Assembly: GCA_022414725.1 (NCBI GenBank)
Contig: CM039464.1
Location: 61,989,358-62,053,357, forward strand
Reading direction: 5' to 3'
DNA from: Microglena sp. YARC
Lineage: Eukaryota; Chlorophyta; Chlorophyceae; Chlamydomonadales; Chlamydomonadaceae
DNA length: 64,000 nt
In this document: piece after piece, positions 1-64,000 of the stretch
How positions within the stretch are numbered: the stretch's first letter is position 1
Layout of the letters: the number at the start of each line of letters is the position of its first letter
The notes under the pieces: generated by a model
Seen by the model: only the letters and a program-made list of their open reading frames with translations
Database searches by the model: none
Told to the model about the DNA's origin: nothing
Program-made: the position numbers and the translations under genes

Positions 1-945
1 TTTAGGAGTAGTGGCTAGCTTGCCAGGTAATGCTCAAAGCATGATCGTCTCCCACTGCACTCAGGGCGTGTAGGCCACCAACCAGTGTTGTTCATTTCAG
101 ATTTGTTAAGGCCATGTTGAGCAACTACTTGGGCTACTCGAGCCTGATTTCAAGATTTTTGTGTAGCCATTGCTTGGCAGAGCTCATGGTTGAGAGCGAA
201 AGCCCGGGGGGGGGGGGGGGGGGTCGGGGGGCAGTGCAACATGCACGTCCCAGTCAAAATCTGAACATATCTATCACAATTGTGTGTGTAAACACGCATA
301 AACACGCGCACCCCAGTGGAAGTGTGTGTGGAAACACACACTCACCCCTCTGAAGTGTGCGTGTTGACACGCAGACATGTACGTGTTTAACTTCCATGTT
401 GGGGACAACATATTTATAGCTTATTACTAGCCCCCCCCCCCCCCCCCCCCGGGTAATCTATCATTCATTATCATATATCTTGAGTATTTGTGGATGGGCA
501 AGTCCCTTTAGCCTAGTAGGCTACCCCTGGACTGTAACATACGCATACAATAACAAGTCCAAGGCAGCGTCGCAAGCGCCGCAGAAAATTGGGAAATAGT
601 GTTGACAACGAAATGGAGCGGACGGAGTCCAGTTAGTTACGAGACGGTTGGCTAACTTGTCAGGCTTCGTCTCTGTGGCACATCAGCCAGGGATGTTTTT
701 TTCAAAGCTGAAAATGGGTTTTCACTAGCTTTTTGGTTTTAGGCCTCCTCCAAGAACAGCGTCCATACAGCTTTTTCTGAGCGGCTCAAAGAGCCGCCCC
801 AGGGTGCTGCGCCTTGAGCTGGGGGGGGTGGGGATCACCCCCTAAGAGTGTTTTTGAGAGGGGAGTGGGGTAGGGGGGTGGGGCGGGGTCATGGGGAATC
901 ATACATGAATACTTGACACATCTTAGCATTTTGTGAGGATACTTG

Positions 946-1330
946 CTAGCTTTGTAAGTTGTAACCTGCTGAAAACACCCCTCTGTTCAAGGCCACTGCT
1001 AACTGCAAACCAGATAGCATGGACCAATGCATGACGGGCAGTGAAGTATTCTCCAGCTGGGCCTGCACACTTGTCTGCCTAGGGTAATCTGTCATGGGTC
1101 TGCCACTGGCAAGCAGGTCATACACCACCACCACCAGCTTTGCCTTCTGCTCCCTCTGCAATCTCGCAGCATTAGCCTCAACAGCACTCGGTGTAAAGAA
1201 GGGAGCCAAAGTTGTCTGATTTTTGATGTGGGTCACTGTCGTCTCATATCCCTTTACACCGCACATCTTGCTGTCGAAAGTAGAACTGCACACAGAGCAT
1301 CTGAATTTCCATCAATCATCTCGTTCGACA
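946..1330 (-). pseudogene. Transposase-like zinc-finger fragment
   Basis: The minus frame is open from about 1,330 down to a stop at 946-948. It starts with a CSVC zinc-finger-like pair, then FDSKMCGVKGYETTV, a single His, and a region ending in GRPMTDYP and HWS. The pattern (CxxC, a short basic stretch, then a hydrophobic segment with a GRP/YP turn) recalls the N-terminal region of BED/TTF-finger hAT-derived proteins, but I cannot confirm the family. It has no clear start codon and lies only in copy A, inside the segment missing from copy B, which fits a mobile-element remnant. It could also be one exon of an unrelated gene. Confidence 0.35.
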
Positions 1331-2191
1331 GCACACATTTGGGGCTAACTATTGAAGTACGGTCGGGATCAAGGTGTCGAGGATTCGAGAACCTCGAGTC
1401 GAGAATTCGAGATTGAGACGTTGAATAAGGGAAATTAGCTTTAAAGTTATTCCTGGTGTCGAGCTACAGGAAGTTATTTACGTCAGGTTCTAGAGATGAT
1501 GGTTACCTGCCACCTAGGTCTTTCCTGGTTCAGAAGTGGTTCAGAAGTACTGGGGTCTGCGTCGACTTGGGTTCTCGGTAGCGATTTGTGTCGACTTGGG
1601 TTCTGTGTAGCGATTTGGGTCTGAGAGCAGGAATCTCAAATCGGATCTCATATAGCGATAATTTTGCCAAAACGGGGTCAAATCTAGCGAACGCTATATA
1701 TAGCGGGAAAATAATCTCTGGGATTTCAGCCCGGGAAGCGATGGTTGAGTAACACCCCCAATGCCCAAACCAAACCTAGAGACCCACTCAACTGGCATGA
1801 GGGTGAAGTGCCAGCTCGACAGAGCGAAAGCGCCAGTCAGCATGAAGGTCTGCGCATGCGCATGCGCAGCGAGCCAACGACACTCCGAGACTTGGTACAA
1901 AATCGCAAAGGCTCCAGGACTCAGATATATTTCGCGAAGCAGTTATACTTCACATCATTCATCATCATTGATCGCTTCCCTTTCGGCAATCAGCCCTGTC
2001 TGTCGGCAGTACGGCTACGCTTTCATTTGACTTCGGAAAAATGACTTTCTCAAACCTATCGCTACCGGCTTGGTCAGGAAACCAAATTCTCCCGGCAAAC
2101 ATGCTCACCTATGTCGTCGCAAATTGAGGCCATCGCGTTCGCTTATCTCTAAGGCTACATTCGCGCTTGAAATCAGGGGACGAGGTGGAAT

Positions 2192-2458
2192 TTGGAGGAA
2201 GTGATCTGGGAACTTCCGACCGAAACGACGGACGACATGACAGTGCCGTACTGCCGTCGACTGAGCAAATTGCCGTGCACCCATTCGGATATATTTAATT
2301 TTGCCGGTCATGGACATTGCGCATCGCTGCGCGCTCTTACCCCTTCACAACTCAGTCTAGTCTCTTTGCGCTCTTCCTGTTGCTTCGAGAACCCAGTCGC
2401 CGCTCGATATGCTATTGGACCCCGGAGAGCCCAGTTCAACAACTCGCACGCCCAACGG
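2192..2458 (+). other. Probable 5' leader exon of RING-ankyrin copy A
   Basis: This stretch is not simple repeat and is well conserved between the two copies. It ends in a consensus donor, AACGG/GTAAGTGCG, at 2,458/2,459. The next good acceptor is CCCCAG, 15 bases before the ATG at 3,394, so an intron of about 0.9 kb would separate leader and coding exon. The upstream end is not determined. Either a 5' UTR exon or an undetected coding exon is possible. Confidence 0.4.
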
Positions 2459-2619
2459 GTAAGTGCGATCGAATTACGATTCAAGTTATGAAGGTCTGCG
2501 TCTGCGTGTGCAGGGGGCGAGGCGGCGGGGTGGTGTGTGTGTGGGGGCGGGGGGGGGGCAGGGAGGGGCGAGGGGTGGAGAGAGGAGATGTAGGGGAGGG
2601 AGGGGGGCTAGGGGAGTGT

Positions 2620-2630
2620 AGTTATGTGTA

Positions 2631-2666
<36 letters not shown>

Positions 2667-3065
2667 GTAACCCGTTGAGTAACCCACCCCAAAACATATA
2701 GGTGTTGCCAGCAGACACATGGGCGCTGTGCTAACAGTGCACAACCATGAATGGGAGGTAGGGGTATTTGCTGCAAATCAGGGTGGAGCAGAGTATGCAC
2801 TGAGTGTGAATGGGGGATGAGTGCAGTATGAATGCAGTGTTGACGGAGTGTGAACAAAGTATGAAGGAATACAAACAGAGCATAAACCAAGTGTGCACAG
2901 AGTATGGCCAGCGTAAGAATGCAGTATGAACAGGGTGTGGTTGGAGTATGAATAGTGTATGCATATAGTATGGATGTTGTATGCATGGAGTGGGCATTAA
3001 GTATGAACATACGGCATGAACGCCGCATGAACAAACGGAGAACAGAGGATGAACAGAGTAGGACA
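2620..3065 (+). repeat. Poly-G tract and ATG-rich minisatellite in leader intron (copy A)
   Basis: A G-rich block ends in an uninterrupted run of more than 30 G (about 2,630-2,663). It is followed by degenerate units of about 12-20 bases around GAGTATGAA/GCAGTATGAA (about 2,780-3,060). Copy B has the same minisatellite but has lost the long G run (12,241-12,256), so the homopolymer length is unstable between copies. Confidence 0.8.
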
Positions 3066-3393
3066 AAGAGCTCATGCTAGATGTGATGGGGGTATGTGGG
3101 TATTGGTATGAATAATATGCAAGCCCGCTATTATTTGCCCTGTATGTTGTTACAGCCCAAGGCCAATTAGGCTAAAGGGGCATGCCCAACCATGATATCA
3201 GGAGGGGCTAAAACCAAGAAAAGCACTGATGAACTGAAAGCCCAAACAATTGTTTTATCGACGGGGGCCCTGAGTTTTGGCCACAGTGATACTATAATTT
3301 TACAATTATAATAATGCCCTATACTAGAGTTCCTTCCCATGCCACTGACCCGTTCCCTGCCTTGTCCTCATGCCCCAGGCCTGAGAGCCTGTA

Positions 3394-6300
3394 ATGGAGG
3401 ACTCCTCCTTCAGCTGCCCTTCCTGCCCCTACTGCCTTGAAGACTTGGGTCACTGTGGGGGCCTTACGACACTACCCTGTGGTCACAATGGATGCTTGGA
3501 ATGCTTCACCCTCATTGTCAACAGCCGCGATCCTTCCTGCCCGCTGTGCCGCATTCCGCTGGACCCCATCGTCCCCTCAAACAAACAGCCAGTTCAAAGA
3601 GGTGCTTGAAGCGCTGGCCCGGCTGGCCTCATATGTGTCAGAGCTGTGCCTAGGCACTGCCTTCCCCCCCTTGCTCACCATCTCCAACGAGCTCTCCCCT
3701 CCCCCCACCTCTTGCAAACAGTCTAGGGCGGAGGAAGAGTGCAAGTGGCCCCTGCATCCTGATAGCCTGTGCCAAGCTTGTGTGAGGCAGGAGACTTAGA
3801 GGGTGTGCAATCACTGTTAAGGAGAGGGAGGGAGGAGACGTATTCTTGTTCAGATCACCATCGAGCCCTTCACGCTGCAGCTAAGGGGGCCACTTGGAGT
3901 GCTTGAGTGATATCCTTGAGCATGTTGCCCGCGTGCTTGGGCCTGCTGCCCCTGCCAACATGGTGAACTTGAAGGCAGTGTGGGCTAGGAGATCAGCCTT
4001 GCATGAATCTGTGGTGTCAGGTCAGCGTCGCTGTGTGGCCGCCCTCCTAGAAGCAGGAAGCCATGTCAGATGAGGTGGATGCAATGGGGGACAGCCCTCT
4101 GGTGTCAGCTACGGAAAGAGGTGACCTAGAGTGTGCCCTCCTCCTCCTCGATGCCGGTGCTCACTTTCCCCCCAACATTCTGATGAGTCACACACAAGCT
4201 CAACCTGAGGTGGTGGCTACCAAACCCATTTGTGCGGGTTGGACACTGCTGCACTTTGCATCTTGGGGGGTGCCTGTGCATCATGTCAAGGCCACTCTCA
4301 AGCGGGGTGTGGTTTTGTTTGAGGCGGCAGGGCCTGATGGGCCGAGCCCTTGCTTTGACAGTGCATCCTTTCTGTCCCACTTGAAGCCCTCCGACAGTGT
4401 GGTATCAGTGCTGCTGTCCTGCAGCAGCAGTGTGTCAGTGAACGCCAAGGACATCATGGGCATGACTCCTCTGCACCTGGCAGCCACAGGTGGGCAGGCT
4501 GCTCACATGGCTGACCTGTTGTCCAAGGGGGCGACAGCAGAGGCACAGGATGCGTTTGGAGAACGCCCCTGCACCATGCAGCTAGGCAGGGTCACTTGCC
4601 CTGTGTGTTGGCTCTCTTGGACCATGGGGCCAAGGTGGACACTCAGTCCATGGATGGGCACACTGCGTTGCATGAGGCTGTTGACAGTGGACGTGTCTGT
4701 TGCTACCCCGCTCTGTTGAGCGGGGGTGCACAGTTAGAAAGTCAAACCAATTGTGGGTGGACCCCTCTGCATCTGGCTGTGATCCGGGGATCTGTGCAGT
4801 GTTGTACTACTCTCCTAGACCAGGGTGCCAAGGTGGACGCCCAGGGTTGCTATGGCTGGACCCCATTGCACGTGGCTGCAGGCAGAGGAGCGACCGACTG
4901 CCTGTCGGCCCTGGTGGATAGCGGGGCAGCATTGAGTGCTGTGGATGAAGCTGGATCTACTCCCCTGCATCAGGCTGCAGCTGAGGGACATATGAATTGC
5001 GTGATCCTTCTCCTGAGTAAGGGTGCGGATGTGAATGAAGTGGGTTTGTGTGGCATGACAGCCTTGCATGAGAGTGCCAGCCATGGACATACTGAATGTG
5101 TGGAGCTACTCCTTTCCATGGGAGCGGGTGTGGATGTGCGTTGCCCAGAGGGATTAACTCCCTTGCACTGCGCTGCAAGCAGGGGGCATGCGGAGTGTGT
5201 GCGCTTACTCCTGCAGCATGATGGAGTGGACGTTGATGCCCGCAGCCAAGATGGAATGACGCCCCTGTTGTACGCTGCAAGCGCAGGAAGCCTAGATTGT
5301 GTGATGGCTGTCCTGAATAAGGGGGCTCGGTGGGTTGCTGCAGACAAATGGCTTCGCACGGCACTGCACCATACTGCTGACCGTGATTGTGTGCTTGCCC
5401 TCCTGACCCATGGGGCCAAGGTGTCTGCTAAGGCAGAAGATGGATCCACTCCCTTGCATCATGCAGCCAGCCTAAGATCTGCAGGTAGCTTGATAGCTCT
5501 GCTGGACAGTGGTGCCAAGACGGATGTGAAGTGCAAGGAAGGACTGGCGCCGTTGCATGTGGCTGCTCAACATAAACATCCAGAATGTGTCATTGCTCTC
5601 CTGAACAAGGGGGCCAAGGTGAATGTTCAGGGGCAGGACGCATGGACTGCTTTGCACTACGCTGTGGATCCTATGTTGAGGACTCCGGAAGCCTGTTTGA
5701 TGGCTCTTCTTAGCAAGGCTGAGTCAAGAGTGATGCCAATGTCTGACGCAATTCCCAAGTGTGCATCAGGTTGCTGTCAGGGGATGGTGGGCAACAGGCA
5801 ACCCTCATTTTGCATGCCCCGCAACAGTCTGCACTCATCAGTGAGGATGTACGTTGTGTTGTGGCTCTCCTGGACAAGGGAGCAAAGGTGGATGCTCAGT
5901 CTGTGGATGGAGTCTCATCCTTCATCAGGCCGCAATCGTGGGAAATGTTGATTGTGTGCAGGCCCTCATGGACAGGGGAGCCAAGGTGGATGTTCCAGCC
6001 AAAGGTGGATTGACTCCCTTGCACCAGGCTGCAGAAGAGGGACACACACGGATTGTGATAGCTCTCCTCAAGAAGATGTGCATGGAAGATGTTCTTATGT
6101 GCAAGGCAGATGTTCAGAACAAAGACGGAGTGGCACCCCTGCATCTGGCTGTAAGGGCGGGTCACCCAGAGTGTGTGAATGCTCTCCTGGTCATGAATGC
6201 CAAGGTGGATGTTCAGACCAAAGATGGAAGGACACCTTTGCATGTTGCTGCTCAAGAGGGACATGCAGCATGTGTGGAGGCTCTCCTAGTTGGTGGAGCC

Positions 6301-8109
6301 AACGTAGATGCTCAAGACCACAAACTAGAAGCTCCCCTGCACCTGGCTGCCCACAGAGGACACCTAGCTTGTGTGAAGGCTCTCCTAGACAGTGGAGCCA
6401 TAGTAGATGCAGAGAATGGGCTTGGAAAGACTCCCTTGCTGTTGGCTATTGATCAGGGCCACGCAGGATGTGTGATGGCTCTTGTGGACAGTGGAGCCAT
6501 GGTAGAAGCTGAGGACAAGCAGGGAATGACTCCCTTGCGTTGGGCTGCTTATCAGGGACACGCAGAATGTGCCAGGGCTCTTGTGGTCAGTGGAGCCAAG
6601 GTAGAAGCTGAGGACATGGAGGGAATGACTCCCTTGCATTGCGCTGCATTTGCGGGACACACAATGTGTTTGAAGGTTCTCGTGGACAGTGGAGCCATGT
6701 TAGAAGCTGAGGACAAGCAAGGAAAGACTCCCTTGAATTTGGCTGCTTTAAATGGACATGCAGAATGTGCCAGGACTCTCGTGGACAGTGGGGCCATGGC
6801 AGAAGCTGAGGACAAGCACGGAAAGACTCCCTTGCATTGGGCTGCTTTGAAGGGACACGCAGAATGTGCGAGGACTCTAGTGAACAGTGGAGCCAAGGTA
6901 GAAGCTGAGGACGAGCTTGGAAGGACTCCCTTGCATTGGGCTGCTTATCAGGGACACGCAAAGTGTGTGAAGACTCTTGTGGACAGTGGAGCCATGGTAG
7001 AAGCTGAGGACATGCAGGGTATAACTCCCTTGCATTGCGCTGCTTTAGTGGGACACGCAAAGTGTGTGAAGGCTCTCGTGGACAGTGGAGCCATGTTAGA
7101 AGCCGAGGACAAGCAGGGAAATACTCCCTTGCATTGGGCTGCTTCTCAGGGACAGGTAGAGTGTGTGAAGGCTCTCGTGGACAGTGGAGCCATGGTAGAA
7201 GCTGGGGACGAGCAGGGAAAGACTCCCTTGCATTGGGCTACTTTAGCAGGACATGCAGAATGTGCGAGGACTCTCGTGGACAGTGGAGCCATGGTAGAAT
7301 CTGAGGACAAGCAGGGAAAGACTCCCTTGCATTTGGCTGCTTCTCAGGGAGAGGTAAAGTGTGTAAAGGCTCTCGTGGGCAGTGGAGCCATGGTAGAAGC
7401 TGAGGACGATCAGGGAATGACTCCCTTGCATTGGGCTGCTTTTCACGGACACGCAGAATGTGCGAAGGCTCTCATGGACCGTGGAGCCATAGTAGATGCA
7501 AAGAATGTGCTGGGAAAGACTCCCTTGCTGTTGGCTATTGATCAGGGCCACGCAAGATTTGTGAAGGCTCTCGTGGATAGTGGAGCCATGGTAGAAGCTG
7601 AGGACGAGCAGGGAATGACTCCCTTGCATTGCGCTGCTTCTCAGGGACAGGTAGAATGTGTGAAGGCTCTCGTAGACAGTGGGGCCATGGTAGAAGCTAA
7701 GGACAAGCTGGGATTGACTCCATTGCATTGCGCTGCTTTAGAGGGACACGCAAAGTGTGTGAAGGCTCTCGTGGACAGTGGAGCCATGGTAGAAGCTGAG
7801 GACAAGCAGGGAAAGACTCCCTTGCATTGGGCTGCTTTAAATGGACATGCAGAATGTGCGAGGACTCTAGTGGGCAGTGGAGCCATGGTAGAAGCTGAGG
7901 ACGATCAGGGAATGACTCCCTTGCATTGGGCTGCTTTTCACGGACACGCAGAATGTGCGAGGACTCTCGTGGACAGTGGAGCCATGGTAGAAGCTGAGGA
8001 CAAGCAGGGGAAGACCCCCTTGCATTGGGCTACTTTAGAGGGGCACACGGAATGTGTGAAGGCTCTCCGAGACTGTGGAGCCAGCTTAGGCACAGTGGAG
8101 AAGCAGTGA
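3394..8109 (+). pseudogene. RING-ankyrin protein, copy A (frameshifted)
   Basis: This is the same gene as the one at 12,982. It opens with an N-terminal C3HC4 RING (CPYC, PCGHNGC, CPLC), the signature of an E3 ubiquitin ligase, followed by more than 35 ankyrin repeats of 33 residues (consensus TPLHWAA..GHAECA..LVDSGA). Compared with copy B there are about eleven small indels, all between 3,570 and 5,920: for example a lost C and A near 3,580, an extra TG at 3,781, a lost G at 3,888, and an extra base at 5,757 and 5,808. They sum to zero, so the frame is restored and stays open from 5,854 to the stop at 8,107-8,109. Copy A has four more 99-bp ankyrin units than copy B (4,716 versus 4,320 nt). 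It may be a decaying copy, or the 5' half may be badly polished sequence, since many of the changes are homopolymer indels. Confidence 0.85.
6367..8100 (+). repeat. Homogenised 99-bp ankyrin-coding array (copy A)
   Basis: Consecutive 99-bp units are nearly identical in DNA as well as in protein. They share GTGGACAGTGGAGCCATGG, GTAGAAGCTGAGGACAAGC and ACTCCCTTGCATTGGGCTGC. The upstream ankyrin repeats (4,450-6,360) are diverged at the DNA level, so this block expanded recently by unequal exchange or gene conversion. Confidence 0.9.
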
Positions 8110-8465
8110 ATGACTCCCTTGCACGAGCACCGATTGTTCCCACCCACTACGCAAAAGAGCTGGTACATGTAGCCAATGACAAAAACAGTGCAGGTAGATT
8201 GTTTTCTCAACCGCCTATAGCCCAATGTGGATGGATGGGAAGCTTTGTTGTGTATTGAAACGATTTTCACGCCAGAAAGTGGGACCCCGTCTGCTACGAG
8301 TAGCTACTTCCTCCACTACTTTCGAAACTCCCAGCCTCCCTCCTCGCCAACGACCTACTCCTTGCCCTTTCTCGCTGTCTGCAGATCAGGTTCTTAACTA
8401 TTCGCTCCCTGCCCTGCCGGTTACTGCTAAAGCGTTTTTCTGTGTCGCTAGCGTCACACGCTTAG

Positions 8466-8770
8466 GACTTGTCACCCCAGGAAGTGGGACCCCGCACACA
8501 AAGCAGTGACCCAGGCCTGGCCAGTTTGGTGCCAAGCCAACTGCCCTTGTTTTCCACCCCAAGAAAGTGGGACCTGTACACGGATGCAGCGCCCCAGGCC
8601 TGGCCAGTTTGGTGCCAAGCCAACTGCCCTTGTTTTCACCCCAGGAAGTGGGACCCCAACACAAAGCGCAGCGACGCAGGTCTGGCCAGTTTGGTGCCAG
8701 GCCATATGCCCTTGTTTGTCACCCCAATAAGTGTGACCTTGTACACACAAAGCAGCGCCCACCAAGGATT
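8466..8770 (+). repeat. 82-bp minisatellite, copy A (about 3.5 units)
   Basis: The units run CCAGGAAGTGGGACCCC, then a CACAAAGCAGCG stretch, CCAGGCCTGGCCAGTTTGG and GCCAAGCCAACTGCCCTTG. They start about 360 bases after the ankyrin stop, probably in the 3' UTR. Copy B has about 14 units in the same place. The period is not a multiple of 3, so the ORFs across it are artefacts. Confidence 0.92.
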
Positions 8771-8889
8771 CAGAAAGAAAGGCGGAGAAGTTGCAGTTAT
8801 TGGGGTGTTTTTGAAAGTATGGGGAAAGCAAAGGATTTCAAGAGGTCTGTCCACTACATCTCTGCACCTTTTTTTCTGAATCAGTGTAG

Positions 8890-8901
8890 GCAATAAATAA
8901 A
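8890..8901 (+). promoter_or_regulatory. Possible polyadenylation signal, copy A
   Basis: CAATAAATAAAC follows the minisatellite, and the equivalent site in copy B (near 19,071) keeps CAATCAATAAAC. Its position after the last gene-linked repeat fits a 3' end signal. Many green algae use TGTAA rather than AATAAA, so this is tentative. Confidence 0.3.
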
Positions 8902-9078
8902 CAGTCGTCTAGTCTCAACGTCTACCGTCTCAAACGCACAACAGACATTGGAGAGTCCATTAGGCTGCAAACATATATTTTGGCTAATGAGACATAGATT
9001 GTAGTTCATGAGACGCAGCTAGCTCCTCCTCCTCCTCAAACGACTTCAGGACTGCACTTGCGTGTGTGAAGGTGGAGC

Positions 9079-9090
9079 AGTAGGGGGGGG

Positions 9091-9126
<36 letters not shown>
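9079..9126 (+). repeat. Poly-G tract
   Basis: A nearly uninterrupted run of about 45 G sits between the CTCCTC microsatellite and a foldback element. Copy B has no such run at the equivalent place. Confidence 0.85.
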
Positions 9127-9130
<4 letters not shown>

Positions 9131-9262
9131 ATGGGGAAGCTGGTCAGCACTTGGGTTTAGGCGGTTAATGTTCAGTGTTTAGGATTTAGGGTTAGTGGTT
9201 ATGGTGGTTTAGGTGACTTAGTAAAAGAAGTACTGCCCAGCTAAGTGCTGACCAGCTTCCCG
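9131..9262. mobile_element. Foldback element, copy A
   Basis: GGGAAGCTGGTCAGCACTT on the left is matched in reverse complement by AAGTGCTGACCAGCTTCCC on the right. About 90 bases of T/G-rich sequence with TTTAGG motifs separate the arms. The equivalent element in copy B lies at about 19,728-19,882. I see no clear target duplication, so it may be a hairpin rather than a transposon. Confidence 0.5.
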
Positions 9263-10021
9263 CGACCGGGTGGAGCGCCGAGTGCTTATGTCCATTGTCC
9301 GGTGGTATGTTATAACGGTATGGTATGACGTGTGTGACGGGTGATCGGATTAGGATCTCGATTCCCTTGGGTTGCTCACCACTGAAGTGCCAGGGGTGGG
9401 TGGGGGGGGTGGGGGGGGAGCTAATCAGATCCTCCCTCTTAAGCCATTGAACACCTACACGGTGTACCCCCTACCGGGGTGGAGCGCCCGACTGCTTAGT
9501 TTAACTGGAACTTGGCTACAAGGCACCACCCTCGAGGCTGCTCCCCATCTTTAGCAGCAACAACAACAATTTTAGGAGTAATGGCTAGCTTGCCAGGTAA
9601 TGCTCAAAGCATGATCGTCTCCCACTGCACTCAGGGCGTGTAGGCCACCAACCTGTGTTGTTCATTTCAGATTTGTTAAGGCCATGTTGAGCAACTACTT
9701 GGGCTACTCGAGCCTGATTTCAAGATTTTTTGTGTAGCCATTGCATGGCAGAGCGCATGGTGGAGTGCGAAAGCCCGGGGGGGGGGGGGGGGGGAGGGGG
9801 GGGGGGGGGGTGGGGGGGGGGGTCGGGGGTGTCAGTGCAACATGCACGTCCAAGTCAAAATCTGAACATATCTATCACAATTGTGTGTGTAAACACGCAC
9901 ACCCCAGTGGAAGTGTGTGTGGAAACACACACTCACCCCTCTGAAGTGTGCGTGTCGACGCGCAGACATGTACGTGTTTAACTTCCATGTTGGGGACATC
10001 ATATTTGTAGCTTATTACTAG

Positions 10022-10054
<33 letters not shown>

Positions 10055-10060
10055 CCCCCG
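10022..10060 (+). repeat. Poly-C tract
   Basis: A run of about 32 C and a few further C bases match a 20-C run in copy A at 431-450. The matching G run in copy B is at 9,777-9,822 and in copy A at 206-222. Confidence 0.85.
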
Positions 10061-10554
10061 GTAATCTATCATTCATTATCTTGTTTTCTTGAGTATTTGT
10101 GGATGGGCAAGTCCCTTTAGCCTAGTAGGCTACCCCTGGACTGTAACATACGCATACAATAACAAGTCCAAGGCAGCGTCGCAAGCGCCGCAGAAAATTG
10201 GGGAACAGTGTTGACAACGAAATTGAGCAGACGGAATCCAATTAGTTACAAGACGTTTGGCTAACGTGTCAGGCTTCGTCTCTGTGGCTCATCAGGCGCA
10301 CAAACCAACACACAGACAACGGGGTGACCCTGGGGCTTCCGCCCCCAGAAGGGGGGCTCTGCCAAAAATAAGCATGTATCGGGAGGAGAAAATAAAAAGA
10401 TAGGTCACACCCAGCCTAAAAGACACGAGGAGAGGACACATTATCATAGACATGCCATAGTTGACCCAATATAAGCCCTCTTCACAGGGTACACGCAATA
10501 TAGCAATTTAATAGTGTTCATGAATCAGAATACCCATGCTTGCGATATATGGAA

Positions 10555-10749
10555 CAGGGTAATTCAAAGCGCGCGCTTTAGCGCTTTTGAGCGCTGACTT
10601 TGTAGCCCCCTCTGCGCTTTAAGCGCAGTTTTTTGCAACTCCCTGTGGGCGCAGCAAGCAATTTTTTGCGCTTTTTGCACTACAAAGCGCAGTTTTTGGT
10701 TTTCGGGTGCGCTAAAACGCTGGCCAATTTGGCAATTTGAAGTACCCTG
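10555..10749. mobile_element. MITE family 1, copy 1
   Basis: The element runs from CAGGGTAATTC to GAAGTACCCTG and is about 195 bp. Its interior is built of AAAGCGC-type inverted repeats. The flanking octamers are ATATGGAA and ATACGGTA (6 of 8 match), a decayed 8-bp target duplication. CAGGG termini and 8-bp duplications are typical of non-autonomous hAT elements. It lies in the segment found only in copy B. Confidence 0.8.
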
Positions 10750-11136
10750 ATACGGTATTGTGTGGGCTTTGCTCAAATTCCTCTGTGGGGCATTTATGGC
10801 TAACCCCACAATTGAACTTGGTTGCTTCAGCCAGCAATTTGGCTGCTTGCCGTCGTTGCCAGTAAAAACAAGTATTACCAGGAAATTGTAAATGCGAACA
10901 ATCGACTGTTTTCTTTTTTCCATTTTTCTTTTTCATTTTTCTTATTTTGAATCTCCTAGAACCTCTACAACCCTACAAACTAAACCCCTCAAAATCCACC
11001 CCCACTCAAACCCTGACCACCCTAAAACCATGCCTAGCAGCGGGAGACCATGCTTTGGCTATTTTTGGCGGAGCCCCCTCTTCAAGGGGGCGGGAGCCCC
11101 CATGTTAACCCATTTGTCCGTCCGACCGAAAAACAA

Positions 11137-11330
11137 AAAAGGCTTGAAGCCTGACACGTAAGCCAACGGTCGCGAAACTAACTCACTTCGTTCAGCTCCA
11201 TCGTTGCCACCTTTTGTTCCGTTCCCAACACACTCCGCCAATTTTCCGCGTCGCTTGCGACGCTCCATAGGACTTGTTGCCCTCTTGGGACGCCAGCACG
11301 GCAATTTCGAGTACCGGATTTCGGCCCGGG
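11137..11330 (-). repeat. Dispersed repeat (GTCGCTTGCGACGC family)
   Basis: This segment recurs in inverted orientation at about 540-680 and 10,150-10,290, in the same orientation at 45,620-45,770, and partially at 49,375-49,450. Shared pieces include CCAATTTTCCGCGTCGCTTG and AAGCCTGACA. I see no ends or coding capacity that would define the element type. Confidence 0.6.
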
Positions 11331-11781
11331 AAGCGATGGTTGAGTAACACCCCCAATGCCCAAACCTAGAGACCCACTCAACTGGCATGAGGGTGAAGTG
11401 CCAGCTCGACAGAGCGAAAGCGCCAGTCAGCATGAAGGTCTGCGCATGCGCATGCGCAGCGAGCCAACGACACTCCGAGACTTGGTACAAAATCGCAAAG
11501 GCTCCAGGACTCAGATGTATTTCGCGAAGCAGTTATACTTCACATCATTCATCATCATTGATCGCTTCCCTTTCGGCAATCAGCCCTGTCTGTCGGCAGT
11601 ACGGCTACGCTTTCATTTGACTTCGGAAAAATGACTTTCTCAAACCTATCGCTACCGGCTTGGTCAGGAAACCAAATTCTCCCGGGAAACATGCTCACCT
11701 ATGTCGTCGCAAATTGAGGCCATCGCGTTCGCTTATCTCTAAGGCTACATTCGCGCTTGAAATCAGGGGACGAGGTGGAAT

Positions 11782-12055
11782 TTGGAGGAAGTGTTCTGGG
11801 AACTTCCGACCGAAACGACGGACGACATGACAGTGCCGTACTGCCGTCGACTGAGCAAATTGCCGTGCACCTATTCGGATATATTTAATTTTGCCGGTCA
11901 TGGACATTGCGCATCGCTGCGCGCTCTTACCCCTTCACAACTCAGTCTAGTCTCTTTGCGCTCTTCCTCTTGCTTCGAGAACCCAGTCGCCGCTCGATGT
12001 GCTATTGGACCCCGGAGAGCCCAGTTCAACAACTCGCACGCGGCACGCCCAACAG
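11782..12055 (+). other. Probable 5' leader exon of RING-ankyrin copy B
   Basis: It is the counterpart of 2,192-2,458 and ends in a strong donor, AACAG/GTAAGTGCG, at 12,055/12,056. The acceptor CCCCAG at 12,961-12,966 would join it to the exon with the start codon at 12,982. An in-frame TGA lies 12 bases before that ATG, so translation should start there and this exon would be untranslated. Confidence 0.45.
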
Positions 12056-12981
12056 GTAAGTGCGATCGAATTATAATTCAAGTTATGAAGGTCTGCGTCT
12101 GCGTGTGCAGGGAGCGAGGCGGCGGGGTGGTGTGTGTGGGGTGGTGTGGTGTGGGGTGGGGTGGGGGGGGCAGGGAGGGGCGAGGGGTGGAGAGAGGAGA
12201 TGTAGGGGAGGGAGGGGGGCTAGGGGATTGTAGTTATGTGTAGGGGGTGAGGGGTTGTAACCCGTTGTGTAACCCACCCCAAAACATATAGGTGTTGCCA
12301 GCAGACACATGGGCGCTGTGCTAACAGTGCACAACCATGAATGGGAGGTAGGGGTATTTGCTGCAAATCAGGGTGGAGCAGAGTATGCACTGAGTGTGAA
12401 TGGGGCATGAGTGCAGTATGAATGCAGTGTTGACGGAGTGTGAACAAAGTATGAAGGAATACAAACAGAGCATAAACCAAGTGTGCACAGAGTATGGCCA
12501 GCGTAAGAATGCAGTATGAACAGGGTGTGGTTGGAGTATGAATAGTGTATGCATATAGTATGGATGTTGTATGCATGGAGTGGGCATTAAGTATGAACAT
12601 ACGGCATGAACGCCGCATGAACAAACGGAGAACAGAGGATGAACAGAGTAGGACAAAGAGCTCATGCTAGATGTGATGGGGGTATGTGGGTATTGGTATG
12701 AATAATATGCAAGCCCCGCTATTATTTGCCCTGTATGTTGTTACAGCCCAAGGCCAATTAGGCTAAAGGGGCATGCCCAACCATGATATCAGGAGGGGCT
12801 AAAACCAAGAAAAGCACTGATGAACTGAAGCCCAAACAATTGTTTTATCGACGGGGGCCCTGAGTTTTGGCCACAGTGATACTATAATTTTACAATTATA
12901 ATAATGCCCTATACTAGAGTTCCTTCCCATGCCACTGACCCGTCCCTGCCTTGTCTCATGCCCCAGGCCTGAGAGCCTGTA

Positions 12982-15900
12982 ATGGAGGACTCCTCCTTCA
13001 GCTGCCCTTCCTGCCCCTACTGCCTTGAAGACTTGGGTCACTGTGGGGGCCCTACGACACTACCCTGTGGTCACAATGGATGCTTGGAATGCTTCACCCT
13101 CATTGTCAACAGCCGCGATCCTTCCTGCCCGCTGTGCCGCATTCCGCTGGACCCCATCGTCCCCCTCAAACAAAACAGCCAGTTCAAAGAGGTGCTTGAA
13201 GCGCTGGCCCGGCTGGCCTCATATGTGTCAGAGCTGTGCCTAGGCACTGCCTTCCCCCCCTTGCTCACCATCTCCAACGAGCTCTCCCCCTCCCCCACCT
13301 CTTGCAAACAGTCTAGGGCGGAGGAAGAGTGCAAGTGGCCCCTGCATCCTGATAGCCTGTGCCAAGCTTGTGAGGCAGGAGACTTAGAGGGTGTGCAATC
13401 ACTGTTAAGGAGAGGGAGGGAGGAGACGTATTCTTGTTCAGATCACCATCGAGCCCTTCACGCTGCAGCTAAGGGGGGCCACTTGGAGTGCTTGAGTGAT
13501 ATCCTTGAGCATGTTGCCCGCGTGCTTGGGCCTGCTGCCCCTGCCAACATGGTGAACTTGAAGGCAGTGTGGGCTAGGAGATCAGCCTTGCATGAATCTG
13601 TGGTGTCAGGTCAGCGTCGCTGTGTGGCCGCCCTCCTAGAAGCAGGAGCCATGTCAGATGAGGTGGATGCAATGGGGGACAGCCCTCTGGTGTCAGCTAC
13701 GGAAAGAGGTGACGTAGAGTGTGCCCTCCTCCTCCTCGATGCCGGTGCTCACTTTCCCCCCAACATTCTGATGAGTCACACACAAGCTCAACCTGAGGTG
13801 GTGGCTACCAAACCCATTTGTGCGGGTTGGACACTGCTGCACTTTGCATCTTGGGGGGTGCCTGTGCATCATGTCAAGGCCACTCTCAAGCGGGGTGTGG
13901 TTTTGTTTGAGGCGGCAGGGCCTGATGGGCCGAGCCCTTGCTTTGTCAGTGCATCCTTTCTGTCCCACTTGAAGCCCTCCGACAGTGTGGTATCAGTGCT
14001 GCTGTCCTGCAGCAGCAGTGTGTCAGTGAACGCCAAGGACATCATGGGCATGACTCCTCTGCACCTGGCAGCCACAGGTGGGCAGGCTGCTCACATGGCT
14101 GACCTGTTGTCCAAGGGGGCGACAGCAGAGGCACAGGATGCGTTTGGGAGAACGCCCCTGCACCATGCAGCTAGGCAGGGTCACTTGCCCTGTGTGTTGG
14201 CTCTCTTGGACCATGGGGCCAAGGTGGACACTCAGTCCATGGATGGGCACACTGCATTGCATGAGGCCGTTGACAGTGGACGTGTCTGTTGCTACCCCGC
14301 TCTGTTGAGCGGGGGTGCACAGTTAGAAAGTCAAACCAATTGTGGGTGGACCCCTCTGCATCTGGCTGTGATCCGGGGATCTGTGCTGTGTTGTACTACT
14401 CTCCTAGACCAGGGTGCCAAGGTGGACGCCCAGGGTTGCTATGGCTGGACCCCATTGCACGTGGCTGCAGGCAGAGGAGCGACCGACTGCCTGTCGGCCC
14501 TGGTGGATAGCGGGGCAGCATTGAGTGCTGTGGATGAAGCTGGATCTACTCCCCTGCATCAGGCTGCAGCTGAGGGACATATGAATTGCGTGATCCTTCT
14601 CCTGAGTAAGGGTGCGGATGTGAATGAAGTGGGTTTGTGTGGCATGACAGCCTTGCATGAGTGTGCCAGCCATGGACATACTGAATGTGTGGAGCTACTC
14701 CTTTCCATGGGAGCGGGTGTGGATATGCGTTGCCGAGAGGGATTAACTCCCTTGCACTGCGCTGCAAGCAGGGGGCATGCGGAGTGTGTGCGCTTACTCC
14801 TGGAGCATGATGGAGTGGACGTTGATGCCCGCAGCCAAGATGGAATGACGCCCCTGTTGTACGCTGCAAGCGCAGGAAGCCTAGATTGTGTGATGGCTGT
14901 CCTGAATAAGGGGGGCTCGGTGGGTGCTGCAGACAAATGGCTTCGCACGGCACTGCACCATACTGCTGACCGTGATTGTGTGCTTGCCCTCCTGACCCAT
15001 GGGGCCAAGGTGTCTGCTAAGGCAGAAGATGGATCCACTCCCTTGCATCATGCAGCCAGCCTGAGATCTGCAGGTAGCTTGATAGCTCTGCTGGACAGTG
15101 GTGCCAAGACAGATGTGAAGTGCAAGGGAGGACTGGCGCCGTTGCATGTGGCTGCTCAACATAAACATCCAGAATGTGTCATTGCTCTCCTGAACAAGGG
15201 GGCCAAGGTGAATGTTCAGGGGCAGGACGCATGGACTGCTTTGCACTACGCTGTGGATCCTATGTTGAGGACTCCGGAAGCCTGTTTGATGGCTCTTCTT
15301 AGCAAGGCTGAGTCAAGAGTGATGCCAATGTCTGACGCAATTCCAAGTGTGCATCAGGTTGCTGTCAGGGGATGGTGGGCAACAGGCAACCCTCATTTGC
15401 ATGCCCCGCAACAGTCTGCACTCATCAGTGAGGATGTACGTTGTGTTGTGGCTCTCCTGGACAAGGGAGCAAAGGTGGATGCTCAGTCTGTGGATGGAGT
15501 CTCCTCCCTTCATCAGGCCGCAATCGTGGGAAATGTTGATTGTGTGCAGGCCCTCATGGACAGGGGAGCCAAGGTGGATGTTCCAGCCAAAGGTGGATTG
15601 ACTCCCTTGCACCAGGCTGCAGAAGCGGGACACACACGGATTGTGATAGCTCTCCTCAAGAAGATGTGCATGGAAGATGTTCTTATGTGCAAGGCAGATG
15701 TTCAGAACAAAGACGGAGTGGCACCCCTGCATCTGGCTGTAAGGGCGGGTCACCCAGAGTGTGTGAATGCTCTCCTGGTCATGAATGCCAAGGTGGATGT
15801 TCAGACCAAAGATGGAAGGACACCTTTGCATGTTGCTGCTCAAGAGGGACATGCAGCATGTTTGGAGGCTCTCCTAGTTGGTGGAGCCAACGTCAATGCT

Positions 15901-16776
15901 CAAGACCACAAACAAGAAGCTCCCCTGCACCTGGCTGCCCACAGAGGACACCTAGCTTGTGTGAAGGCTCTCCTAGACAGTGGAGCCATAGTAGATGCAA
16001 AGAATGGGCTGGGACAGACTCCCTTGCTGTCTGCCATTGATCTGGGACACACAGAATGTGTGAAGGCTCTCCTAGACAGTGGAGCCATTGTAGATGCAAA
16101 GGATGAAATGGGACAGACTCCCTTGCTGTTGGCTATTGATCAGGGCCACACAGGATGTGTAAAGGCTCTTGTGGACAGTGGAGCCATGGTAGAAGCTGAG
16201 GACAAGCAGGGACAAACTCCCTTGCATTGGGCTGATTTTCAGGGACACGCAGAATGTGCGAAGGCCCTCATGGACAGTGGAGCCATATTAGATGCAAAGA
16301 ATGTGCTGGGAAAGACTCCCTTGCTGTTGGCTATTGATCAGGGCCACGCAAGATGTGTGAAGGCTCTCGTGACCAGTGGAGCCATGGTAGAAGCTGAGGA
16401 CAAGCAGGGAAAGACTCCCTTGCATTTGGCTGCTTATCAGGGACAGGTAGAGTGTGTTATGGCTCTCGTAGACAGTGGAGCCATGGTGGAAGCTGTGGAC
16501 AAGCAGGGAATTACTCCCTTGCATTGGGCTGCTTTTCAGGGACACGCAGAATGTGCGAAGGCTCTCATGGACAGTGGAGCCATAGTAGATGCAAAGAATG
16601 TGCTTGGAAAGACTCCCTTGCTGTTGGCTATTGATCAGGGCCACGCAAGATGTGTAAAGGCTCTTGTGGACAGTGGAGCCGTGTTAGAAGCTGAGGACAA
16701 GCAGGGAATGACTCCCTTGCATTGGGCTGCTTATCAGGGACACGCAGAATGTGCGAGGACTCTAGTGGACAGTTGA
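12982..16776 (+). CDS. RING finger and ankyrin-repeat protein, copy B
   Basis: An open frame of 1,264 codons starts at ATG 12,982, with an in-frame TGA 12 bases upstream. Residues 8-55 form a C3HC4 RING (C11, C14, C29, H31, C34, C37, C49, C52), expected to recruit an E2 enzyme. A short linker follows, then ankyrin repeats to the end, a substrate-binding solenoid. Together this suggests a cytosolic or nuclear E3 ubiquitin ligase. Plant XBAT ligases carry the RING at the other end, so this order is unlike them. The stop at 16,774-16,776 arises in the middle of an ankyrin unit (CAGTTGAGCC where its neighbours have CAGTGGAGCC), and the same frame then continues to 17,301. It is therefore either a recent nonsense mutation or a truncated protein lacking the last five or so repeats. 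Confidence 0.9.
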   Translation: MEDSSFSCPSCPYCLEDLGHCGGPTTLPCGHNGCLECFTLIVNSRDPSCPLCRIPLDPIVPLKQNSQFKEVLEALARLASYVSELCLGTAFPPLLTISNELSPSPTSCKQSRAEEECKWPLHPDSLCQACEAGDLEGVQSLLRRGREETYSCSDHHRALHAAAKGGHLECLSDILEHVARVLGPAAPANMVNLKAVWARRSALHESVVSGQRRCVAALLEAGAMSDEVDAMGDSPLVSATERGDVECALLLLDAGAHFPPNILMSHTQAQPEVVATKPICAGWTLLHFASWGVPVHHVKATLKRGVVLFEAAGPDGPSPCFVSASFLSHLKPSDSVVSVLLSCSSSVSVNAKDIMGMTPLHLAATGGQAAHMADLLSKGATAEAQDAFGRTPLHHAARQGHLPCVLALLDHGAKVDTQSMDGHTALHEAVDSGRVCCYPALLSGGAQLESQTNCGWTPLHLAVIRGSVLCCTTLLDQGAKVDAQGCYGWTPLHVAAGRGATDCLSALVDSGAALSAVDEAGSTPLHQAAAEGHMNCVILLLSKGADVNEVGLCGMTALHECASHGHTECVELLLSMGAGVDMRCREGLTPLHCAASRGHAECVRLLLEHDGVDVDARSQDGMTPLLYAASAGSLDCVMAVLNKGGSVGAADKWLRTALHHTADRDCVLALLTHGAKVSAKAEDGSTPLHHAASLRSAGSLIALLDSGAKTDVKCKGGLAPLHVAAQHKHPECVIALLNKGAKVNVQGQDAWTALHYAVDPMLRTPEACLMALLSKAESRVMPMSDAIPSVHQVAVRGWWATGNPHLHAPQQSALISEDVRCVVALLDKGAKVDAQSVDGVSSLHQAAIVGNVDCVQALMDRGAKVDVPAKGGLTPLHQAAEAGHTRIVIALLKKMCMEDVLMCKADVQNKDGVAPLHLAVRAGHPECVNALLVMNAKVDVQTKDGRTPLHVAAQEGHAACLEALLVGGANVNAQDHKQEAPLHLAAHRGHLACVKALLDSGAIVDAKNGLGQTPLLSAIDLGHTECVKALLDSGAIVDAKDEMGQTPLLLAIDQGHTGCVKALVDSGAMVEAEDKQGQTPLHWADFQGHAECAKALMDSGAILDAKNVLGKTPLLLAIDQGHARCVKALVTSGAMVEAEDKQGKTPLHLAAYQGQVECVMALVDSGAMVEAVDKQGITPLHWAAFQGHAECAKALMDSGAIVDAKNVLGKTPLLLAIDQGHARCVKALVDSGAVLEAEDKQGMTPLHWAAYQGHAECARTLVDS

Positions 16777-17301
16777 GCCACGGTAGAAGCTGCGGACATG
16801 CAGGGATGGACTCCCTTGCATTACGCTGCTTTAGGGGGACACTCTAAGTGTGTGAAAGCTTTAGTGGACAGTGGAGCCATGGTAGAAGCTGAGGACGAGG
16901 ATGGAAAGACTCACTTGCATGAGGCTGCTTATATGAAACACGCAGACTGTGCGAGGATTCTAGTGGACAGTGGAGCCATGGTAGAGGCTGCCGACAAGCA
17001 GGGAAGGACTCCCTTGCATTGGGCTGCTGATCAGGGACAGGTAATGTGTGTGAAGACTCTCGTGGACAGTGGAGCCATGGTAGAAGCTGAGGACACGCGG
17101 GGATTTACTCCATTGAATTGCGCTGCTTCAGTGGGACACGCAAAGTGTGTGAAGGCTCTTGTGGACAGTGGAGCCATGGTAGAAGCTGAGGACAAGCAGG
17201 GAAAAACTCCCTTGCATTGGGCTACTTCTGAGGGGCATACAGAATGTTCGAAGGCTCTCCGAGACTGTGGAGCCAGCTTAGGCACAGTGGAGAAGCAGTG
17301 A
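16777..17301 (+). pseudogene. Ankyrin 3' remainder behind the nonsense codon
   Basis: The frame of the gene at 12,982 resumes directly after the TGA and stays open to a TGA at 17,299-17,301. It adds about five ankyrin units and the same C-terminal end (CGASLGTVEKQ) as copy A. Without the nonsense codon the protein would have 1,439 residues. Confidence 0.85.
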
Positions 17302-17663
17302 ATGACTCCCTCGCAAGTCGCTGTTTCACCCTTGCGCCACCACTGATTGTTCCCACCTTCTATGCAAAAGGGCTGGTGCATGTAGCCAATTACACAAACA
17401 ATGCAGGGAGATTGTTTATTCTGCAGCCTGTAGCCCAATGTGGATGGATGGGAAGCTTTTTCATGTATTGAAACGATTTTCACCCCAGGAAGTGGGACCC
17501 CGTCTGCTACGAGTAGCTACTTACTCCACTACTTTTGAAACTCCCAGCCTCCGTCCTCGCTCTCTTGCCCTTTCTCGCCGTCTGCAGATCAGGTTTCTTA
17601 ACTATTCGCCCCCTGCCCTGCCCGTTACTGCTAAAGCGTTTGTCCGTGTCGCTTAGGACTCGT

Positions 17664-18845
17664 CACCCCAGGAAGTGGGACCCCATATATAAAGCAGCGC
17701 CCCAAGCCTGGCCAGTTTGGTGCCACGCCAACTGCCCTTGTTTTTCAACCCAGTTAGTGGTACCCCGTACACAAAGCAGCGCCCCAGGCCTGGCCAGGTT
17801 GGTGCCACGCCAACTGCCCTGGTTTTTCAACCCAGTTAGTGGGACCCCGGACGCAAAGCAGCGCCTCAGTCCTGGCCAGTTTGGTGCCAAGCCAACTGAC
17901 CTTGTTTTTCAACTCAGAAAGTGAGACCCCGCACACAAAGCAGCGCCCCAGTCCTGGTCAGTTTGGTGCCAAGCCAACTGACCTTGTTTTTCAACTCAGA
18001 AAGTGGGACCCCGCACACAAAGCAGCGACCCAGGCCTGGTCAGTTTGGTGCTAAGCCAATCGCCCTTGTTTTTCAACCCAGGTAGTGGGACCCCGCACAA
18101 AAAGCAGCGCCCCAGGCCTGGTCAGTTTGGTGCATATCCAATCGCCTTATTGTTCACCTCAGGAAGTGGGACCTCACACACACAGCAGCGACCAAGGCCT
18201 GGTCAGTTTGGTGCATAGCCAATCGCCCTTGTAGTTCACCTCAGGAAGTGGGACCCCGAACACAAAGCAGCGCCCCAGGCCTGGTCAGTTTGGTGCCAAG
18301 CCAATTGCCCTTGTTGTTCACCCCAGGAAGTGGGACCCCGAACACAAAGCAGCGCCCCAGGCCTGGCCAGTTTGGTGCCAAGCCAACTGCCCTTATCACC
18401 TCAGAAAGTGGGACCCCGCACAAAAAACAGCGCCCCAGGCCTGGTCAGTTTGGTGCATAGCCAACTGCCCTTGTTGTTCACCCCAGGAAGTTGGACCCCA
18501 CACATACAGCAGCGACCAAGGCCTGGCCAGTTTGGTGCCAAGCCAACTGCCCTTGATTTTCACCCCAGGAAGTGGGACCCCGTATACATAGCAGCGCCCC
18601 AGGCCTGGCCAGTTTGGTGCCAAGCCAATCGCCCTTGTAGTTCACCCCAGGAAGTGGGACCCCGTACACATAGCAGAGCCCCAGGCCTGGCCAGTGTGGT
18701 GCCACGCCAACTGCCCTTGTTTTTCACCCCAGGAAGTGGGACCCCGGGCACAAAGCTGCGCCCCAGGCCTGGCCAGTTTGGTGCCAAGCTAACTGCCCTA
18801 GTTTTTCACCCCAGGAAGTGGGACCCCGTACACAAAGCAGCGCCC
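17664..18845 (+). repeat. 82-bp minisatellite, copy B (about 14 units)
   Basis: It has the same unit as at 8,466. Anchors such as GGCCTGG(C/T)CAGTTTGGTG recur every 82 bases. Units differ by a few substitutions (CACACAAAG, CATACAGCAG, GTATACATAG), so an order of divergence could be traced. It lies downstream of the ankyrin stop, probably within the transcript's 3' region. Confidence 0.93.
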
Positions 18846-18849
18846 ACCA

Positions 18850-19040
18850 AGGATTCAGTAAGGCGGAGAATTTGCAGTCATATATATGGGCGGGAATTTT
18901 TTCAGTTATATATAGGCGTGGAAAGCAATTGACTTCAGTTATATAGGAAGGCGGGGAAAGCAAAGGACTTCACTTATATATTTGCAATTGAATATAGGCG
19001 GGGAAAGCAAAGGACTTCAAGAGATCTGCCCACTACATCT
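18850..19040 (+). repeat. AT-rich tandem repeat
   Basis: Three to four imperfect units of about 40 bases contain TTATATATAGG, GGCGGGGAAAGCAA and GGACTTCA. Copy A has one unit (about 8,785-8,850). Nothing else is seen here. Confidence 0.7.
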
Positions 19041-19217
19041 CGACACCTTTATTTTCTGAATCAGTGTAGGCAATCAATAAACAGTCGTCTGGTCATTGGT
19101 TGGTTGGAAGCAGGGTTATCCAAAACGTTACGTTTCACGACTCAAACGCGCAACAGACATTGAAGGGTCCATTAGGTTGCAATCATATATTTTGTTTAAG
19201 AAGACATAGATTGTAGC

Positions 19218-19685
19218 TCATGAGACGCAGCTAGCTCCTCCTCCTCCTCAAACAACTCCAGGACAGCCAGCTCCTCTTCCTCCTCCTCCTCCTCAAACAA
19301 CTCCAGGACAGCTAGCTCCTCCTCCTCCTCAAACGACTCCAGGACAGCTAGCTCCTCTTCCTCCTCCTCCTCCTCCTCCTCCTCCTCTCCTCCTCCTCCT
19401 CCTCCTCCTCCTCCTCAAACAACTCCAGGACAGCTAGCTCCTCCTCCTCCTCAAACGACTCCAGGACAGCTAGCTCCTCTTCTTCCTCCTCCTCCTCCTC
19501 CTCCTCCTCCTCCTCCTCAAACAACTCCAGGACAGCTAGCTCCTCCTCCTCCTCAAACGACTCCAGGACAGCTAGCTCCTCCTCCTCCTCAAACGACTTC
19601 AGGACAGCTAGCTCCTCCTCCTCCTCCTCCTCCTCCTCCTCCTCCTCCTCCTCCTCCTCCTCCTCCTCCTCCTCCTCCCCAAACG
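19218..19685. repeat. CTCCTC microsatellite with AAACGACTCCAGGACAGCTAG spacer
   Basis: Runs of CTC alternate with a conserved spacer of about 24 bases, at least eight times. Copy A has one unit (9,018-9,056). On the minus strand it reads as Glu runs with LAVLESF, but one CTC run (near 19,384) breaks the frame. Confidence 0.9.
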
Positions 19686-19727
19686 ACTTCAGGACTGCAC
19701 GTGTGTGTGCGGGTGGAGCAGTAGGGG

Positions 19728-19882
19728 GAAGCTGGTCAGCACTTAGCTGGTCAGCACTTGGTTTTAGGTGGTTTATGTTTTGTGTTTAGGATTTAGGGTA
19801 AAGGTGGTTTTAAGGACGAAGTTTAGGGTTTAGGTGGTATAGAAAAAGAAGTACATTGCAGCTAAGTGGGGACCAGCTTTTC
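19728..19882. mobile_element. Foldback element, copy B
   Basis: GGGAAGCTGGTCAGCACTTAG on the left, with its core tandemly repeated, and CTAAGTGGGGACCAGCTT on the right form imperfect inverted arms. It is the partner of 9,131-9,262. Confidence 0.45.
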
Positions 19883-20061
19883 CCTACCGGGTGGATCGCC
19901 CAGTGCTCATGTCTGGGGGGGTCGGGGCACTCCCCTGACTAGCTATTCAACCTTCCCTGCCGCAACCTAGTGTATCTTGAAGCTGATACAATCAGCCATT
20001 CTAGGAGAAGAATTGATACAAGGCGTTCTACACGCCAGGTTTGGCATCTAACCGTCTGCAC

Positions 20062-20238
20062 CAGGGTACTACAAAGTGCGCGCACGCTTTTTGAGCCCCA
20101 CTGCGCGTTTCGCGCAGATTTTTTAACTACCTGTGGGCGCAGCGCGCAGTCTTTGCGCTTTTTGCGCTAAAAAGCGCAGACCAATTTGACGTTGGTGCAC
20201 TTTAAGCGCTGACCAATTCGACCAAAAGTAGTGCCCTG
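20062..20238. mobile_element. MITE family 1, copy 2, with intact 8-bp TSD
   Basis: The element is 177 bp, from CAGGGTACTAC to GTAGTGCCCTG. It is flanked on both sides by GTCTGCAC (20,054-20,061 and 20,239-20,246), a perfect 8-bp target duplication. It has no coding capacity and its interior is rich in GCGC and AAAGCGC inverted repeats. This is the clearest evidence that the family moved by hAT-type transposition. Confidence 0.92.
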
Positions 20239-20289
20239 GTCTGCACATTGCAGCGAACAATGACCCCCCGTGGGAGAACCACATAAACC

Positions 20290-20395
20290 AGGGAAATCTA
20301 GTGCACATGACTCGGTGCAGATTCGAACCGAGGACTCCTCCACTTGTGGTGACCATTCTAACCCGTACACCACTTGGGAATCGAGTTATAGACTG
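20290..20395 (-). repeat. tRNA-like (SINE-type) sequence
   Basis: On the minus strand, GTGGTGTACGGGTTAGAATG resembles an A box and GGTTCGAATCT matches a B box at roughly tRNA spacing. I could not form an acceptor stem, so this is more likely a tRNA-derived SINE head or a pseudo-tRNA than a functional tRNA. Confidence 0.35.
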
Positions 20396-20446
20396 CTCAA
20401 GTAGTTCGATGTAGCCCAGTGGCTGGCTCGCTTCAGCCAAGTAGGG

Positions 20447-20473
20447 AGGGGGGGGGGGGGGGGGGGGGGGGGG
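20447..20473 (+). repeat. Poly-G tract
   Basis: An uninterrupted run of about 27 G lies next to the left end of a MITE family 2 element. Confidence 0.85.
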
Positions 20474-20479
20474 CAAAGT

Positions 20480-20697
20480 CACTGTTTTTCTTTTCGCCTA
20501 CTAGCAGCAGGTTCTACACAGCTCCCTGAGCCAGCCATTGGATCGAGACTCGAACATTCAGCAGCGCTAGAAAGCTGATTACGTCAGCTTCAAGGTGAAC
20601 TAGGTTGCTTTATGTCTGGCTGATCGGCCTGCCAGGGGAGCTGCCTAGAATGGAAGCTGCTGCTTGTAGCCGAAAAGAAAAACAGTGTGCAAAGTGC
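20480..20697. mobile_element. MITE family 2, copy 1
   Basis: Ends are CACTGTTTTTCTTTTCG and CGAAAAGAAAAACAGTG, terminal inverted repeats of about 17 bp. The flanking octamers GGCAAAGT and TGCAAAGT match at 7 of 8. The interior shares AGCTCCCTGAGCCAGCC, AGCTTCAAGGTG and GAGCTGCCTAGAA with the copy at 26,555. It is a non-autonomous hAT-like element. Confidence 0.85.
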
Positions 20698-21070
20698 GTG
20701 AGCAGCGAGTGCAAGGGGAGTGAGATCAAGTGCAGGCTGAGGCATCCCTAGTAGACGAGCCGGCATTGTTCTGGGGTATGCAGGTCGATGATGACCCTTT
20801 ATAATAATATAAGACCACGTGTTGCAAAGGACTTCATTGTGCCCTTCAGACAGTCAAGTCAGCCTCATAGCCATAGTGTTATGCATGGAGGTTACACCGT
20901 GGGTTGCATACCGTACACATGTTCACATTTTATTTTCCTTGCTGAGGTTGTGCTATGCAATTTTCTTATCGAAGTTGGCCTGGTCCCTTTAGCCTATTTT
21001 GCTATTCTTAGACCGTAACATACACATACTAGTGATGATTGAAGACTCCCCAGGTTTTAATGGTGGGCAC

Positions 21071-21265
21071 CAGGGTACTACAAAGCGCGCACACCAGCGC
21101 AATTTCTCGCACGCTTTTTGAGCCCCACTGCGCGTTTTGCGCAGTTTTTTCAACTCCCTGTGGGCGCAGCGCGCAATTTTTGCGCGTATTGCACTACAAA
21201 GCGCTAACCGATTTGACGTTTGTGCGCTTTTAGCACTGACCAATTTGACAAAATGTAGTACCCTG
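21071..21265. mobile_element. MITE family 1, copy 3
   Basis: It runs from CAGGGTACTACAAAGC to ATGTAGTACCCTG, about 195 bp, in the same orientation as 20,062. The flanking octamers do not match, so the target duplication has been lost or the ends rearranged. Confidence 0.8.
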
Positions 21266-21640
21266 GTGATGATTTTTATTTTACTTGTCGTGCTCGAGGT
21301 CGCCCTACGCATTTTTTGTATCGAGGTTAGGCTGGTCCCTTAAACCTATTTGACTACCTCAAGACTATTTTTTATTCTCCTGCTATTCCCCAGAATAACT
21401 CATTTTAGTCACACTTGAATCTGGTTTGAATTGGAAAAATGTAAAAAAGGATTACGCCATTGGTAACCTGAGCCAATTTATGGAGCACCCCAAATCTGCA
21501 ACATCCGCCAAACTTAAAATCCGCCATGGTTTTAGCCCCTTTTGGGTGCCTTCTGCCATCTCTATTTTCCGCCAACATATCATGCGCCTACGGTATTTGG
21601 CTACCTGAAGACTATTACATACACACATTATAAATAACCC

Positions 21641-21749
21641 CCTGTAGGTGCACCGCGCAGTTTTTGCGTTTTTTTCACTACAAAGCTCTGACCAATTTGA
21701 CGCTGGTGCGCTTAAAGCGCTGGCCAATTCGGCAAGAAGTAGTACCCTG
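21641..21749. mobile_element. MITE family 1, copy 4 (left-truncated)
   Basis: Only the right half remains, ending GAAGTAGTACCCTG. It is followed directly by ATACACAC, which is also the target duplication of the next element. Confidence 0.75.
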
Positions 21750-21757
21750 ATACACAC

Positions 21758-21957
21758 CAGGGTACTTCAAATGGCCAAATTGGCCAGCGCTTTAGCGCAG
21801 TTGAATACAAAAAAACTGCGCTTTGTAGTGCAAAAAGCGCAAAAATTGCTTGCAGCGCCCACAGGGAGTTGCAAAAAACTGCGCTTAAAGCGCAAAGGGG
21901 GTCAAAAAGTCAGCGCTCAAAAGCGCAAAAGCGCGCGCTTTGAATTACCCTCACCTG
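21758..21957. mobile_element. MITE family 1, copy 5, with intact 8-bp TSD
   Basis: It starts CAGGGTACTTCAAATGGCC and ends TTGAATTACCCTCACCTG. ATACACAC stands on both sides (21,750-21,757 and 21,958-21,965). With the copies at 10,555 and 24,081 it forms the ACTTCAAATGG subfamily, distinct from the ACTACAAAG subfamily. Confidence 0.9.
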
Positions 21958-22597
21958 ATACACACATTACAAAATGCTTGAAGACACCCCACTTTTGAGG
22001 ATGGTCAGATTAGGGGCCAAGGGGTCCTAACCCCCAAGCCCCCAATCCCCACCAAGCAATGTAACTTTGATGATGATGATTTTCCATGTTCAAACATTCA
22101 AAATGGTTATGAGACCAACGCCAATGGAAGGGCCTTTACAAACCTGCAAATGAGCCTAAGTGTACAAATTAAGACTAAGTGGTGGCTGAAATAATGGCTA
22201 TAAAGTGGGTTCCGGAGCGGGATATGTGGTGGTCTGCCAAGGGATGTCTGAGCACTTTGGGGGGATGGGGTCTTTCACTCTTTCACTTTTTGCCCCCCCC
22301 CCCCCCCCCCCCCCAGCATGAACTGATAACTTTTAAACCCAATCATGGGATCGCATCCCATATGTACTCAAGACAGCGAGCTTATTCAATTTCAGACCAC
22401 ATATAACTCCAGACAGTGCAAGACCATATTTAAGCGGTTACCGCCTGGGTTACTAGTACATTTTAAAACACTTTCTTGGACATGGCGGTTCCGACTGAAT
22501 CCCAAATCTCGCAGGACACACAGGCCCTGGGCTCCGTTGTTTCATCGCCATGGATTCAGGGAATGCTGATCGCCATCTTGGGCAGTGGCAACAGCAT

Positions 22598-22845
22598 CAG
22601 GCTTGTTCAGGAGGACCCCCAGCTCTGCGTTCCGAGACGCAACCAATTTTACAGCCTGCGTCCTGAGACGCAACCGACCCGCAACCGACCCATAACCGAC
22701 CCACAGCCTGCGTCCTGCGACCCAACCAACCCACTGAAGCTGCGTCCTGCGACGCAACGGACCCTCCTCAAGTTGCTTCTCAGGACGTAACGGACCCATC
22801 GACGTTGCGTCTGCGACGCAGGACGCAGCGCCCTGAACAACCCTG
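22598..22845. mobile_element. MITE family 3, copy 1
   Basis: It runs from CAGGCTTGTTCAGGAGG to GCCCTGAACAACCCTG, 248 bp. Flanking octamers AACAGCAT and AAGAGCAT match at 7 of 8. The interior is a chain of GACGCA/TGCGTC and CGACCCA motifs. A second copy in inverted orientation lies at 47,991. Confidence 0.85.
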
Positions 22846-22955
22846 AAGAGCATTCAAGCATTCTTCCCTTACCAAAATATTCGTGGCTTGTGCTCGCAAC
22901 AGACGCAGCTGACGCCTTTTCAGTTTGAATTCTCAGATCTGACGATGGCGAATGA

Positions 22956-23276
22956 ATACCCAAACTCGCCACAGCGGCTCTTAGACAACGCCGTTTCATC
23001 GCCATACTGGATGATGCGGCCATCGAGAAAGTGCAGATGCTACAGGCTGTAGGTAAGATCTGCGGGGAAAGACCCACCATCGGTTCGTTGTCGTACCTAC
23101 GTCCACGATTGGCCCTCATCGACCCTAACCGTTTGCCTGTTATGAAACAAGCTCTCTTTCACGCGGATGAAAAACTCCGCACCCAAACAATCAAAGCAAA
23201 GCCCATCTACCTGTCATCTTTAGGTAGTCACGATGGGTCCAAAATCACGGTGTACAGGCCACCAATCATTACTTAA
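22956..23276 (+). CDS. Unidentified open frame, possible terminal exon
   Basis: The frame is open from just after a TGA near 22,953 to a TAA at 23,274-23,276. It includes FIAILDDAAIEKVQMLQAVG, then CGERPTIG and LIDPNRLPVMKQALFHADEK. Codon usage and amino-acid balance look coding and unlike the surrounding repeats. A methionine at 23,031 could start an 81-residue protein, but the open frame before it suggests an exon. GTAG/GTAAGATC near 23,052 could be a donor. I do not recognise the family. Confidence 0.35.
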   Translation: MPKLATAALRQRRFIAILDDAAIEKVQMLQAVGKICGERPTIGSLSYLRPRLALIDPNRLPVMKQALFHADEKLRTQTIKAKPIYLSSLGSHDGSKITVYRPPIIT

Positions 23277-23429
23277 TGATGTCCGAAAAACACACATTGA
23301 CAGCTTGGTAAGCAAATCATTTAAACTTACTGGATAGGACTGGTACATCTAATGCATCAGCCTCCAGTCAGAAAAACCTCGACCAGCTGATGCAAATGGA
23401 CCCTTTTCCCTACGTATTACTGCCTGGGC

Positions 23430-24072
23430 ATCCTCCATGTTGGGCGAGGAGGGTGGAAAAGATGGGGGATTTCGGGGAGGGTAACCCTAGAGCAATGGGG
23501 GCAAGGAGGAGGGAGAGAGCGGGGGGAGGGTGTTCAATGAAGGATGGGAGAGAATTAACCTACAGCAATGGCGGGCGTCATCATGTACTCGGGCGGCCTC
23601 TACTTCATCAGTTCGCCTACTCTTGTGTAGGAGTGATAGCGCCATTCAAACTGAGTCCTCGGTGTCACTGGTTGGTAACGGGAGACCAGGAGACCCAACT
23701 CCTGGGCTGAAATACCTTTCACAACTAAAAATAGGGGTAGACGCCTGACACCAATGTGTGTCGAAGTCCTTTTATTGAGGCGCACAATGCCACCAGTCCA
23801 TCTCCCATGAGCTTTGACTGGGGGGCAATACACCTGCAGTGTTTGTACACTTTTTATCGTTCAGAAGAAGAGGAGGGAAAATGGAAAATGAAAAATGAGA
23901 ACAGAGATTTGTTCGCGATTAAATTTTCCTGCTAATAATTGTTTTTACTGCTTAAGACGGCGAGCAGCCAAATTGCTGGCTGTAGCTACGTAACCAAGTT
24001 CAAGTTCAAATACCCCCGCAGTGTGGTTGAACTGTCGAAATCACAACAACCTTCAAGGCATCCACAAGTCAA
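23430..24072 (-). pseudogene. Degenerate AP2-exon repeat, copy 1
   Basis: On the minus strand GRWTGGIVRLNKRTSTHIG (about 23,750-23,810) and, in another frame, DEVEAARVHDDA (about 23,575-23,615) line up with the AP2 exon at 26,783-26,923. About 90 bases of unrelated sequence split the two parts and the donor is degraded (GGTTAATT). The G-rich block at 23,440-23,540 and the AACCTTCAAGGCATCCACAA flank also match the second copy, so the whole segment of about 1.3 kb was duplicated. Confidence 0.65.
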
Positions 24073-24470
24073 CAGGGTACCAGGGTACTTCAAATGGCCA
24101 AATTGGCCAGCGCTTTAGCGCACTTGAAAACAAAAAGACTGCGCTTTGTAGTGCAAAAAGCGCAAAAATTGCTTGCTGCGCCCACAGGGGGTTGCAAAAA
24201 ACTGCGCTTAAAGCGCAGAGGGGGTCAAAAAGTCAGCGCTTAAAAGCGCAAAAGCGCGCGCTTTGAATTACCCTGCAGGGTACTACTAAGCGAATACGGC
24301 AGCGCGGTGCCGTGCTACCTTTTTGAGCCCCTCTGCGCATTTCGCGCAGTTTTTTCAACCCCATGTGGGCCCAGCGCGCAGTTTTTGTGCTGTTTGCACT
24401 AAAAAGCGCTGACCAATTTGACGTTTGTGCGCTTTAAGCGCTGGCCAATTTGGCAAGAAGTAGTACCCTG
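24073..24470. mobile_element. MITE family 1 nested in itself (copies 6 and 7)
   Basis: The inner element, 24,081-24,275, is flanked on both sides by CAGGGTAC, which is the terminal octamer of the outer element. It therefore inserted exactly into the outer copy's end and duplicated it. The outer copy (24,073-24,080 plus 24,276-24,470) is itself flanked by CAAGTCAA and CAACTCAA (7 of 8). The inner copy belongs to the ACTTCAAATGG subfamily and the outer to the ACTAC subfamily. Confidence 0.9.
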
Positions 24471-24841
24471 CAACTCAATCCATCTCCAAAGGATTATGAA
24501 AACATTGATTCTGGTCATTTGAGTGTTTTGGAGATTGCTACCATCATGCTAAGGTTCAAGGTACAGGGTGTAAGCTGCACACAGTTTTGTTTCCACCCAA
24601 CGCTCCCCCATTCACTCCATCAAACCCTTCACCCTCTCCACCATACGCACACACCACCTCCATACCAGTATACACTAGTTCCCCGCACAGGTTGGGAGCC
24701 CCACCTGCCTGAAACTTACCCCCCCGCCACCAACCTCCCCCCCCCCCCCCCCACACACACACCACCCCCAACTCCACACTGTTTTGGGCGTGCATATCGC
24801 CTAGACCGGTCTGGGCGTGTTACAGCATGTTACCTACTTAC

Positions 24842-25880
24842 CTGCCTTTTATCCTTAGAAGCACCAGCCCGGAGACTCTCTGGTAGCCCAGCTTGCTCCT
24901 TAGCTTTGAGATGGACATAACCTAGATATGGCCTCATGGGATTTTTACCATTGCGGCCTAAAATGTTATGCACAAATGTGTAGCCATGGTTCTGAGCATC
25001 CACTTGTACTCTCCTGTCACCATCTAGAACCTGTGGCATTGGGTTTGGCCACACTGTTGTGAAATCACTCTTATCCGTAGCCATGCTGTACTACAGTAGC
25101 CTTGGGGCACTACTGGCAGGGAGTTGATGCCAATGAGTGAAATTCACACGCATTGCTAGCCCCTAGTCCCTCTAAACAGGCGGGTGGAGAGGAGGGGCTG
25201 GGGCTGGGGGGGTGCTTCTTCTCCTAGCCATATCAACGATATGTTTGTCAGGGCGTTAGTCACAAGTCAAACATGATGTGTTATACTCTGGTATGCATAT
25301 AGCAGATGTGGCGAATTAACTTTCTTCTCAAGACGTATAGTTCTAGAAGCTGCTATGCATAGCCAAAACAAGAAGCCCCCCCCCCCCCCCCCCCCCCCCA
25401 CGGCGGGCTTCTTGGCCCCGCCTTCCCATCCCCCCCCCCAAATAAAACCCCAATCCAAGCCATAGCTCCCCTTGTCTCCCACCTGAGGCATTGGATTATA
25501 ATTTATCTTGAGGAGGGCCTTCCACTCTTGCTCATTGCACTGCCATTCTCTATTCCTCCAGCAAGATCTTGACAAACATAACGAACGTTGCAATGTCGCC
25601 ACTGCAGCCGATCATTTGCTGCAGGGCCACAGGCCAGCTGGGGACTTGACCAATTGAGCGGTTGAGGACTATCGAGATGCTTGTTGCTAGCACGCTTGGG
25701 CGGATGCGGATGCGGATCTTCATTGCACTGCTATTCTCTCTTTTTGATGCTGCTCAACGATCTCCCAACCTTGTCCCTGTCAGTGGTCTTGAACAGCTTG
25801 AGGAGCAGCGCATCAGAGATCTTGGCCTCTGACACCATCTCTGGGAAATTAAGACCATCTGTTTTCCTGGATGCGGAATG
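24842..25880 (-). CDS. Unidentified split gene (tentative)
   Basis: Three coding-looking minus-strand stretches: about 25,880-25,745 (with LNFPEMVSEAKISDALLLKL and FKTTDRDKVGRSLSSIKKRE), about 25,590-25,490 (ending NPMPQ before GTGGGA), and 25,084-24,842, which opens with ATG just after a TAGTACAG acceptor and ends KRQ/GTAAGTAGG, a good donor. The last includes NHGYTFVHNILGRNGKNPMR. NPMPQV occurs in two of them, so one may be a partial duplicate. I do not recognise the family and the downstream exons are not located. Confidence 0.35.
25377..25399 (+). repeat. Poly-C tract
   Basis: A run of about 23 C falls within a putative intron of the minus-strand gene, where it reads as poly-G on the coding strand. 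Confidence 0.8.
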
Positions 25881-25992
25881 TGTGTGTGTGTGTATATATG
25901 TATGTATGTGTGTATGTGTGCATGTGCGTATGTGTATATATGTATGTGTGTATATGTGCCTGTGTGTCTGTGTGTGTCTGTGTGTGTGTGGA
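25878..25992 (+). repeat. TG/TATG microsatellite
   Basis: Mixed TGTG, TATG and TATATG units over about 115 bases. No gene is seen between here and 26,550. Confidence 0.85.
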
Positions 25993-26554
25993 ATGTATGC
26001 TCAGGGGTGTTCAGATAGGCTTAATGAGCCTGCCCAACCTGGTAAATCACCAGGAAGGGCTGATTATTAAAACACTCTATGAACTAGAAACAAACAAATT
26101 GTAAACAACCATGGATGCTCAAAGGTAGCTTGCATTGAATTGGTAACTTGATAGGCGTAAACATAAATGATGGGAGGAAAGACTCTGTTGACCACCTCAA
26201 CAAAACAATCCAGAGGAATCTCCACGCAAAATATTATTTGAATTTAATTTGATTTGAAGTTGCACTTTTTGTTTTTTAATTTGCATTTAATTTGATTTGA
26301 AGTTGAAGCAGGTATTTTTGAATGGGTTCAGCCTTGAGGCTGCTCGCCGTCTTTGGCAGTGGCAGTAACAATAAATATCTTCTTATCCATTTGAATCGAG
26401 TACATGGCGATACTATAAGTTGGTAGGGACTTCATTGTAGGACGAGGAGGGGGGAAAGATGGGGGATTGGGGAAGGGATTTATCCTAGAACAATTTGGAA
26501 CAAGGAGGAGAGATAGAGAGCGGGGTGAGGGAGTTCGACAAGGAGGGGGGAGAG

Positions 26555-26757
26555 CATAGCTTTTCTTTTCAGCTACCAGCAGCAGCTTCTGGGCAGCTCC
26601 CTGAGCCAGCCACCTTGCTAAGCACCAAGATTTCAGCTGTTCTGGACAGCTGATTGTATCAGCTTCAAAGTGCACTAGGTTGCCTTAGATTTGGCTGAAT
26701 AGCCAGTCAGGGCAGCTGCCTAGAGGCTGCTGCTCGTAGCTGAAAAGAAAAGCTGTG
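26555..26757. mobile_element. MITE family 2, copy 2
   Basis: CATAGCTTTTCTTTTCAGC on the left and GCTGAAAAGAAAAGCTGTG on the right form inverted ends. Flanks GGGGAGAG and GGGGCGAG match at 7 of 8. It lies only about 20 bases beyond the donor of the AP2 exon, so it inserted into that intron or repeat. Confidence 0.85.
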
Positions 26758-26782
26758 GGGGCGAGAGGGGGGAGGGACTTAC

Positions 26783-26923
26783 CCTAGAGCAAAGGCGGCA
26801 GCATCATATGCTAGGGCGGCCTCTACTTCATCAGTGTAGCGGCCAAGGTATGTTTGGGTCTGTATATTGAGGTGCACAATGCTAACACGCCATTCCGCCC
26901 GATCTTTGACCCGGGTAATACCC
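26783..26923 (-). CDS. AP2/ERF DNA-binding domain exon
   Basis: A 141-nt exon lies between acceptor CACTGCAG/GGG and donor CTCTAGG/GTAAGTCC. It reads GITRVKDRAEWRVSIVHLNI followed by LGRYTDEVEAALAYDAAAFA. This matches the AP2 fold: RGVTR and W-R-I strands, then YLG.(Y/F).(T/D)EEEAA.AYD.AA, which binds DNA in plant and algal transcription factors. The exon is phase-symmetric (one base at its start, two at its end). The next AP2 exon is not evident. Since a broken copy sits at 23.4-24.1 kb, this could be a fragment carried by a repeat rather than an active gene. AP2 domains also occur in some homing endonucleases. Confidence 0.65.
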
Positions 26924-26929
26924 CTGCAG

Positions 26930-27340
26930 TGCGGTTGAAATGTCAAAACCTCAACAACATTCAACATTCCGCCCGATCTTTGGCCCAGGTAATACCCCTG
27001 CAGTGCGGTGGAAATGTCAAAACCTTAACAACAACATTCCAGGCATCCACAACTACAAAAAAAAATGTACTCCTTATTACAAGGCGTGAGGTTGAGGGGG
27101 CCAGCCTGTTTGCTTGCACTGGGAACAACCACTAATCTAAAACTCAATCCATATTGGCAGGATGCTGAAAGCATTGATTCTGGTCACTGGTGTGTTTTGA
27201 AGATTTCTATCATAGTGCTCGGGTTGAGGGTTTAGGGTGTACACAATTTTGTATCCACCCAACACTCCCCCATACGCTCCATCCACCCCCCCACCCCAAC
27301 CACCACCTCCATACCTGAAATCCTGCATACACTAGTTCCC
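26930..27340 (-). repeat. Partial duplicate of the AP2 acceptor region and flank
   Basis: The bases ATTCCGCCCGATCTTTG to GCAGTGCGGT(T/G)GAAATG occur at 26,890-26,945 and again at 26,965-27,020, so the acceptor plus exon start is tandemly duplicated. Beyond it, 27,130-27,330 resembles 24,473-24,760 (GCATTGATTCTGGTCA, ACACTCCCCCATACGCTCC). Confidence 0.6.
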
Positions 27341-27349
27341 GGCCTAGGT

Positions 27350-28780
27350 CCTATTGTCGTCAATTAATTCAACGACCGCCCTCCTGCAGAAGAGGGAGTA
27401 ATAGCAGTTGGGAAATAGAGATTGATAAATAAAGGTTGGGAAATAGCAGTTGGGAAATAGGGAGTGGATGTGCCTGGTCCAAATTTGGGAATTGTTTGGG
27501 ACTGTGCATGTGTGTGGATGTGCCTGGTACAATGATGGGGCTTGTGTGGTACTGCGTGTCTGTTTGTGTGGACGTGCACAGTGAACGGATGGAAATTGCA
27601 TGGGGCACATGCATGTGTGCAGATCCGCATGGTGCAAAGCTTGGGCTACCACACACCAGCTTATGCCAGCACCCTGGTCACTCTACCTGGATTCAGAGTA
27701 TCTTCCTGTGGCTTGCAACTCTAGCTGCTGTCTTCTTGTCCAAAAGTTGTATACTACACTCTCCAGCAGCACACAGAGTACTTTACACTACACACTTCAG
27801 CCAAATATTCGGACCCAACACACTTCAGTCCCCGACATGAAGGGCAGATAGTTGGCGATCTCGAACTAACGCCTAGGGCGATCAATGAAATTCGAGTGTG
27901 CGGCGTCGATACCGATATTTCGAGGCTAGGACAGTTAGCTTGCGTTGGGTGTAAAAATATATTCACGACTGCGGTATTCGGTTTCCTAACCGCTATTTAA
28001 AGAATAACTAATAGAAGAGAAAGCGCAGTGTAACCATTGCAGTGGCCGAACAGAAGGAATGAACGAAAGCCGCATGAAAGCGCGAGGAGGAGCCTCCTCA
28101 GCAACATGTAGGCCGGAGTGGAAGTAAGAGGCTTGGCACTAACCGCTAGGCACTAGAGTAGGACAATTTGCGTGCGTCCACCATCCATTATCCACCTACA
28201 TGAACTCGGTTACGCTCATGAGTCATGACTCCCTCCACCACTCTTTTATTCCTCATCGTACCCCGCCTCCTCGCTTCCTCCTCTTCATCACTCCCTCCAT
28301 GTTCATGCTGTCCAACAAGCCCACTACGTAGTCACCACCCGTCGTCGCCTCGAACGCCCCATCGTAGCTCTCCTACTACGACCCGCCTTAACCAATTGTA
28401 CTCCTGAGGTACCGTCGGGTACCGTCCAGGAAAATAACTTCGGCCACAGCCCCCTCAGGCCGGGCCCTCAGGCCTACCTTCGCCTTCCTGAACATATATG
28501 GCCTTCGTAGTAGAAAGCTACTTCACAGCTACAGCAGCTGTACCCATTACATCGCAGCCACGCACAAATTCTGAAAGGAAACGCCTAGGATACCAATACC
28601 TTCTTCAGTCGGGCTAGCATGAAGGTGCGCCCAGAGTGCTTGTGTTGGTTTGGAGATTCAGATCTGCACGCTTTGTCGAATAGCCGGAACTCCTAAATCT
28701 CGGATTTCCCCCCTATACATGCGATGTTCAATTTCTTTCTCGCCGATATTCGCAATCTTCTGCTAGCAGCGGTCGAGCTT
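27350..28780. other. No convincing gene
   Basis: This stretch holds a GTGGATGTGCCTGGT repeat (27,465-27,625), unique-looking sequence with CCTCGTCGTC blocks near 28,230-28,390, and no open frame with protein-like composition. Part of it may be promoter or 5' UTR for the splicing-factor gene that follows. Confidence 0.4.
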
Positions 28781-29114
28781 TCCCAACGTTGGTAACGGTG
28801 CAATCGGTCGAGCTTGATGCTAGCCAGTCAAGGCGGGTAGATGAGCTTTTTGTAGGCCGAGCGCTCCTTGGCTGGATGCGAGTTCGCTCCCGGGGGATTC
28901 AAGTTGGCAGCAAGAATCGTTGCACTGGCGATCTGTCATCCGAGGTTTACAAAGTGGGCTGGTGCCGATAGGGACTCGAGTTTCTGGCCCCTCTGCATGC
29001 ATTTGGTGCATGTTCTGATTACCCTGTGATCTCATTTTCACCTGTCTTTACCTTTGCAATTAGTTACCATGGCACAGCCAGCACATCCGGCCCACCTGCC
29101 CCCTCCTCAACCCA

Positions 29115-29480
29115 CCTCACAATGCAAGAAACACCAGCTCCATCACCACCACCGCCACCGCCACCTCTATCCCTTCAGTCCCCTGCTTCCTGCGTCTTAA
29201 TCACTCAATCAATTGAACCACTGTATATGCTGTGCGTTCAGATGAGTGCGGAAGAAGAGACACCAGCTGCTGCAGCTCCATCACCACCACCACCACCACA
29301 ACCTCCACTACCACCTTCACCACCACCACCATCCCTTCAGTCCACTGCATCCTATGTCTCAATCACCCGATCATGTCGATCACTCAATGTCTCAATCATG
29401 TCAATCACTGTAACTGCCGTGCGCGCAGACGAGAACGCGGCGCACAGATGAGAACAAGGCACGTGCAGAAGAAGAAGCAC
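29115..29480 (+). repeat. Repeated start of acidic exon 1
   Basis: ACACCAGCT(C/G) followed by CACCACC-rich sequence occurs near 29,130, and CAG/ATGAGTGCGGAAGAAGAG near 29,240. The apparently used copy, CAG/ATGAGAACAAGG, is at about 29,449. The copies share GCAGAAGAAGA and CTAGCTGCTGCAGC-like segments and each follows a possible acceptor. This makes the 5' boundary of exon 1 uncertain. Confidence 0.5.
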
Positions 29481-29521
29481 TAGCTGCTGCAGCACCACCC
29501 CCAGATGTCAAACCCGACCCC

Positions 29522-32500
29522 ATGGATATAGATGATAAGCCTCCCGCAGAGGCAGCTGATGCGCCAGCCCCACCTGAAGCGGCAGCAGAGCCAGCTACAG
29601 AGCCAGCAACAGAGCCATCAGCAGAGTCAGCAGCTGAAGCAGCAGTGGAACCAGTGGCAGAGCCAGCAGCCGAACCAGCAGCAGAGCCCGCGCCGGAACC
29701 TGAGGCAGAGCTAGCAGCAGAAGCAGCCACAGAGCCAGCTACAGAGCCAGCAACGGAACCTGCGGCAGAGCTAGCAGCAGAGCCAGCAACAGAACCATCA
29801 GTGGAACCAGCAGCAGAGCCAGCAACAGAACCCACGGCAGAGCTAGCAGCAGAGCCAGCAACAGAACCAGCAACAGAACCAGCAACAGAACCAGCAGCGG
29901 AACCACCAGGAGAAGCTGATGCTGAACCGGCAGCAGGTACCCCAGAGTAGTGATATGTGATGTACTTTGTGCTGTAACAATGGCACTTCTAGATGGTGGT
30001 GGTTGTGGGGATTTTGTGTGTGGGGTGGGTGGGTTGGGGGGGTCTGGTGTGGTATGTGGCGTTGGGGGTGTGGCGAGGGCTGGCTCCCCATGGGTAGTGG
30101 TCTGGACAGGGTGGTGTAGGGCATAGGGTTGAGCGCGTGGGGTGTAGTTCGCAGCAGATGCAGCAGCAGAAAGAGTTTAAGTGTAGTCAGCAGCAGATCC
30201 AGAAGCAGAAAGAGTGTAAGTGTAGTCAGCTGCAGATCCAGCAGCAAAAAGAGTGTAACTGTAGTCAGCAGCAGATCCAGCAACAGAAACTGCAGGCTTA
30301 GCAGATGCTTAGCAGGGTCAATGTAATTAATACAATTAATGCATGCAATTATTTAATTAATGTCTTTCATTAATTTTTTATTTTTGATCATGAGATACAA
30401 TCTGCCATTTTAATTCTTAATTTGTGTTTTTTATTTTATTTATATCTTATATTGCAATCTGCCATTTTACATGGGGTGCTAGTTGGCAGCAGCAAGTTGG
30501 GATATCTGTTTTGCATGGTGTGAATAATCTGTGATGCAAGGTGTGACTCTCTCCCACCTCACTCTCTCCCACCTCTCTCTCTCCCAACTATATCATTCCC
30601 ACCTGACCCTCTCCCACCTCACTCTCTCCCAGCTACATCATTCCCACCTCACTCTCTCCCACCTCACTCTCTCCCACCTCACTCTCTCCCAGCTACATCA
30701 TTCCCACCTGACTCGCTCCCACCTGACTCTCTCCCACCTCACTCTCTCCCAGCTACATCATTCCCACCTCACTCTCTCCCACCTCACTCTCTCCCACCTC
30801 ACTCTCTCCCACCTCACTCTCTCCCACCTCACTCTCTCCCAGCTACATCATTCCCACCTGACTCTCTCCCACCTCACTCTCTCCCAGCTACATCATTCCC
30901 ACCTGACTCTCTCCCACCTCACTCTCTCCCACCTCACTCTGTCCCACCTCACTCTCTCCCACCTTACTCTCTTCCAACTCACTCTCTCCCAACTCACTCT
31001 CTCCCAACTCACTCTCTCCCAACTACATCATTCCCACCTCACTCTCTCCCACCTCACCCTCCCCCACCTCACTCTCGCCCAACTACATCATCCCACCTAA
31101 CTCTCTCCCTTTCTCCCCTATAGCCCCTGTTGAAGATGCCACCGCCCTACCCCACCCAGCTGACCCCGCGGGCCCACTGCCACCCCCTCCTCCTCTACCC
31201 ACCCCTGGGGACAAGCCACCTAGGGACGCCTCCCCTAGGCTAGACATAGGAGAGGCAGACGACAAGAACAGGAGTCGAGACAAACACAGAAGTCGAGACA
31301 GGCGTGATCGTGAGCGTGATAGGTCCGGGAGAGACAAGGACAGGCGCAAGTCAAGGTCTCGCTCCCGAGATCGCAGGTAACCATATCCAAAAATCGTTTT
31401 TTATTGTTGTGGGTGGGTGAGGGGGGGGGGGGCTACGTGATTGGAATGGTAGGGACAAGGACAAGCGCAAGTCCATGTCTGTCTCTCAAGATCGCAGGTA
31501 ACTATCTCATCAAATCACTTTTTGTTGTTGGTGGTGTGGATGGGTGGGTGGGTGGGGGGCTACGTGATTGGAACCAAAGAGATAAGGACAGGTGCAAGTC
31601 CAGGTCCCGCTCTCCAGATTGCAGGTAACTATCTCAGCACAGCACTGTTTGTTGTTGGTGGGTGTGTGTGTGGGTGTGTGTGTGTGGGGGGGGGGGCTAC
31701 GTGATCGGAACCAAAGAGATAAGGACAGGTGCAAGTCCAGGTCCCGCTCTCCAGATTGCTGGTAACTATCTCATCAAATCACTTCTTGTTGGTGGTGTGG
31801 ATGGGTGGGTGGGTGGGGGGCTACGTGATCGGAACCAAAGAGATAAGGACAGGTGCAAGTCCAGGTCCCGCTCTCCAGATTGCAGGTGACTATCTCATCA
31901 AATCACTTCTTGTTGGTGGTGTGGATGGGTGGGTGGGTGGGGGGGGGGGGGGGCTACGTGATCGGAACCAAAGAGATAAGGACAGGTGCAAGTCCAGGTC
32001 CCGCTCTCGAGATTGCAGGTAACTATCTCAGCACAGCACTGTTTGTTGTTGGTGGGTGTGGGGGGGGGGGCTACGTGATCGGAACCAAAGAGATAAGGAC
32101 AGGTGCAAGTCCAGGTCCCGCTCTCCAGATTGCTGGTAACTATCTCATCAAATCACTTTTTGTTGGTGGTGTGGATGGGTGGGTGGGTGGGGGGGGTGAG
32201 GGGGTAAGTGATCAGAACGGTAGGAACAAGGATAGGCGCAAGTCCAGGTCCCGCTCTCGAGATTGCAGGTGACTATCTCAGCACAGCACTGTTTTGGGGG
32301 GGGGTGAGGGGGTAAGTGATCAGAACGGTAGGAACAAGGATAGGCGCAAGTCCAGGTCTCGCTCTCGAGATTGCAGGTAACTATCTCAGCACAGCACTGT
32401 TTTGGGGGGGGGTGAGGGGGTAAGTGATCAGAACGGTAGGAAACAAGGATAGGCGCAAGTCCAGGTCTCGCTCTCGAGATTGCAGGTAACTATCTCAGCA

Positions 32501-33047
32501 CAGCACTGTTTTGGGGGGGGGGGGGGGGGGGGGGGGGGAGAGGGTAAGTGATCAGAACGGTAGGAACAAGGATAGGCGCAAGTCCAGGTCTCGCTCTCGA
32601 GATCACAGGCAACTATCTCATCACATCACTGTTTCTTTTGGTGTGGGGGGGCTACGTGATATGAATGGTAGAGACACGGACAGGCGGAAGTCCAGGTCTC
32701 GCTCTCGAAATATCAGGTACCTATCTCATCACAGCACTGTTTTTTGGATGGGCTTCGTGATTCGAACGGGAGGGACAAGGACAGGCGCAAGTCCAGATCT
32801 CGCTCTCGAAATATCAGGTAACTATCTCATCGCATCACTGCTTCTTTTGGGGGCTACGCGATTGGAACAGTAGGGACAAGGACAGGGAATGTCCAGGTCT
32901 CACTCTCCAGATATCAGGTAACTATCTCATTACAGCACTGTTTATTTGGGGGGTTACATGATCAGAACGGGAGGACAAGGACCGGCACAAGTCCAGGTCT
33001 CGCCTTGAGATTTCAGGTAACTATCTCATCAAATCACTTTTGTATGT

Positions 33048-33108
<61 letters not shown>

Positions 33109-36100
33109 CTACGTGATTGGAACGGTAGGGACAAGGACAGGCGCAAGTCCAGTCACACACTGTTAACATATCCGGGATAATACAACCATAGCAGGCGCAA
33201 GTCCAGTCACACACTGTTAACATATCCGGGATGATACAACCATAATAGGGACAGTGTAACCATCAGCATCATCAAAATTACTGCTCAACCCTACCTACTG
33301 TTTGCTTTCTACTTGCAGGAGAGGCAAATCCTCCCGCCCCAGCCGCTCCCGCTCTCGGGACACTGCAACCCAAATCATGGATAATGCAGCAATACCAGGG
33401 ATAACGTAACCATCAGCACCATCAAAATCACTGTTCGACCCTACCTATTGTTTGTTTGGAATCGCAGGAGGAGCAAGTCCTCCCAATCCAGCCGCTCGCG
33501 CTCGCGCTCACGGGACACTGCAAACAAAATCATGGATAATGCAACCGTACTAGGGATAGCGTAACCATCAGCATCATCAAAATCACTGCCCAACCCTATT
33601 GCTTGTTTGGCATTGCATCATTAAAATCACTGCCCAACCCTATTGCTTGTTTGGCATTGCATCATTAAAATCACTGCCCAACCCTATTGCTTGTTTGGCA
33701 TTGCATCATTAAAATCACTGCCCAACCCTATTGCTTGTTTGGCATTGCATCATTAAAATCACTGCCCAACCCTATTGCTTGTTTGGCATTGCATCATTAA
33801 AATCACTGCCCAACCCTATTGCTTGTTTGGCATTGCATCATTAAAATCACTGCCCAACCCTATTGCTTGTTTGGCATTGCATCATTAAAATCACTGCCCA
33901 ACCCTATTGCTTGTTTGGCATTGCATCATTAAAATCACTGCCCAACCCTATTGCTTGTTTGGCATTGCATCATTAAAATCGCTGCCCAACCCTATTGCTT
34001 GTTTGACATTGCATCATTAAAATCACTGCTCAAACCTATTGTTTGTCATAACTTGCAGGAGGGGCAAGTCCTCCCGCTCCAGCCGCTCCCGCTCCCGGGA
34101 CACTGCAACCAAAATCAGGGATAATGCAACCGTACTAGGGACAGTGTAACCATCAGCATCATCAAAATCACTGCTCAAACATATTGTTTGTCTTTACCTG
34201 CAGGAGGGGCAAGTCCTCCCGTTCCAGCCGCTCCCGCTCCAGGGAGAGGCGCAAGTCCTCTCAAAAGTCCCGCTCCTGCTATAAGGACTTGCAATTTCTA
34301 GCCTTTAAATGATCCTCCTATTTTCAAAATGGGGTCTTGGTCCCAATTGCATTTGCGATCACTGTAACCAAAATCAGCATCATCAACCTCAGCCGAAAAA
34401 TGTGTTTGTATGTTTTGAACTGCAGGAGGGGTAAGTCCTCCCGCACCAGCCGCTCCCGCTCCAGGGAGAGGCGCAAGTCCTCTCGAAAGTCCCGCTCACG
34501 CTCACGAGATCGACGCAGGAGCCGTAGCAAGGACCGCCACCACCGCACCAGCCGTAGGGAGAAAACCCGGTCTCGAAGCCGGGACCGTCGGCGAAGCCGC
34601 AGCACGTCCGAGATGCGGCGCAGTGCTGTGAAGCCTGACCTTCCGATTCCGCTGGTAGGGGGTGGGGGCCAGATTCCAGCTGGCAACCCCATGGCACCAG
34701 ATGCCCTGATCGCCTGGAGGGAGCAACAGCTACGTCAGCAGCAGCTTATGCTTCAGCAGCAGGTGTGAACTATGCATCTATAACCGGCTATTACACTTGT
34801 TTTCTAGCTGGCTGTCAATTTTTTTCTCAGTCCTGAATAAGGTGGTGGGGGTGGGGGCCAGATACCAGCTGCCAACTCCATGGCGCCAGATGCTCTGATC
34901 GCCTGGAGGGAGCAACAGCTACGCCAGCAACAGCTTATGCTTCAGCAGCAGATGTGAACTATGCATCTATAACGCGTGTTTTCCAGCTGGCTGTCTAGTT
35001 GTTTCTTAGTTCTGAAAAATGTGGGGTGTTGGGGCCAGATTCCAGCTAGCAAACCCATGAAGATCAGTAGCCATACAACCTGTCAACTGCTGAGGATGCA
35101 ATGCAGCAGCTAATGTTGCGGCAGCAAGTGGCAGTTGCAGTGCATTTCCTTTGAGAGACTTAGCTTGACTTGGCTTGACTTGGCTTGGCTTGACATGGCT
35201 TGACTTGACTTGACTCGGCTTGGCTTGACTTGGCTTGGCTTGACTTGACTTGACAGGTCTACATTCAAATCAGTTGTCGCACTAATGGCTACTTGCTGAG
35301 GATACAATGCAACAGCTAATGTTGCAGCAGCAAGTGGCAGTTGTTTTTATACATTTGGACTGCATGCCTCAGCTTCTGAAGGACCCTCCACCCCACACTC
35401 GTGGTTTTTGCCAATGCTGCTGTTGCATGGCAGTGTACTGCAATGTAGACAACTGAACTGCATGCCTCAGCTTCTGGACAACCATCCACCAGGCACTAGT
35501 GGTTTTTGCCAATGCTGCTGTGTTATGTCAATGGAAGCTTCCATGCGTAGCCCCAAAAAGAGACAGTGGATGGAGGGGGCTTGTCTTAGGTCAGCAGTGG
35601 TATGTTCATGATAGTGTACTGCAATATAGACAACTGTACTGTATGGATCAGCTTCTGAACAACCATCCACCCGGCACTAGTGGTTTTTGCCAATGCTGCT
35701 GTTGCATGACAGTGTAGTGCAATATAGACTACTGCACTGCATGGATAGGCTTCTGAACAACTATCCACCCGACACTAAAGGTTTTTGCCAATGCTGCTGT
35801 TGCGAAGACTGCCACTCCCGCCTTAGCTTTGGCCAATGCCAACGCCCTGAAGCAAGCTAAGGAAGCAAGGGCAGCCCGACGTGTGTATGTGGGCAACTTG
35901 GCACCAGGAATGGTGAGTGCTGTGTGCTGTGTGCAGTGTGTTACTGGTGAGTGCAGTGTGCAGTGTTAATGGCGTGTGCAGTGTTAATGTGTTAATGGTG
36001 CTTACTGTGTGCAGTGTTCGTGTGTGTATGGGGACTGCAGTGTGCAGTGTTCCTGTGTTTATGGTGCGTGCTGTGTGCAGTGTGCAGTGTTAATAAAGTG

Positions 36101-38049
36101 TGCCGTATAAAGATAGTGTGCTGTATAAAAAAAGTGTGAAGTATAAATAAAGTGTGCTGTAGAAATAAAGCAGGCAGTATTTCAAATGAAGTGTGTCGTA
36201 TAAATAAAGTGGGCAATATAAATAAAGCATGTTGTAGAAATAAAGCAGGCAGTATTTTAAATGAAGTGTGTAGTATAAATAAAGTGGGCAATCTTAATAA
36301 AGCGGGCAGTATTTTAAATCAAGTGTGCGGTAGAAAATAGGTTTGGTGTAGAAATAAAGTGTGCAGTATAAATTGTTCATGAATTCTCAGCAAGTCTACC
36401 GCTTGTGTTGAAAAACTTATGTACAATTGAAATATTATTGTATTAAACACATTAATCATGATGCTGGTCACCGCTGCAGAGAAATATTATGTGCAATTGA
36501 AATATTGTTATATTAAACACATTAATCATGATGCTGGTCACCGCTGCAGAGAAATATTATGTACAATTGAAATATTGTTTGATTAAACACATTAATCATG
36601 ATGTTAGTCACCACTGCAGAGAACTATGACGTATAATTGGAATTTTGTCATATTTAACACATTAATCATGATGCTGGTCACCACTGCTGAGAACTATGAT
36701 GTACAATTGAAAAATTGTTATATTAAACACATTAATCATGATGCTGGTCACCACAGCAGAGCACACACACAACTGGCAAGCTGGCAAGATTGTCTGCGTT
36801 CGTGAAAGATTATGCTTGTAATAGTTATTATTATAGTAGTAATAATAATAATAATATTAGTAGTAATAGTAAATACAAATATTAAAAACGAATCTTGATG
36901 TTGGTCACCACAACAGAACACACACAACTGCACAACTGCACAAAATGATTGCAACACTCAACTGACAAACATACAAGGAAGAGGCACTAGACCAAATGCA
37001 AATACCTCCTTCAATTCCGAATTGTGTGACATATCCACATGTAACATGTATCGAATTGTGTGACAGACCCACATAATATGTATGTATGTATGTTACAGTC
37101 CAGGGGATAGCCAATTAGGCTTGGGGGATTTGCACAACCTCGAAATAATATTATAATCAATGAGATGATAATAAGATAATTGTCAATAAGATAATAATAA
37201 GATAATTGTCAATAAGATAATAATAAGATAATAGTAAGATAATTGTCAATGAGATAATAATAAGATAATTGTCAATAAGATAATGATAAGATAATTGTCA
37301 ATAAGATAATAATAAGATAATTGTCAATAAGATAATAATAAGATAATTGTCAATAAGATAATAGTAAGATAATTGTCAACAAGATAATAATAAGATAATT
37401 GTCAATAAGATAATAATAAGATAATTGTCAATAAGATAATAATAAGATAATTGTCAATACGATTATTGTCAATAAGATAATAATAAGATAATAATCAATC
37501 ATATGACATAACAATTCACCACATGACCGCAATGTGGTTCAAGCTCTTGAATATAGTGATGTACATAGTGATGTACATTTTGAAGCTTTATTGTACTTTG
37601 GTATTTGTTGAAATAGTTTGGGGCATGATTACAATGTGGTTCAAGCACTTGAATATTGTGATGTACATTTTGACGCTTCATTGTACTTCGGTATTTTTTT
37701 TTAATAGTTTGGAACATGCTTGCAATGTGGATAAAAGTATCAATTGATAGTCGATTGTTTCGGTTGTCTCATACGGCCTTGGAACTGATTACCACCCCAC
37801 CACCACTCCACCTCCCTCCCCCCCTCCCTCCCTCCCTCCCCCCTCCCTCTCTCTTTTCCCCCTCTCTTTCTTTTCCCCACTCTTCTCCTCCCTCCCTTTC
37901 TCTCCCTCTCTTTTCTTTTCCCCCCTCTTTTCCTCCCTCCCCCCTCTGTCTCTCTCTTTCTCTCTCCCTTTCTTTTCCCCTCTCTTCTTATCCCTCTCTC
38001 CCTTTCCCTTCCTCTCATCCCCACTCCCCCCCCCCTTCCTCCTTTCCCA

Positions 38050-38092
<43 letters not shown>

Positions 38093-41000
38093 CCTCTTTC
38101 TCCACCCCTCCTCCTCCACCCACCCCACCCACCAACCATGCACACTGGCTGCATGCCTCCCAAGGCTATCTGATGGGCCCATGAGTCCCTCTAGACCCAG
38201 TAAGCGACCAGGAGAGCTGCCGCCTCTGCTCACCAGGGTTGTGCAGTACGGGCAGTACGCGCTAAAATCCGTATCCGTACTCGTTTCCTGAAAGTTGAGT
38301 ACGTATACGGTGAGTTCGTTTGCATCCAATAAATAAATACCTTGTTTTTCTTTCTTCTTTTCTATTTTTGTTATGGTGTTCATAAGCTCTCCTTGGCACC
38401 ATCAAGCTGCGGGCACATTTGAAGTCCAGTAGGTAACAGAGGAAAATGTAATCAGCATCATCTTCATCATTATCATAGCATCATCACAGCATCGTCATAG
38501 CATCAGCATAGCATTGGTAGTGATGATGGGGGTCCTATGTACTCCACTAGACTACTTCAAGTAAGCCCCCTTCATGGTTCATCTTCGCATTTGCATGTAG
38601 GTTGCACAAAATTGTTGCCTGGTACTGCCTGGTACTGCCTGTAATGAGAACGCCTGGGGGGGTATGCCATGTTGCATGTGTGTGTGTGCATTGTGTGTGT
38701 GTGCATTGTGACCCTGTCACCTCCTCTGTGCCTTCTCATGTAGTTGCCTCACCCTGACTCGTTGTTCAGGTGACGGATGCTCAGCTGAGGGCAATCTTCA
38801 ACAGTGCTCTCATGGCAGCCTTCCCTGGCTCCAACGTTCCAGGTATGTGCTGCTGGTCGCATTCCTTGCTTGTGTGAGTTGCTTGCTGATGTCAAGGGCA
38901 TTTCTACCCCCCCAAAACATGAAGAACCAAACTCCAAACACCAAAAAACATACATCAAACACCCGACCTTCAGCAGTGCTCTCATGCCAGAATTCCCTGG
39001 CTCCAACGTTCCAGGTGTGTGCTGCTGCTCGCATTCCTTGTGTGTGTTGCTTGCATAAGTCAAGGGCATTGCCCCCCCCCCCCCCCCCCCCCCCCCCTAA
39101 CACCAAACACCAAACACCGAACATTAAACACCAAAACACCAAACATCAAACACCCGACCTTCAACAGTGCTCTCATGGCAGCCTTCCCTGGATCCAACAT
39201 TCCAGGTATGTGCTCCTGCTTGCATTCCTTGCTTCGTATTTGTTGCTTGTGTGTGTTCCTTGCAAATGTCAAGGGCATTTCTGCCCCCCACCCCACCCCA
39301 CCCCTAACACCGAACATTAAACACCAAACACCAAACACCAAACACCAAACACCAAACACTCGACCTTCAACAGTGCTCTCATGGCAGCCTTCCCTGGATC
39401 CAACATTCCAGGTATGTGCTCCTGCTTGCATTCCTTGCTTTGTATTTGTTGCTTGTGTGTGTTCCTTGCAAATGTCAAGGGCATTTCTGCCCCCCCCCCC
39501 CCCCAAACCACCAACACTCGACCTTCAACAGTGCTCTCATGGCAGCATTCCTGGTTCTAACGTTCCAGGTATGTGCTCCTGCTTGCATTCCTAACTTCGT
39601 ATTTGTTGCTTGTGTGTGTTCCTTGCAAATGTCAAGGGCATTTCTGCCCCCCCCCCCCCCCCAAACCACCAAACCACCAAACCACCAAACCACCAAGAAC
39701 CGAACACCAAACACCCGATCTTCAACAGTGCTCTCATGGCAGCATTCCCTGGATCCAACATTCCAGGTATGTGCTCCTGGTCGCATTCCTTGCTTCGTAT
39801 TTGTTGCTTGTGTGTGTTCCTTGCAAATGTCAAGGGCATTTCTGCCCCCCCCCCCCCAAACCACCAAACCACCAAGAACCAAACACCAAACACCCGATCT
39901 TCAACAGTGCTCTCATGGCAGCCTTCCCTGGATCCAACATTCCAGGTATGTGCTCCTGGTCGCATTCCTTGCTTCGTATTTGTTGCTTGTGTGTGTTCCT
40001 TGTAAATGTCTTGGGCATTTCTGCCCCCCAAAACCACCAAGAACCAAACACCTAACACCCGATCTTCAACAGCGCTCTCTTGCCAGCATTCCCTGGCTCT
40101 AACGTTCCAGGTATGTGCTGCTGGTCGCATTCCTTGCTTGTGTTGTGCTCCCCCCACCTTCACCCCCATCCCGAAAACGATCTTCAACAGTGCTCTCTTG
40201 GTATGTGCTACTTCTTGTTTGTATGTACTGCTTATAGCATGCATATGTAACTTGCACACGTCGAGTGCATTTCTGGCCCCCCAAAACAAAGCAGAATACC
40301 CCAAAGGCAACCCAACCCCCAACCCAGGTCCACTTGCAGACGTCGAGAGTACTTCTGGCCACCAAGAACAAAGCAATCCACCCCAGTCCCAATGACAATG
40401 ACTCCCAATCCCAACTACAACCGCAAGTACCAACCGCCGCTCGCCATCAACACACACACACCACCACCAAACGCCCACGCACCCACTAACTCCCACCGAC
40501 CACAACCTCACCCACTAATCACAACCACAACCTCACCCATCAACCTCGACCCACCAACCACGCACCACGCACCCATCATTAAATACCCACGCACCCAAAA
40601 ACTCCCAACCCCGCCCACCCACCCCAACCACTAACTCCCAACCCCCCCACACACACCCCACCACTAACCACAACCCCACCCACCCCACCACAACCACACC
40701 CACCCACCCCACCACCAACTCCCCACAGGAATGGAGTCTGTTATTGAAATCAACATGACGGTCAGGGACCCACAAACTCCCACCAACCACAACCTCACCT
40801 ACCAACCACAACCCCCACTGGTAAACTCCCAACCCCACCACAACCCCACCCACCCACCCACCACTAACTCCCAACTCCACCACGACCCCACCCACCCCAC
40901 CCACCACTAACTCCCAACCCACCACAACCCCACCCACCCACCCACCAACAACCCCACCACTAACTCCCAACTCCACCACAACCCCACCCACCCACCCCAC

Positions 41001-44000
41001 CACTAACTCCCAACCCCACCACAACCCCACCCACCCACCCCACCACTAACTCCCAACTCCACCACAACCCCACCCACCCACCCACCCACCCCACCACAAC
41101 CCCACCCACCCACCCCATCACCAACCCCACACACACCCACCCCACCACTAACCCCCCACAGGAATGGAGCCTGTTGTTGGAATCAACATGGACGGTCAGG
41201 GGCGATACTCATTTGTTGAATTCAGGAACCCGGACATGGCCACCGCATCCATGCAGCTGTCTGGACAGGTGGGTGGGGTTGGTGTGTTGAGTGCAAGGGT
41301 TTGGGTAGATGGTGTGGTGTGTTGAGTGTGTGGGGTGGTGTAGTGCAAGGTTATGTTGTTGTTGAATCCAGGAGCCCAAACATGGTAAACGCGTCCATGC
41401 AGCTGTTTGGACAGGTGTGTGGGTGGTGTAGTGTAGTGCAAAGTTGTATTGTTGTCGAATTGAGTGGGATGTGTGGTGTGGGTGGTGTGGTGTAGTGCAA
41501 GGTTTTCTCGTCGCTGCTGCTAGTAGCACAAGTGCTTAATTATGTACCTTGGCGTTTTAGGCATCCATGCAGCTGACTGGACTGGTGTGGGTGGTGTGGT
41601 GTAGTGCAAGGTTCACATGTTGCTGCTGCTAGTAGCACAAGTCCATAGTTATGTACCTTGGCGTTTTAGGCATCCATGCAGCTGATTGGACTGGTGTGGG
41701 TGGTGTGGTGTAGTGCAAGGTTCACATGTTGCTGCTGCTAGTAGCACAAGTGCATAGTTAGGTTCCTTGGCGTTTTAGGCATCCATGCAGCTGACTGGAC
41801 TGGTGTGGGTGGTGTGGTGTAGTGCAAGGTTCACATGTTGCTGCTGCTAGTAGCACAAGTGCATAGTTAGGTTCCTTGGCGTTTTAGGCATCCATGCAGC
41901 TGACTGGACTGGTGTGGTGTAGTGCAAGGTTCGCATGTTGCTGCTGCTAGTAGCACAAGTGCTAAATTATGTACCTTGGCGTTTTAAGCATCCATGCAGC
42001 TGACTGGACTGGTATGGGTGGTGTGAGGCATAATTAAAAGCGGCTACGATCTCACTTACTGAGTTCGCAAGTGCACAATGTGGTGTGTGGTGTGGTTTGG
42101 AGCATGGGTGTGGTGCAAGTTTTTGCGTTAGTGCGAATTTGTGTATCTTGTATTCGTGTTTTGGGTTTGTGTTAGTGTTTTATGCAGCTGTCTGGACCAG
42201 TGTGGGTGGTGTGGTGTGGTGCAAGGTTCTCATGTTGCTGCTGCCAGTATCACAAGTCCATAGTTATGTACCTTGGCCATTCAAGCATCCATGCAGCTGA
42301 CTGGACCGGTGTGGGTGGTGTGGTGTGGTTCAAGGTTCTCATGTTGCTGCTGCGTGTAGCACAAGTCCATATTTATGTACCTTGGCCATTTAAGCATCCA
42401 TGCAGCTGACTGGACTGGTGTGGGTGGTTTGGTGTAGTGCAAGGTTCACATGTTGCTGCTGCGTGTAGCACAAGTGCTAAATTATGTGCCGTAGTGTTTT
42501 AAACATCCATGCAGCTGAATGAACCGGTGTAGGTGGTGTGGTGCAAGGTTATCATTTAATTCACGCTTTCCCCTTCTGCTGTTTCAGTTTACTCTGCATG
42601 GGCGGGCTATGAGCGTAGAAAGGCCGTAGGACTTCATGCAGCTGACCAATGCGGTTTCAGCTGCCCAGGCTGAACCCATACACATGCTGTTTAAACCTAA
42701 ACCCATACCCACCCGTACCCACCCATACACACCCACACAATCCATACACACCCATACACACCCATACAATCCATACACACCCATACAATCCATACACACC
42801 CATACACACCCATACACACCCACACACCCATACACACCCATACACACCCACACACCCATACACAATCCATACACACCCATACACACCCATACACACCCAT
42901 ACACACACCCATACCCATCCATACACACCCTGACAGGTAACTCTGCATGGAAAGGCGATGACTGTGGAAAGGCCGCAGTACTTTATCCAGCTGACTAATG
43001 TGGTTTCAGCTGCTCAGGCTGAACCCATACACATGCTGTTTAAACCTAAACCCATACCCACCCGTACCCACCCATACCCACCCATACACACCCACACAAT
43101 CATACACACCCATACACACCCATACACACCTATACACACCCACACAATCATACACACCCATACACACCCATACACACCTATACACACCCACACAATCATA
43201 CACACCCATACACACCCATACACACATAAACACACCCACACAATCATACCCACCCATACACACCCACACAATCATACACACCCATACACACCCATACACA
43301 CCTATACACACCCACACAATCATACACACCCATACACACCCATACACACCTATACACACCCACACAATCATACACACCCATACACACCCACACAATCATA
43401 CACACCCATACACACTCATACACACCCATACACACTCATACACACCCATACACACCCACACAATCATACACACCCATACACACCCATACACACCCATACA
43501 CACCCACACAATCATACACACCCATACACACCCATACACACCTATACACACCCACACAATCATACACACCCATACACACCCATACACACCCATACACACC
43601 CACACAATCATACACACCCATACACACCCATACACACCCATACACACCTATACACACCCACACAATCATACACACCCATACACACCCATACACACCCATA
43701 CACACCCATACACACCCACACAATCATACACACCCATACACACCCATACACACCCACACAATCCATACTCACCCATACACACACCCGTACCCATCCATAC
43801 ACAACCTGATAGGTAACTCTGCATGGAAAGGCGATGATCGTGGAAAGGCCGCAGGACTTCATCCAGCTGACCAATGCGGTTTCAGCTGCTCAGGCTGGTG
43901 CTATGAACATGGCCTCTATGCTGACTGGCGCTGCACCGATGGCCCAAAATGGCAAAACAAAATGCGCAATTTCAATGTGTGCTTTCTGCTGTTTCAGGTT

Positions 44001-46771
44001 ACTCTGCTTGGGCGGGCCATGAGCATAACGCCATAGTAACATGTCAGTGTAGAGATTTACACATCAGCACCTTGCTCTGCAACAGCTTAAAACCTTAACC
44101 CGTGCACACCTATACGCACCCTGACAGGTTACTCTGCATGGAAAGGCGATGACTGTGGAAAGGCCGCAGGACTTCATCCAGCTGACCAATGCGGTTTCAG
44201 CTGCTCAGGCTGGTGCTATGAACATGGCCTCCATGCTGACTGGCGCTGCACCGATGGCCCCCGTTCCCACCGGCCCCCCCAGTGCCCCCGGTGGCGAAAC
44301 GTGTGTATGTGGGTAACCTGGCCGCCGGTATGGTGACTGACTCTCAGCTAAGGACCATCTTCAACAGCTCGCTCTCAGCCGCTTTCCCAGGTTCGGCTAT
44401 CCCTGGTGAGTTGGGGGTGGGGTGGCGGGGGTAGGCGGTGGGATGGTGAGGATAGGGGGTGGTAGGGAGTGGGGCGGAGGTGGGAATAGTGGGTTGGGGA
44501 TGGGGAGGAAAGCGATGGCGAAACGTGTGTAAGCTTTAGGGGATAAGAAGTGGGCGCGGAACTGTCTAAGTCGCTTTCCCAGGCTCAGCTACCCCTGGTG
44601 AGTTGGGGGTAGGGGGTGGGGCCGGAGGTGGGGATAGTGGGCGTGGAAAGGGATGGCAAAACGTGTGTAAGATTTAGGGGATAGGGAGTGGGTGGGGTGG
44701 GGGAAAGAGGTGGGGGTGGGGGAGGATCCCTCTCAGCTACTTTCCCCGCTTGGGTATTCCTGGTGAGTTGAGGGTGGGGGTGGGAGGATCCCTCTCAGCT
44801 ACTTTCCCCGGCTTGGGTATTCCTGGTGAGTTGGGGTGGGGGTGGGGTGGTGGCGGAGGTGGGAATAGTGGAAGTGGGGGATGGGGAGGAAAGCTGTGGC
44901 GAAGCGTGTGTATGTGGGTAACCTGGCTGCTGGTAAGGTGACTGACTCTCAGCTAAGGACCATCTTCAACAGCTCGCTCTTGGCTGCTTTCCCAGGTTCG
45001 CTATCCCTGGTGAGTTGGGGGTGGGGTGGGGTGGTGGCGGAGGTGAAAATGGTGAGGGTGGGGATGGGGAGGAAAGCTGTGGCAAAGCGTGTGTATGTGG
45101 GTAACCTGGCTGCCGGTATGGTGACTGACTCTCAGCTAAGGAACATCTTCAACAGCTCGCTCTCAGCTGCTTTCCCAGGCTCGGCTATTCCTGGTGAGTT
45201 GGGGGTGGGGAGTGGGGGTGGTAGGGATTGGGGTGGTGGGGATAGGGGGTGGGTGGTAGGGATAGGGGGTGGGAGTGGGGAAAGGGTGTGGGGGCGGATC
45301 TGTCTCAGCTGCTTTCCCAGGCGCGGCTATTCCTGGTGAGTTTGGGGGGGGGAGTGGGGGTGGTGACATGGGAGTGGGAAGAGGGGAGTGGGGGCGGAGG
45401 TGGGCGGAGGTGAGAAGAGTGGCGGTGGGGGAGTGGGGGCGGAGGTGAGAAGAGTGGCGGTGGGGGGAGTGGGGGCGGAAGTGGAAATAGTAGGGGTGGG
45501 GGGAGGTGGGCATGACAGCTCTCTCTCTCGGCTTCTTTTTGGCAGTGCCCTCCCTTCTGGGGGGCCCTCCCCCCCAGATTCGCATATTGTCCGTAAGTAG
45601 ATCCGACCATCCGACTCACGACCAAGATGAAGCCTGACATGTCAGCCAACTGTCTCATAACTAACTGGCTTTGGTTAGCTCCATCGTTCCCACCTGTCGT
45701 TCCGTTGCCAATACTCTCCGCCAATTTTCCGCGTCGCTTGTGACGCTGTATAGGACTTGTTCCCGCACCATATCCACCCTCACCACACCACACCACCAAC
45801 AATATCACCATCACCACACCAGCACACCACCACACCACCAACAACATCACCACCACTACCATCACCATCACCATGTCCACCCTCACCACACCACCAACGA
45901 TATCACCACCACCATCACCACACCATCACACCACCACACCTCCAACAACATCACCACCACTACCATCACCATATCCACCCTCACCACACCACACCACCAA
46001 CAATATCACCACCACCATCACCACACCACCAACAAGATCACCACCACTACCATCACCATCACCACAACACCATCACCGCACCACACCACACCCTCACCAA
46101 TGTTTGTTTTCAATGTAGGTATGGAGCCTGTGGTGAGCATCAACATGGATGGCCAAGGCCGCTATGCCTTCTTAGAGTTCAGAAACCCAGATATGGCGAC
46201 GGCTGCCTTGCAACTCAGCGGACAGGTGGGCACCTAGTTCGAAAAAACATAATAAAATCGTTTTTTTGTTGGTCAGGTGTTTGTCTATTTTGAACCTGAA
46301 TGTGTGTTAGCTTCAGTCCAGGGGGCAAAAACGTGACCTAAGCATGCAACAATCATGCTTAGGTCACTTAAGTTTACCAACCTACACATCATGCGCCCTG
46401 TTGCACCTTGCCTATTTAGGTCACTTAAGTTTACCAACCTACACATCATGAGCCCTGTTGCACCTTGCCTATTTAGGTCACGTTTTTGCCCAAATTGCCG
46501 CTATAAATGTATTAAAACAAGGCCCTAAATGGCCCTAAAAAGCTATACAAACTAAACAAAGCTATAAAAACACTGTCCCTGGATGAGGCCTACAACCATA
46601 CAGCTAGAAAACCCCACTTTCAGATTTGAAAATCAAATCCCTGAATAAGCCCTATTGCACATGCCTGTTTAGGTCACGCTGCATGGTAAGGCCATGACGG
46701 TTGAGAGGCCTCAAGACTACGTAGACCTAACCAAGAATCCAGTTGCCGCTGCTTCGCTTGGTATCCAGTGA
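29522..46771 (+). CDS. U2AF65-like splicing factor: acidic repeat, RS domain and two RRMs
   Basis: My exon model: (1) up to 29,936; (2) 31,124-31,376; (3) 34,426-34,762; (4) 35,781-35,912; (5) 38,770-38,842; (6) 41,162-41,268; (7) 44,128-44,405; (8) 46,119-46,225; (9) 46,673-46,771 with stop TGA. All junctions are GT-AG and phases agree, except one extra C in exon 7 (run near 44,285) that breaks the frame. Exon 1 encodes MDIDDKPP and EPATEPAAE repeats; exons 2-3 encode an RS domain (RDKDRRKSRSRSRDR) and a Gln-rich helix (REQQLRQQQLMLQQQ). Exons 4-7 give an RRM with RNP2 VYVGNL and RNP1 GRYSFVEF, ending TVERPQDF as in U2AF65 RRM1. Exons 7-9 repeat it (VYVGNL, GRYAFLEF, TVERPQDY) with identical intron positions. 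The C-terminal UHM domain of U2AF65 is absent. The true start, upstream of 29,522, is unknown. Confidence 0.75.
29580..29930 (+). repeat. Acidic Ala/Pro/Glu-coding repeat
   Basis: Units of 12-18 bases around GAGCCAGC(A/T)ACAGAACC encode EPATEPAAE in frame within exon 1. It is low-complexity and likely disordered. The large minus-strand Ser/Gly/Ala frame here is its shadow. Confidence 0.9.
30531..31115 (+). repeat. Pyrimidine-rich 15-bp array before exon 2 acceptor
   Basis: About 35 units of CTCACTCTCTCCCAC, interspersed with AGCTACATCATTCCCAC, run to within 10 bases of the CCCCTATAG acceptor at 31,123. On the coding strand it is effectively a 580-base polypyrimidine tract. U2AF binds such tracts, so in this gene it could be a cis target of its own product (inference). 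Confidence 0.9.
31430..33170 (+). repeat. Array of duplicated RS-exon ends with donors
   Basis: About 14 copies, spaced roughly 100-135 bases, of the 3' end of exon 2 (GACAAGGACAGGCGCAAGTC, CTCGAGATTGCAG) followed by GTAACTATCTCA. Each retains a plausible 5' splice site, some altered (GCTGGTAAC, CAGGTGAC, CAGGCAAC, TCAGGTACC). G-rich spacers lie between them, including a run of about 46 G at 33,061-33,108. The full exon is the most upstream copy. Confidence 0.9.
33319..34320 (+). repeat. Array of duplicated acceptors of RS exon 3
   Basis: Four partial copies of the start of exon 3, each after a good acceptor: exon-like starts at 33,319, 33,467, 34,059 and 34,204. The full exon begins at 34,426. 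They share GGCAAGTCCTCCCG, CCAGCCGCTCCCGCTC and, in most, CGGGACACTGCAAC. Each copy later runs into a stop or non-coding sequence. Confidence 0.9.
33594..34030 (+). repeat. 44-bp tandem repeat
   Basis: About ten nearly identical units of CATTAAAATCACTGCCCAAC, CCTATTGCTTGTTTGG, CATTG inside intron 2. It derives from sequence that precedes each duplicated acceptor. Confidence 0.93.
34840..35340 (+). repeat. Decayed copies of exon 3 end and Gln-rich segments
   Basis: 34,845-34,956 repeats the end of exon 3 (GATGC(C/T)CTGATCGCCTGG, CTTATGCTTCAGCAGCAG) but its donor is changed to ATGTGA. Shorter pieces follow at 35,020-35,060, and CAGCTAATGTTGC(G/A)GCAGC recurs at 35,105 and 35,310. A TTGACTTGGC repeat lies at 35,158-35,256. 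Confidence 0.75.
35385..35800 (+). repeat. Duplicated acceptors of RRM exon 4
   Basis: Four copies of CACT(A/C)..(G)GGTTTTTGCC + AATGCTGCTGTTG, spaced about 90-190 bases. The last continues into the coding exon at 35,781. Units also share CAACCATCCACC and CAGCTTCTG. Confidence 0.8.
35913..36380 (+). repeat. GTGTGCAGTGTTAATG and AAATAAAGTGTG repeats
   Basis: The donor ATG/GTGAGTGC is echoed as CTG/GTGAGTGCAG 40 bases later. It passes into short GTGTGCAGTG units and then 15-30-base units of AAATAAAG(T/C)(G/A)(T/G)G. The many AATAAA motifs here belong to an intron repeat and should not be read as poly(A) signals. Confidence 0.8.
36410..36775 (+). repeat. 66-bp tandem repeat
   Basis: Five units containing ACAATTGAAATATTG, TTAAACACATTAATCATGAT and GCTGGTCACC lie within intron 4. 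Confidence 0.9.
37140..37500 (+). repeat. AT-rich tandem repeat
   Basis: About 12 units of AAGATAATTGTCAATAAGAT with AATAAT spacers within intron 4. Confidence 0.92.
37790..38110 (+). repeat. Pyrimidine-rich tract (CCTCCCT, CTCTCT)
   Basis: About 320 bases that are almost entirely C and T on the coding strand, including (CT)22 at 38,051-38,094. It lies in intron 4 about 650 bases before the exon 5 acceptor. Confidence 0.9.
38960..40210 (+). repeat. Array of duplicated exon 5 ends with donors
   Basis: Seven near-complete copies of the exon 5 end (TTCAACAGTGCTCTCATGGC, TTCCCTGG.TC, AACNTTCCAG) each run into GTATGTGCT. Donors fall at 39,015, 39,206, 39,412, 39,569, 39,767, 39,946 and 40,111, with a truncated copy at 40,200. 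The used donor is 38,843, the most upstream. Spacers share TTGCAAATGTCAAGGGCATT and poly-C runs. Confidence 0.92.
40400..41160 (+). repeat. CCACCCACCCCACCACTAAC array with one duplicated acceptor
   Basis: Short C/A-rich units fill the intron up to the exon 6 acceptor (CCCCCCACAG at 41,161). A damaged copy of acceptor plus exon start lies at 40,715-40,770 (CCCCACAG/GAATGGAGTC); it lacks one G compared with exon 6 and would shift frame. Confidence 0.88.
41340..42530 (+). repeat. Array of duplicated exon 6 ends with donors
   Basis: About ten copies, mostly 115-130 bases apart, of GCATCCATGCAGCTG(A/T)CTGG followed by AC(A/T/C)G/GTGTGGGTGG. The first (41,361-41,415) keeps more of the exon. Spacers share GTAGTGCAAGGTTC, CATGTTGCTGCTGC and TAGTAGCACAAGTGC. 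Confidence 0.9.
42588..44127 (+). repeat. ACACCCAT satellite with duplicated exon 7 acceptors
   Basis: ACACCCATAC/ACACCCACACAATCAT units (42,700-42,930 and 43,050-43,800) separate copies of the exon 7 start at 42,588, 42,937, 43,813 and 43,998; the full exon starts at 44,128. All begin (G/T)T(A/T)ACTCTGC after an AG. The first has an in-frame TAG (GGCCGTAGG). Two copies read AG/GTAACT, an acceptor fused to a donor-like hexamer. The His/Thr/Pro/Tyr frames here are satellite translations. Confidence 0.92.
44406..45540 (+). repeat. Array of duplicated exon 7 ends with donors in G-rich spacers
   Basis: Two long copies of the second RRM start (44,893-45,012 and 45,079-45,194; GTGTATGTGGGTAACCTGGC, ACTGACTCTCAGCTAAGG) and at least four short ones each end in CCTG/GTGAGTT(G/T)GGG. 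The spacers are GGGGTGGGGG-rich. Confidence 0.9.
45775..46105 (+). repeat. CACCACCAT/CACCACAC array
   Basis: C/A-rich trinucleotide-like repeat just before the CAATGTAG acceptor of exon 8 (46,118), resembling the 51,960-52,550 array in the FAS1 gene. Confidence 0.88.
46350..46490 (+). repeat. Duplicated acceptors of the last exon
   Basis: TTAG/GTCAC(T/G)T starts at 46,363, 46,420 and 46,477, the later two in a 57-base repeat containing CACTTAAGTTTACCAACCTA and GCCCTGTTGCACCTTGCC. The used acceptor, GTTTAG/GTCACGCTGC, is at 46,672/46,673 and follows the same TTGCAC..TGCCT context. Confidence 0.85.
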
Positions 46772-46799
46772 GAAGGCCCACCCACGGGGTGAAAGTGGG

Positions 46800-47470
46800 G
46801 ATGATGCCCAACAGCGGCTCCATACCTACATATGAGCTCGCTCACTCACTCATAACAAATTGAACTTGAGCTCTTCAAGTTTGCCTCAAGTACGTGAGAT
46901 TGCTTGGTATCCAGTGAGATGGCCCAGACATGGGGCGTGAGCTCTTTGCCTCGTTGAGCTCTGTACGTTTGCCTCAAGTACGTGAGCTCTTCAAGTTTGC
47001 CTGTTTGAGCGCTGTACGTTCCAGAGCTTTTCTTTTCGGCCATGAGCAGTAGATTCCTGAGCCAGGAACTTTACGTAGTCTGGTCACCTCAGGTTCCTAA
47101 GGGCGGTCGGCCTGTTTGTGTATGGTCCCACGCCATCTGTGTACGAACCCGCTACATCGGCAGGTCACCTCAAGTTGATAATTTGAATTATTACATGGTT
47201 CTTCAGCCAACTCTGGGCTGCTCGCCGGCTGCCTGCAAACACAGACAGGTTCCTAAGAGCGGTTGGCCTATTCATGTATGCAATTAGCTTAGTTCCTGCC
47301 CTTAAGTATGGGGTTCAGTTCACCAGAGCTTTTTCTTTTGAGCCCCTCCTAATTCCAAGGTTGGGCGAGTTCCTTAAGCCCATTTGGCTACCCCTTGTAC
47401 TGTAACAAATAAACAAACATGCAGTAAGCTTAGTTCCTACTCCTATGTGTGATACATCACATATATTTTA
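46800..47470. other. Dispersed and tandem repeat fragments, no gene
   Basis: Short repeats of CAAGTACGTGAG(C/A)TCTTCAAGTTTGCCT, a fragment resembling the end of MITE family 2 (GAGCTTTTCTTTTCGGCC, near 47,026), and a copy of the CCC(T/C)TGGACTGTAAC family near 47,350-47,410. Confidence 0.5.
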
Positions 47471-47479
47471 TATCCCGTT

Positions 47480-47560
47480 TCGACGAATGGCTCAATGGTC
47501 GAGCTTGTTGAAATGATGAAGGTGCGGGGTACGAATCCCTAAGGGTGCGCTTTAGTGTAC
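47480..47560 (+). repeat. tRNA-like (SINE-type) head
   Basis: TGGCTCAATGGT (A box) and GGTACGAATCC (B box) are 40 bases apart, close to tRNA spacing. No acceptor-stem pairing is seen between CGACGAA and the bases after the T arm, so a functional tRNA is unlikely. A tRNA-derived SINE with a body towards 47,720 is my preferred reading. Confidence 0.35.
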
Positions 47561-47990
47561 GCTGTCGGTGTCAGCTTTCACCGTAGCTTTATCCAGGTAA
47601 AGTAGCAGTAGTTCGTTCCCTACCGCCGTAAGCCAGGGCTCCCTTTATACCACGCCGTACCAGGCGTTATCATAACTGTATTCGTATATGTAGGCAGAGG
47701 TGGTTGCTACGAAGATTGAATTGGATTGATACATGGTTTTCAGCCAACTCTGGGCTGCTCACAGCCTTCTTATTCCAAGTCCCCCCATGCGATACCCATG
47801 GGAACCAGGGAGCACGCTGAACATATTGTTACAAACTGATACGGGGGCCTGGGGGGGGTCATATTAGCCTCAACCTGCGGGACGAGTCTGTAATAAGAGC
47901 AGTACAGATACAATTGGAAATTGTTACGCCTTGCCAGATCCCATGGGGCGTGAAGTTGAAGGAACCGTCCCGTTTGCTTGGGACGGTTAC

Positions 47991-48164
47991 CAGGGTTGTT
48001 CAGGACGCTGCATCCTCCGTCGCAGGCGCAATGCACAAGAGTCCGTTGCGTTGCAGGATGCTACGTGGGGGGGTCCGTTGACCAGAAGGAAGGGTCCGTT
48101 TAGTTGCAGGACGCAGGCTATAAACTTGGTTGCGTCTCATGCAGCAGAGCTGGAAGTCATCCTA
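47991..48164. mobile_element. MITE family 3, copy 2 (right end shortened)
   Basis: It starts CAGGGTTGTTCAGGACGC, matching the reverse complement of the element at 22,598. ACGGTTAC stands on both sides (47,983-47,990 and 48,165-48,172), a perfect 8-bp target duplication. The right terminus lacks about ten bases compared with the other copy. Confidence 0.8.
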
Positions 48165-48490
48165 ACGGTTACTGTGGGTTATGCTTTCGTAGACCGCTAC
48201 TGTGCCTGAGAAGGATAACGATACAAATATAAAATATACCCTGCATTTGTGTACTGTGGCTTCAACGGTAAACCAAGCGTTTATCTTCTTAACAAGATTG
48301 CTGCTGCAGTTACAACACTATAGATAAACATATGCATATAACTTGTTTTGAGGAGTGACGTTTATGGAGGGCAGCCCGTTTGCTTGCACTGGGGGCAACC
48401 ACCAAGGAGGGCATAGCCGCATAGATGCCCTGGCAGGGAACTTCCCATCACGCCAGCGCTGAACTACACTGAGGATACCCAACACGTGAA

Positions 48491-48636
48491 TACGTTTCGT
48501 AGCATCAACGTTGGGGATCGGGGTTGTTCAAACCGTTACGTTTCGTAGCACCAACGTTGGGGATCAGGGTTGTTCAAACCGTTACGTTTCGTAGCACCAA
48601 CGTTGGGGATCAGGGTTGTTCAAATCGTTACGTTTC
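48491..48636 (+). repeat. 46-bp tandem repeat
   Basis: Three units and the start of a fourth: ACGTTTCGTAGCACCAACG, TTGGGGATCAGGGTTGTTC, AAACCGTT, with exact 46-base spacing. Confidence 0.9.
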
Positions 48637-48793
48637 TAGGGAACGGCAAATCATATGATGTTGACCAAAAACGAGTATGATATCCTATGATATAATATCA
48701 TATGATTTGATGCCGCAGGCCAAACTTACCTAGTCAGACCGCCGGCATCATATAATATCGTATGATGACATGATATCATATTGCCGATCCCTC
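48637..48793. mobile_element. MITE family 4
   Basis: A 157-bp AT-rich palindrome-like element from TAGGGAACGGCAA to TTGCCGATCCCTC. It is flanked by TACGTTTC on both sides (48,629-48,636 and 48,794-48,801). It inserted into the fourth unit of the adjacent 46-bp repeat. TAGGG termini and the 8-bp duplication again fit hAT-type transposition. Confidence 0.85.
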
Positions 48794-48799
48794 TACGTT

Positions 48800-50250
48800 T
48801 CACATCTCACACGCAGATATTGGAGGGTCTAAAACGTATTATTTGGATAATGCATGAGACGTAGCTTTGGTCTTCTGGGAGGTAGAATTTGAAAGCAGTA
48901 ACATAAAAAAACGCACATTTTAAACAGTTTTTGTTTTTCAAATCAAAAAGAGGAAATCTTATCGGCCTAAACGGGGTCTCATTTTACGATCGTAATATAT
49001 TACGGAAAAACATCTCTGGTTTTAAAGTACCCTTGAATAATCCTGTTGGGGACCACTTCATCCGGAGTAGATATTGGTTTGTTAATTACCAGTAGTCCTG
49101 GAAATTAGGAATCGATCATATTTGCCGATATACTACCATACCACAGATGTTCCTGGGAACCGTAGGCACTGCAGTGTGGGTACCCCCTGCGAGACCCCCT
49201 GAACAAAGAAGTACTCCCATGATCCCATTCGCCAGCTCTAGCCTGGTGTACGGTATGTTTTTGAAGGCTTGACCCAACTCAAGGTGTGGGATATCCTTAA
49301 ATACGCCCAAAGCCCACTTCCGAGTTGGGGACTTGGGTCTGCCAGCCATCATTGAATAGGAAAGAAACAAGTCCTATGCGTATCGCAAGCGACGTGCAAA
49401 ATTTGCGGAGAATATCGGCTACCGTATTGGAGCGACAGGTGGCAGCCGAATCGAGTGCAGCGGACAGAAGCCAGGGTTTACAACAGGGCCAGGGGCGCCC
49501 GGGGGCCAGTTAGGGCAGGGGTACGTCCTAACAATCAGACGACAAGGGACAAAATAGTATGCGCACTTACGGATGGGATTTCTTTTTTACAAGGAGGATG
49601 TCCGTTTCCCTACACTAGTCCTGGACTGGAAGGATTATATATGATGTTATGTGATGTGATGGGGTTGGGTTGGGTGGAGTGGGATACGCATGGATATGTG
49701 TTTGGGTTGGGTTGGGTTGGGTGGGTATTGAATGGAGTGGAGTTGCCTGGGGAGCAACAGACATGAATGTAACTATAGGAGGGGGAGCCTACTCCCGGAC
49801 AAACATGCATGGTGCGCTACGCATCAGCATGACTCAAATAGCATGTTTGCTTCCTGTGCTACCAAGGCGCAGGTCTGATGAGGAGGTCCGGCCTCAAAAG
49901 CGCGACCGAATATTTGCGCGTGCATGCCCCGAATGCCAGCGCTGCAGTGACAGTGGCGGTGTGTGTGGGTGGGTGGGGTGGGGTGGGTAGGGTGGGGTGG
50001 GGGACCCGAATCGTGGTGGACCCGAATCGGGATAACGTGGTGACAGATTGGGGAGAGATCGTAACATGAAGTCTTTTACTCCAAGGTGGGGAGGAGCGAG
50101 GCACGGTCGTTAGTATCCTGCTGCGTATGGCAATCGACAAAGAAGGAAGGCAAAGGCGAAGGTCGGAAGTGAGCCGAGTGAACGGAAGTAACCGAGTGGG
50201 AAGGGAGGTGGGCGGCACCCCCCCAACCACCCCAACCACCCTGCTTCGAA
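48800..50250. other. Intergenic, no convincing gene
   Basis: It contains a fragment of the GCAAGCGACG repeat (49,375-49,450), short GGGTTGGGTTGGGTGG runs (49,655-49,725) and GGGTGGGGT runs (49,965-50,005). None of the open frames shows a recognisable domain. Confidence 0.4.
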
Positions 50251-50265
50251 CGTAACCGCTCCTAT

Positions 50266-50275
50266 CATATAAAGT
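50266..50275 (+). promoter_or_regulatory. Probable TATA box of the FAS1 gene
   Basis: CATATAAAG places TATAAA at 50,268-50,273, 87 bases before the start codon at 50,360. A transcription start near 50,300 would leave a short leader. No other core element is evident. Confidence 0.4.
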
Positions 50276-50359
50276 TCGCTAGCTTTTCCTGCTATTGTTG
50301 TCACCGCCGCGTCTCCTCCCAACCTCCTATCTAGCGAAATCCACTGGTCTTCGCTTACA

Positions 50360-53300
50360 ATGTTCGCCCCAAGTATGAAGCTAGTGACTGGAGTGCTCGT
50401 CGCCGTCATGGCACTCACAGGTAGAGCTCCTCGTATCGCTAGGTTTGGTTTGGTCACCGATACCGATGTGTAGAACATGCGCGTTCATAGCAGCACATAG
50501 GGGTGCTAAAAATGAGATTAGTAGAGTTTATCGCAGCGTATGGCATGGCATGACATGGACAGGGCAGGATATTTGTGGGGGTTGAGGTTGGTTGAGCACC
50601 ACCACCATCGATGATGCTTCAGCCCTCGCACGCACTTGCTTGCACGCATTATCGGCCTGCGCATTTCGATTGTAGGAAGATAATTTTGCGCAACATCGGG
50701 AGGTCATGGCTCCAGCGTGCTATCATACCACTCTATAACTGACAGCCTCGTCGCCAGCCATGCACAGTTCCGATAGTCCGCTCGGACTCAACACCCCTAC
50801 CTAGCTACTTGCGAATCGGTCTATTTAGAAAGCTTAGATAATGTGGGATGATGGCAGCTTGGTGATCGATTGCAACACGGAAAGTTCGTTCACGCAGTTC
50901 ATAACTGACAGTCTCATCGCCTGCCACGCACAGTTCCGATAGTCCGCTTGGATTCAACACTCCTCTACGCAGCTTGTTCTCGAACAGTTCACTGCTGTAA
51001 GGTCATACAGTCTAGGATGATTGCAGCTCGAAGATCGAGTGCGACATGGAAAGTTCATGGCAGTTCATAACCTCACCGCCAACCATGCACAGTTCCGACA
51101 GTCCCCCTGGATTCAACGCTCCTGTATGTAGCTTGTCTCGCGAATCTTTCGTTGCTGCAAGCCCATAACGAACAGATTGCACGCTAGACTTCACGATTTT
51201 GCCAGCCCCGATATCGAACACCACTCACGTTGTTAAAATCTGTCGTCTCTGCCCATCATCACATCTCCCCAGCTCTTTAACCCATCTGACTGCACCAACG
51301 AGCACCAAAGCTCATCCCTGAACACCAAAGCTCAGAACAGAACCACGTCCTGAAGCAGCTGCAGCTTTGCTACCACCCACCACCCATCGCCGTCTGTCCG
51401 CACCCCACTCCTTGGCACATCACACCACACATCCCACCAGCAGCACCACCCATCACCAAAGCCACTCACCTACTCAACTGCACATACCTGGTCCCTAAAC
51501 ACCTACCCAACCTTTCCCTCCTCACTACTTACACAGTTGATGCCACCACCAGGGGTCTCTCACAAACTCCCCAGAACATGTCACCTTTCCCCTCGCTGAC
51601 CACCCTTCCCCACCTTGCCGCCCACGCAGTTGACGCCACCTCCAGGGGTCTCTCACAAACCCCCCACGACTTGACCGGATTGCCCTACGACCACACCATG
51701 ACTGAGGACTTGGCCATCTGCCTCCAGGTGGGGTTTTTACCAGTTGCATCCGTGTTTTTTTAGTTCACATTTCTTTATGCCAGGTTGAGTAGCAACTTGG
51801 GCTGCTCAAGCCTGATTTCAATTAAGTTGAGAAACCACCGCATGGCAGAGTGCAGAGCCCGGGGGGTTCATGCATCACCATGCAATGGAAGAATGGCGAT
51901 GCAGTGGTAACGCATCGCCGCCACCAGCAAATCGGAAAGAAAAGCAGCGAGTTGTATGTTGCAGTACACACCACCACCAGCATCAGCAGCATCACCACCG
52001 TCATAACCATGACCACCATCACCACCATGACCACCATCACTATCACTACCACCGACCACCACCATCATCCCTACCACCCCACCAGTATCATCATTATCAT
52101 CATCCACCACCACCACCTTAACCCTGCTGCCACTCCCTCCACCCACCCAAGCCTAAACTGCCACCACTCCACACCTGCCGCCTACACAGGCTGGCTTTCA
52201 TACCTCCTGCAAGATCCTAGAAACTGCCTACAAGCCCACCATCCCTACCAACCACCACCACCCAGCCACCCACCCACCTCAACCCTGCCACCACCACCCA
52301 CCACCACCCATCACTATCATGACCACCATCATCACCACCACCCACCCACCAGCACCACCTGCTACCACCACCACCTCAACCCTGCCAATACTCCACACCT
52401 GCTGTCTACACAGGCTGACTTGCAGACCTTCTGCAAGATACTAGAGACTGCCCACAAGCCCACCACCATCACCACCACCCACCACCACCATCCCTCCTAC
52501 CATACTCCACCCAACACCACCACCACCACCTCAACCTTCATGTCTACACAGGCTGACTTGCAGACCTTCTGCAAAATCCTAGAAACCGCCTACAAGCCCC
52601 CTGCCGAGTCCGCTGCTGTGCAGAGTGTCTTCCATTGGGAGGCTATGGTCACAGTGTTTGCCCCCACCGACCGAGGCATCAAGAACCGCCAGTCTCTGAT
52701 CGAGAACAGCATGGGTGTGACCATGGACCAGATCATGAACGACCCTGTCGTTGCTGCCAGGTGAGTCAATCAGCCTTACTCTGAACCCAGAAACGATTGC
52801 GTTCCTCATCTTGACCTGCATAATACCTTTTTCATCAATAGCGTTTTTCATCAAAGGGGCAGTACATTTTTCACCAATAGCGTTTTTCATCAAAGAAGCA
52901 GTACATGGGTGTGACCATGGAGCAGATCATGAACGGCCCTGTCGTGGCTGCCAGGTGAGCCAATTTGCTTTGAGGAGCAGTAGGGTACCCGGATAATATC
53001 ACCAGCAGCAGCATCAACAACAACAACATATCTAGATCATGAACAATCAGATCATGATCTGGATAATGCCACCATCACCATCATCAATCATCATCATCAT
53101 TATCATTATCATCAATACCATCAATACCATCAATACCATCAATACCATCATCATCAATACCATCACCACCACCAATACCATCCAGGCACACCTAGTATTG
53201 ATCTTACCTTGGGACTTGGTCTGTGCAGTTGAGGAAGTGAGTGGCTGTGGTGATGGTTGGTGCTGCTGGTAGGATTTGTGGTGTCATATGCTAAGGAGTG

Positions 53301-55740
53301 GGGCAAGTCTGGCTGGTAATTGCATTCACAAACAATCATTTGTGTAAGCAATTCTGTACTGAAATTTTCTTTGCAAAAAATGATTGCGATTCTGTACTGA
53401 AATTATCCTTTCCAAAAAATGATTTCGATTCTGCAGGAAAATCAGAATTACCAGTAATTCACAAGGAATCAGTTGTTCATGCCATTCTGTACTGAAGTTA
53501 TCATTGACAATGAACTTCATATAATCCGATCCCCCCCATATATTCACCAAAACCAAATTTGTGCAAATCTGCATTAAGGTTTCTCATCAACTGTTTTCTG
53601 TCTGCCTGCTTGCTACTGCCTAACTGCCTGCCTACTCCATGTCTTACTCCATTTCCTCTGCCTGTCTGCCTGATTGCCACTGCCTGTCTTAATCCCTGCC
53701 TGCCTGAAGTTCAAAACATCTTATTTTTTTGCCTTCTTATTTAATCCTTGCCTTATTCTTGCCTGCCTGTCTTACTCCCTCTGCTTGTCTGCCTGCCTGC
53801 CTCTGAATGTCTAATTGTCTGCCTTTTCCTGCCTGCTTGCCAATGCCTAACTGCCTGCTTGTCCTACTCCCTCTGCCTGTCTGCCTGCCTGCCTCTGAAT
53901 GTCTAAATTTCTTACTTTTTCCTGCCTGCTTGCCATTGCCTTATTGCCTGCCTGTCTTACTCCCTCTGCCTGCCTGCCTCTGAATGTCTAATTTTCTGCC
54001 CTTTTCCTTCCTGCTTGCCATAACCTTATTCCGGTCCTGTCTTACTCCCTCTGCCTGTCTGCCTGCCTGCCTGCCTCTGAATGTCTAATTTTCTGCCTTT
54101 TTCCTGCCTGCATTCCACTGCCTTATTGCCTGCTTGTCTTCCTCCCTCTGCCTGCCTCCGGATGTTACATTTCTTACTTTCCCCTGCCTATCTTGCCACT
54201 GCCTCACTGCCTGCCTGTCTTACTCCCTCTGCCTGCCTGCCTGCGTCCGAATGTTTCATTTCTTACTTTTCCCTGCCTGTCTTGCCAATGCCTTACTGCT
54301 TGCCTGTCTTGCTCCCTTGCCACTCCCTGTCTTATTTCCTGTCTGCCTGCCTCTGGTTTTTATTTTCATTTTTTCTTTTTCTTACCTACCTGCCTGCCAG
54401 CCTGCCTGCTTGCCTCTGATTTGTTATCCTGCCTGCCTGCCTGCCTCTAAATCTATTTTCTCGCCCACCCCAGGTTTTTATTTTCATTTTTTCTTTTTCT
54501 TACCTACCTGCCTGCCAGCCTGCCTGCTTGCCTCTGATTTGTTATCCTGCCTGCCTGCCTCTAAATCTATTTTCTCGCCCACCCCAGGTTTGTTGAGATG
54601 CATGTGGTCATGGGCCAGAACCTCCTCTTCAGCAACTTCCGTGATGGCCAGACTTACTCTACCACCAACAACGTGCCCGCCATCCTCAAGATTGTCGAGG
54701 GGTAAGTGAATCCATTAATCTGTGAATGCAGGGCCTAGTATGGTATCTGATAAGCAACACTGTTTCTTTTTTCGGCTACGCAAGGCAGCTTCCAGCCAGC
54801 TCCACCAGCCAGCCACCTGGCCAATCCCAAATATTTCAGCAGCATTCGGATGCCATTTATGTCAGCCCCCAGGAACACTAGTTAGCTTCAGCTTTGGCCC
54901 AAGGACAGGGAAGGGGAGCTGCCTAGAAGCTGCTACGCGTAGCCCAAAAAAGAAACGGTGATAAGCAACCCTGGGGCTGGTGACTTGTTTGCCCCTGCCG
55001 TTCTTGTGTACACTCATTTGCAACACAGCAACAGTCCCGCATCTTGCGGCCTCTCTTTCTCTCTCTCGCTGTCACTCTTCCACATATTCCACGACACCTT
55101 ATTTGCTAAACTTGGGGACACTGAGCCAGCCATCCTCAATATTGTTGAGGGGCGAGTGAAGGTTAATCCCTGCAATGCAGTGCGTCCTTTGTTCGAGGAG
55201 CCAGCTTGGAATTATAGATTTTAGAGTCTCCTCTAAATGCTATCTGAAGGGGAAGTCGATTGGAGTTTTTTTTTTTTTCGAATTATTTTTTCCCCCAACA
55301 AAAAACCAGGGTCGAGTTTGGCTCGGGAAAGCTGTCAAGAAGATAAATGACGCACGGCGCGGGCTCCCCCGGCTCACTGCAGCCTCTGTTCGTCACGCCC
55401 CTTCGGCAGTCTAAATGTTTAAGCCTGTTCTAGATGGTATGTCCCCCGGTGTCTGTCTATATATCTATGCCTGCCTCTATCTCTCTACCCCCTACCTCCC
55501 ACACATCCTACTCATCAGCACCCCACCCCCAACACCCTATTGACCTAACATCTTGCTTCCCATTTCAGAGCCCCAAGCATTTGGGCCGGAGCCCACAAGC
55601 AGTTCTTCATCGATGGCCCCGTCAACAAGGTTCGCGTTGGATATAAGAACAGGTGGAACATCCACGGTGCTAGGGGAGCTGTCCATATCATTGAGGACCC
55701 TATCATTGCTGGCCCTGACAACGGCTACAGCATGGCCTAA
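50360..55740 (+). CDS. Secreted fasciclin (FAS1) domain protein
   Basis: Exons 50,360-50,420, 51,537-51,727, 52,552-52,760, 54,588-54,701 and 55,569-55,740 total 747 nt, giving 248 residues and TAA. All junctions are GT-AG and in phase. Exon 1 encodes a hydrophobic leader (MKLVTGVLVAVMALTG), a likely signal peptide. The FAS1 fold shows its H1 motif VTVFAPTDRG at about residues 117-126, an H2-like stretch FVEMHVVMGQNLLF and a C-terminal GAVHIIEDPII. FAS1 proteins are extracellular adhesion or matrix proteins. A single domain with no visible lipid-anchor tail suggests a soluble secreted or wall protein. Exon 2 has two in-phase acceptors (51,537 and 51,630), so a form 31 residues shorter is possible. 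Confidence 0.85.
50735..51180 (+). repeat. Three-copy repeat in FAS1 intron 1
   Basis: Units of about 160 bases contain CATAACTGACAG, GCACAGTTCCGA(T/C)AGTC and TCAACAC/GCTCCT, at about 50,735, 50,900 and 51,065. Confidence 0.8.
51960..52551 (+). repeat. CACCACCAT array with duplicated FAS1 exon 3 acceptors
   Basis: Copies of the exon 3 start (GCTG(A/G)CTT, TGCAAGAT(A/C)CTAGA(A/G)AC, CTACAAGCCCACC) follow CTACACAG acceptors at 52,190 and 52,414; the full exon starts at 52,552. Between them lie CACCACCA(T/C) and CCACCCAC repeats. Both partial copies lose homology after about 50 bases. Confidence 0.92.
52855..53170 (+). repeat. Duplicated FAS1 exon 3 end and ATCAT repeat
   Basis: 52,905-52,954 copies the end of exon 3 (GGGTGTGACCATGGA(G/C)CAG, ATCATGAACG(G/A)CCCTGTCG) and keeps a donor, CCAG/GTGAGC. 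A CATCATCAATACCATC repeat follows at 53,055-53,175. Confidence 0.88.
53590..54587 (+). repeat. CTGCCTGCCTG pyrimidine-rich array and duplicated exon 4 acceptor
   Basis: Roughly 1 kb of CTGCCTGC, CTTACTCCCTCTGCCTG and TTTTCCTGCC units leads to the exon 4 acceptor. The acceptor context TCTCGCCCACCCCAG/GTTT occurs at 54,474 and again at the used site, 54,588, in a 114-base duplication. Confidence 0.88.
54758..54960. mobile_element. MITE family 2, copy 3, with intact 8-bp TSD
   Basis: It runs from CACTGTTTCTTTTTTCGGC to CCAAAAAAGAAACGGTG, 203 bp, inside FAS1 intron 4. ATAAGCAA is repeated exactly on both sides (54,750-54,757 and 54,961-54,968). Confidence 0.92.
55095..55160 (+). repeat. Decayed copy of FAS1 exon 4 end
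   Basis: AGCCATCCTCAATATTGTTG + AGGGGCGAGTGAAGG resembles the exon 4 end (GCCATCCTCAAGATTGTCG, AGGGGTAAGTGAA), but its donor GT is mutated to CG. Confidence 0.75.
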
Positions 55741-56069
55741 TCAGGCGCACAATTCTTCAGCAATTGACTAGGGTTCGGGCCAGATGCCAGCTAGCAGGGG
55801 TTTTAAAGGTGAAACCTGTAGCGCAAGTGCTACATTACGTACCTTGTTGTTTTGGGGGTGCTACGTTAGAGCCTTTGGGGGGTGCTTTTTTGCCCCGAGA
55901 TCTGATGCTGCCTGTATATATCCACATCTCTTGCGCATGGCCACTTTGTTGCTATTCCCTCTTTTTCAGAGCCCATGACCCTTATTCGTTATTCCTTATT
56001 CATTATTTAAGCTGCAGCTATCAATGCTGAAGGTGGCTTTAATGTAATACACACGCTTCCTTGGTCTCT

Positions 56070-57000
56070 TATACTTGAACTTGGTTACATAGTTTCAGCC
56101 AGCAATTTAGCTGCTCCGCCGTATTAGGCAGTTAAAAAAGGTCTCCCTGGTCTCTTCTACTGTGCATATGTGTGCATGAATGATGGTACAGTCCAGGGGT
56201 GGCCGAATAGGCTATACGGACAAACCATGGTATCAGGAGGTAGGGGAAGAACTGATGAACTGACCCTCACACAATTGTTCTACTCCTGAAGATGGCTAAT
56301 CCTCATCTCTTTCCCTTTTTAACTTTGTTACATGGATCCAGCCATAAATTTGGCTGCTCGCCGTCTCTGAAATTATTGCCAGAAAGCTTGTGATCATCAT
56401 AAAAATCAATCAATTCTAAGCACTCGTCAAATATACAAGATATGATCTTAAACCACTGAAGACCAGTTTCCACCTTAGCTATAGGAGGGAGTTCTAAATA
56501 TATTATGCACCACCTTGTGAGGTAGGTATCAGGCATCTCAGGTTTCCCACTCTCATCCCATTTTTTTCTTCTCCCATGAGGACATCCAAGTCTGGTCACA
56601 CCATTCTTCCCTCCTTGTGATCCCGAGCTTTCCTCTGTAGGGTGCTATAGTAAAAGAACAGATGCTTCGAGAATCCTCCTCCACTTTGTCCCAGTTAACT
56701 TCAACTTGGCTAACTTGAACTTTAACTTGGTTTCATAGCTTCAGCCAGCAATTCGGCTGCTCGCCGTCTTCGGGGGTAAAAAAAGACTACCAGGAAAAGT
56801 AATTGTAGTCTTTGGCAGTTAAAAAAGACTACCAGGAAAATATAACTCGAACAAACTTGATCATGGTTACATAGCTCCAGCCTTTAAGGCTGCTCGCCGT
56901 CTTTGCGTCCTTGGCAGTAACATCGAAATATTGTACGATGATCTGGGAACCAGAACGATATTGACAACTCATAACTTGCACTTGGTTGCTCGCACAATTC
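56070..57000. repeat. Dispersed GGTTACATAGCTTCAGCC family, several copies
   Basis: Motifs ACTTGGTT(A/T)CATAG, CTTCAGCCAGCAATTTGGCT and GCTGCTCGCCGTCTT recur at about 56,085, 56,330, 56,725 and 56,870, and elsewhere at 10,818, 23,950 (inverted), 26,330 and 59,940. They are often followed by AAAAAAGACTACCAGG. Too short and ragged to define ends; no gene is seen here. Confidence 0.6.
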
Positions 57001-57164
57001 GGCAATCTACTAAACTACTATTCCAAGGTTGTCTCCAGGCACGCATAATAACTCACATTTTGTTTAAAAAGTCATAAGTTGCTGGTGGTTGCCCCCAGTG
57101 AAAGCAAACAGGCTGGCCCTCTCAACTTCACGCCTTGTAACAAGGCCCCTCTAGTCTCAGTTTG

Positions 57165-57320
57165 GGAAAGTCCCTTCAGCCTATTTGGCCTAACCCTGGA
57201 CTGTAACAATATATGTACAACTGGCACTCGGTCTTTTGGCCTACCCCTGGACTGTAACAATATATGTACAACTGGCACTCGGTCTTTTGGCTTACCCCTG
57301 GACTGTAACAACATATGAAC
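57165..57320 (+). repeat. 51-bp tandem repeat, left part
   Basis: Units of CACTCGGTCTTTTGGC, CTACCCCTGGACTGTAAC, AATATATG. The same units continue at 58,244-58,450, so the LINE in between interrupts one array. Confidence 0.88.
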
Positions 57321-57332
57321 ATATGAACATAT

Positions 57333-58243
57333 GTCGAAGGTATTATGTCTGAAGTTTTTGAGTCATGGAGGTTTAAGTACCCAAGTGACACCAATGCAGT
57401 TAGAGACATCCCTGATGAGAGAAGGGTTGGCTTTAAACGCCTCCGATACCAAAAATGGTTAGCAGCCAACAGCAATGATGAGAATGGCTTGATTCCTTTT
57501 ACATCCGCCTTACATAAGCAGGATCAGATTCGTTCTATAGCACAGTTTAGAATGGGTTCCCATTGGCTGAACACAGAAAGAATGAGGGTGGTGGATAGAG
57601 CACACATCCCTCGCTCAATGAGACACTGTCAAATGTGTGGGTTCCAAAAAACTGAGGATGAAATGCATATGTTTGAGTGCCCTTTTTATAATGATATTCG
57701 CCTCCGCTACCAGAATCTGTTTACAGATATTTATAGGCATGTCCATGAGGATACCGACTTAACCGTATGGAATGTGGAATTCTGCGATTCCACATTCAGA
57801 ACCTTTATGAATGGAAATGGCACTAAGTCTTTTTGGAGCAACCTAGCCGACTATCTTTCTACTTGTAGAAGAGCAAGACAGGAAGCCCTGGACTGCTTAG
57901 TGGCACCGTAATTTATTATCCCTTTTTTTTCTTCTTGAGACTTCTCATTTGTTAGCTTCTTACCTCCGCCACTGTAAGTGGTTGAGATCTGGGTCCTGCT
58001 CTAAGGGGTTTAATACCTACGCCACCAAAACGGTGGTTGGGAGTTTGGTTTGTTTGTCCTCGACACACCCCTGATGTAATGGGGTTTTTTGCTTTGTGGG
58101 TGCTTTTTCTTTTTGTTTAAAGCACAGAGTCTCATACACCCTCGCGGTGTCAAGTAGACTTTAACATGTAATGTAATGTAATGTAATGTAATGTAATGTA
58201 ATGTAATGTAATGTAATGTAATGTAATGTAATGTAATGTAATG
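57333..58243 (+). mobile_element. 5'-truncated non-LTR retrotransposon (LINE)
   Basis: It carries the end of an ORF2-like reading frame, a 3' UTR of about 250 bases, and a terminal ATGTA microsatellite (58,166-58,243). Microsatellite tails of this kind are common on LINEs. It splits a 51-bp tandem array, and ATGAACA at both junctions may be the target duplication. Most of the element, including endonuclease and reverse transcriptase, is missing. Confidence 0.75.
57345..57911 (+). CDS. LINE ORF2 C-terminal part with CCHC zinc knuckle
   Basis: A 188-residue frame includes RIHxx-like helices (QIRSIAQFRMGSHWLNTE) followed by CQMCGFQKTEDEMHMFECPF, the C-x2-C...H-x3-4-C zinc-binding motif found after the reverse transcriptase in many non-LTR elements (zf-RVT type). 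The start at 57,345 is only the first methionine after truncation. It is not expected to be active alone. Confidence 0.7.
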   Translation: MSEVFESWRFKYPSDTNAVRDIPDERRVGFKRLRYQKWLAANSNDENGLIPFTSALHKQDQIRSIAQFRMGSHWLNTERMRVVDRAHIPRSMRHCQMCGFQKTEDEMHMFECPFYNDIRLRYQNLFTDIYRHVHEDTDLTVWNVEFCDSTFRTFMNGNGTKSFWSNLADYLSTCRRARQEALDCLVAP

Positions 58244-58450
58244 AACAACTTACACTCGGTCTTTTGGCCTACCCCTGGACTGTAACAACATATGAACAAC
58301 TTACACTCGGTCTTTTGGCCTACCCCTGGACTGTAACAACATATGAACAACTTACACTCAGTCTTTTGGCCTACCCCTGGACTGTAACAACATATGAACA
58401 ACTTACACTCGGTCTTTTGGCCTACCCCTGGACTGTAACAACATATATAC
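58244..58450 (+). repeat. 51-bp tandem repeat, right part
   Basis: Four units of AACAACTTACACTCGGTC, TTTTGGCCTACCCCTGGAC, TGTAACAACATATG at exact 51-base spacing. It is related to the dispersed CCTGGACTGTAAC sequences at 525, 10,130, 21,000, 47,390 and 59,890. Confidence 0.92.
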
Positions 58451-58550
58451 AACTTGCACTCTCTTTCATATATCCAGGACTCCAGCTTGCTACGGCTTTG
58501 CTAGAATAATCCAGCTAACTACACACACACTCACACACACCTAAATACAT

Positions 58551-58724
58551 GAGGACCTCACCATCTACTCCGACAGCTTATGCTCCTTGCGGCTTATTAA
58601 AGTGCACATTTACCTCCCCAGCCCGACCCGGGAGAGCAAGCCCCGCGACCTCCTGCAGAACATAGCCATCCACATTATCCAAAGACACAACCCTGCTATG
58701 CTAGCTACAGCTTTGCTAGCATAA
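58551..58724 (+). pseudogene. RNase H domain fragment of a retroelement
   Basis: The frame reads EDLTIYSDSLCSLRLI, then TRESKPRDLLQNIA, to a TAA at 58,722-58,724. The YSDS motif with a following Leu/Ile-rich helix is the Asp-containing strand of retroelement RNase H. It has no start and ends inside the first unit of the satellite that follows, so it is a truncated relic. Confidence 0.55.
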
Positions 58725-59720
58725 TTGAGCTAACTAGTACCGATATTCCATGGTTGCCGCCAGGCTGGCAGGCACCATAGCACCAGGCTGGCGCAACCCT
58801 GCTATGCTAGCTACAGCTTTGCTAGCATAATTCAGCTAACTAGTACCGGTTGCCGCCAGGCTGGCAGGCACCATAGCACCAGGCTGGCAACCCTGCTATG
58901 CTAGCTACAGCTTTGCTAGCATAATTCAGCTAGTACCGGCATTCCATGGTTGCCGCCAGGCTGGCAGGCACCATAGCACCAGGCAGCTACAGCTTTGCTA
59001 GCATAATTCAGCTAGTACCGGCATTCCATGGTTGCCGCCAGGCTGGCAGGCACCATAGCACCAGGCAGCTACAGCTTTGCTAGCATAATTCAGCTAGTAC
59101 CGGCATTCCATGGTTGCCGCCAGGCTGGCAGGCACCATAGCACCAGGCAGCTACAGCTTTGCTAGCATAATTCAGCTAGCACCGGCATTCCATGGTTGCC
59201 GCCAGGCTGGCAGGCACCATAGCACCAGGCAGCTACAGCTTTGCTAGCATAATTCAGCTAGTACCGGTATTCCATGGTTGCCGCCAGGCTGGCAGGCACC
59301 ATAGCACCAGGCAGCTACAGCTTTGCTAGCATAATTCAGCTAGTACCGGCATTCCATGGTTGCCGCCAGGCTGGCAGGCACCATAGCACCAGGCAGCTAC
59401 AGCTTTGCTAGCATAATTCAGCTACCTAGTACCGGTATTCCATGGTTGCCGCCAGGCTGGCAGGCACCATAGCACCAGGCAGCTACAGCTTTGCTAGCAT
59501 AATTCAGCTAGTACCGGCATTCCATGGTTGCCGCCAGGCTGGCAGGCACCATAGCACCAGGCAGCTACAGCTTTGCTAGCATAATTCAGCTACCTAGTAC
59601 CGGTATTCCATGGTTGCCGCCAGGCTGGCAGGCACCATAGCACCAGGCTGGCAACCAGAACCAGTACCGGTATTCCATGGCTGCCGCCAGGCTGGCAGGC
59701 ACCATAGCACCAGGCTGACA
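58690..59720 (+). repeat. 82-bp satellite (about 12 units)
   Basis: Units contain CAGCTACAGCTTTGCTAGC, ATAATTCAGCTAGTACCGG, CATTCCATGGTTGCCGCCAG and GCTGGCAGGCACCATAGC. Exact 82-base spacing holds between 58,984 and 59,400. The length equals the 82-bp minisatellite at 17.7 kb but the sequence is unrelated. The first unit overlaps the RNase H fragment. Confidence 0.92.
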
Positions 59721-60004
59721 ACCAGGGCTAGTACCAGAATTCCATGCTTGCCTTCAGGGCTCCAGGCTGGCAGGCTCCGTATCACCAGGCTGGCAACCAA
59801 AACCAGTACCGCTATTCCATGGTAGCCTCCAGGCAGGCAAACAAACTCAAACTTGGTTTCATGACTTATTGTTTGTACTTCGCCCATTTGGCTACCCTTG
59901 GACTGCAGCATACAGCATACAACAAACATGTGCTTGGGTATATAGCTCCAGCCTCTCTTGGTCCCCAACTTGACCAAGCGAGTATTCCAATGTTGCTTTT
60001 ATCA

Positions 60005-60640
60005 ATGCATTGTCAGTTGTATGATCTGAGTGGTGCGTAGCAGATCCTCTCTTGCTCCTCAACTCGACCAAGGGACTATTCCAAGGTTGCTTTTATCAAA
60101 TCATTGTCAGTTGTATGATGTGAGTGGTGCGTAGCAGAGCCTCTCTTGCTCCTCAACTCGACCAAGCGAGTATTCAAAGGATGCTTTATCGATGCATTGT
60201 CAGTTGCATGATCTGAGTGGTGCGTAGCAGAGCCTCTCTTGCTCCTCAACTCGATCAAGCGAGTATTCAAAGGATGCTTTATCGATGCATTGTCAGTTGC
60301 ATGATCTGAGTGGTGCGTAGCAGAGCCTCTCTTGCTCCTCAACTCGATCAAGCGAGTATTCAAAGGATGCTTTATCGATGCATTGTCAGTTGCATGATCT
60401 GAGTGGTGCGTAGCAGAGCCTCTCTTGCTCCTCAACTCGATCAAGCGAGTATTCAAAGGATGCTTTATCGACGCATTGTCAGTTGCATGATCTGAGTGGT
60501 GCGTAGCAGAGCCTCTCTTGCTCCTCAACTCGATCAAGTGAGTATTCAAAGGATGCTTTATCGATGCATTGTCAGTTGCATGATCTGAGTGGTGCGTAGC
60601 AGAGCCTCTCTTGCTCCTCAACTCGACCAAGCGAGTACTA
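60005..60640. repeat. 93-bp satellite with in-frame minus ORF
   Basis: About six units of TGGTGCGTAGCAGAGCCTC, TTGCTCCTCAACTCGA, GCGAGTATTCAAAGGATGC, TTTATCGATGCATTGTCAG. Because 93 is a multiple of 3 the minus strand stays open for 221 codons (60,741-60,076; repeated RSKRGSATHHSDHATDNAS). I treat this as a satellite. Its core GCATTGTCAGT(T/C)GCATGA is shared with the next array. Confidence 0.9.
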
Positions 60641-60849
60641 TTCCAACTTGAATTTGAACTTGAACTTGAACTAGAACTTGAATTTATTCCGAGGTTGCTT
60701 TCCGACGCGAGCTCTGCATCGCCCCGTGAGGCGCTGCGCAAGTTTTTGTAACCCCTAAGGTATGATGCATTTTCAGGTCATTTTCAGGGTGTTCAAGTAG
60801 TTGGATGAGGATTGCAATCATGTCTGGGTTGAGCTTGGGACCATGGCTG

Positions 60850-60990
60850 TTTCCCACTGCCTAGAAGCTGCTGCTGGTAGCTGAAAAGGAAAGCTGTGTT
60901 TCAGCCTCACTAGCAAGCTCCAGGTTTGGCCCAAGGACAGAGAAAGGGAGCTGCCTAGAAGCTGCTACACGTAGCCCAAAGACAAAATGG
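60850..60990. mobile_element. MITE family 2 fragments
   Basis: CTGCCTAGAAGCTGCTGC + TGGTAGCTGAAAAGGAAAG and then GAGCTGCCTAGAAGCTGC + TACACGTAGCCCAAAGAC. Two right ends of the family stand next to each other without left ends. Confidence 0.65.
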
Positions 60991-61119
60991 TACAGGGGTG
61001 CCATGGATCCAGCTTCGGCAATTAGACGCGAGGAACATAGCCCTTCTCTATCATGCGACATATATGCATTATCAGTTGCATGATCTGAGTAGTGCTCAGC
61101 AGAGCTCCTCACGCCACCG

Positions 61120-61985
61120 TCCATAGCTCCAGCCTTTCTTGCCCCCTAAGGTTGCTTTTAGGCACGGGGAAAGTAGCCTTTCTCAATCATATAGCAGATA
61201 GACGCAGATCGATGAATTGTCAGTTGCATGATTTGGGTGGTGCCCAGCTGGGCTCCTAACACCACCGTCCATAGCTCCAGCCTTTCTTGCCCCCTAAGGT
61301 TGCTTTTAGGCACGGGGAAAGTAGCCTTTCTCAATCATATAGCAGATAGACGCAGATCGATGAATTGTCAGTTGCATGATTTGGGTGGTGCCCAGCTGGG
61401 CTCCTAACACCACCGTCCATAGCTCCAGCCTTTCTTGCCCCCTAAGGTTGCTTTTAGGCGCGGGGAAAGTAGCCTTTCTCAATCATATAGCAGATGGACG
61501 CAGATCGATGCATTGTCAGTCGCATGATTTGGGTGGTGCTCAGCAGGGCTTCCCACGCCACTGCCCATAGCTCCAGCCTTTCTTGCCCCCCCAAGGTTGC
61601 TTTTAGGCGCGGGAAAAGTAACCCTTTCTCAATCATGCTGCAGATAGACGCAGATCTATGCATTGTCAGTCGCATGACCTGAGTAGTGCTCAGCTGGGCT
61701 CCTAACGCCACTGTCCATAGCTCTAGCCTTTCTTGCTCCCCAAATTCAGACCGAACTTGAGCTTGGTTACATAGCTTCAGGCGCGGGGAAAGTAGCCCTT
61801 CTCGATCATGTGGCAGATAGACGCATTGCCAGACGCATGATCTGGGTGGGGCTCAGCAGAGCTCCTCACGCCACTGTCCATAGCTCCACCCTTTCTTGAC
61901 CCCCAAGGTTGCTTTTAGGCGCGGGGAAAGTAGCCCTTCTCGATCATGTGGCAGATAGACGCATTGTCAGACGCATGGTCTGGGT
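61120..61985. repeat. 148-bp satellite (about six units)
   Basis: Units contain CCATAGCTCCAGCCTTTC, TTGCCCCCTAAGGTTGC, GGGGAAAGTAGCC and AGCAGATAGACGCAGATCG, at exact 148-base spacing between 61,193, 61,341 and 61,489. Later units are shorter and more diverged. Confidence 0.9.
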
Positions 61986-62410
61986 GGGGCTCAGCAGGGC
62001 TCTGTGTGAGTGGGGTGGTAAGAGTTGATACGGGTTGTAAGGGTGGTAGGGGTGGTAGGGGTGGTGCTCAGCAGGGCTCTGGGTGAGTGGGGTGGTAAGA
62101 GTTGGTAAGAGTTGGTAAGGGTTGTGAGGGTGGTAGGGATGGTAGGGATGTTTGGAGTTGGGCTCAGCAGGGCTCTGCGTGAGTGGGGTGGTAAGAGTTG
62201 ATACGGGTTGTAAGGGTGGTAGGGGTGGTAGGGGTGGTGCTCAGCAGGGCTCTGGGTGAGTGGGGTGGTAAGAGTTGGTAAGAGTTGGTAATGGTTGTGA
62301 GGGTGGTAGGGATGGTAGGGATGTTTGGAGTTGGGCTCAGCAGGGCTCTGCGTGAGTGGGGTGGTAAGAGTTGGCAAGTGGTGTGAGGGTGGTAGGGATG
62401 TTCGGAGTGG
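61985..62410 (+). repeat. GGTGGTAAGAGTTG array
   Basis: Higher-order units of GCTCAGCAGGGCTCTG(C/G), GTGAGTGGGGTGGTAAGAG and GTAGGGATGGTAGGG, alternating about every 80 and 90 bases. Each unit contains a donor-like CTCTGN/GTGAGTGG. Confidence 0.88.
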
Positions 62411-62559
62411 TGCTGAGCAGGGTGTGTGGTGTGTCAGTGTCAGTGTCAGTGCGTTTGGTGTATCAGTGTCGGCGTCAGTGTGTGTGGTGTGTCTGTGTTG
62501 GGGTCAGTGTCAGTGTGTGTGGTGAGTGTGTCAGGAGAGGAATCAAGCTGCAGGCAAGT

Positions 62560-64000
62560 GTGATAGAGATTTTGCTTGTTCGCTTGCGTGTTTGTTTGTT
62601 TGCTTGTATGCTTGTTTGTTTGTCTGGCAATTGTCAGAAGAGGACTTACGCTTTAGGTGAGTGTGATAGAGAGCATGATTTATTTATCCGTTGTTTGATT
62701 TTTTGTTTGTTTGTTTTGCTTGATTGCTTGTTTGCTTGTTTGTTTGCTTGTTTGTTTGTTTTGCTTGTTGGTTTGCTTGTTGCTGTTTGCTTGTTTGTTT
62801 GTTGTTGTTTGTTTTTTTGCTTGATTGCTTTATTTGCTTGTTTGTTTGCTTGTTTGTTTGTTTGTTTTGCTTGATTGCTTGTTTGTTTGCTTGTTTGTTT
62901 GTTTGTTTTGCTTGATTGCTTGTTTGCTTGTTTGTTTGCTTGTTTGTTTTGCTTGTTTTTGTTTTGCTTGATTGCTTGTTTTGCTTGTTTGCTTGTTTGT
63001 TTGTTTGTTTTCTAGATTGCTTGTTTGCTTGTTTTCTTTGCTTGTTTGTTTTTGTTTTTGCTTGATGCTTGTTTGTTGTTTGCTTGTTTGTTTGTTTGCT
63101 TGTTGTTGTTTGTTTGCTTGTTTGTTTGTTTTTGCTTGCTTGTTTGCTTGTTGTTTGCTTGTTTGTTTGTTCGTTTTGCTTGATTGCTTGTTTGCTTGTT
63201 TGTTTGCTTGTTTGTTTGTTTGTTTTGCTTGATTGCTTGTTTGCTTGTTTGTTTGCTTGTTTGTTTGTTTGTTTTGCTTGATTGCTTGTTTGTTTGTTTG
63301 TTTGTCTGGCAATTGTCAGAAGAGGACTTAAGCTTTAGGTGAGTGTGATAGAGAGCATGATTTATTTATCCGTTGTTTGATTTTTTGTTTGTTTGTTTTG
63401 CTTGATTGCTTGTTTGTTTGCTTGTTTGTTTGTTTGTTTTGCTTGATTGCTTGTTTGCTTGTTTGTTTGTTTGTTTGTTTGTTTGTTTTGCTTGTTTGCT
63501 TGTTTGCTTGTTTGTTTGCTTGTTTGTTTGTTTGTTTTGCTTGTTTGCTTGTTTGTTTGCTTGTTTGTTTGTTTGTTTTGCTTGATTGCTTGTTTGATTG
63601 TTTGTTTGCTTGTTTGTTTGTTTGTTTTGCTTGTTTGCTTGTTTGTTTGCTTGTTTGTTTGTTTGTTTTGCTTGATTGCTTGTTTGCTTGTTTGTTTGTT
63701 TGCTTGTTTGTTTGTTTGTTTTGCTTGTTTGCTTGTTTGCTTGTTTGTTTGCTTGTTTGTTTGTTTGTTTTGCTTGATTGCTTGTTTGCTTGTTTGTTTG
63801 CTTGTTTGTTTGTTTGTTTTGCTTGATTGCTTGTTTGCTTGTTTGTTTGCTTGTTTGTTTGTTTGTTTTGCTTGATTGCTTGTTTGCTTGTTTGTTTGCT
63901 TGTTTGTTTGTTTGTTTTGCTTGATTGCTTGTTTGCTTGTTTGTTTGTTTGTTTGTCTGGCAATTGTCAGAAGAGGACTTAAGCTTTAGGTGAGTGTGAT
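62560..64000 (+). repeat. TTGCTTGTTTG array with 650-680-bp higher-order units
   Basis: TTGCTTGTTTGTTTG microsatellite blocks are separated by an identical segment, TCTGGCAATTGTCAGAAGAG to TTTAG/GTGAGTGTGATAGAG + AGCATGATTTATTTATCC, at 62,622, 63,304 and 63,956. A related CAGGAGAGGAATCAAGCTGC + AG/GCAAGTGTGATAGAG lies just before, at 62,532. Frames of Cys/Leu/Phe/Val or Lys/Gln/Thr/Asn are repeat translations. Confidence 0.92.

Follow-up and report, generated by a model that had tools for sequence, protein, structure and literature searches.

Introns of the green alga Microglena sp. YARC contain tandem arrays of their own splice junctions—that is, the end of the upstream exon with its donor, or the acceptor with the start of the downstream exon, repeated in the same direction within the intron—as found in 39 of 60 sampled introns from 28 genes. 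Coding constraint is confined to the outermost copy, the one contiguous with the exon, and there is no peak of repeatedness at the junction itself.

Junction copies in a U2AF65-like gene

The window, a stretch of 64,000 nucleotides, comes from an assembly of 568 Mb in 2390 contigs, and the named relatives closest to its proteins are green algae. A nine-exon GT–AG model was built for a U2AF65-like gene on its forward strand. Exon 1 (29441..29936) is an open frame with the donor GTACCC, uncertain in its start and not part of P0001 (EukProt), the nearest database protein with 95% as listed; exon 2 (31124..31376) has GT–AG borders and closing phases, with P0001 running from 31126; exon 3 (34426..34762) follows from the same GT–AG model and its phases; and the acceptor position of exon 4 (35781..35912), in which the first RRM (RRM-a) starts, was taken from P0001. 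Exons 5 (38770..38842) and 6 (41162..41268) continue RRM-a, exon 7 (44128..44405) holds its end, the linker, and the start of the second RRM (RRM-b), exon 8 (46119..46225) continues RRM-b, and exon 9 (46673..46771) includes the stop codon; exons 5, 6, 8, and 9 were placed by the gene model and phases. Exon 7 is shifted by one base at a run of C near 44280, a frameshift that P0001 lacks. Because P0001 otherwise matches the window residue for residue, save for one junction residue and this one skipped base, the frameshift in the assembly amounts to a one-base difference. P0001 itself begins within a 39-bp repeat at 30158-30214 of the window, inside intron 1, and the modeled start of the gene is therefore tentative.

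The product of the gene consists of an RS-rich part and two RRMs. Both RRMs match the first RRM of U2AF65 chains, aligning near the starts of those chains (query 274-370 and 404-491) in a stretch that we take to be RRM1. The U2AF65 large subunit is defined by RRM2 and a C-terminal UHM as well; neither was found in the window gene model, which stops shortly past the second RRM1-like domain—an absence that depends on the model, with Pfam giving RRM_1 only on P0001. Between 44128 and 46771, RRM-b repeats RRM-a, and RRM-b lacks an equivalent of intron 4 of RRM-a, its ATG and GTG being contiguous in exon 7; an intron was thus gained or lost once the internal duplication had occurred. Elsewhere in the window, 99-bp tandem repeats with a 33-aa period (6370-8123 and 15920-17275) look ankyrin-like by eye, and a TTGT-rich array at 62650-64000 includes three copies ending in ctttag/gtgagtgtgat (about 62651, 63333, and 63984), perhaps another donor array belonging to a gene that runs off the window.

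The 40 nt at each exon border were searched for in the adjoining intron, with 200 dinucleotide shuffles as the control. Copies of exon ends were detected at five of the eight donors and four of the eight acceptors, positive ends scoring 24–38 against maxima of 12–19 in the 200 shuffles. Exon ends at introns 1 and 4 did not rise above 200 shuffles, and intron 8 contains a short acceptor motif only. The arrays described earlier from the letters alone (the sequence-only reading) are thus real, although they occupy five of eight introns rather than nearly every one.

Counting copies that cover the junction with a score of at least 20, 14, 1, 7, 9, and 6 were found on the donor side after exons 2, 3, 5, 6, and 7, and 4, 3, 1, and 2 on the acceptor side before exons 3, 4, 6, and 7, all on the forward strand. 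The array after exon 2 (31377..33040) comprises copies of the exon-2 end with its donor about 97–137 nt apart, 13 with GT and one with GC; the copies before exon 3 (33309..34425) have their AG ending at 33318, 33467, 34058, and 34203, with a 44-bp array free of junction sequence lying among them (33571-34046). In intron 3 (34763..35780), the single donor copy has lost its GT, and all three acceptor copies carry TG in place of the AG of the used acceptor. The array after exon 5 spans 38843..40139, and the single copy before exon 6 (40720..40770) has its AG ending at 40728. After exon 6 (41269..42545) the period is about 109 nt in part; the copies before exon 7 (42575..44127), which are separated by long simple-repeat arrays, rise to four AG-bearing ones at a looser score of at least 18; and the array after exon 7 spans 44406..45340. 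In intron 8, a 57-bp array (46359..46481) carries the acceptor with about 6 nt of exon 9, and is weak. The counts given earlier after exons 2, 5, 6, and 7 (14, seven, about ten, and six or more) and before exons 3 and 6 (four and one) were therefore reproduced. The three copies reported before exon 4 exist without their AG, the four before exon 7 were reached at the looser score only, and the three before the last exon were not recovered at a score of at least 20. Mid-exon windows (87 per intron, more than 45 nt from the exon ends) scored up to 32, 40, and 38 in introns 3, 6, and 7; thus, the copying of exon sequence is not limited to the border.

The copies diverge from the used junction by some 2–27%. 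This divergence makes it exceedingly unlikely that the arrays were produced in assembly from noisy long reads, a reading suggested by the one-base homopolymer difference between the assembly and P0001 in exon 7. One inner copy is also present in P0001, a separate annotation whose source assembly may be the same.

Arrays in other gene families

Junction arrays are not special to the U2AF65-like gene, contrary to the earlier suggestion of an organization particular to one splicing-factor gene. The same exon-border test was applied to four Pfam families (chaperonins, dynein heavy chains, actins, and other RRM genes), with introns defined as lying between consecutive profile matches and bounded by GT–AG with matching phase; two exons were paired only when no more than 25 profile positions separated them. 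Genes for tRNA synthetases, kinesins, and tubulins were not part of the sample, so that short-intron genes (e.g., tubulins) lie outside it. Dynein DNA was taken from 11 of 13 loci with more than one match, and copy-like matches were left out when exons were chained by hand; the dynein profile table by itself already displays the copying, an exon matching positions 1-110 being followed by seven more matches ending at 107-108. Among the stretches with RRM genes, 4 of 20 gave a usable intron, the other 16 and L001-L008 being outside the counts, and L014, L015, L021, and L022 gave no intron. A final filter removed twelve introns: three mis-chained ones (L009-1, L010-4, and L012-3, with a profile overlap of more than 20 positions), all of which had scored positive, and nine with low scores, among which L055-1 had been positive at its acceptor. 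This strict filter left 52 introns of 27 other genes, or, with the window gene, 60 introns of 28 genes. Values for copies per junction, the exon-nucleotide median, copy side, the identity of paralogue arrays, homopolymer fractions, and the shuffled-window cut are those obtained before the filter.

In the other genes, 34 of 52 introns were positive (21 donors and 24 acceptors), distributed over 20 of the 27 genes. With the window gene included, the totals were 26/60 donors, 28/60 acceptors, and 39/60 introns, so that multi-copy arrays occur at 54 of the 120 sampled junctions; array-positive introns are present on every contig from C1 to C6. Reverse-complement controls were negative (0/60 per side), as was the comparison of exon ends with introns of other gene sets (0/2080 per side), which bears on introner-like elements, similar sequences shared by introns of many unrelated genes, as far as exon-end queries reach. 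A looser control admitting paralogues, run before the filter, gave 4/2344 for chaperonins and 26/1792 for dyneins, and a few exon ends scored 25–33 in introns other than their own, in a control that took in further introns of the gene itself and those of its paralogues.

The copies are partial exons arranged head to tail on one strand in TRF arrays, with a median spacing of 143 nt (10–90% range, 72–212); in this order, single orientation, and fairly regular spacing they are minisatellite-type tandem arrays. Their exon part has a median of 62 nt, as measured at 31 junctions in the U2AF65-like and chaperonin genes, and the value is unchanged in the 27 that passed the filter. As counted ahead of the stricter filter, the 5′ half of the intron contained 91 of 110 copies of the donor type and the 3′ half 52 of 62 of the acceptor type, the nearest copy being about 145 nt from its own junction. 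Each unit includes an existing exon–intron junction; the intron is therefore older than the array, and it is the intron that grew.

This anatomy bears on two further readings. Genuine tandem exons, alternative or repeated, would account for the presence of exon sequence and splice sites in the copies, and are very unlikely all the same: tandem exon duplication calls for whole exons with both splice sites and for coding constraint, whereas each copy has a single splice site and an incomplete exon, 39 of their 41 exonic indels shift the frame, and codon-position bias among them is not significant. Tandem exon duplication was rejected on these grounds. The origin of introns by tandem duplication of an AGGT-containing exon segment (the Rogers model) can point to tandem duplication at junctions and to AG/GT at many donors, but is extremely improbable, given that the units hold an exon–intron junction that already existed and that intron starts resemble downstream exon starts in 0/60 cases and intron ends upstream exon ends in 0/60. 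Such an origin was rejected for the 60-intron sample, in which the traces of an old duplication could have been erased by decay. G/C homopolymer runs were also rejected as a cause, their mean fraction in 37 array introns (0.034) and in 18 introns without arrays (0.023) not differing significantly (p = 0.32).

The arrays differ among homologous introns and are shared by some. Paralogous dynein genes L043 and L044 have a homologous array in common, with 71–75% identity between the genes (ten longest alignments) and 88–92% between units within one, suggesting that the array predates the duplication of the gene and was homogenized later. Copies are found in an intron of L018 and none in the homologous intron of L017; in the window, introns 6 and 8 lie at matching places, with a donor array in intron 6 only. 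Across 16 arrays of at least four copies, identity does not fall consistently with distance (median rho −0.13, p = 0.35), and the decay away from the splice site that had been read from the window gene was not borne out.

Across all genes, GT is kept in 96 of 113 donor copies and AG in 47 of 57 acceptor copies, so that copies do broadly keep their splice dinucleotides, as had been stated; however, they do so only about as often as they keep neighboring bases (0.91 vs 0.87 for donors, and 0.88–0.93 vs 0.89 for acceptors). On a crude scale, 69 of 110 donor copies equal or exceed the used donor. With dinucleotides kept about as often as their neighbors and with many strong inner donors, neither maintenance nor purging of inner sites is visible. 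Arrays retained for function, with inner sites serving alternative, regulated, or nested splicing, are unlikely. The retained GT, a cassette of P0001 that is in frame and derives from an inner acceptor copy, and the array common to L043 and L044 speak for such a function; the retention at the rate of neighboring bases, direct pairing of inner sites that never keeps the frame in the window gene, and the array missing from the homologous intron of another paralogue (L017 as compared with L018) speak against it. The proposal that the arrays are functional decoys is likewise not upheld by the rate of retention.

Reading frame and the copy that codes

The use of the outermost site was assessed from codon-position bias, frame closure, independent protein models, and orthologues. 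Copies differ from their own consensus by 6.5, 6.0, and 7.8% at codon positions 1, 2, and 3 (p = 0.21), and the used exon differs from the copies by 8.1, 6.6, and 14.1% (p = 6e-15), its third-position excess recurring in each of the four gene sets. Of the indels in the exonic part of copies, 39 shift the frame and 2 are in frame. Significant third-position bias is present only in the used exon, indicating that the outermost copy, unlike the inner ones, evolved as coding sequence.

When donor–acceptor pairs were tried in the eight introns of the window gene, the frame was open in 8 of 157, all of them outermost pairs; for intron 6, exon 7 was truncated before its C run. The sequence-only reading, in which phases close only with the outermost pair, holds for these pairings. 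P0001 nevertheless takes in 29 further residues in frame (33320-33406), a cassette supplied by an inner acceptor copy, and its exon-7 donor lies 15 nt upstream of the modeled one; the cassette and the shifted donor may be prediction errors or real isoforms. For CCT-alpha (L010), a 369-aa model built with outermost junctions agrees at 100% identity with P0029, a protein annotated independently, and P0029 aligns with Chlamydomonas reinhardtii CCT-alpha without gaps at the four modeled junctions, the 4 gap positions lying elsewhere. P0029 ends exactly at an exon border (SVVPG) with its C-terminus dropped, and a further match to that exon end lies behind. These lines agree, save for the P0001 cassette and exon-7 donor, and support the view, put forward already from the first inspection, that the outermost splice site is probably the one used.

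Probably tolerated duplication and splice-site choice

Repeatedness, with ranges obtained by gene bootstrap, was 0.48 in the intron interior, 0.36–0.47 within 20 nt of junctions on either side, and 0.07 in the exon core, toward which it declines over about 100 nt; a mild rise to 0.51–0.54 was seen at 90–160 nt inside the intron on both sides. No shuffled window exceeded the repeatedness cut (0/1385). In the window, many tandem arrays lie wholly inside introns. Without a peak at the junction, the junction does not appear to drive duplication, and duplications that span it seem to be retained almost as readily as those within introns. The earlier idea that introns grow by duplication across the junction is supported in that units span the junction, and not supported in making the junction the driver. 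Growth started at splice junctions by breaks, R-loops, or donor slippage is thus quite unlikely. It would fit the side on which donor-type and acceptor-type copies mostly lie, with the nearest some 145 nt away, and the mild rise within the intron; repeatedness at the junction no higher than in the intron interior and the many entirely intronic arrays argue against it.

The likely explanation is tandem duplication running through introns, with a spill-over of ~100 nt into exons that is tolerated since the outermost pair is spliced. Intronic segments of roughly 70–210 nt would be repeatedly duplicated in tandem, and a duplication that happened to span a junction would copy the exon end with its donor, or the exon start with its acceptor, into the intron. 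As long as the outermost, exon-contiguous pair is spliced, the right protein would be made, junction duplications would survive nearly like intronic ones, and inner copies would drift as non-coding DNA. Both near-neutral survival and homogenization of the copies by turnover are consistent with these observations.

Several near-identical inner sites would then have to be ignored by splicing. Weak inner sites do not explain this neglect, 69 of 110 donor copies being at least as strong as the used donor, and a rule by which the first site transcribed is the first used fails as well, since it would protect donors only and donors and acceptors are equally affected. Recognition of exons as units (exon definition) may favor the exon-proximal site and leave inner sites unused, a step that leans on published work in other organisms. 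According to PMC9225289, intron definition favors the intron-proximal site, and exon-defined minigenes with two identical 5′ splice sites use the upstream one exclusively; against this, the paper gives a preference for the downstream 5′ site in about 60% of human events. The sampled intron lengths (quartiles 734, 1006, and 1662 nt) would suit exon definition. There is also a small chance that inner sites are live, with inner donors and acceptors paired in nested rounds from the inside out and the outermost pair spliced last; if so, nested splicing would explain why near-identical inner sites on both sides are harmless, and extra junction copies would do no harm and may help to remove long introns.

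Related systems share parts of this organization. In C. reinhardtii and Volvox carteri, no class of genomic region exceeds introns in relative repeat density, and repeats are more numerous near intron ends (PMC3887541), and dense intronic tandem repeats are thus common to those algae and this one. The repeats treated in the passages considered of PMC3887541 lie within introns (top motifs GT/AC), units with exon ends and splice sites not being described there; in this alga, unlike in that account, repeatedness has no junction peak and continues into exons. An RdRp gene of potato contains one tandem duplication that extends over an intron–exon boundary and includes a 3′ splice site (PMC4974935); that single duplication made a new intron, whereas here multi-copy arrays leave the exon structure unchanged. 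Rogers-type gain, as presented in PMC3443670 and PMC4974935, likewise involves tandem duplication with splice-site sequence, but in this alga the intron predates the duplication and the signature was found in 0/60. In the [D] stwintrons of Lipomyces, duplications of 4–7 nt have multiplied donors near the intron start; a nested intron can be excised with an inner copy, leaving the outermost donor for the final splice (PMC7138796). Duplicated donors near the intron start are a shared feature; the units here are about 70–210 nt long, include exon sequence, and occur in many genes. Among the titles listed on introns, repeats, and splice sites, none describes multi-copy junction arrays across a genome. 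Multi-copy units of exon end and splice site in many genes, with selection on the outermost copy, thus appear to be new, no earlier description having been found.

The arrays may explain errors in gene models, such as P0001, which takes in an inner copy, and P0029 (CCT-alpha), which stops before copies of an exon end. With close inner copies at nearly half of the sampled donors and acceptors, this alga offers a natural experiment on splice-site choice, in which the inner site would be favored by intron definition and the outer site by exon definition. Overall, introns can grow through their own borders while the protein remains unchanged.
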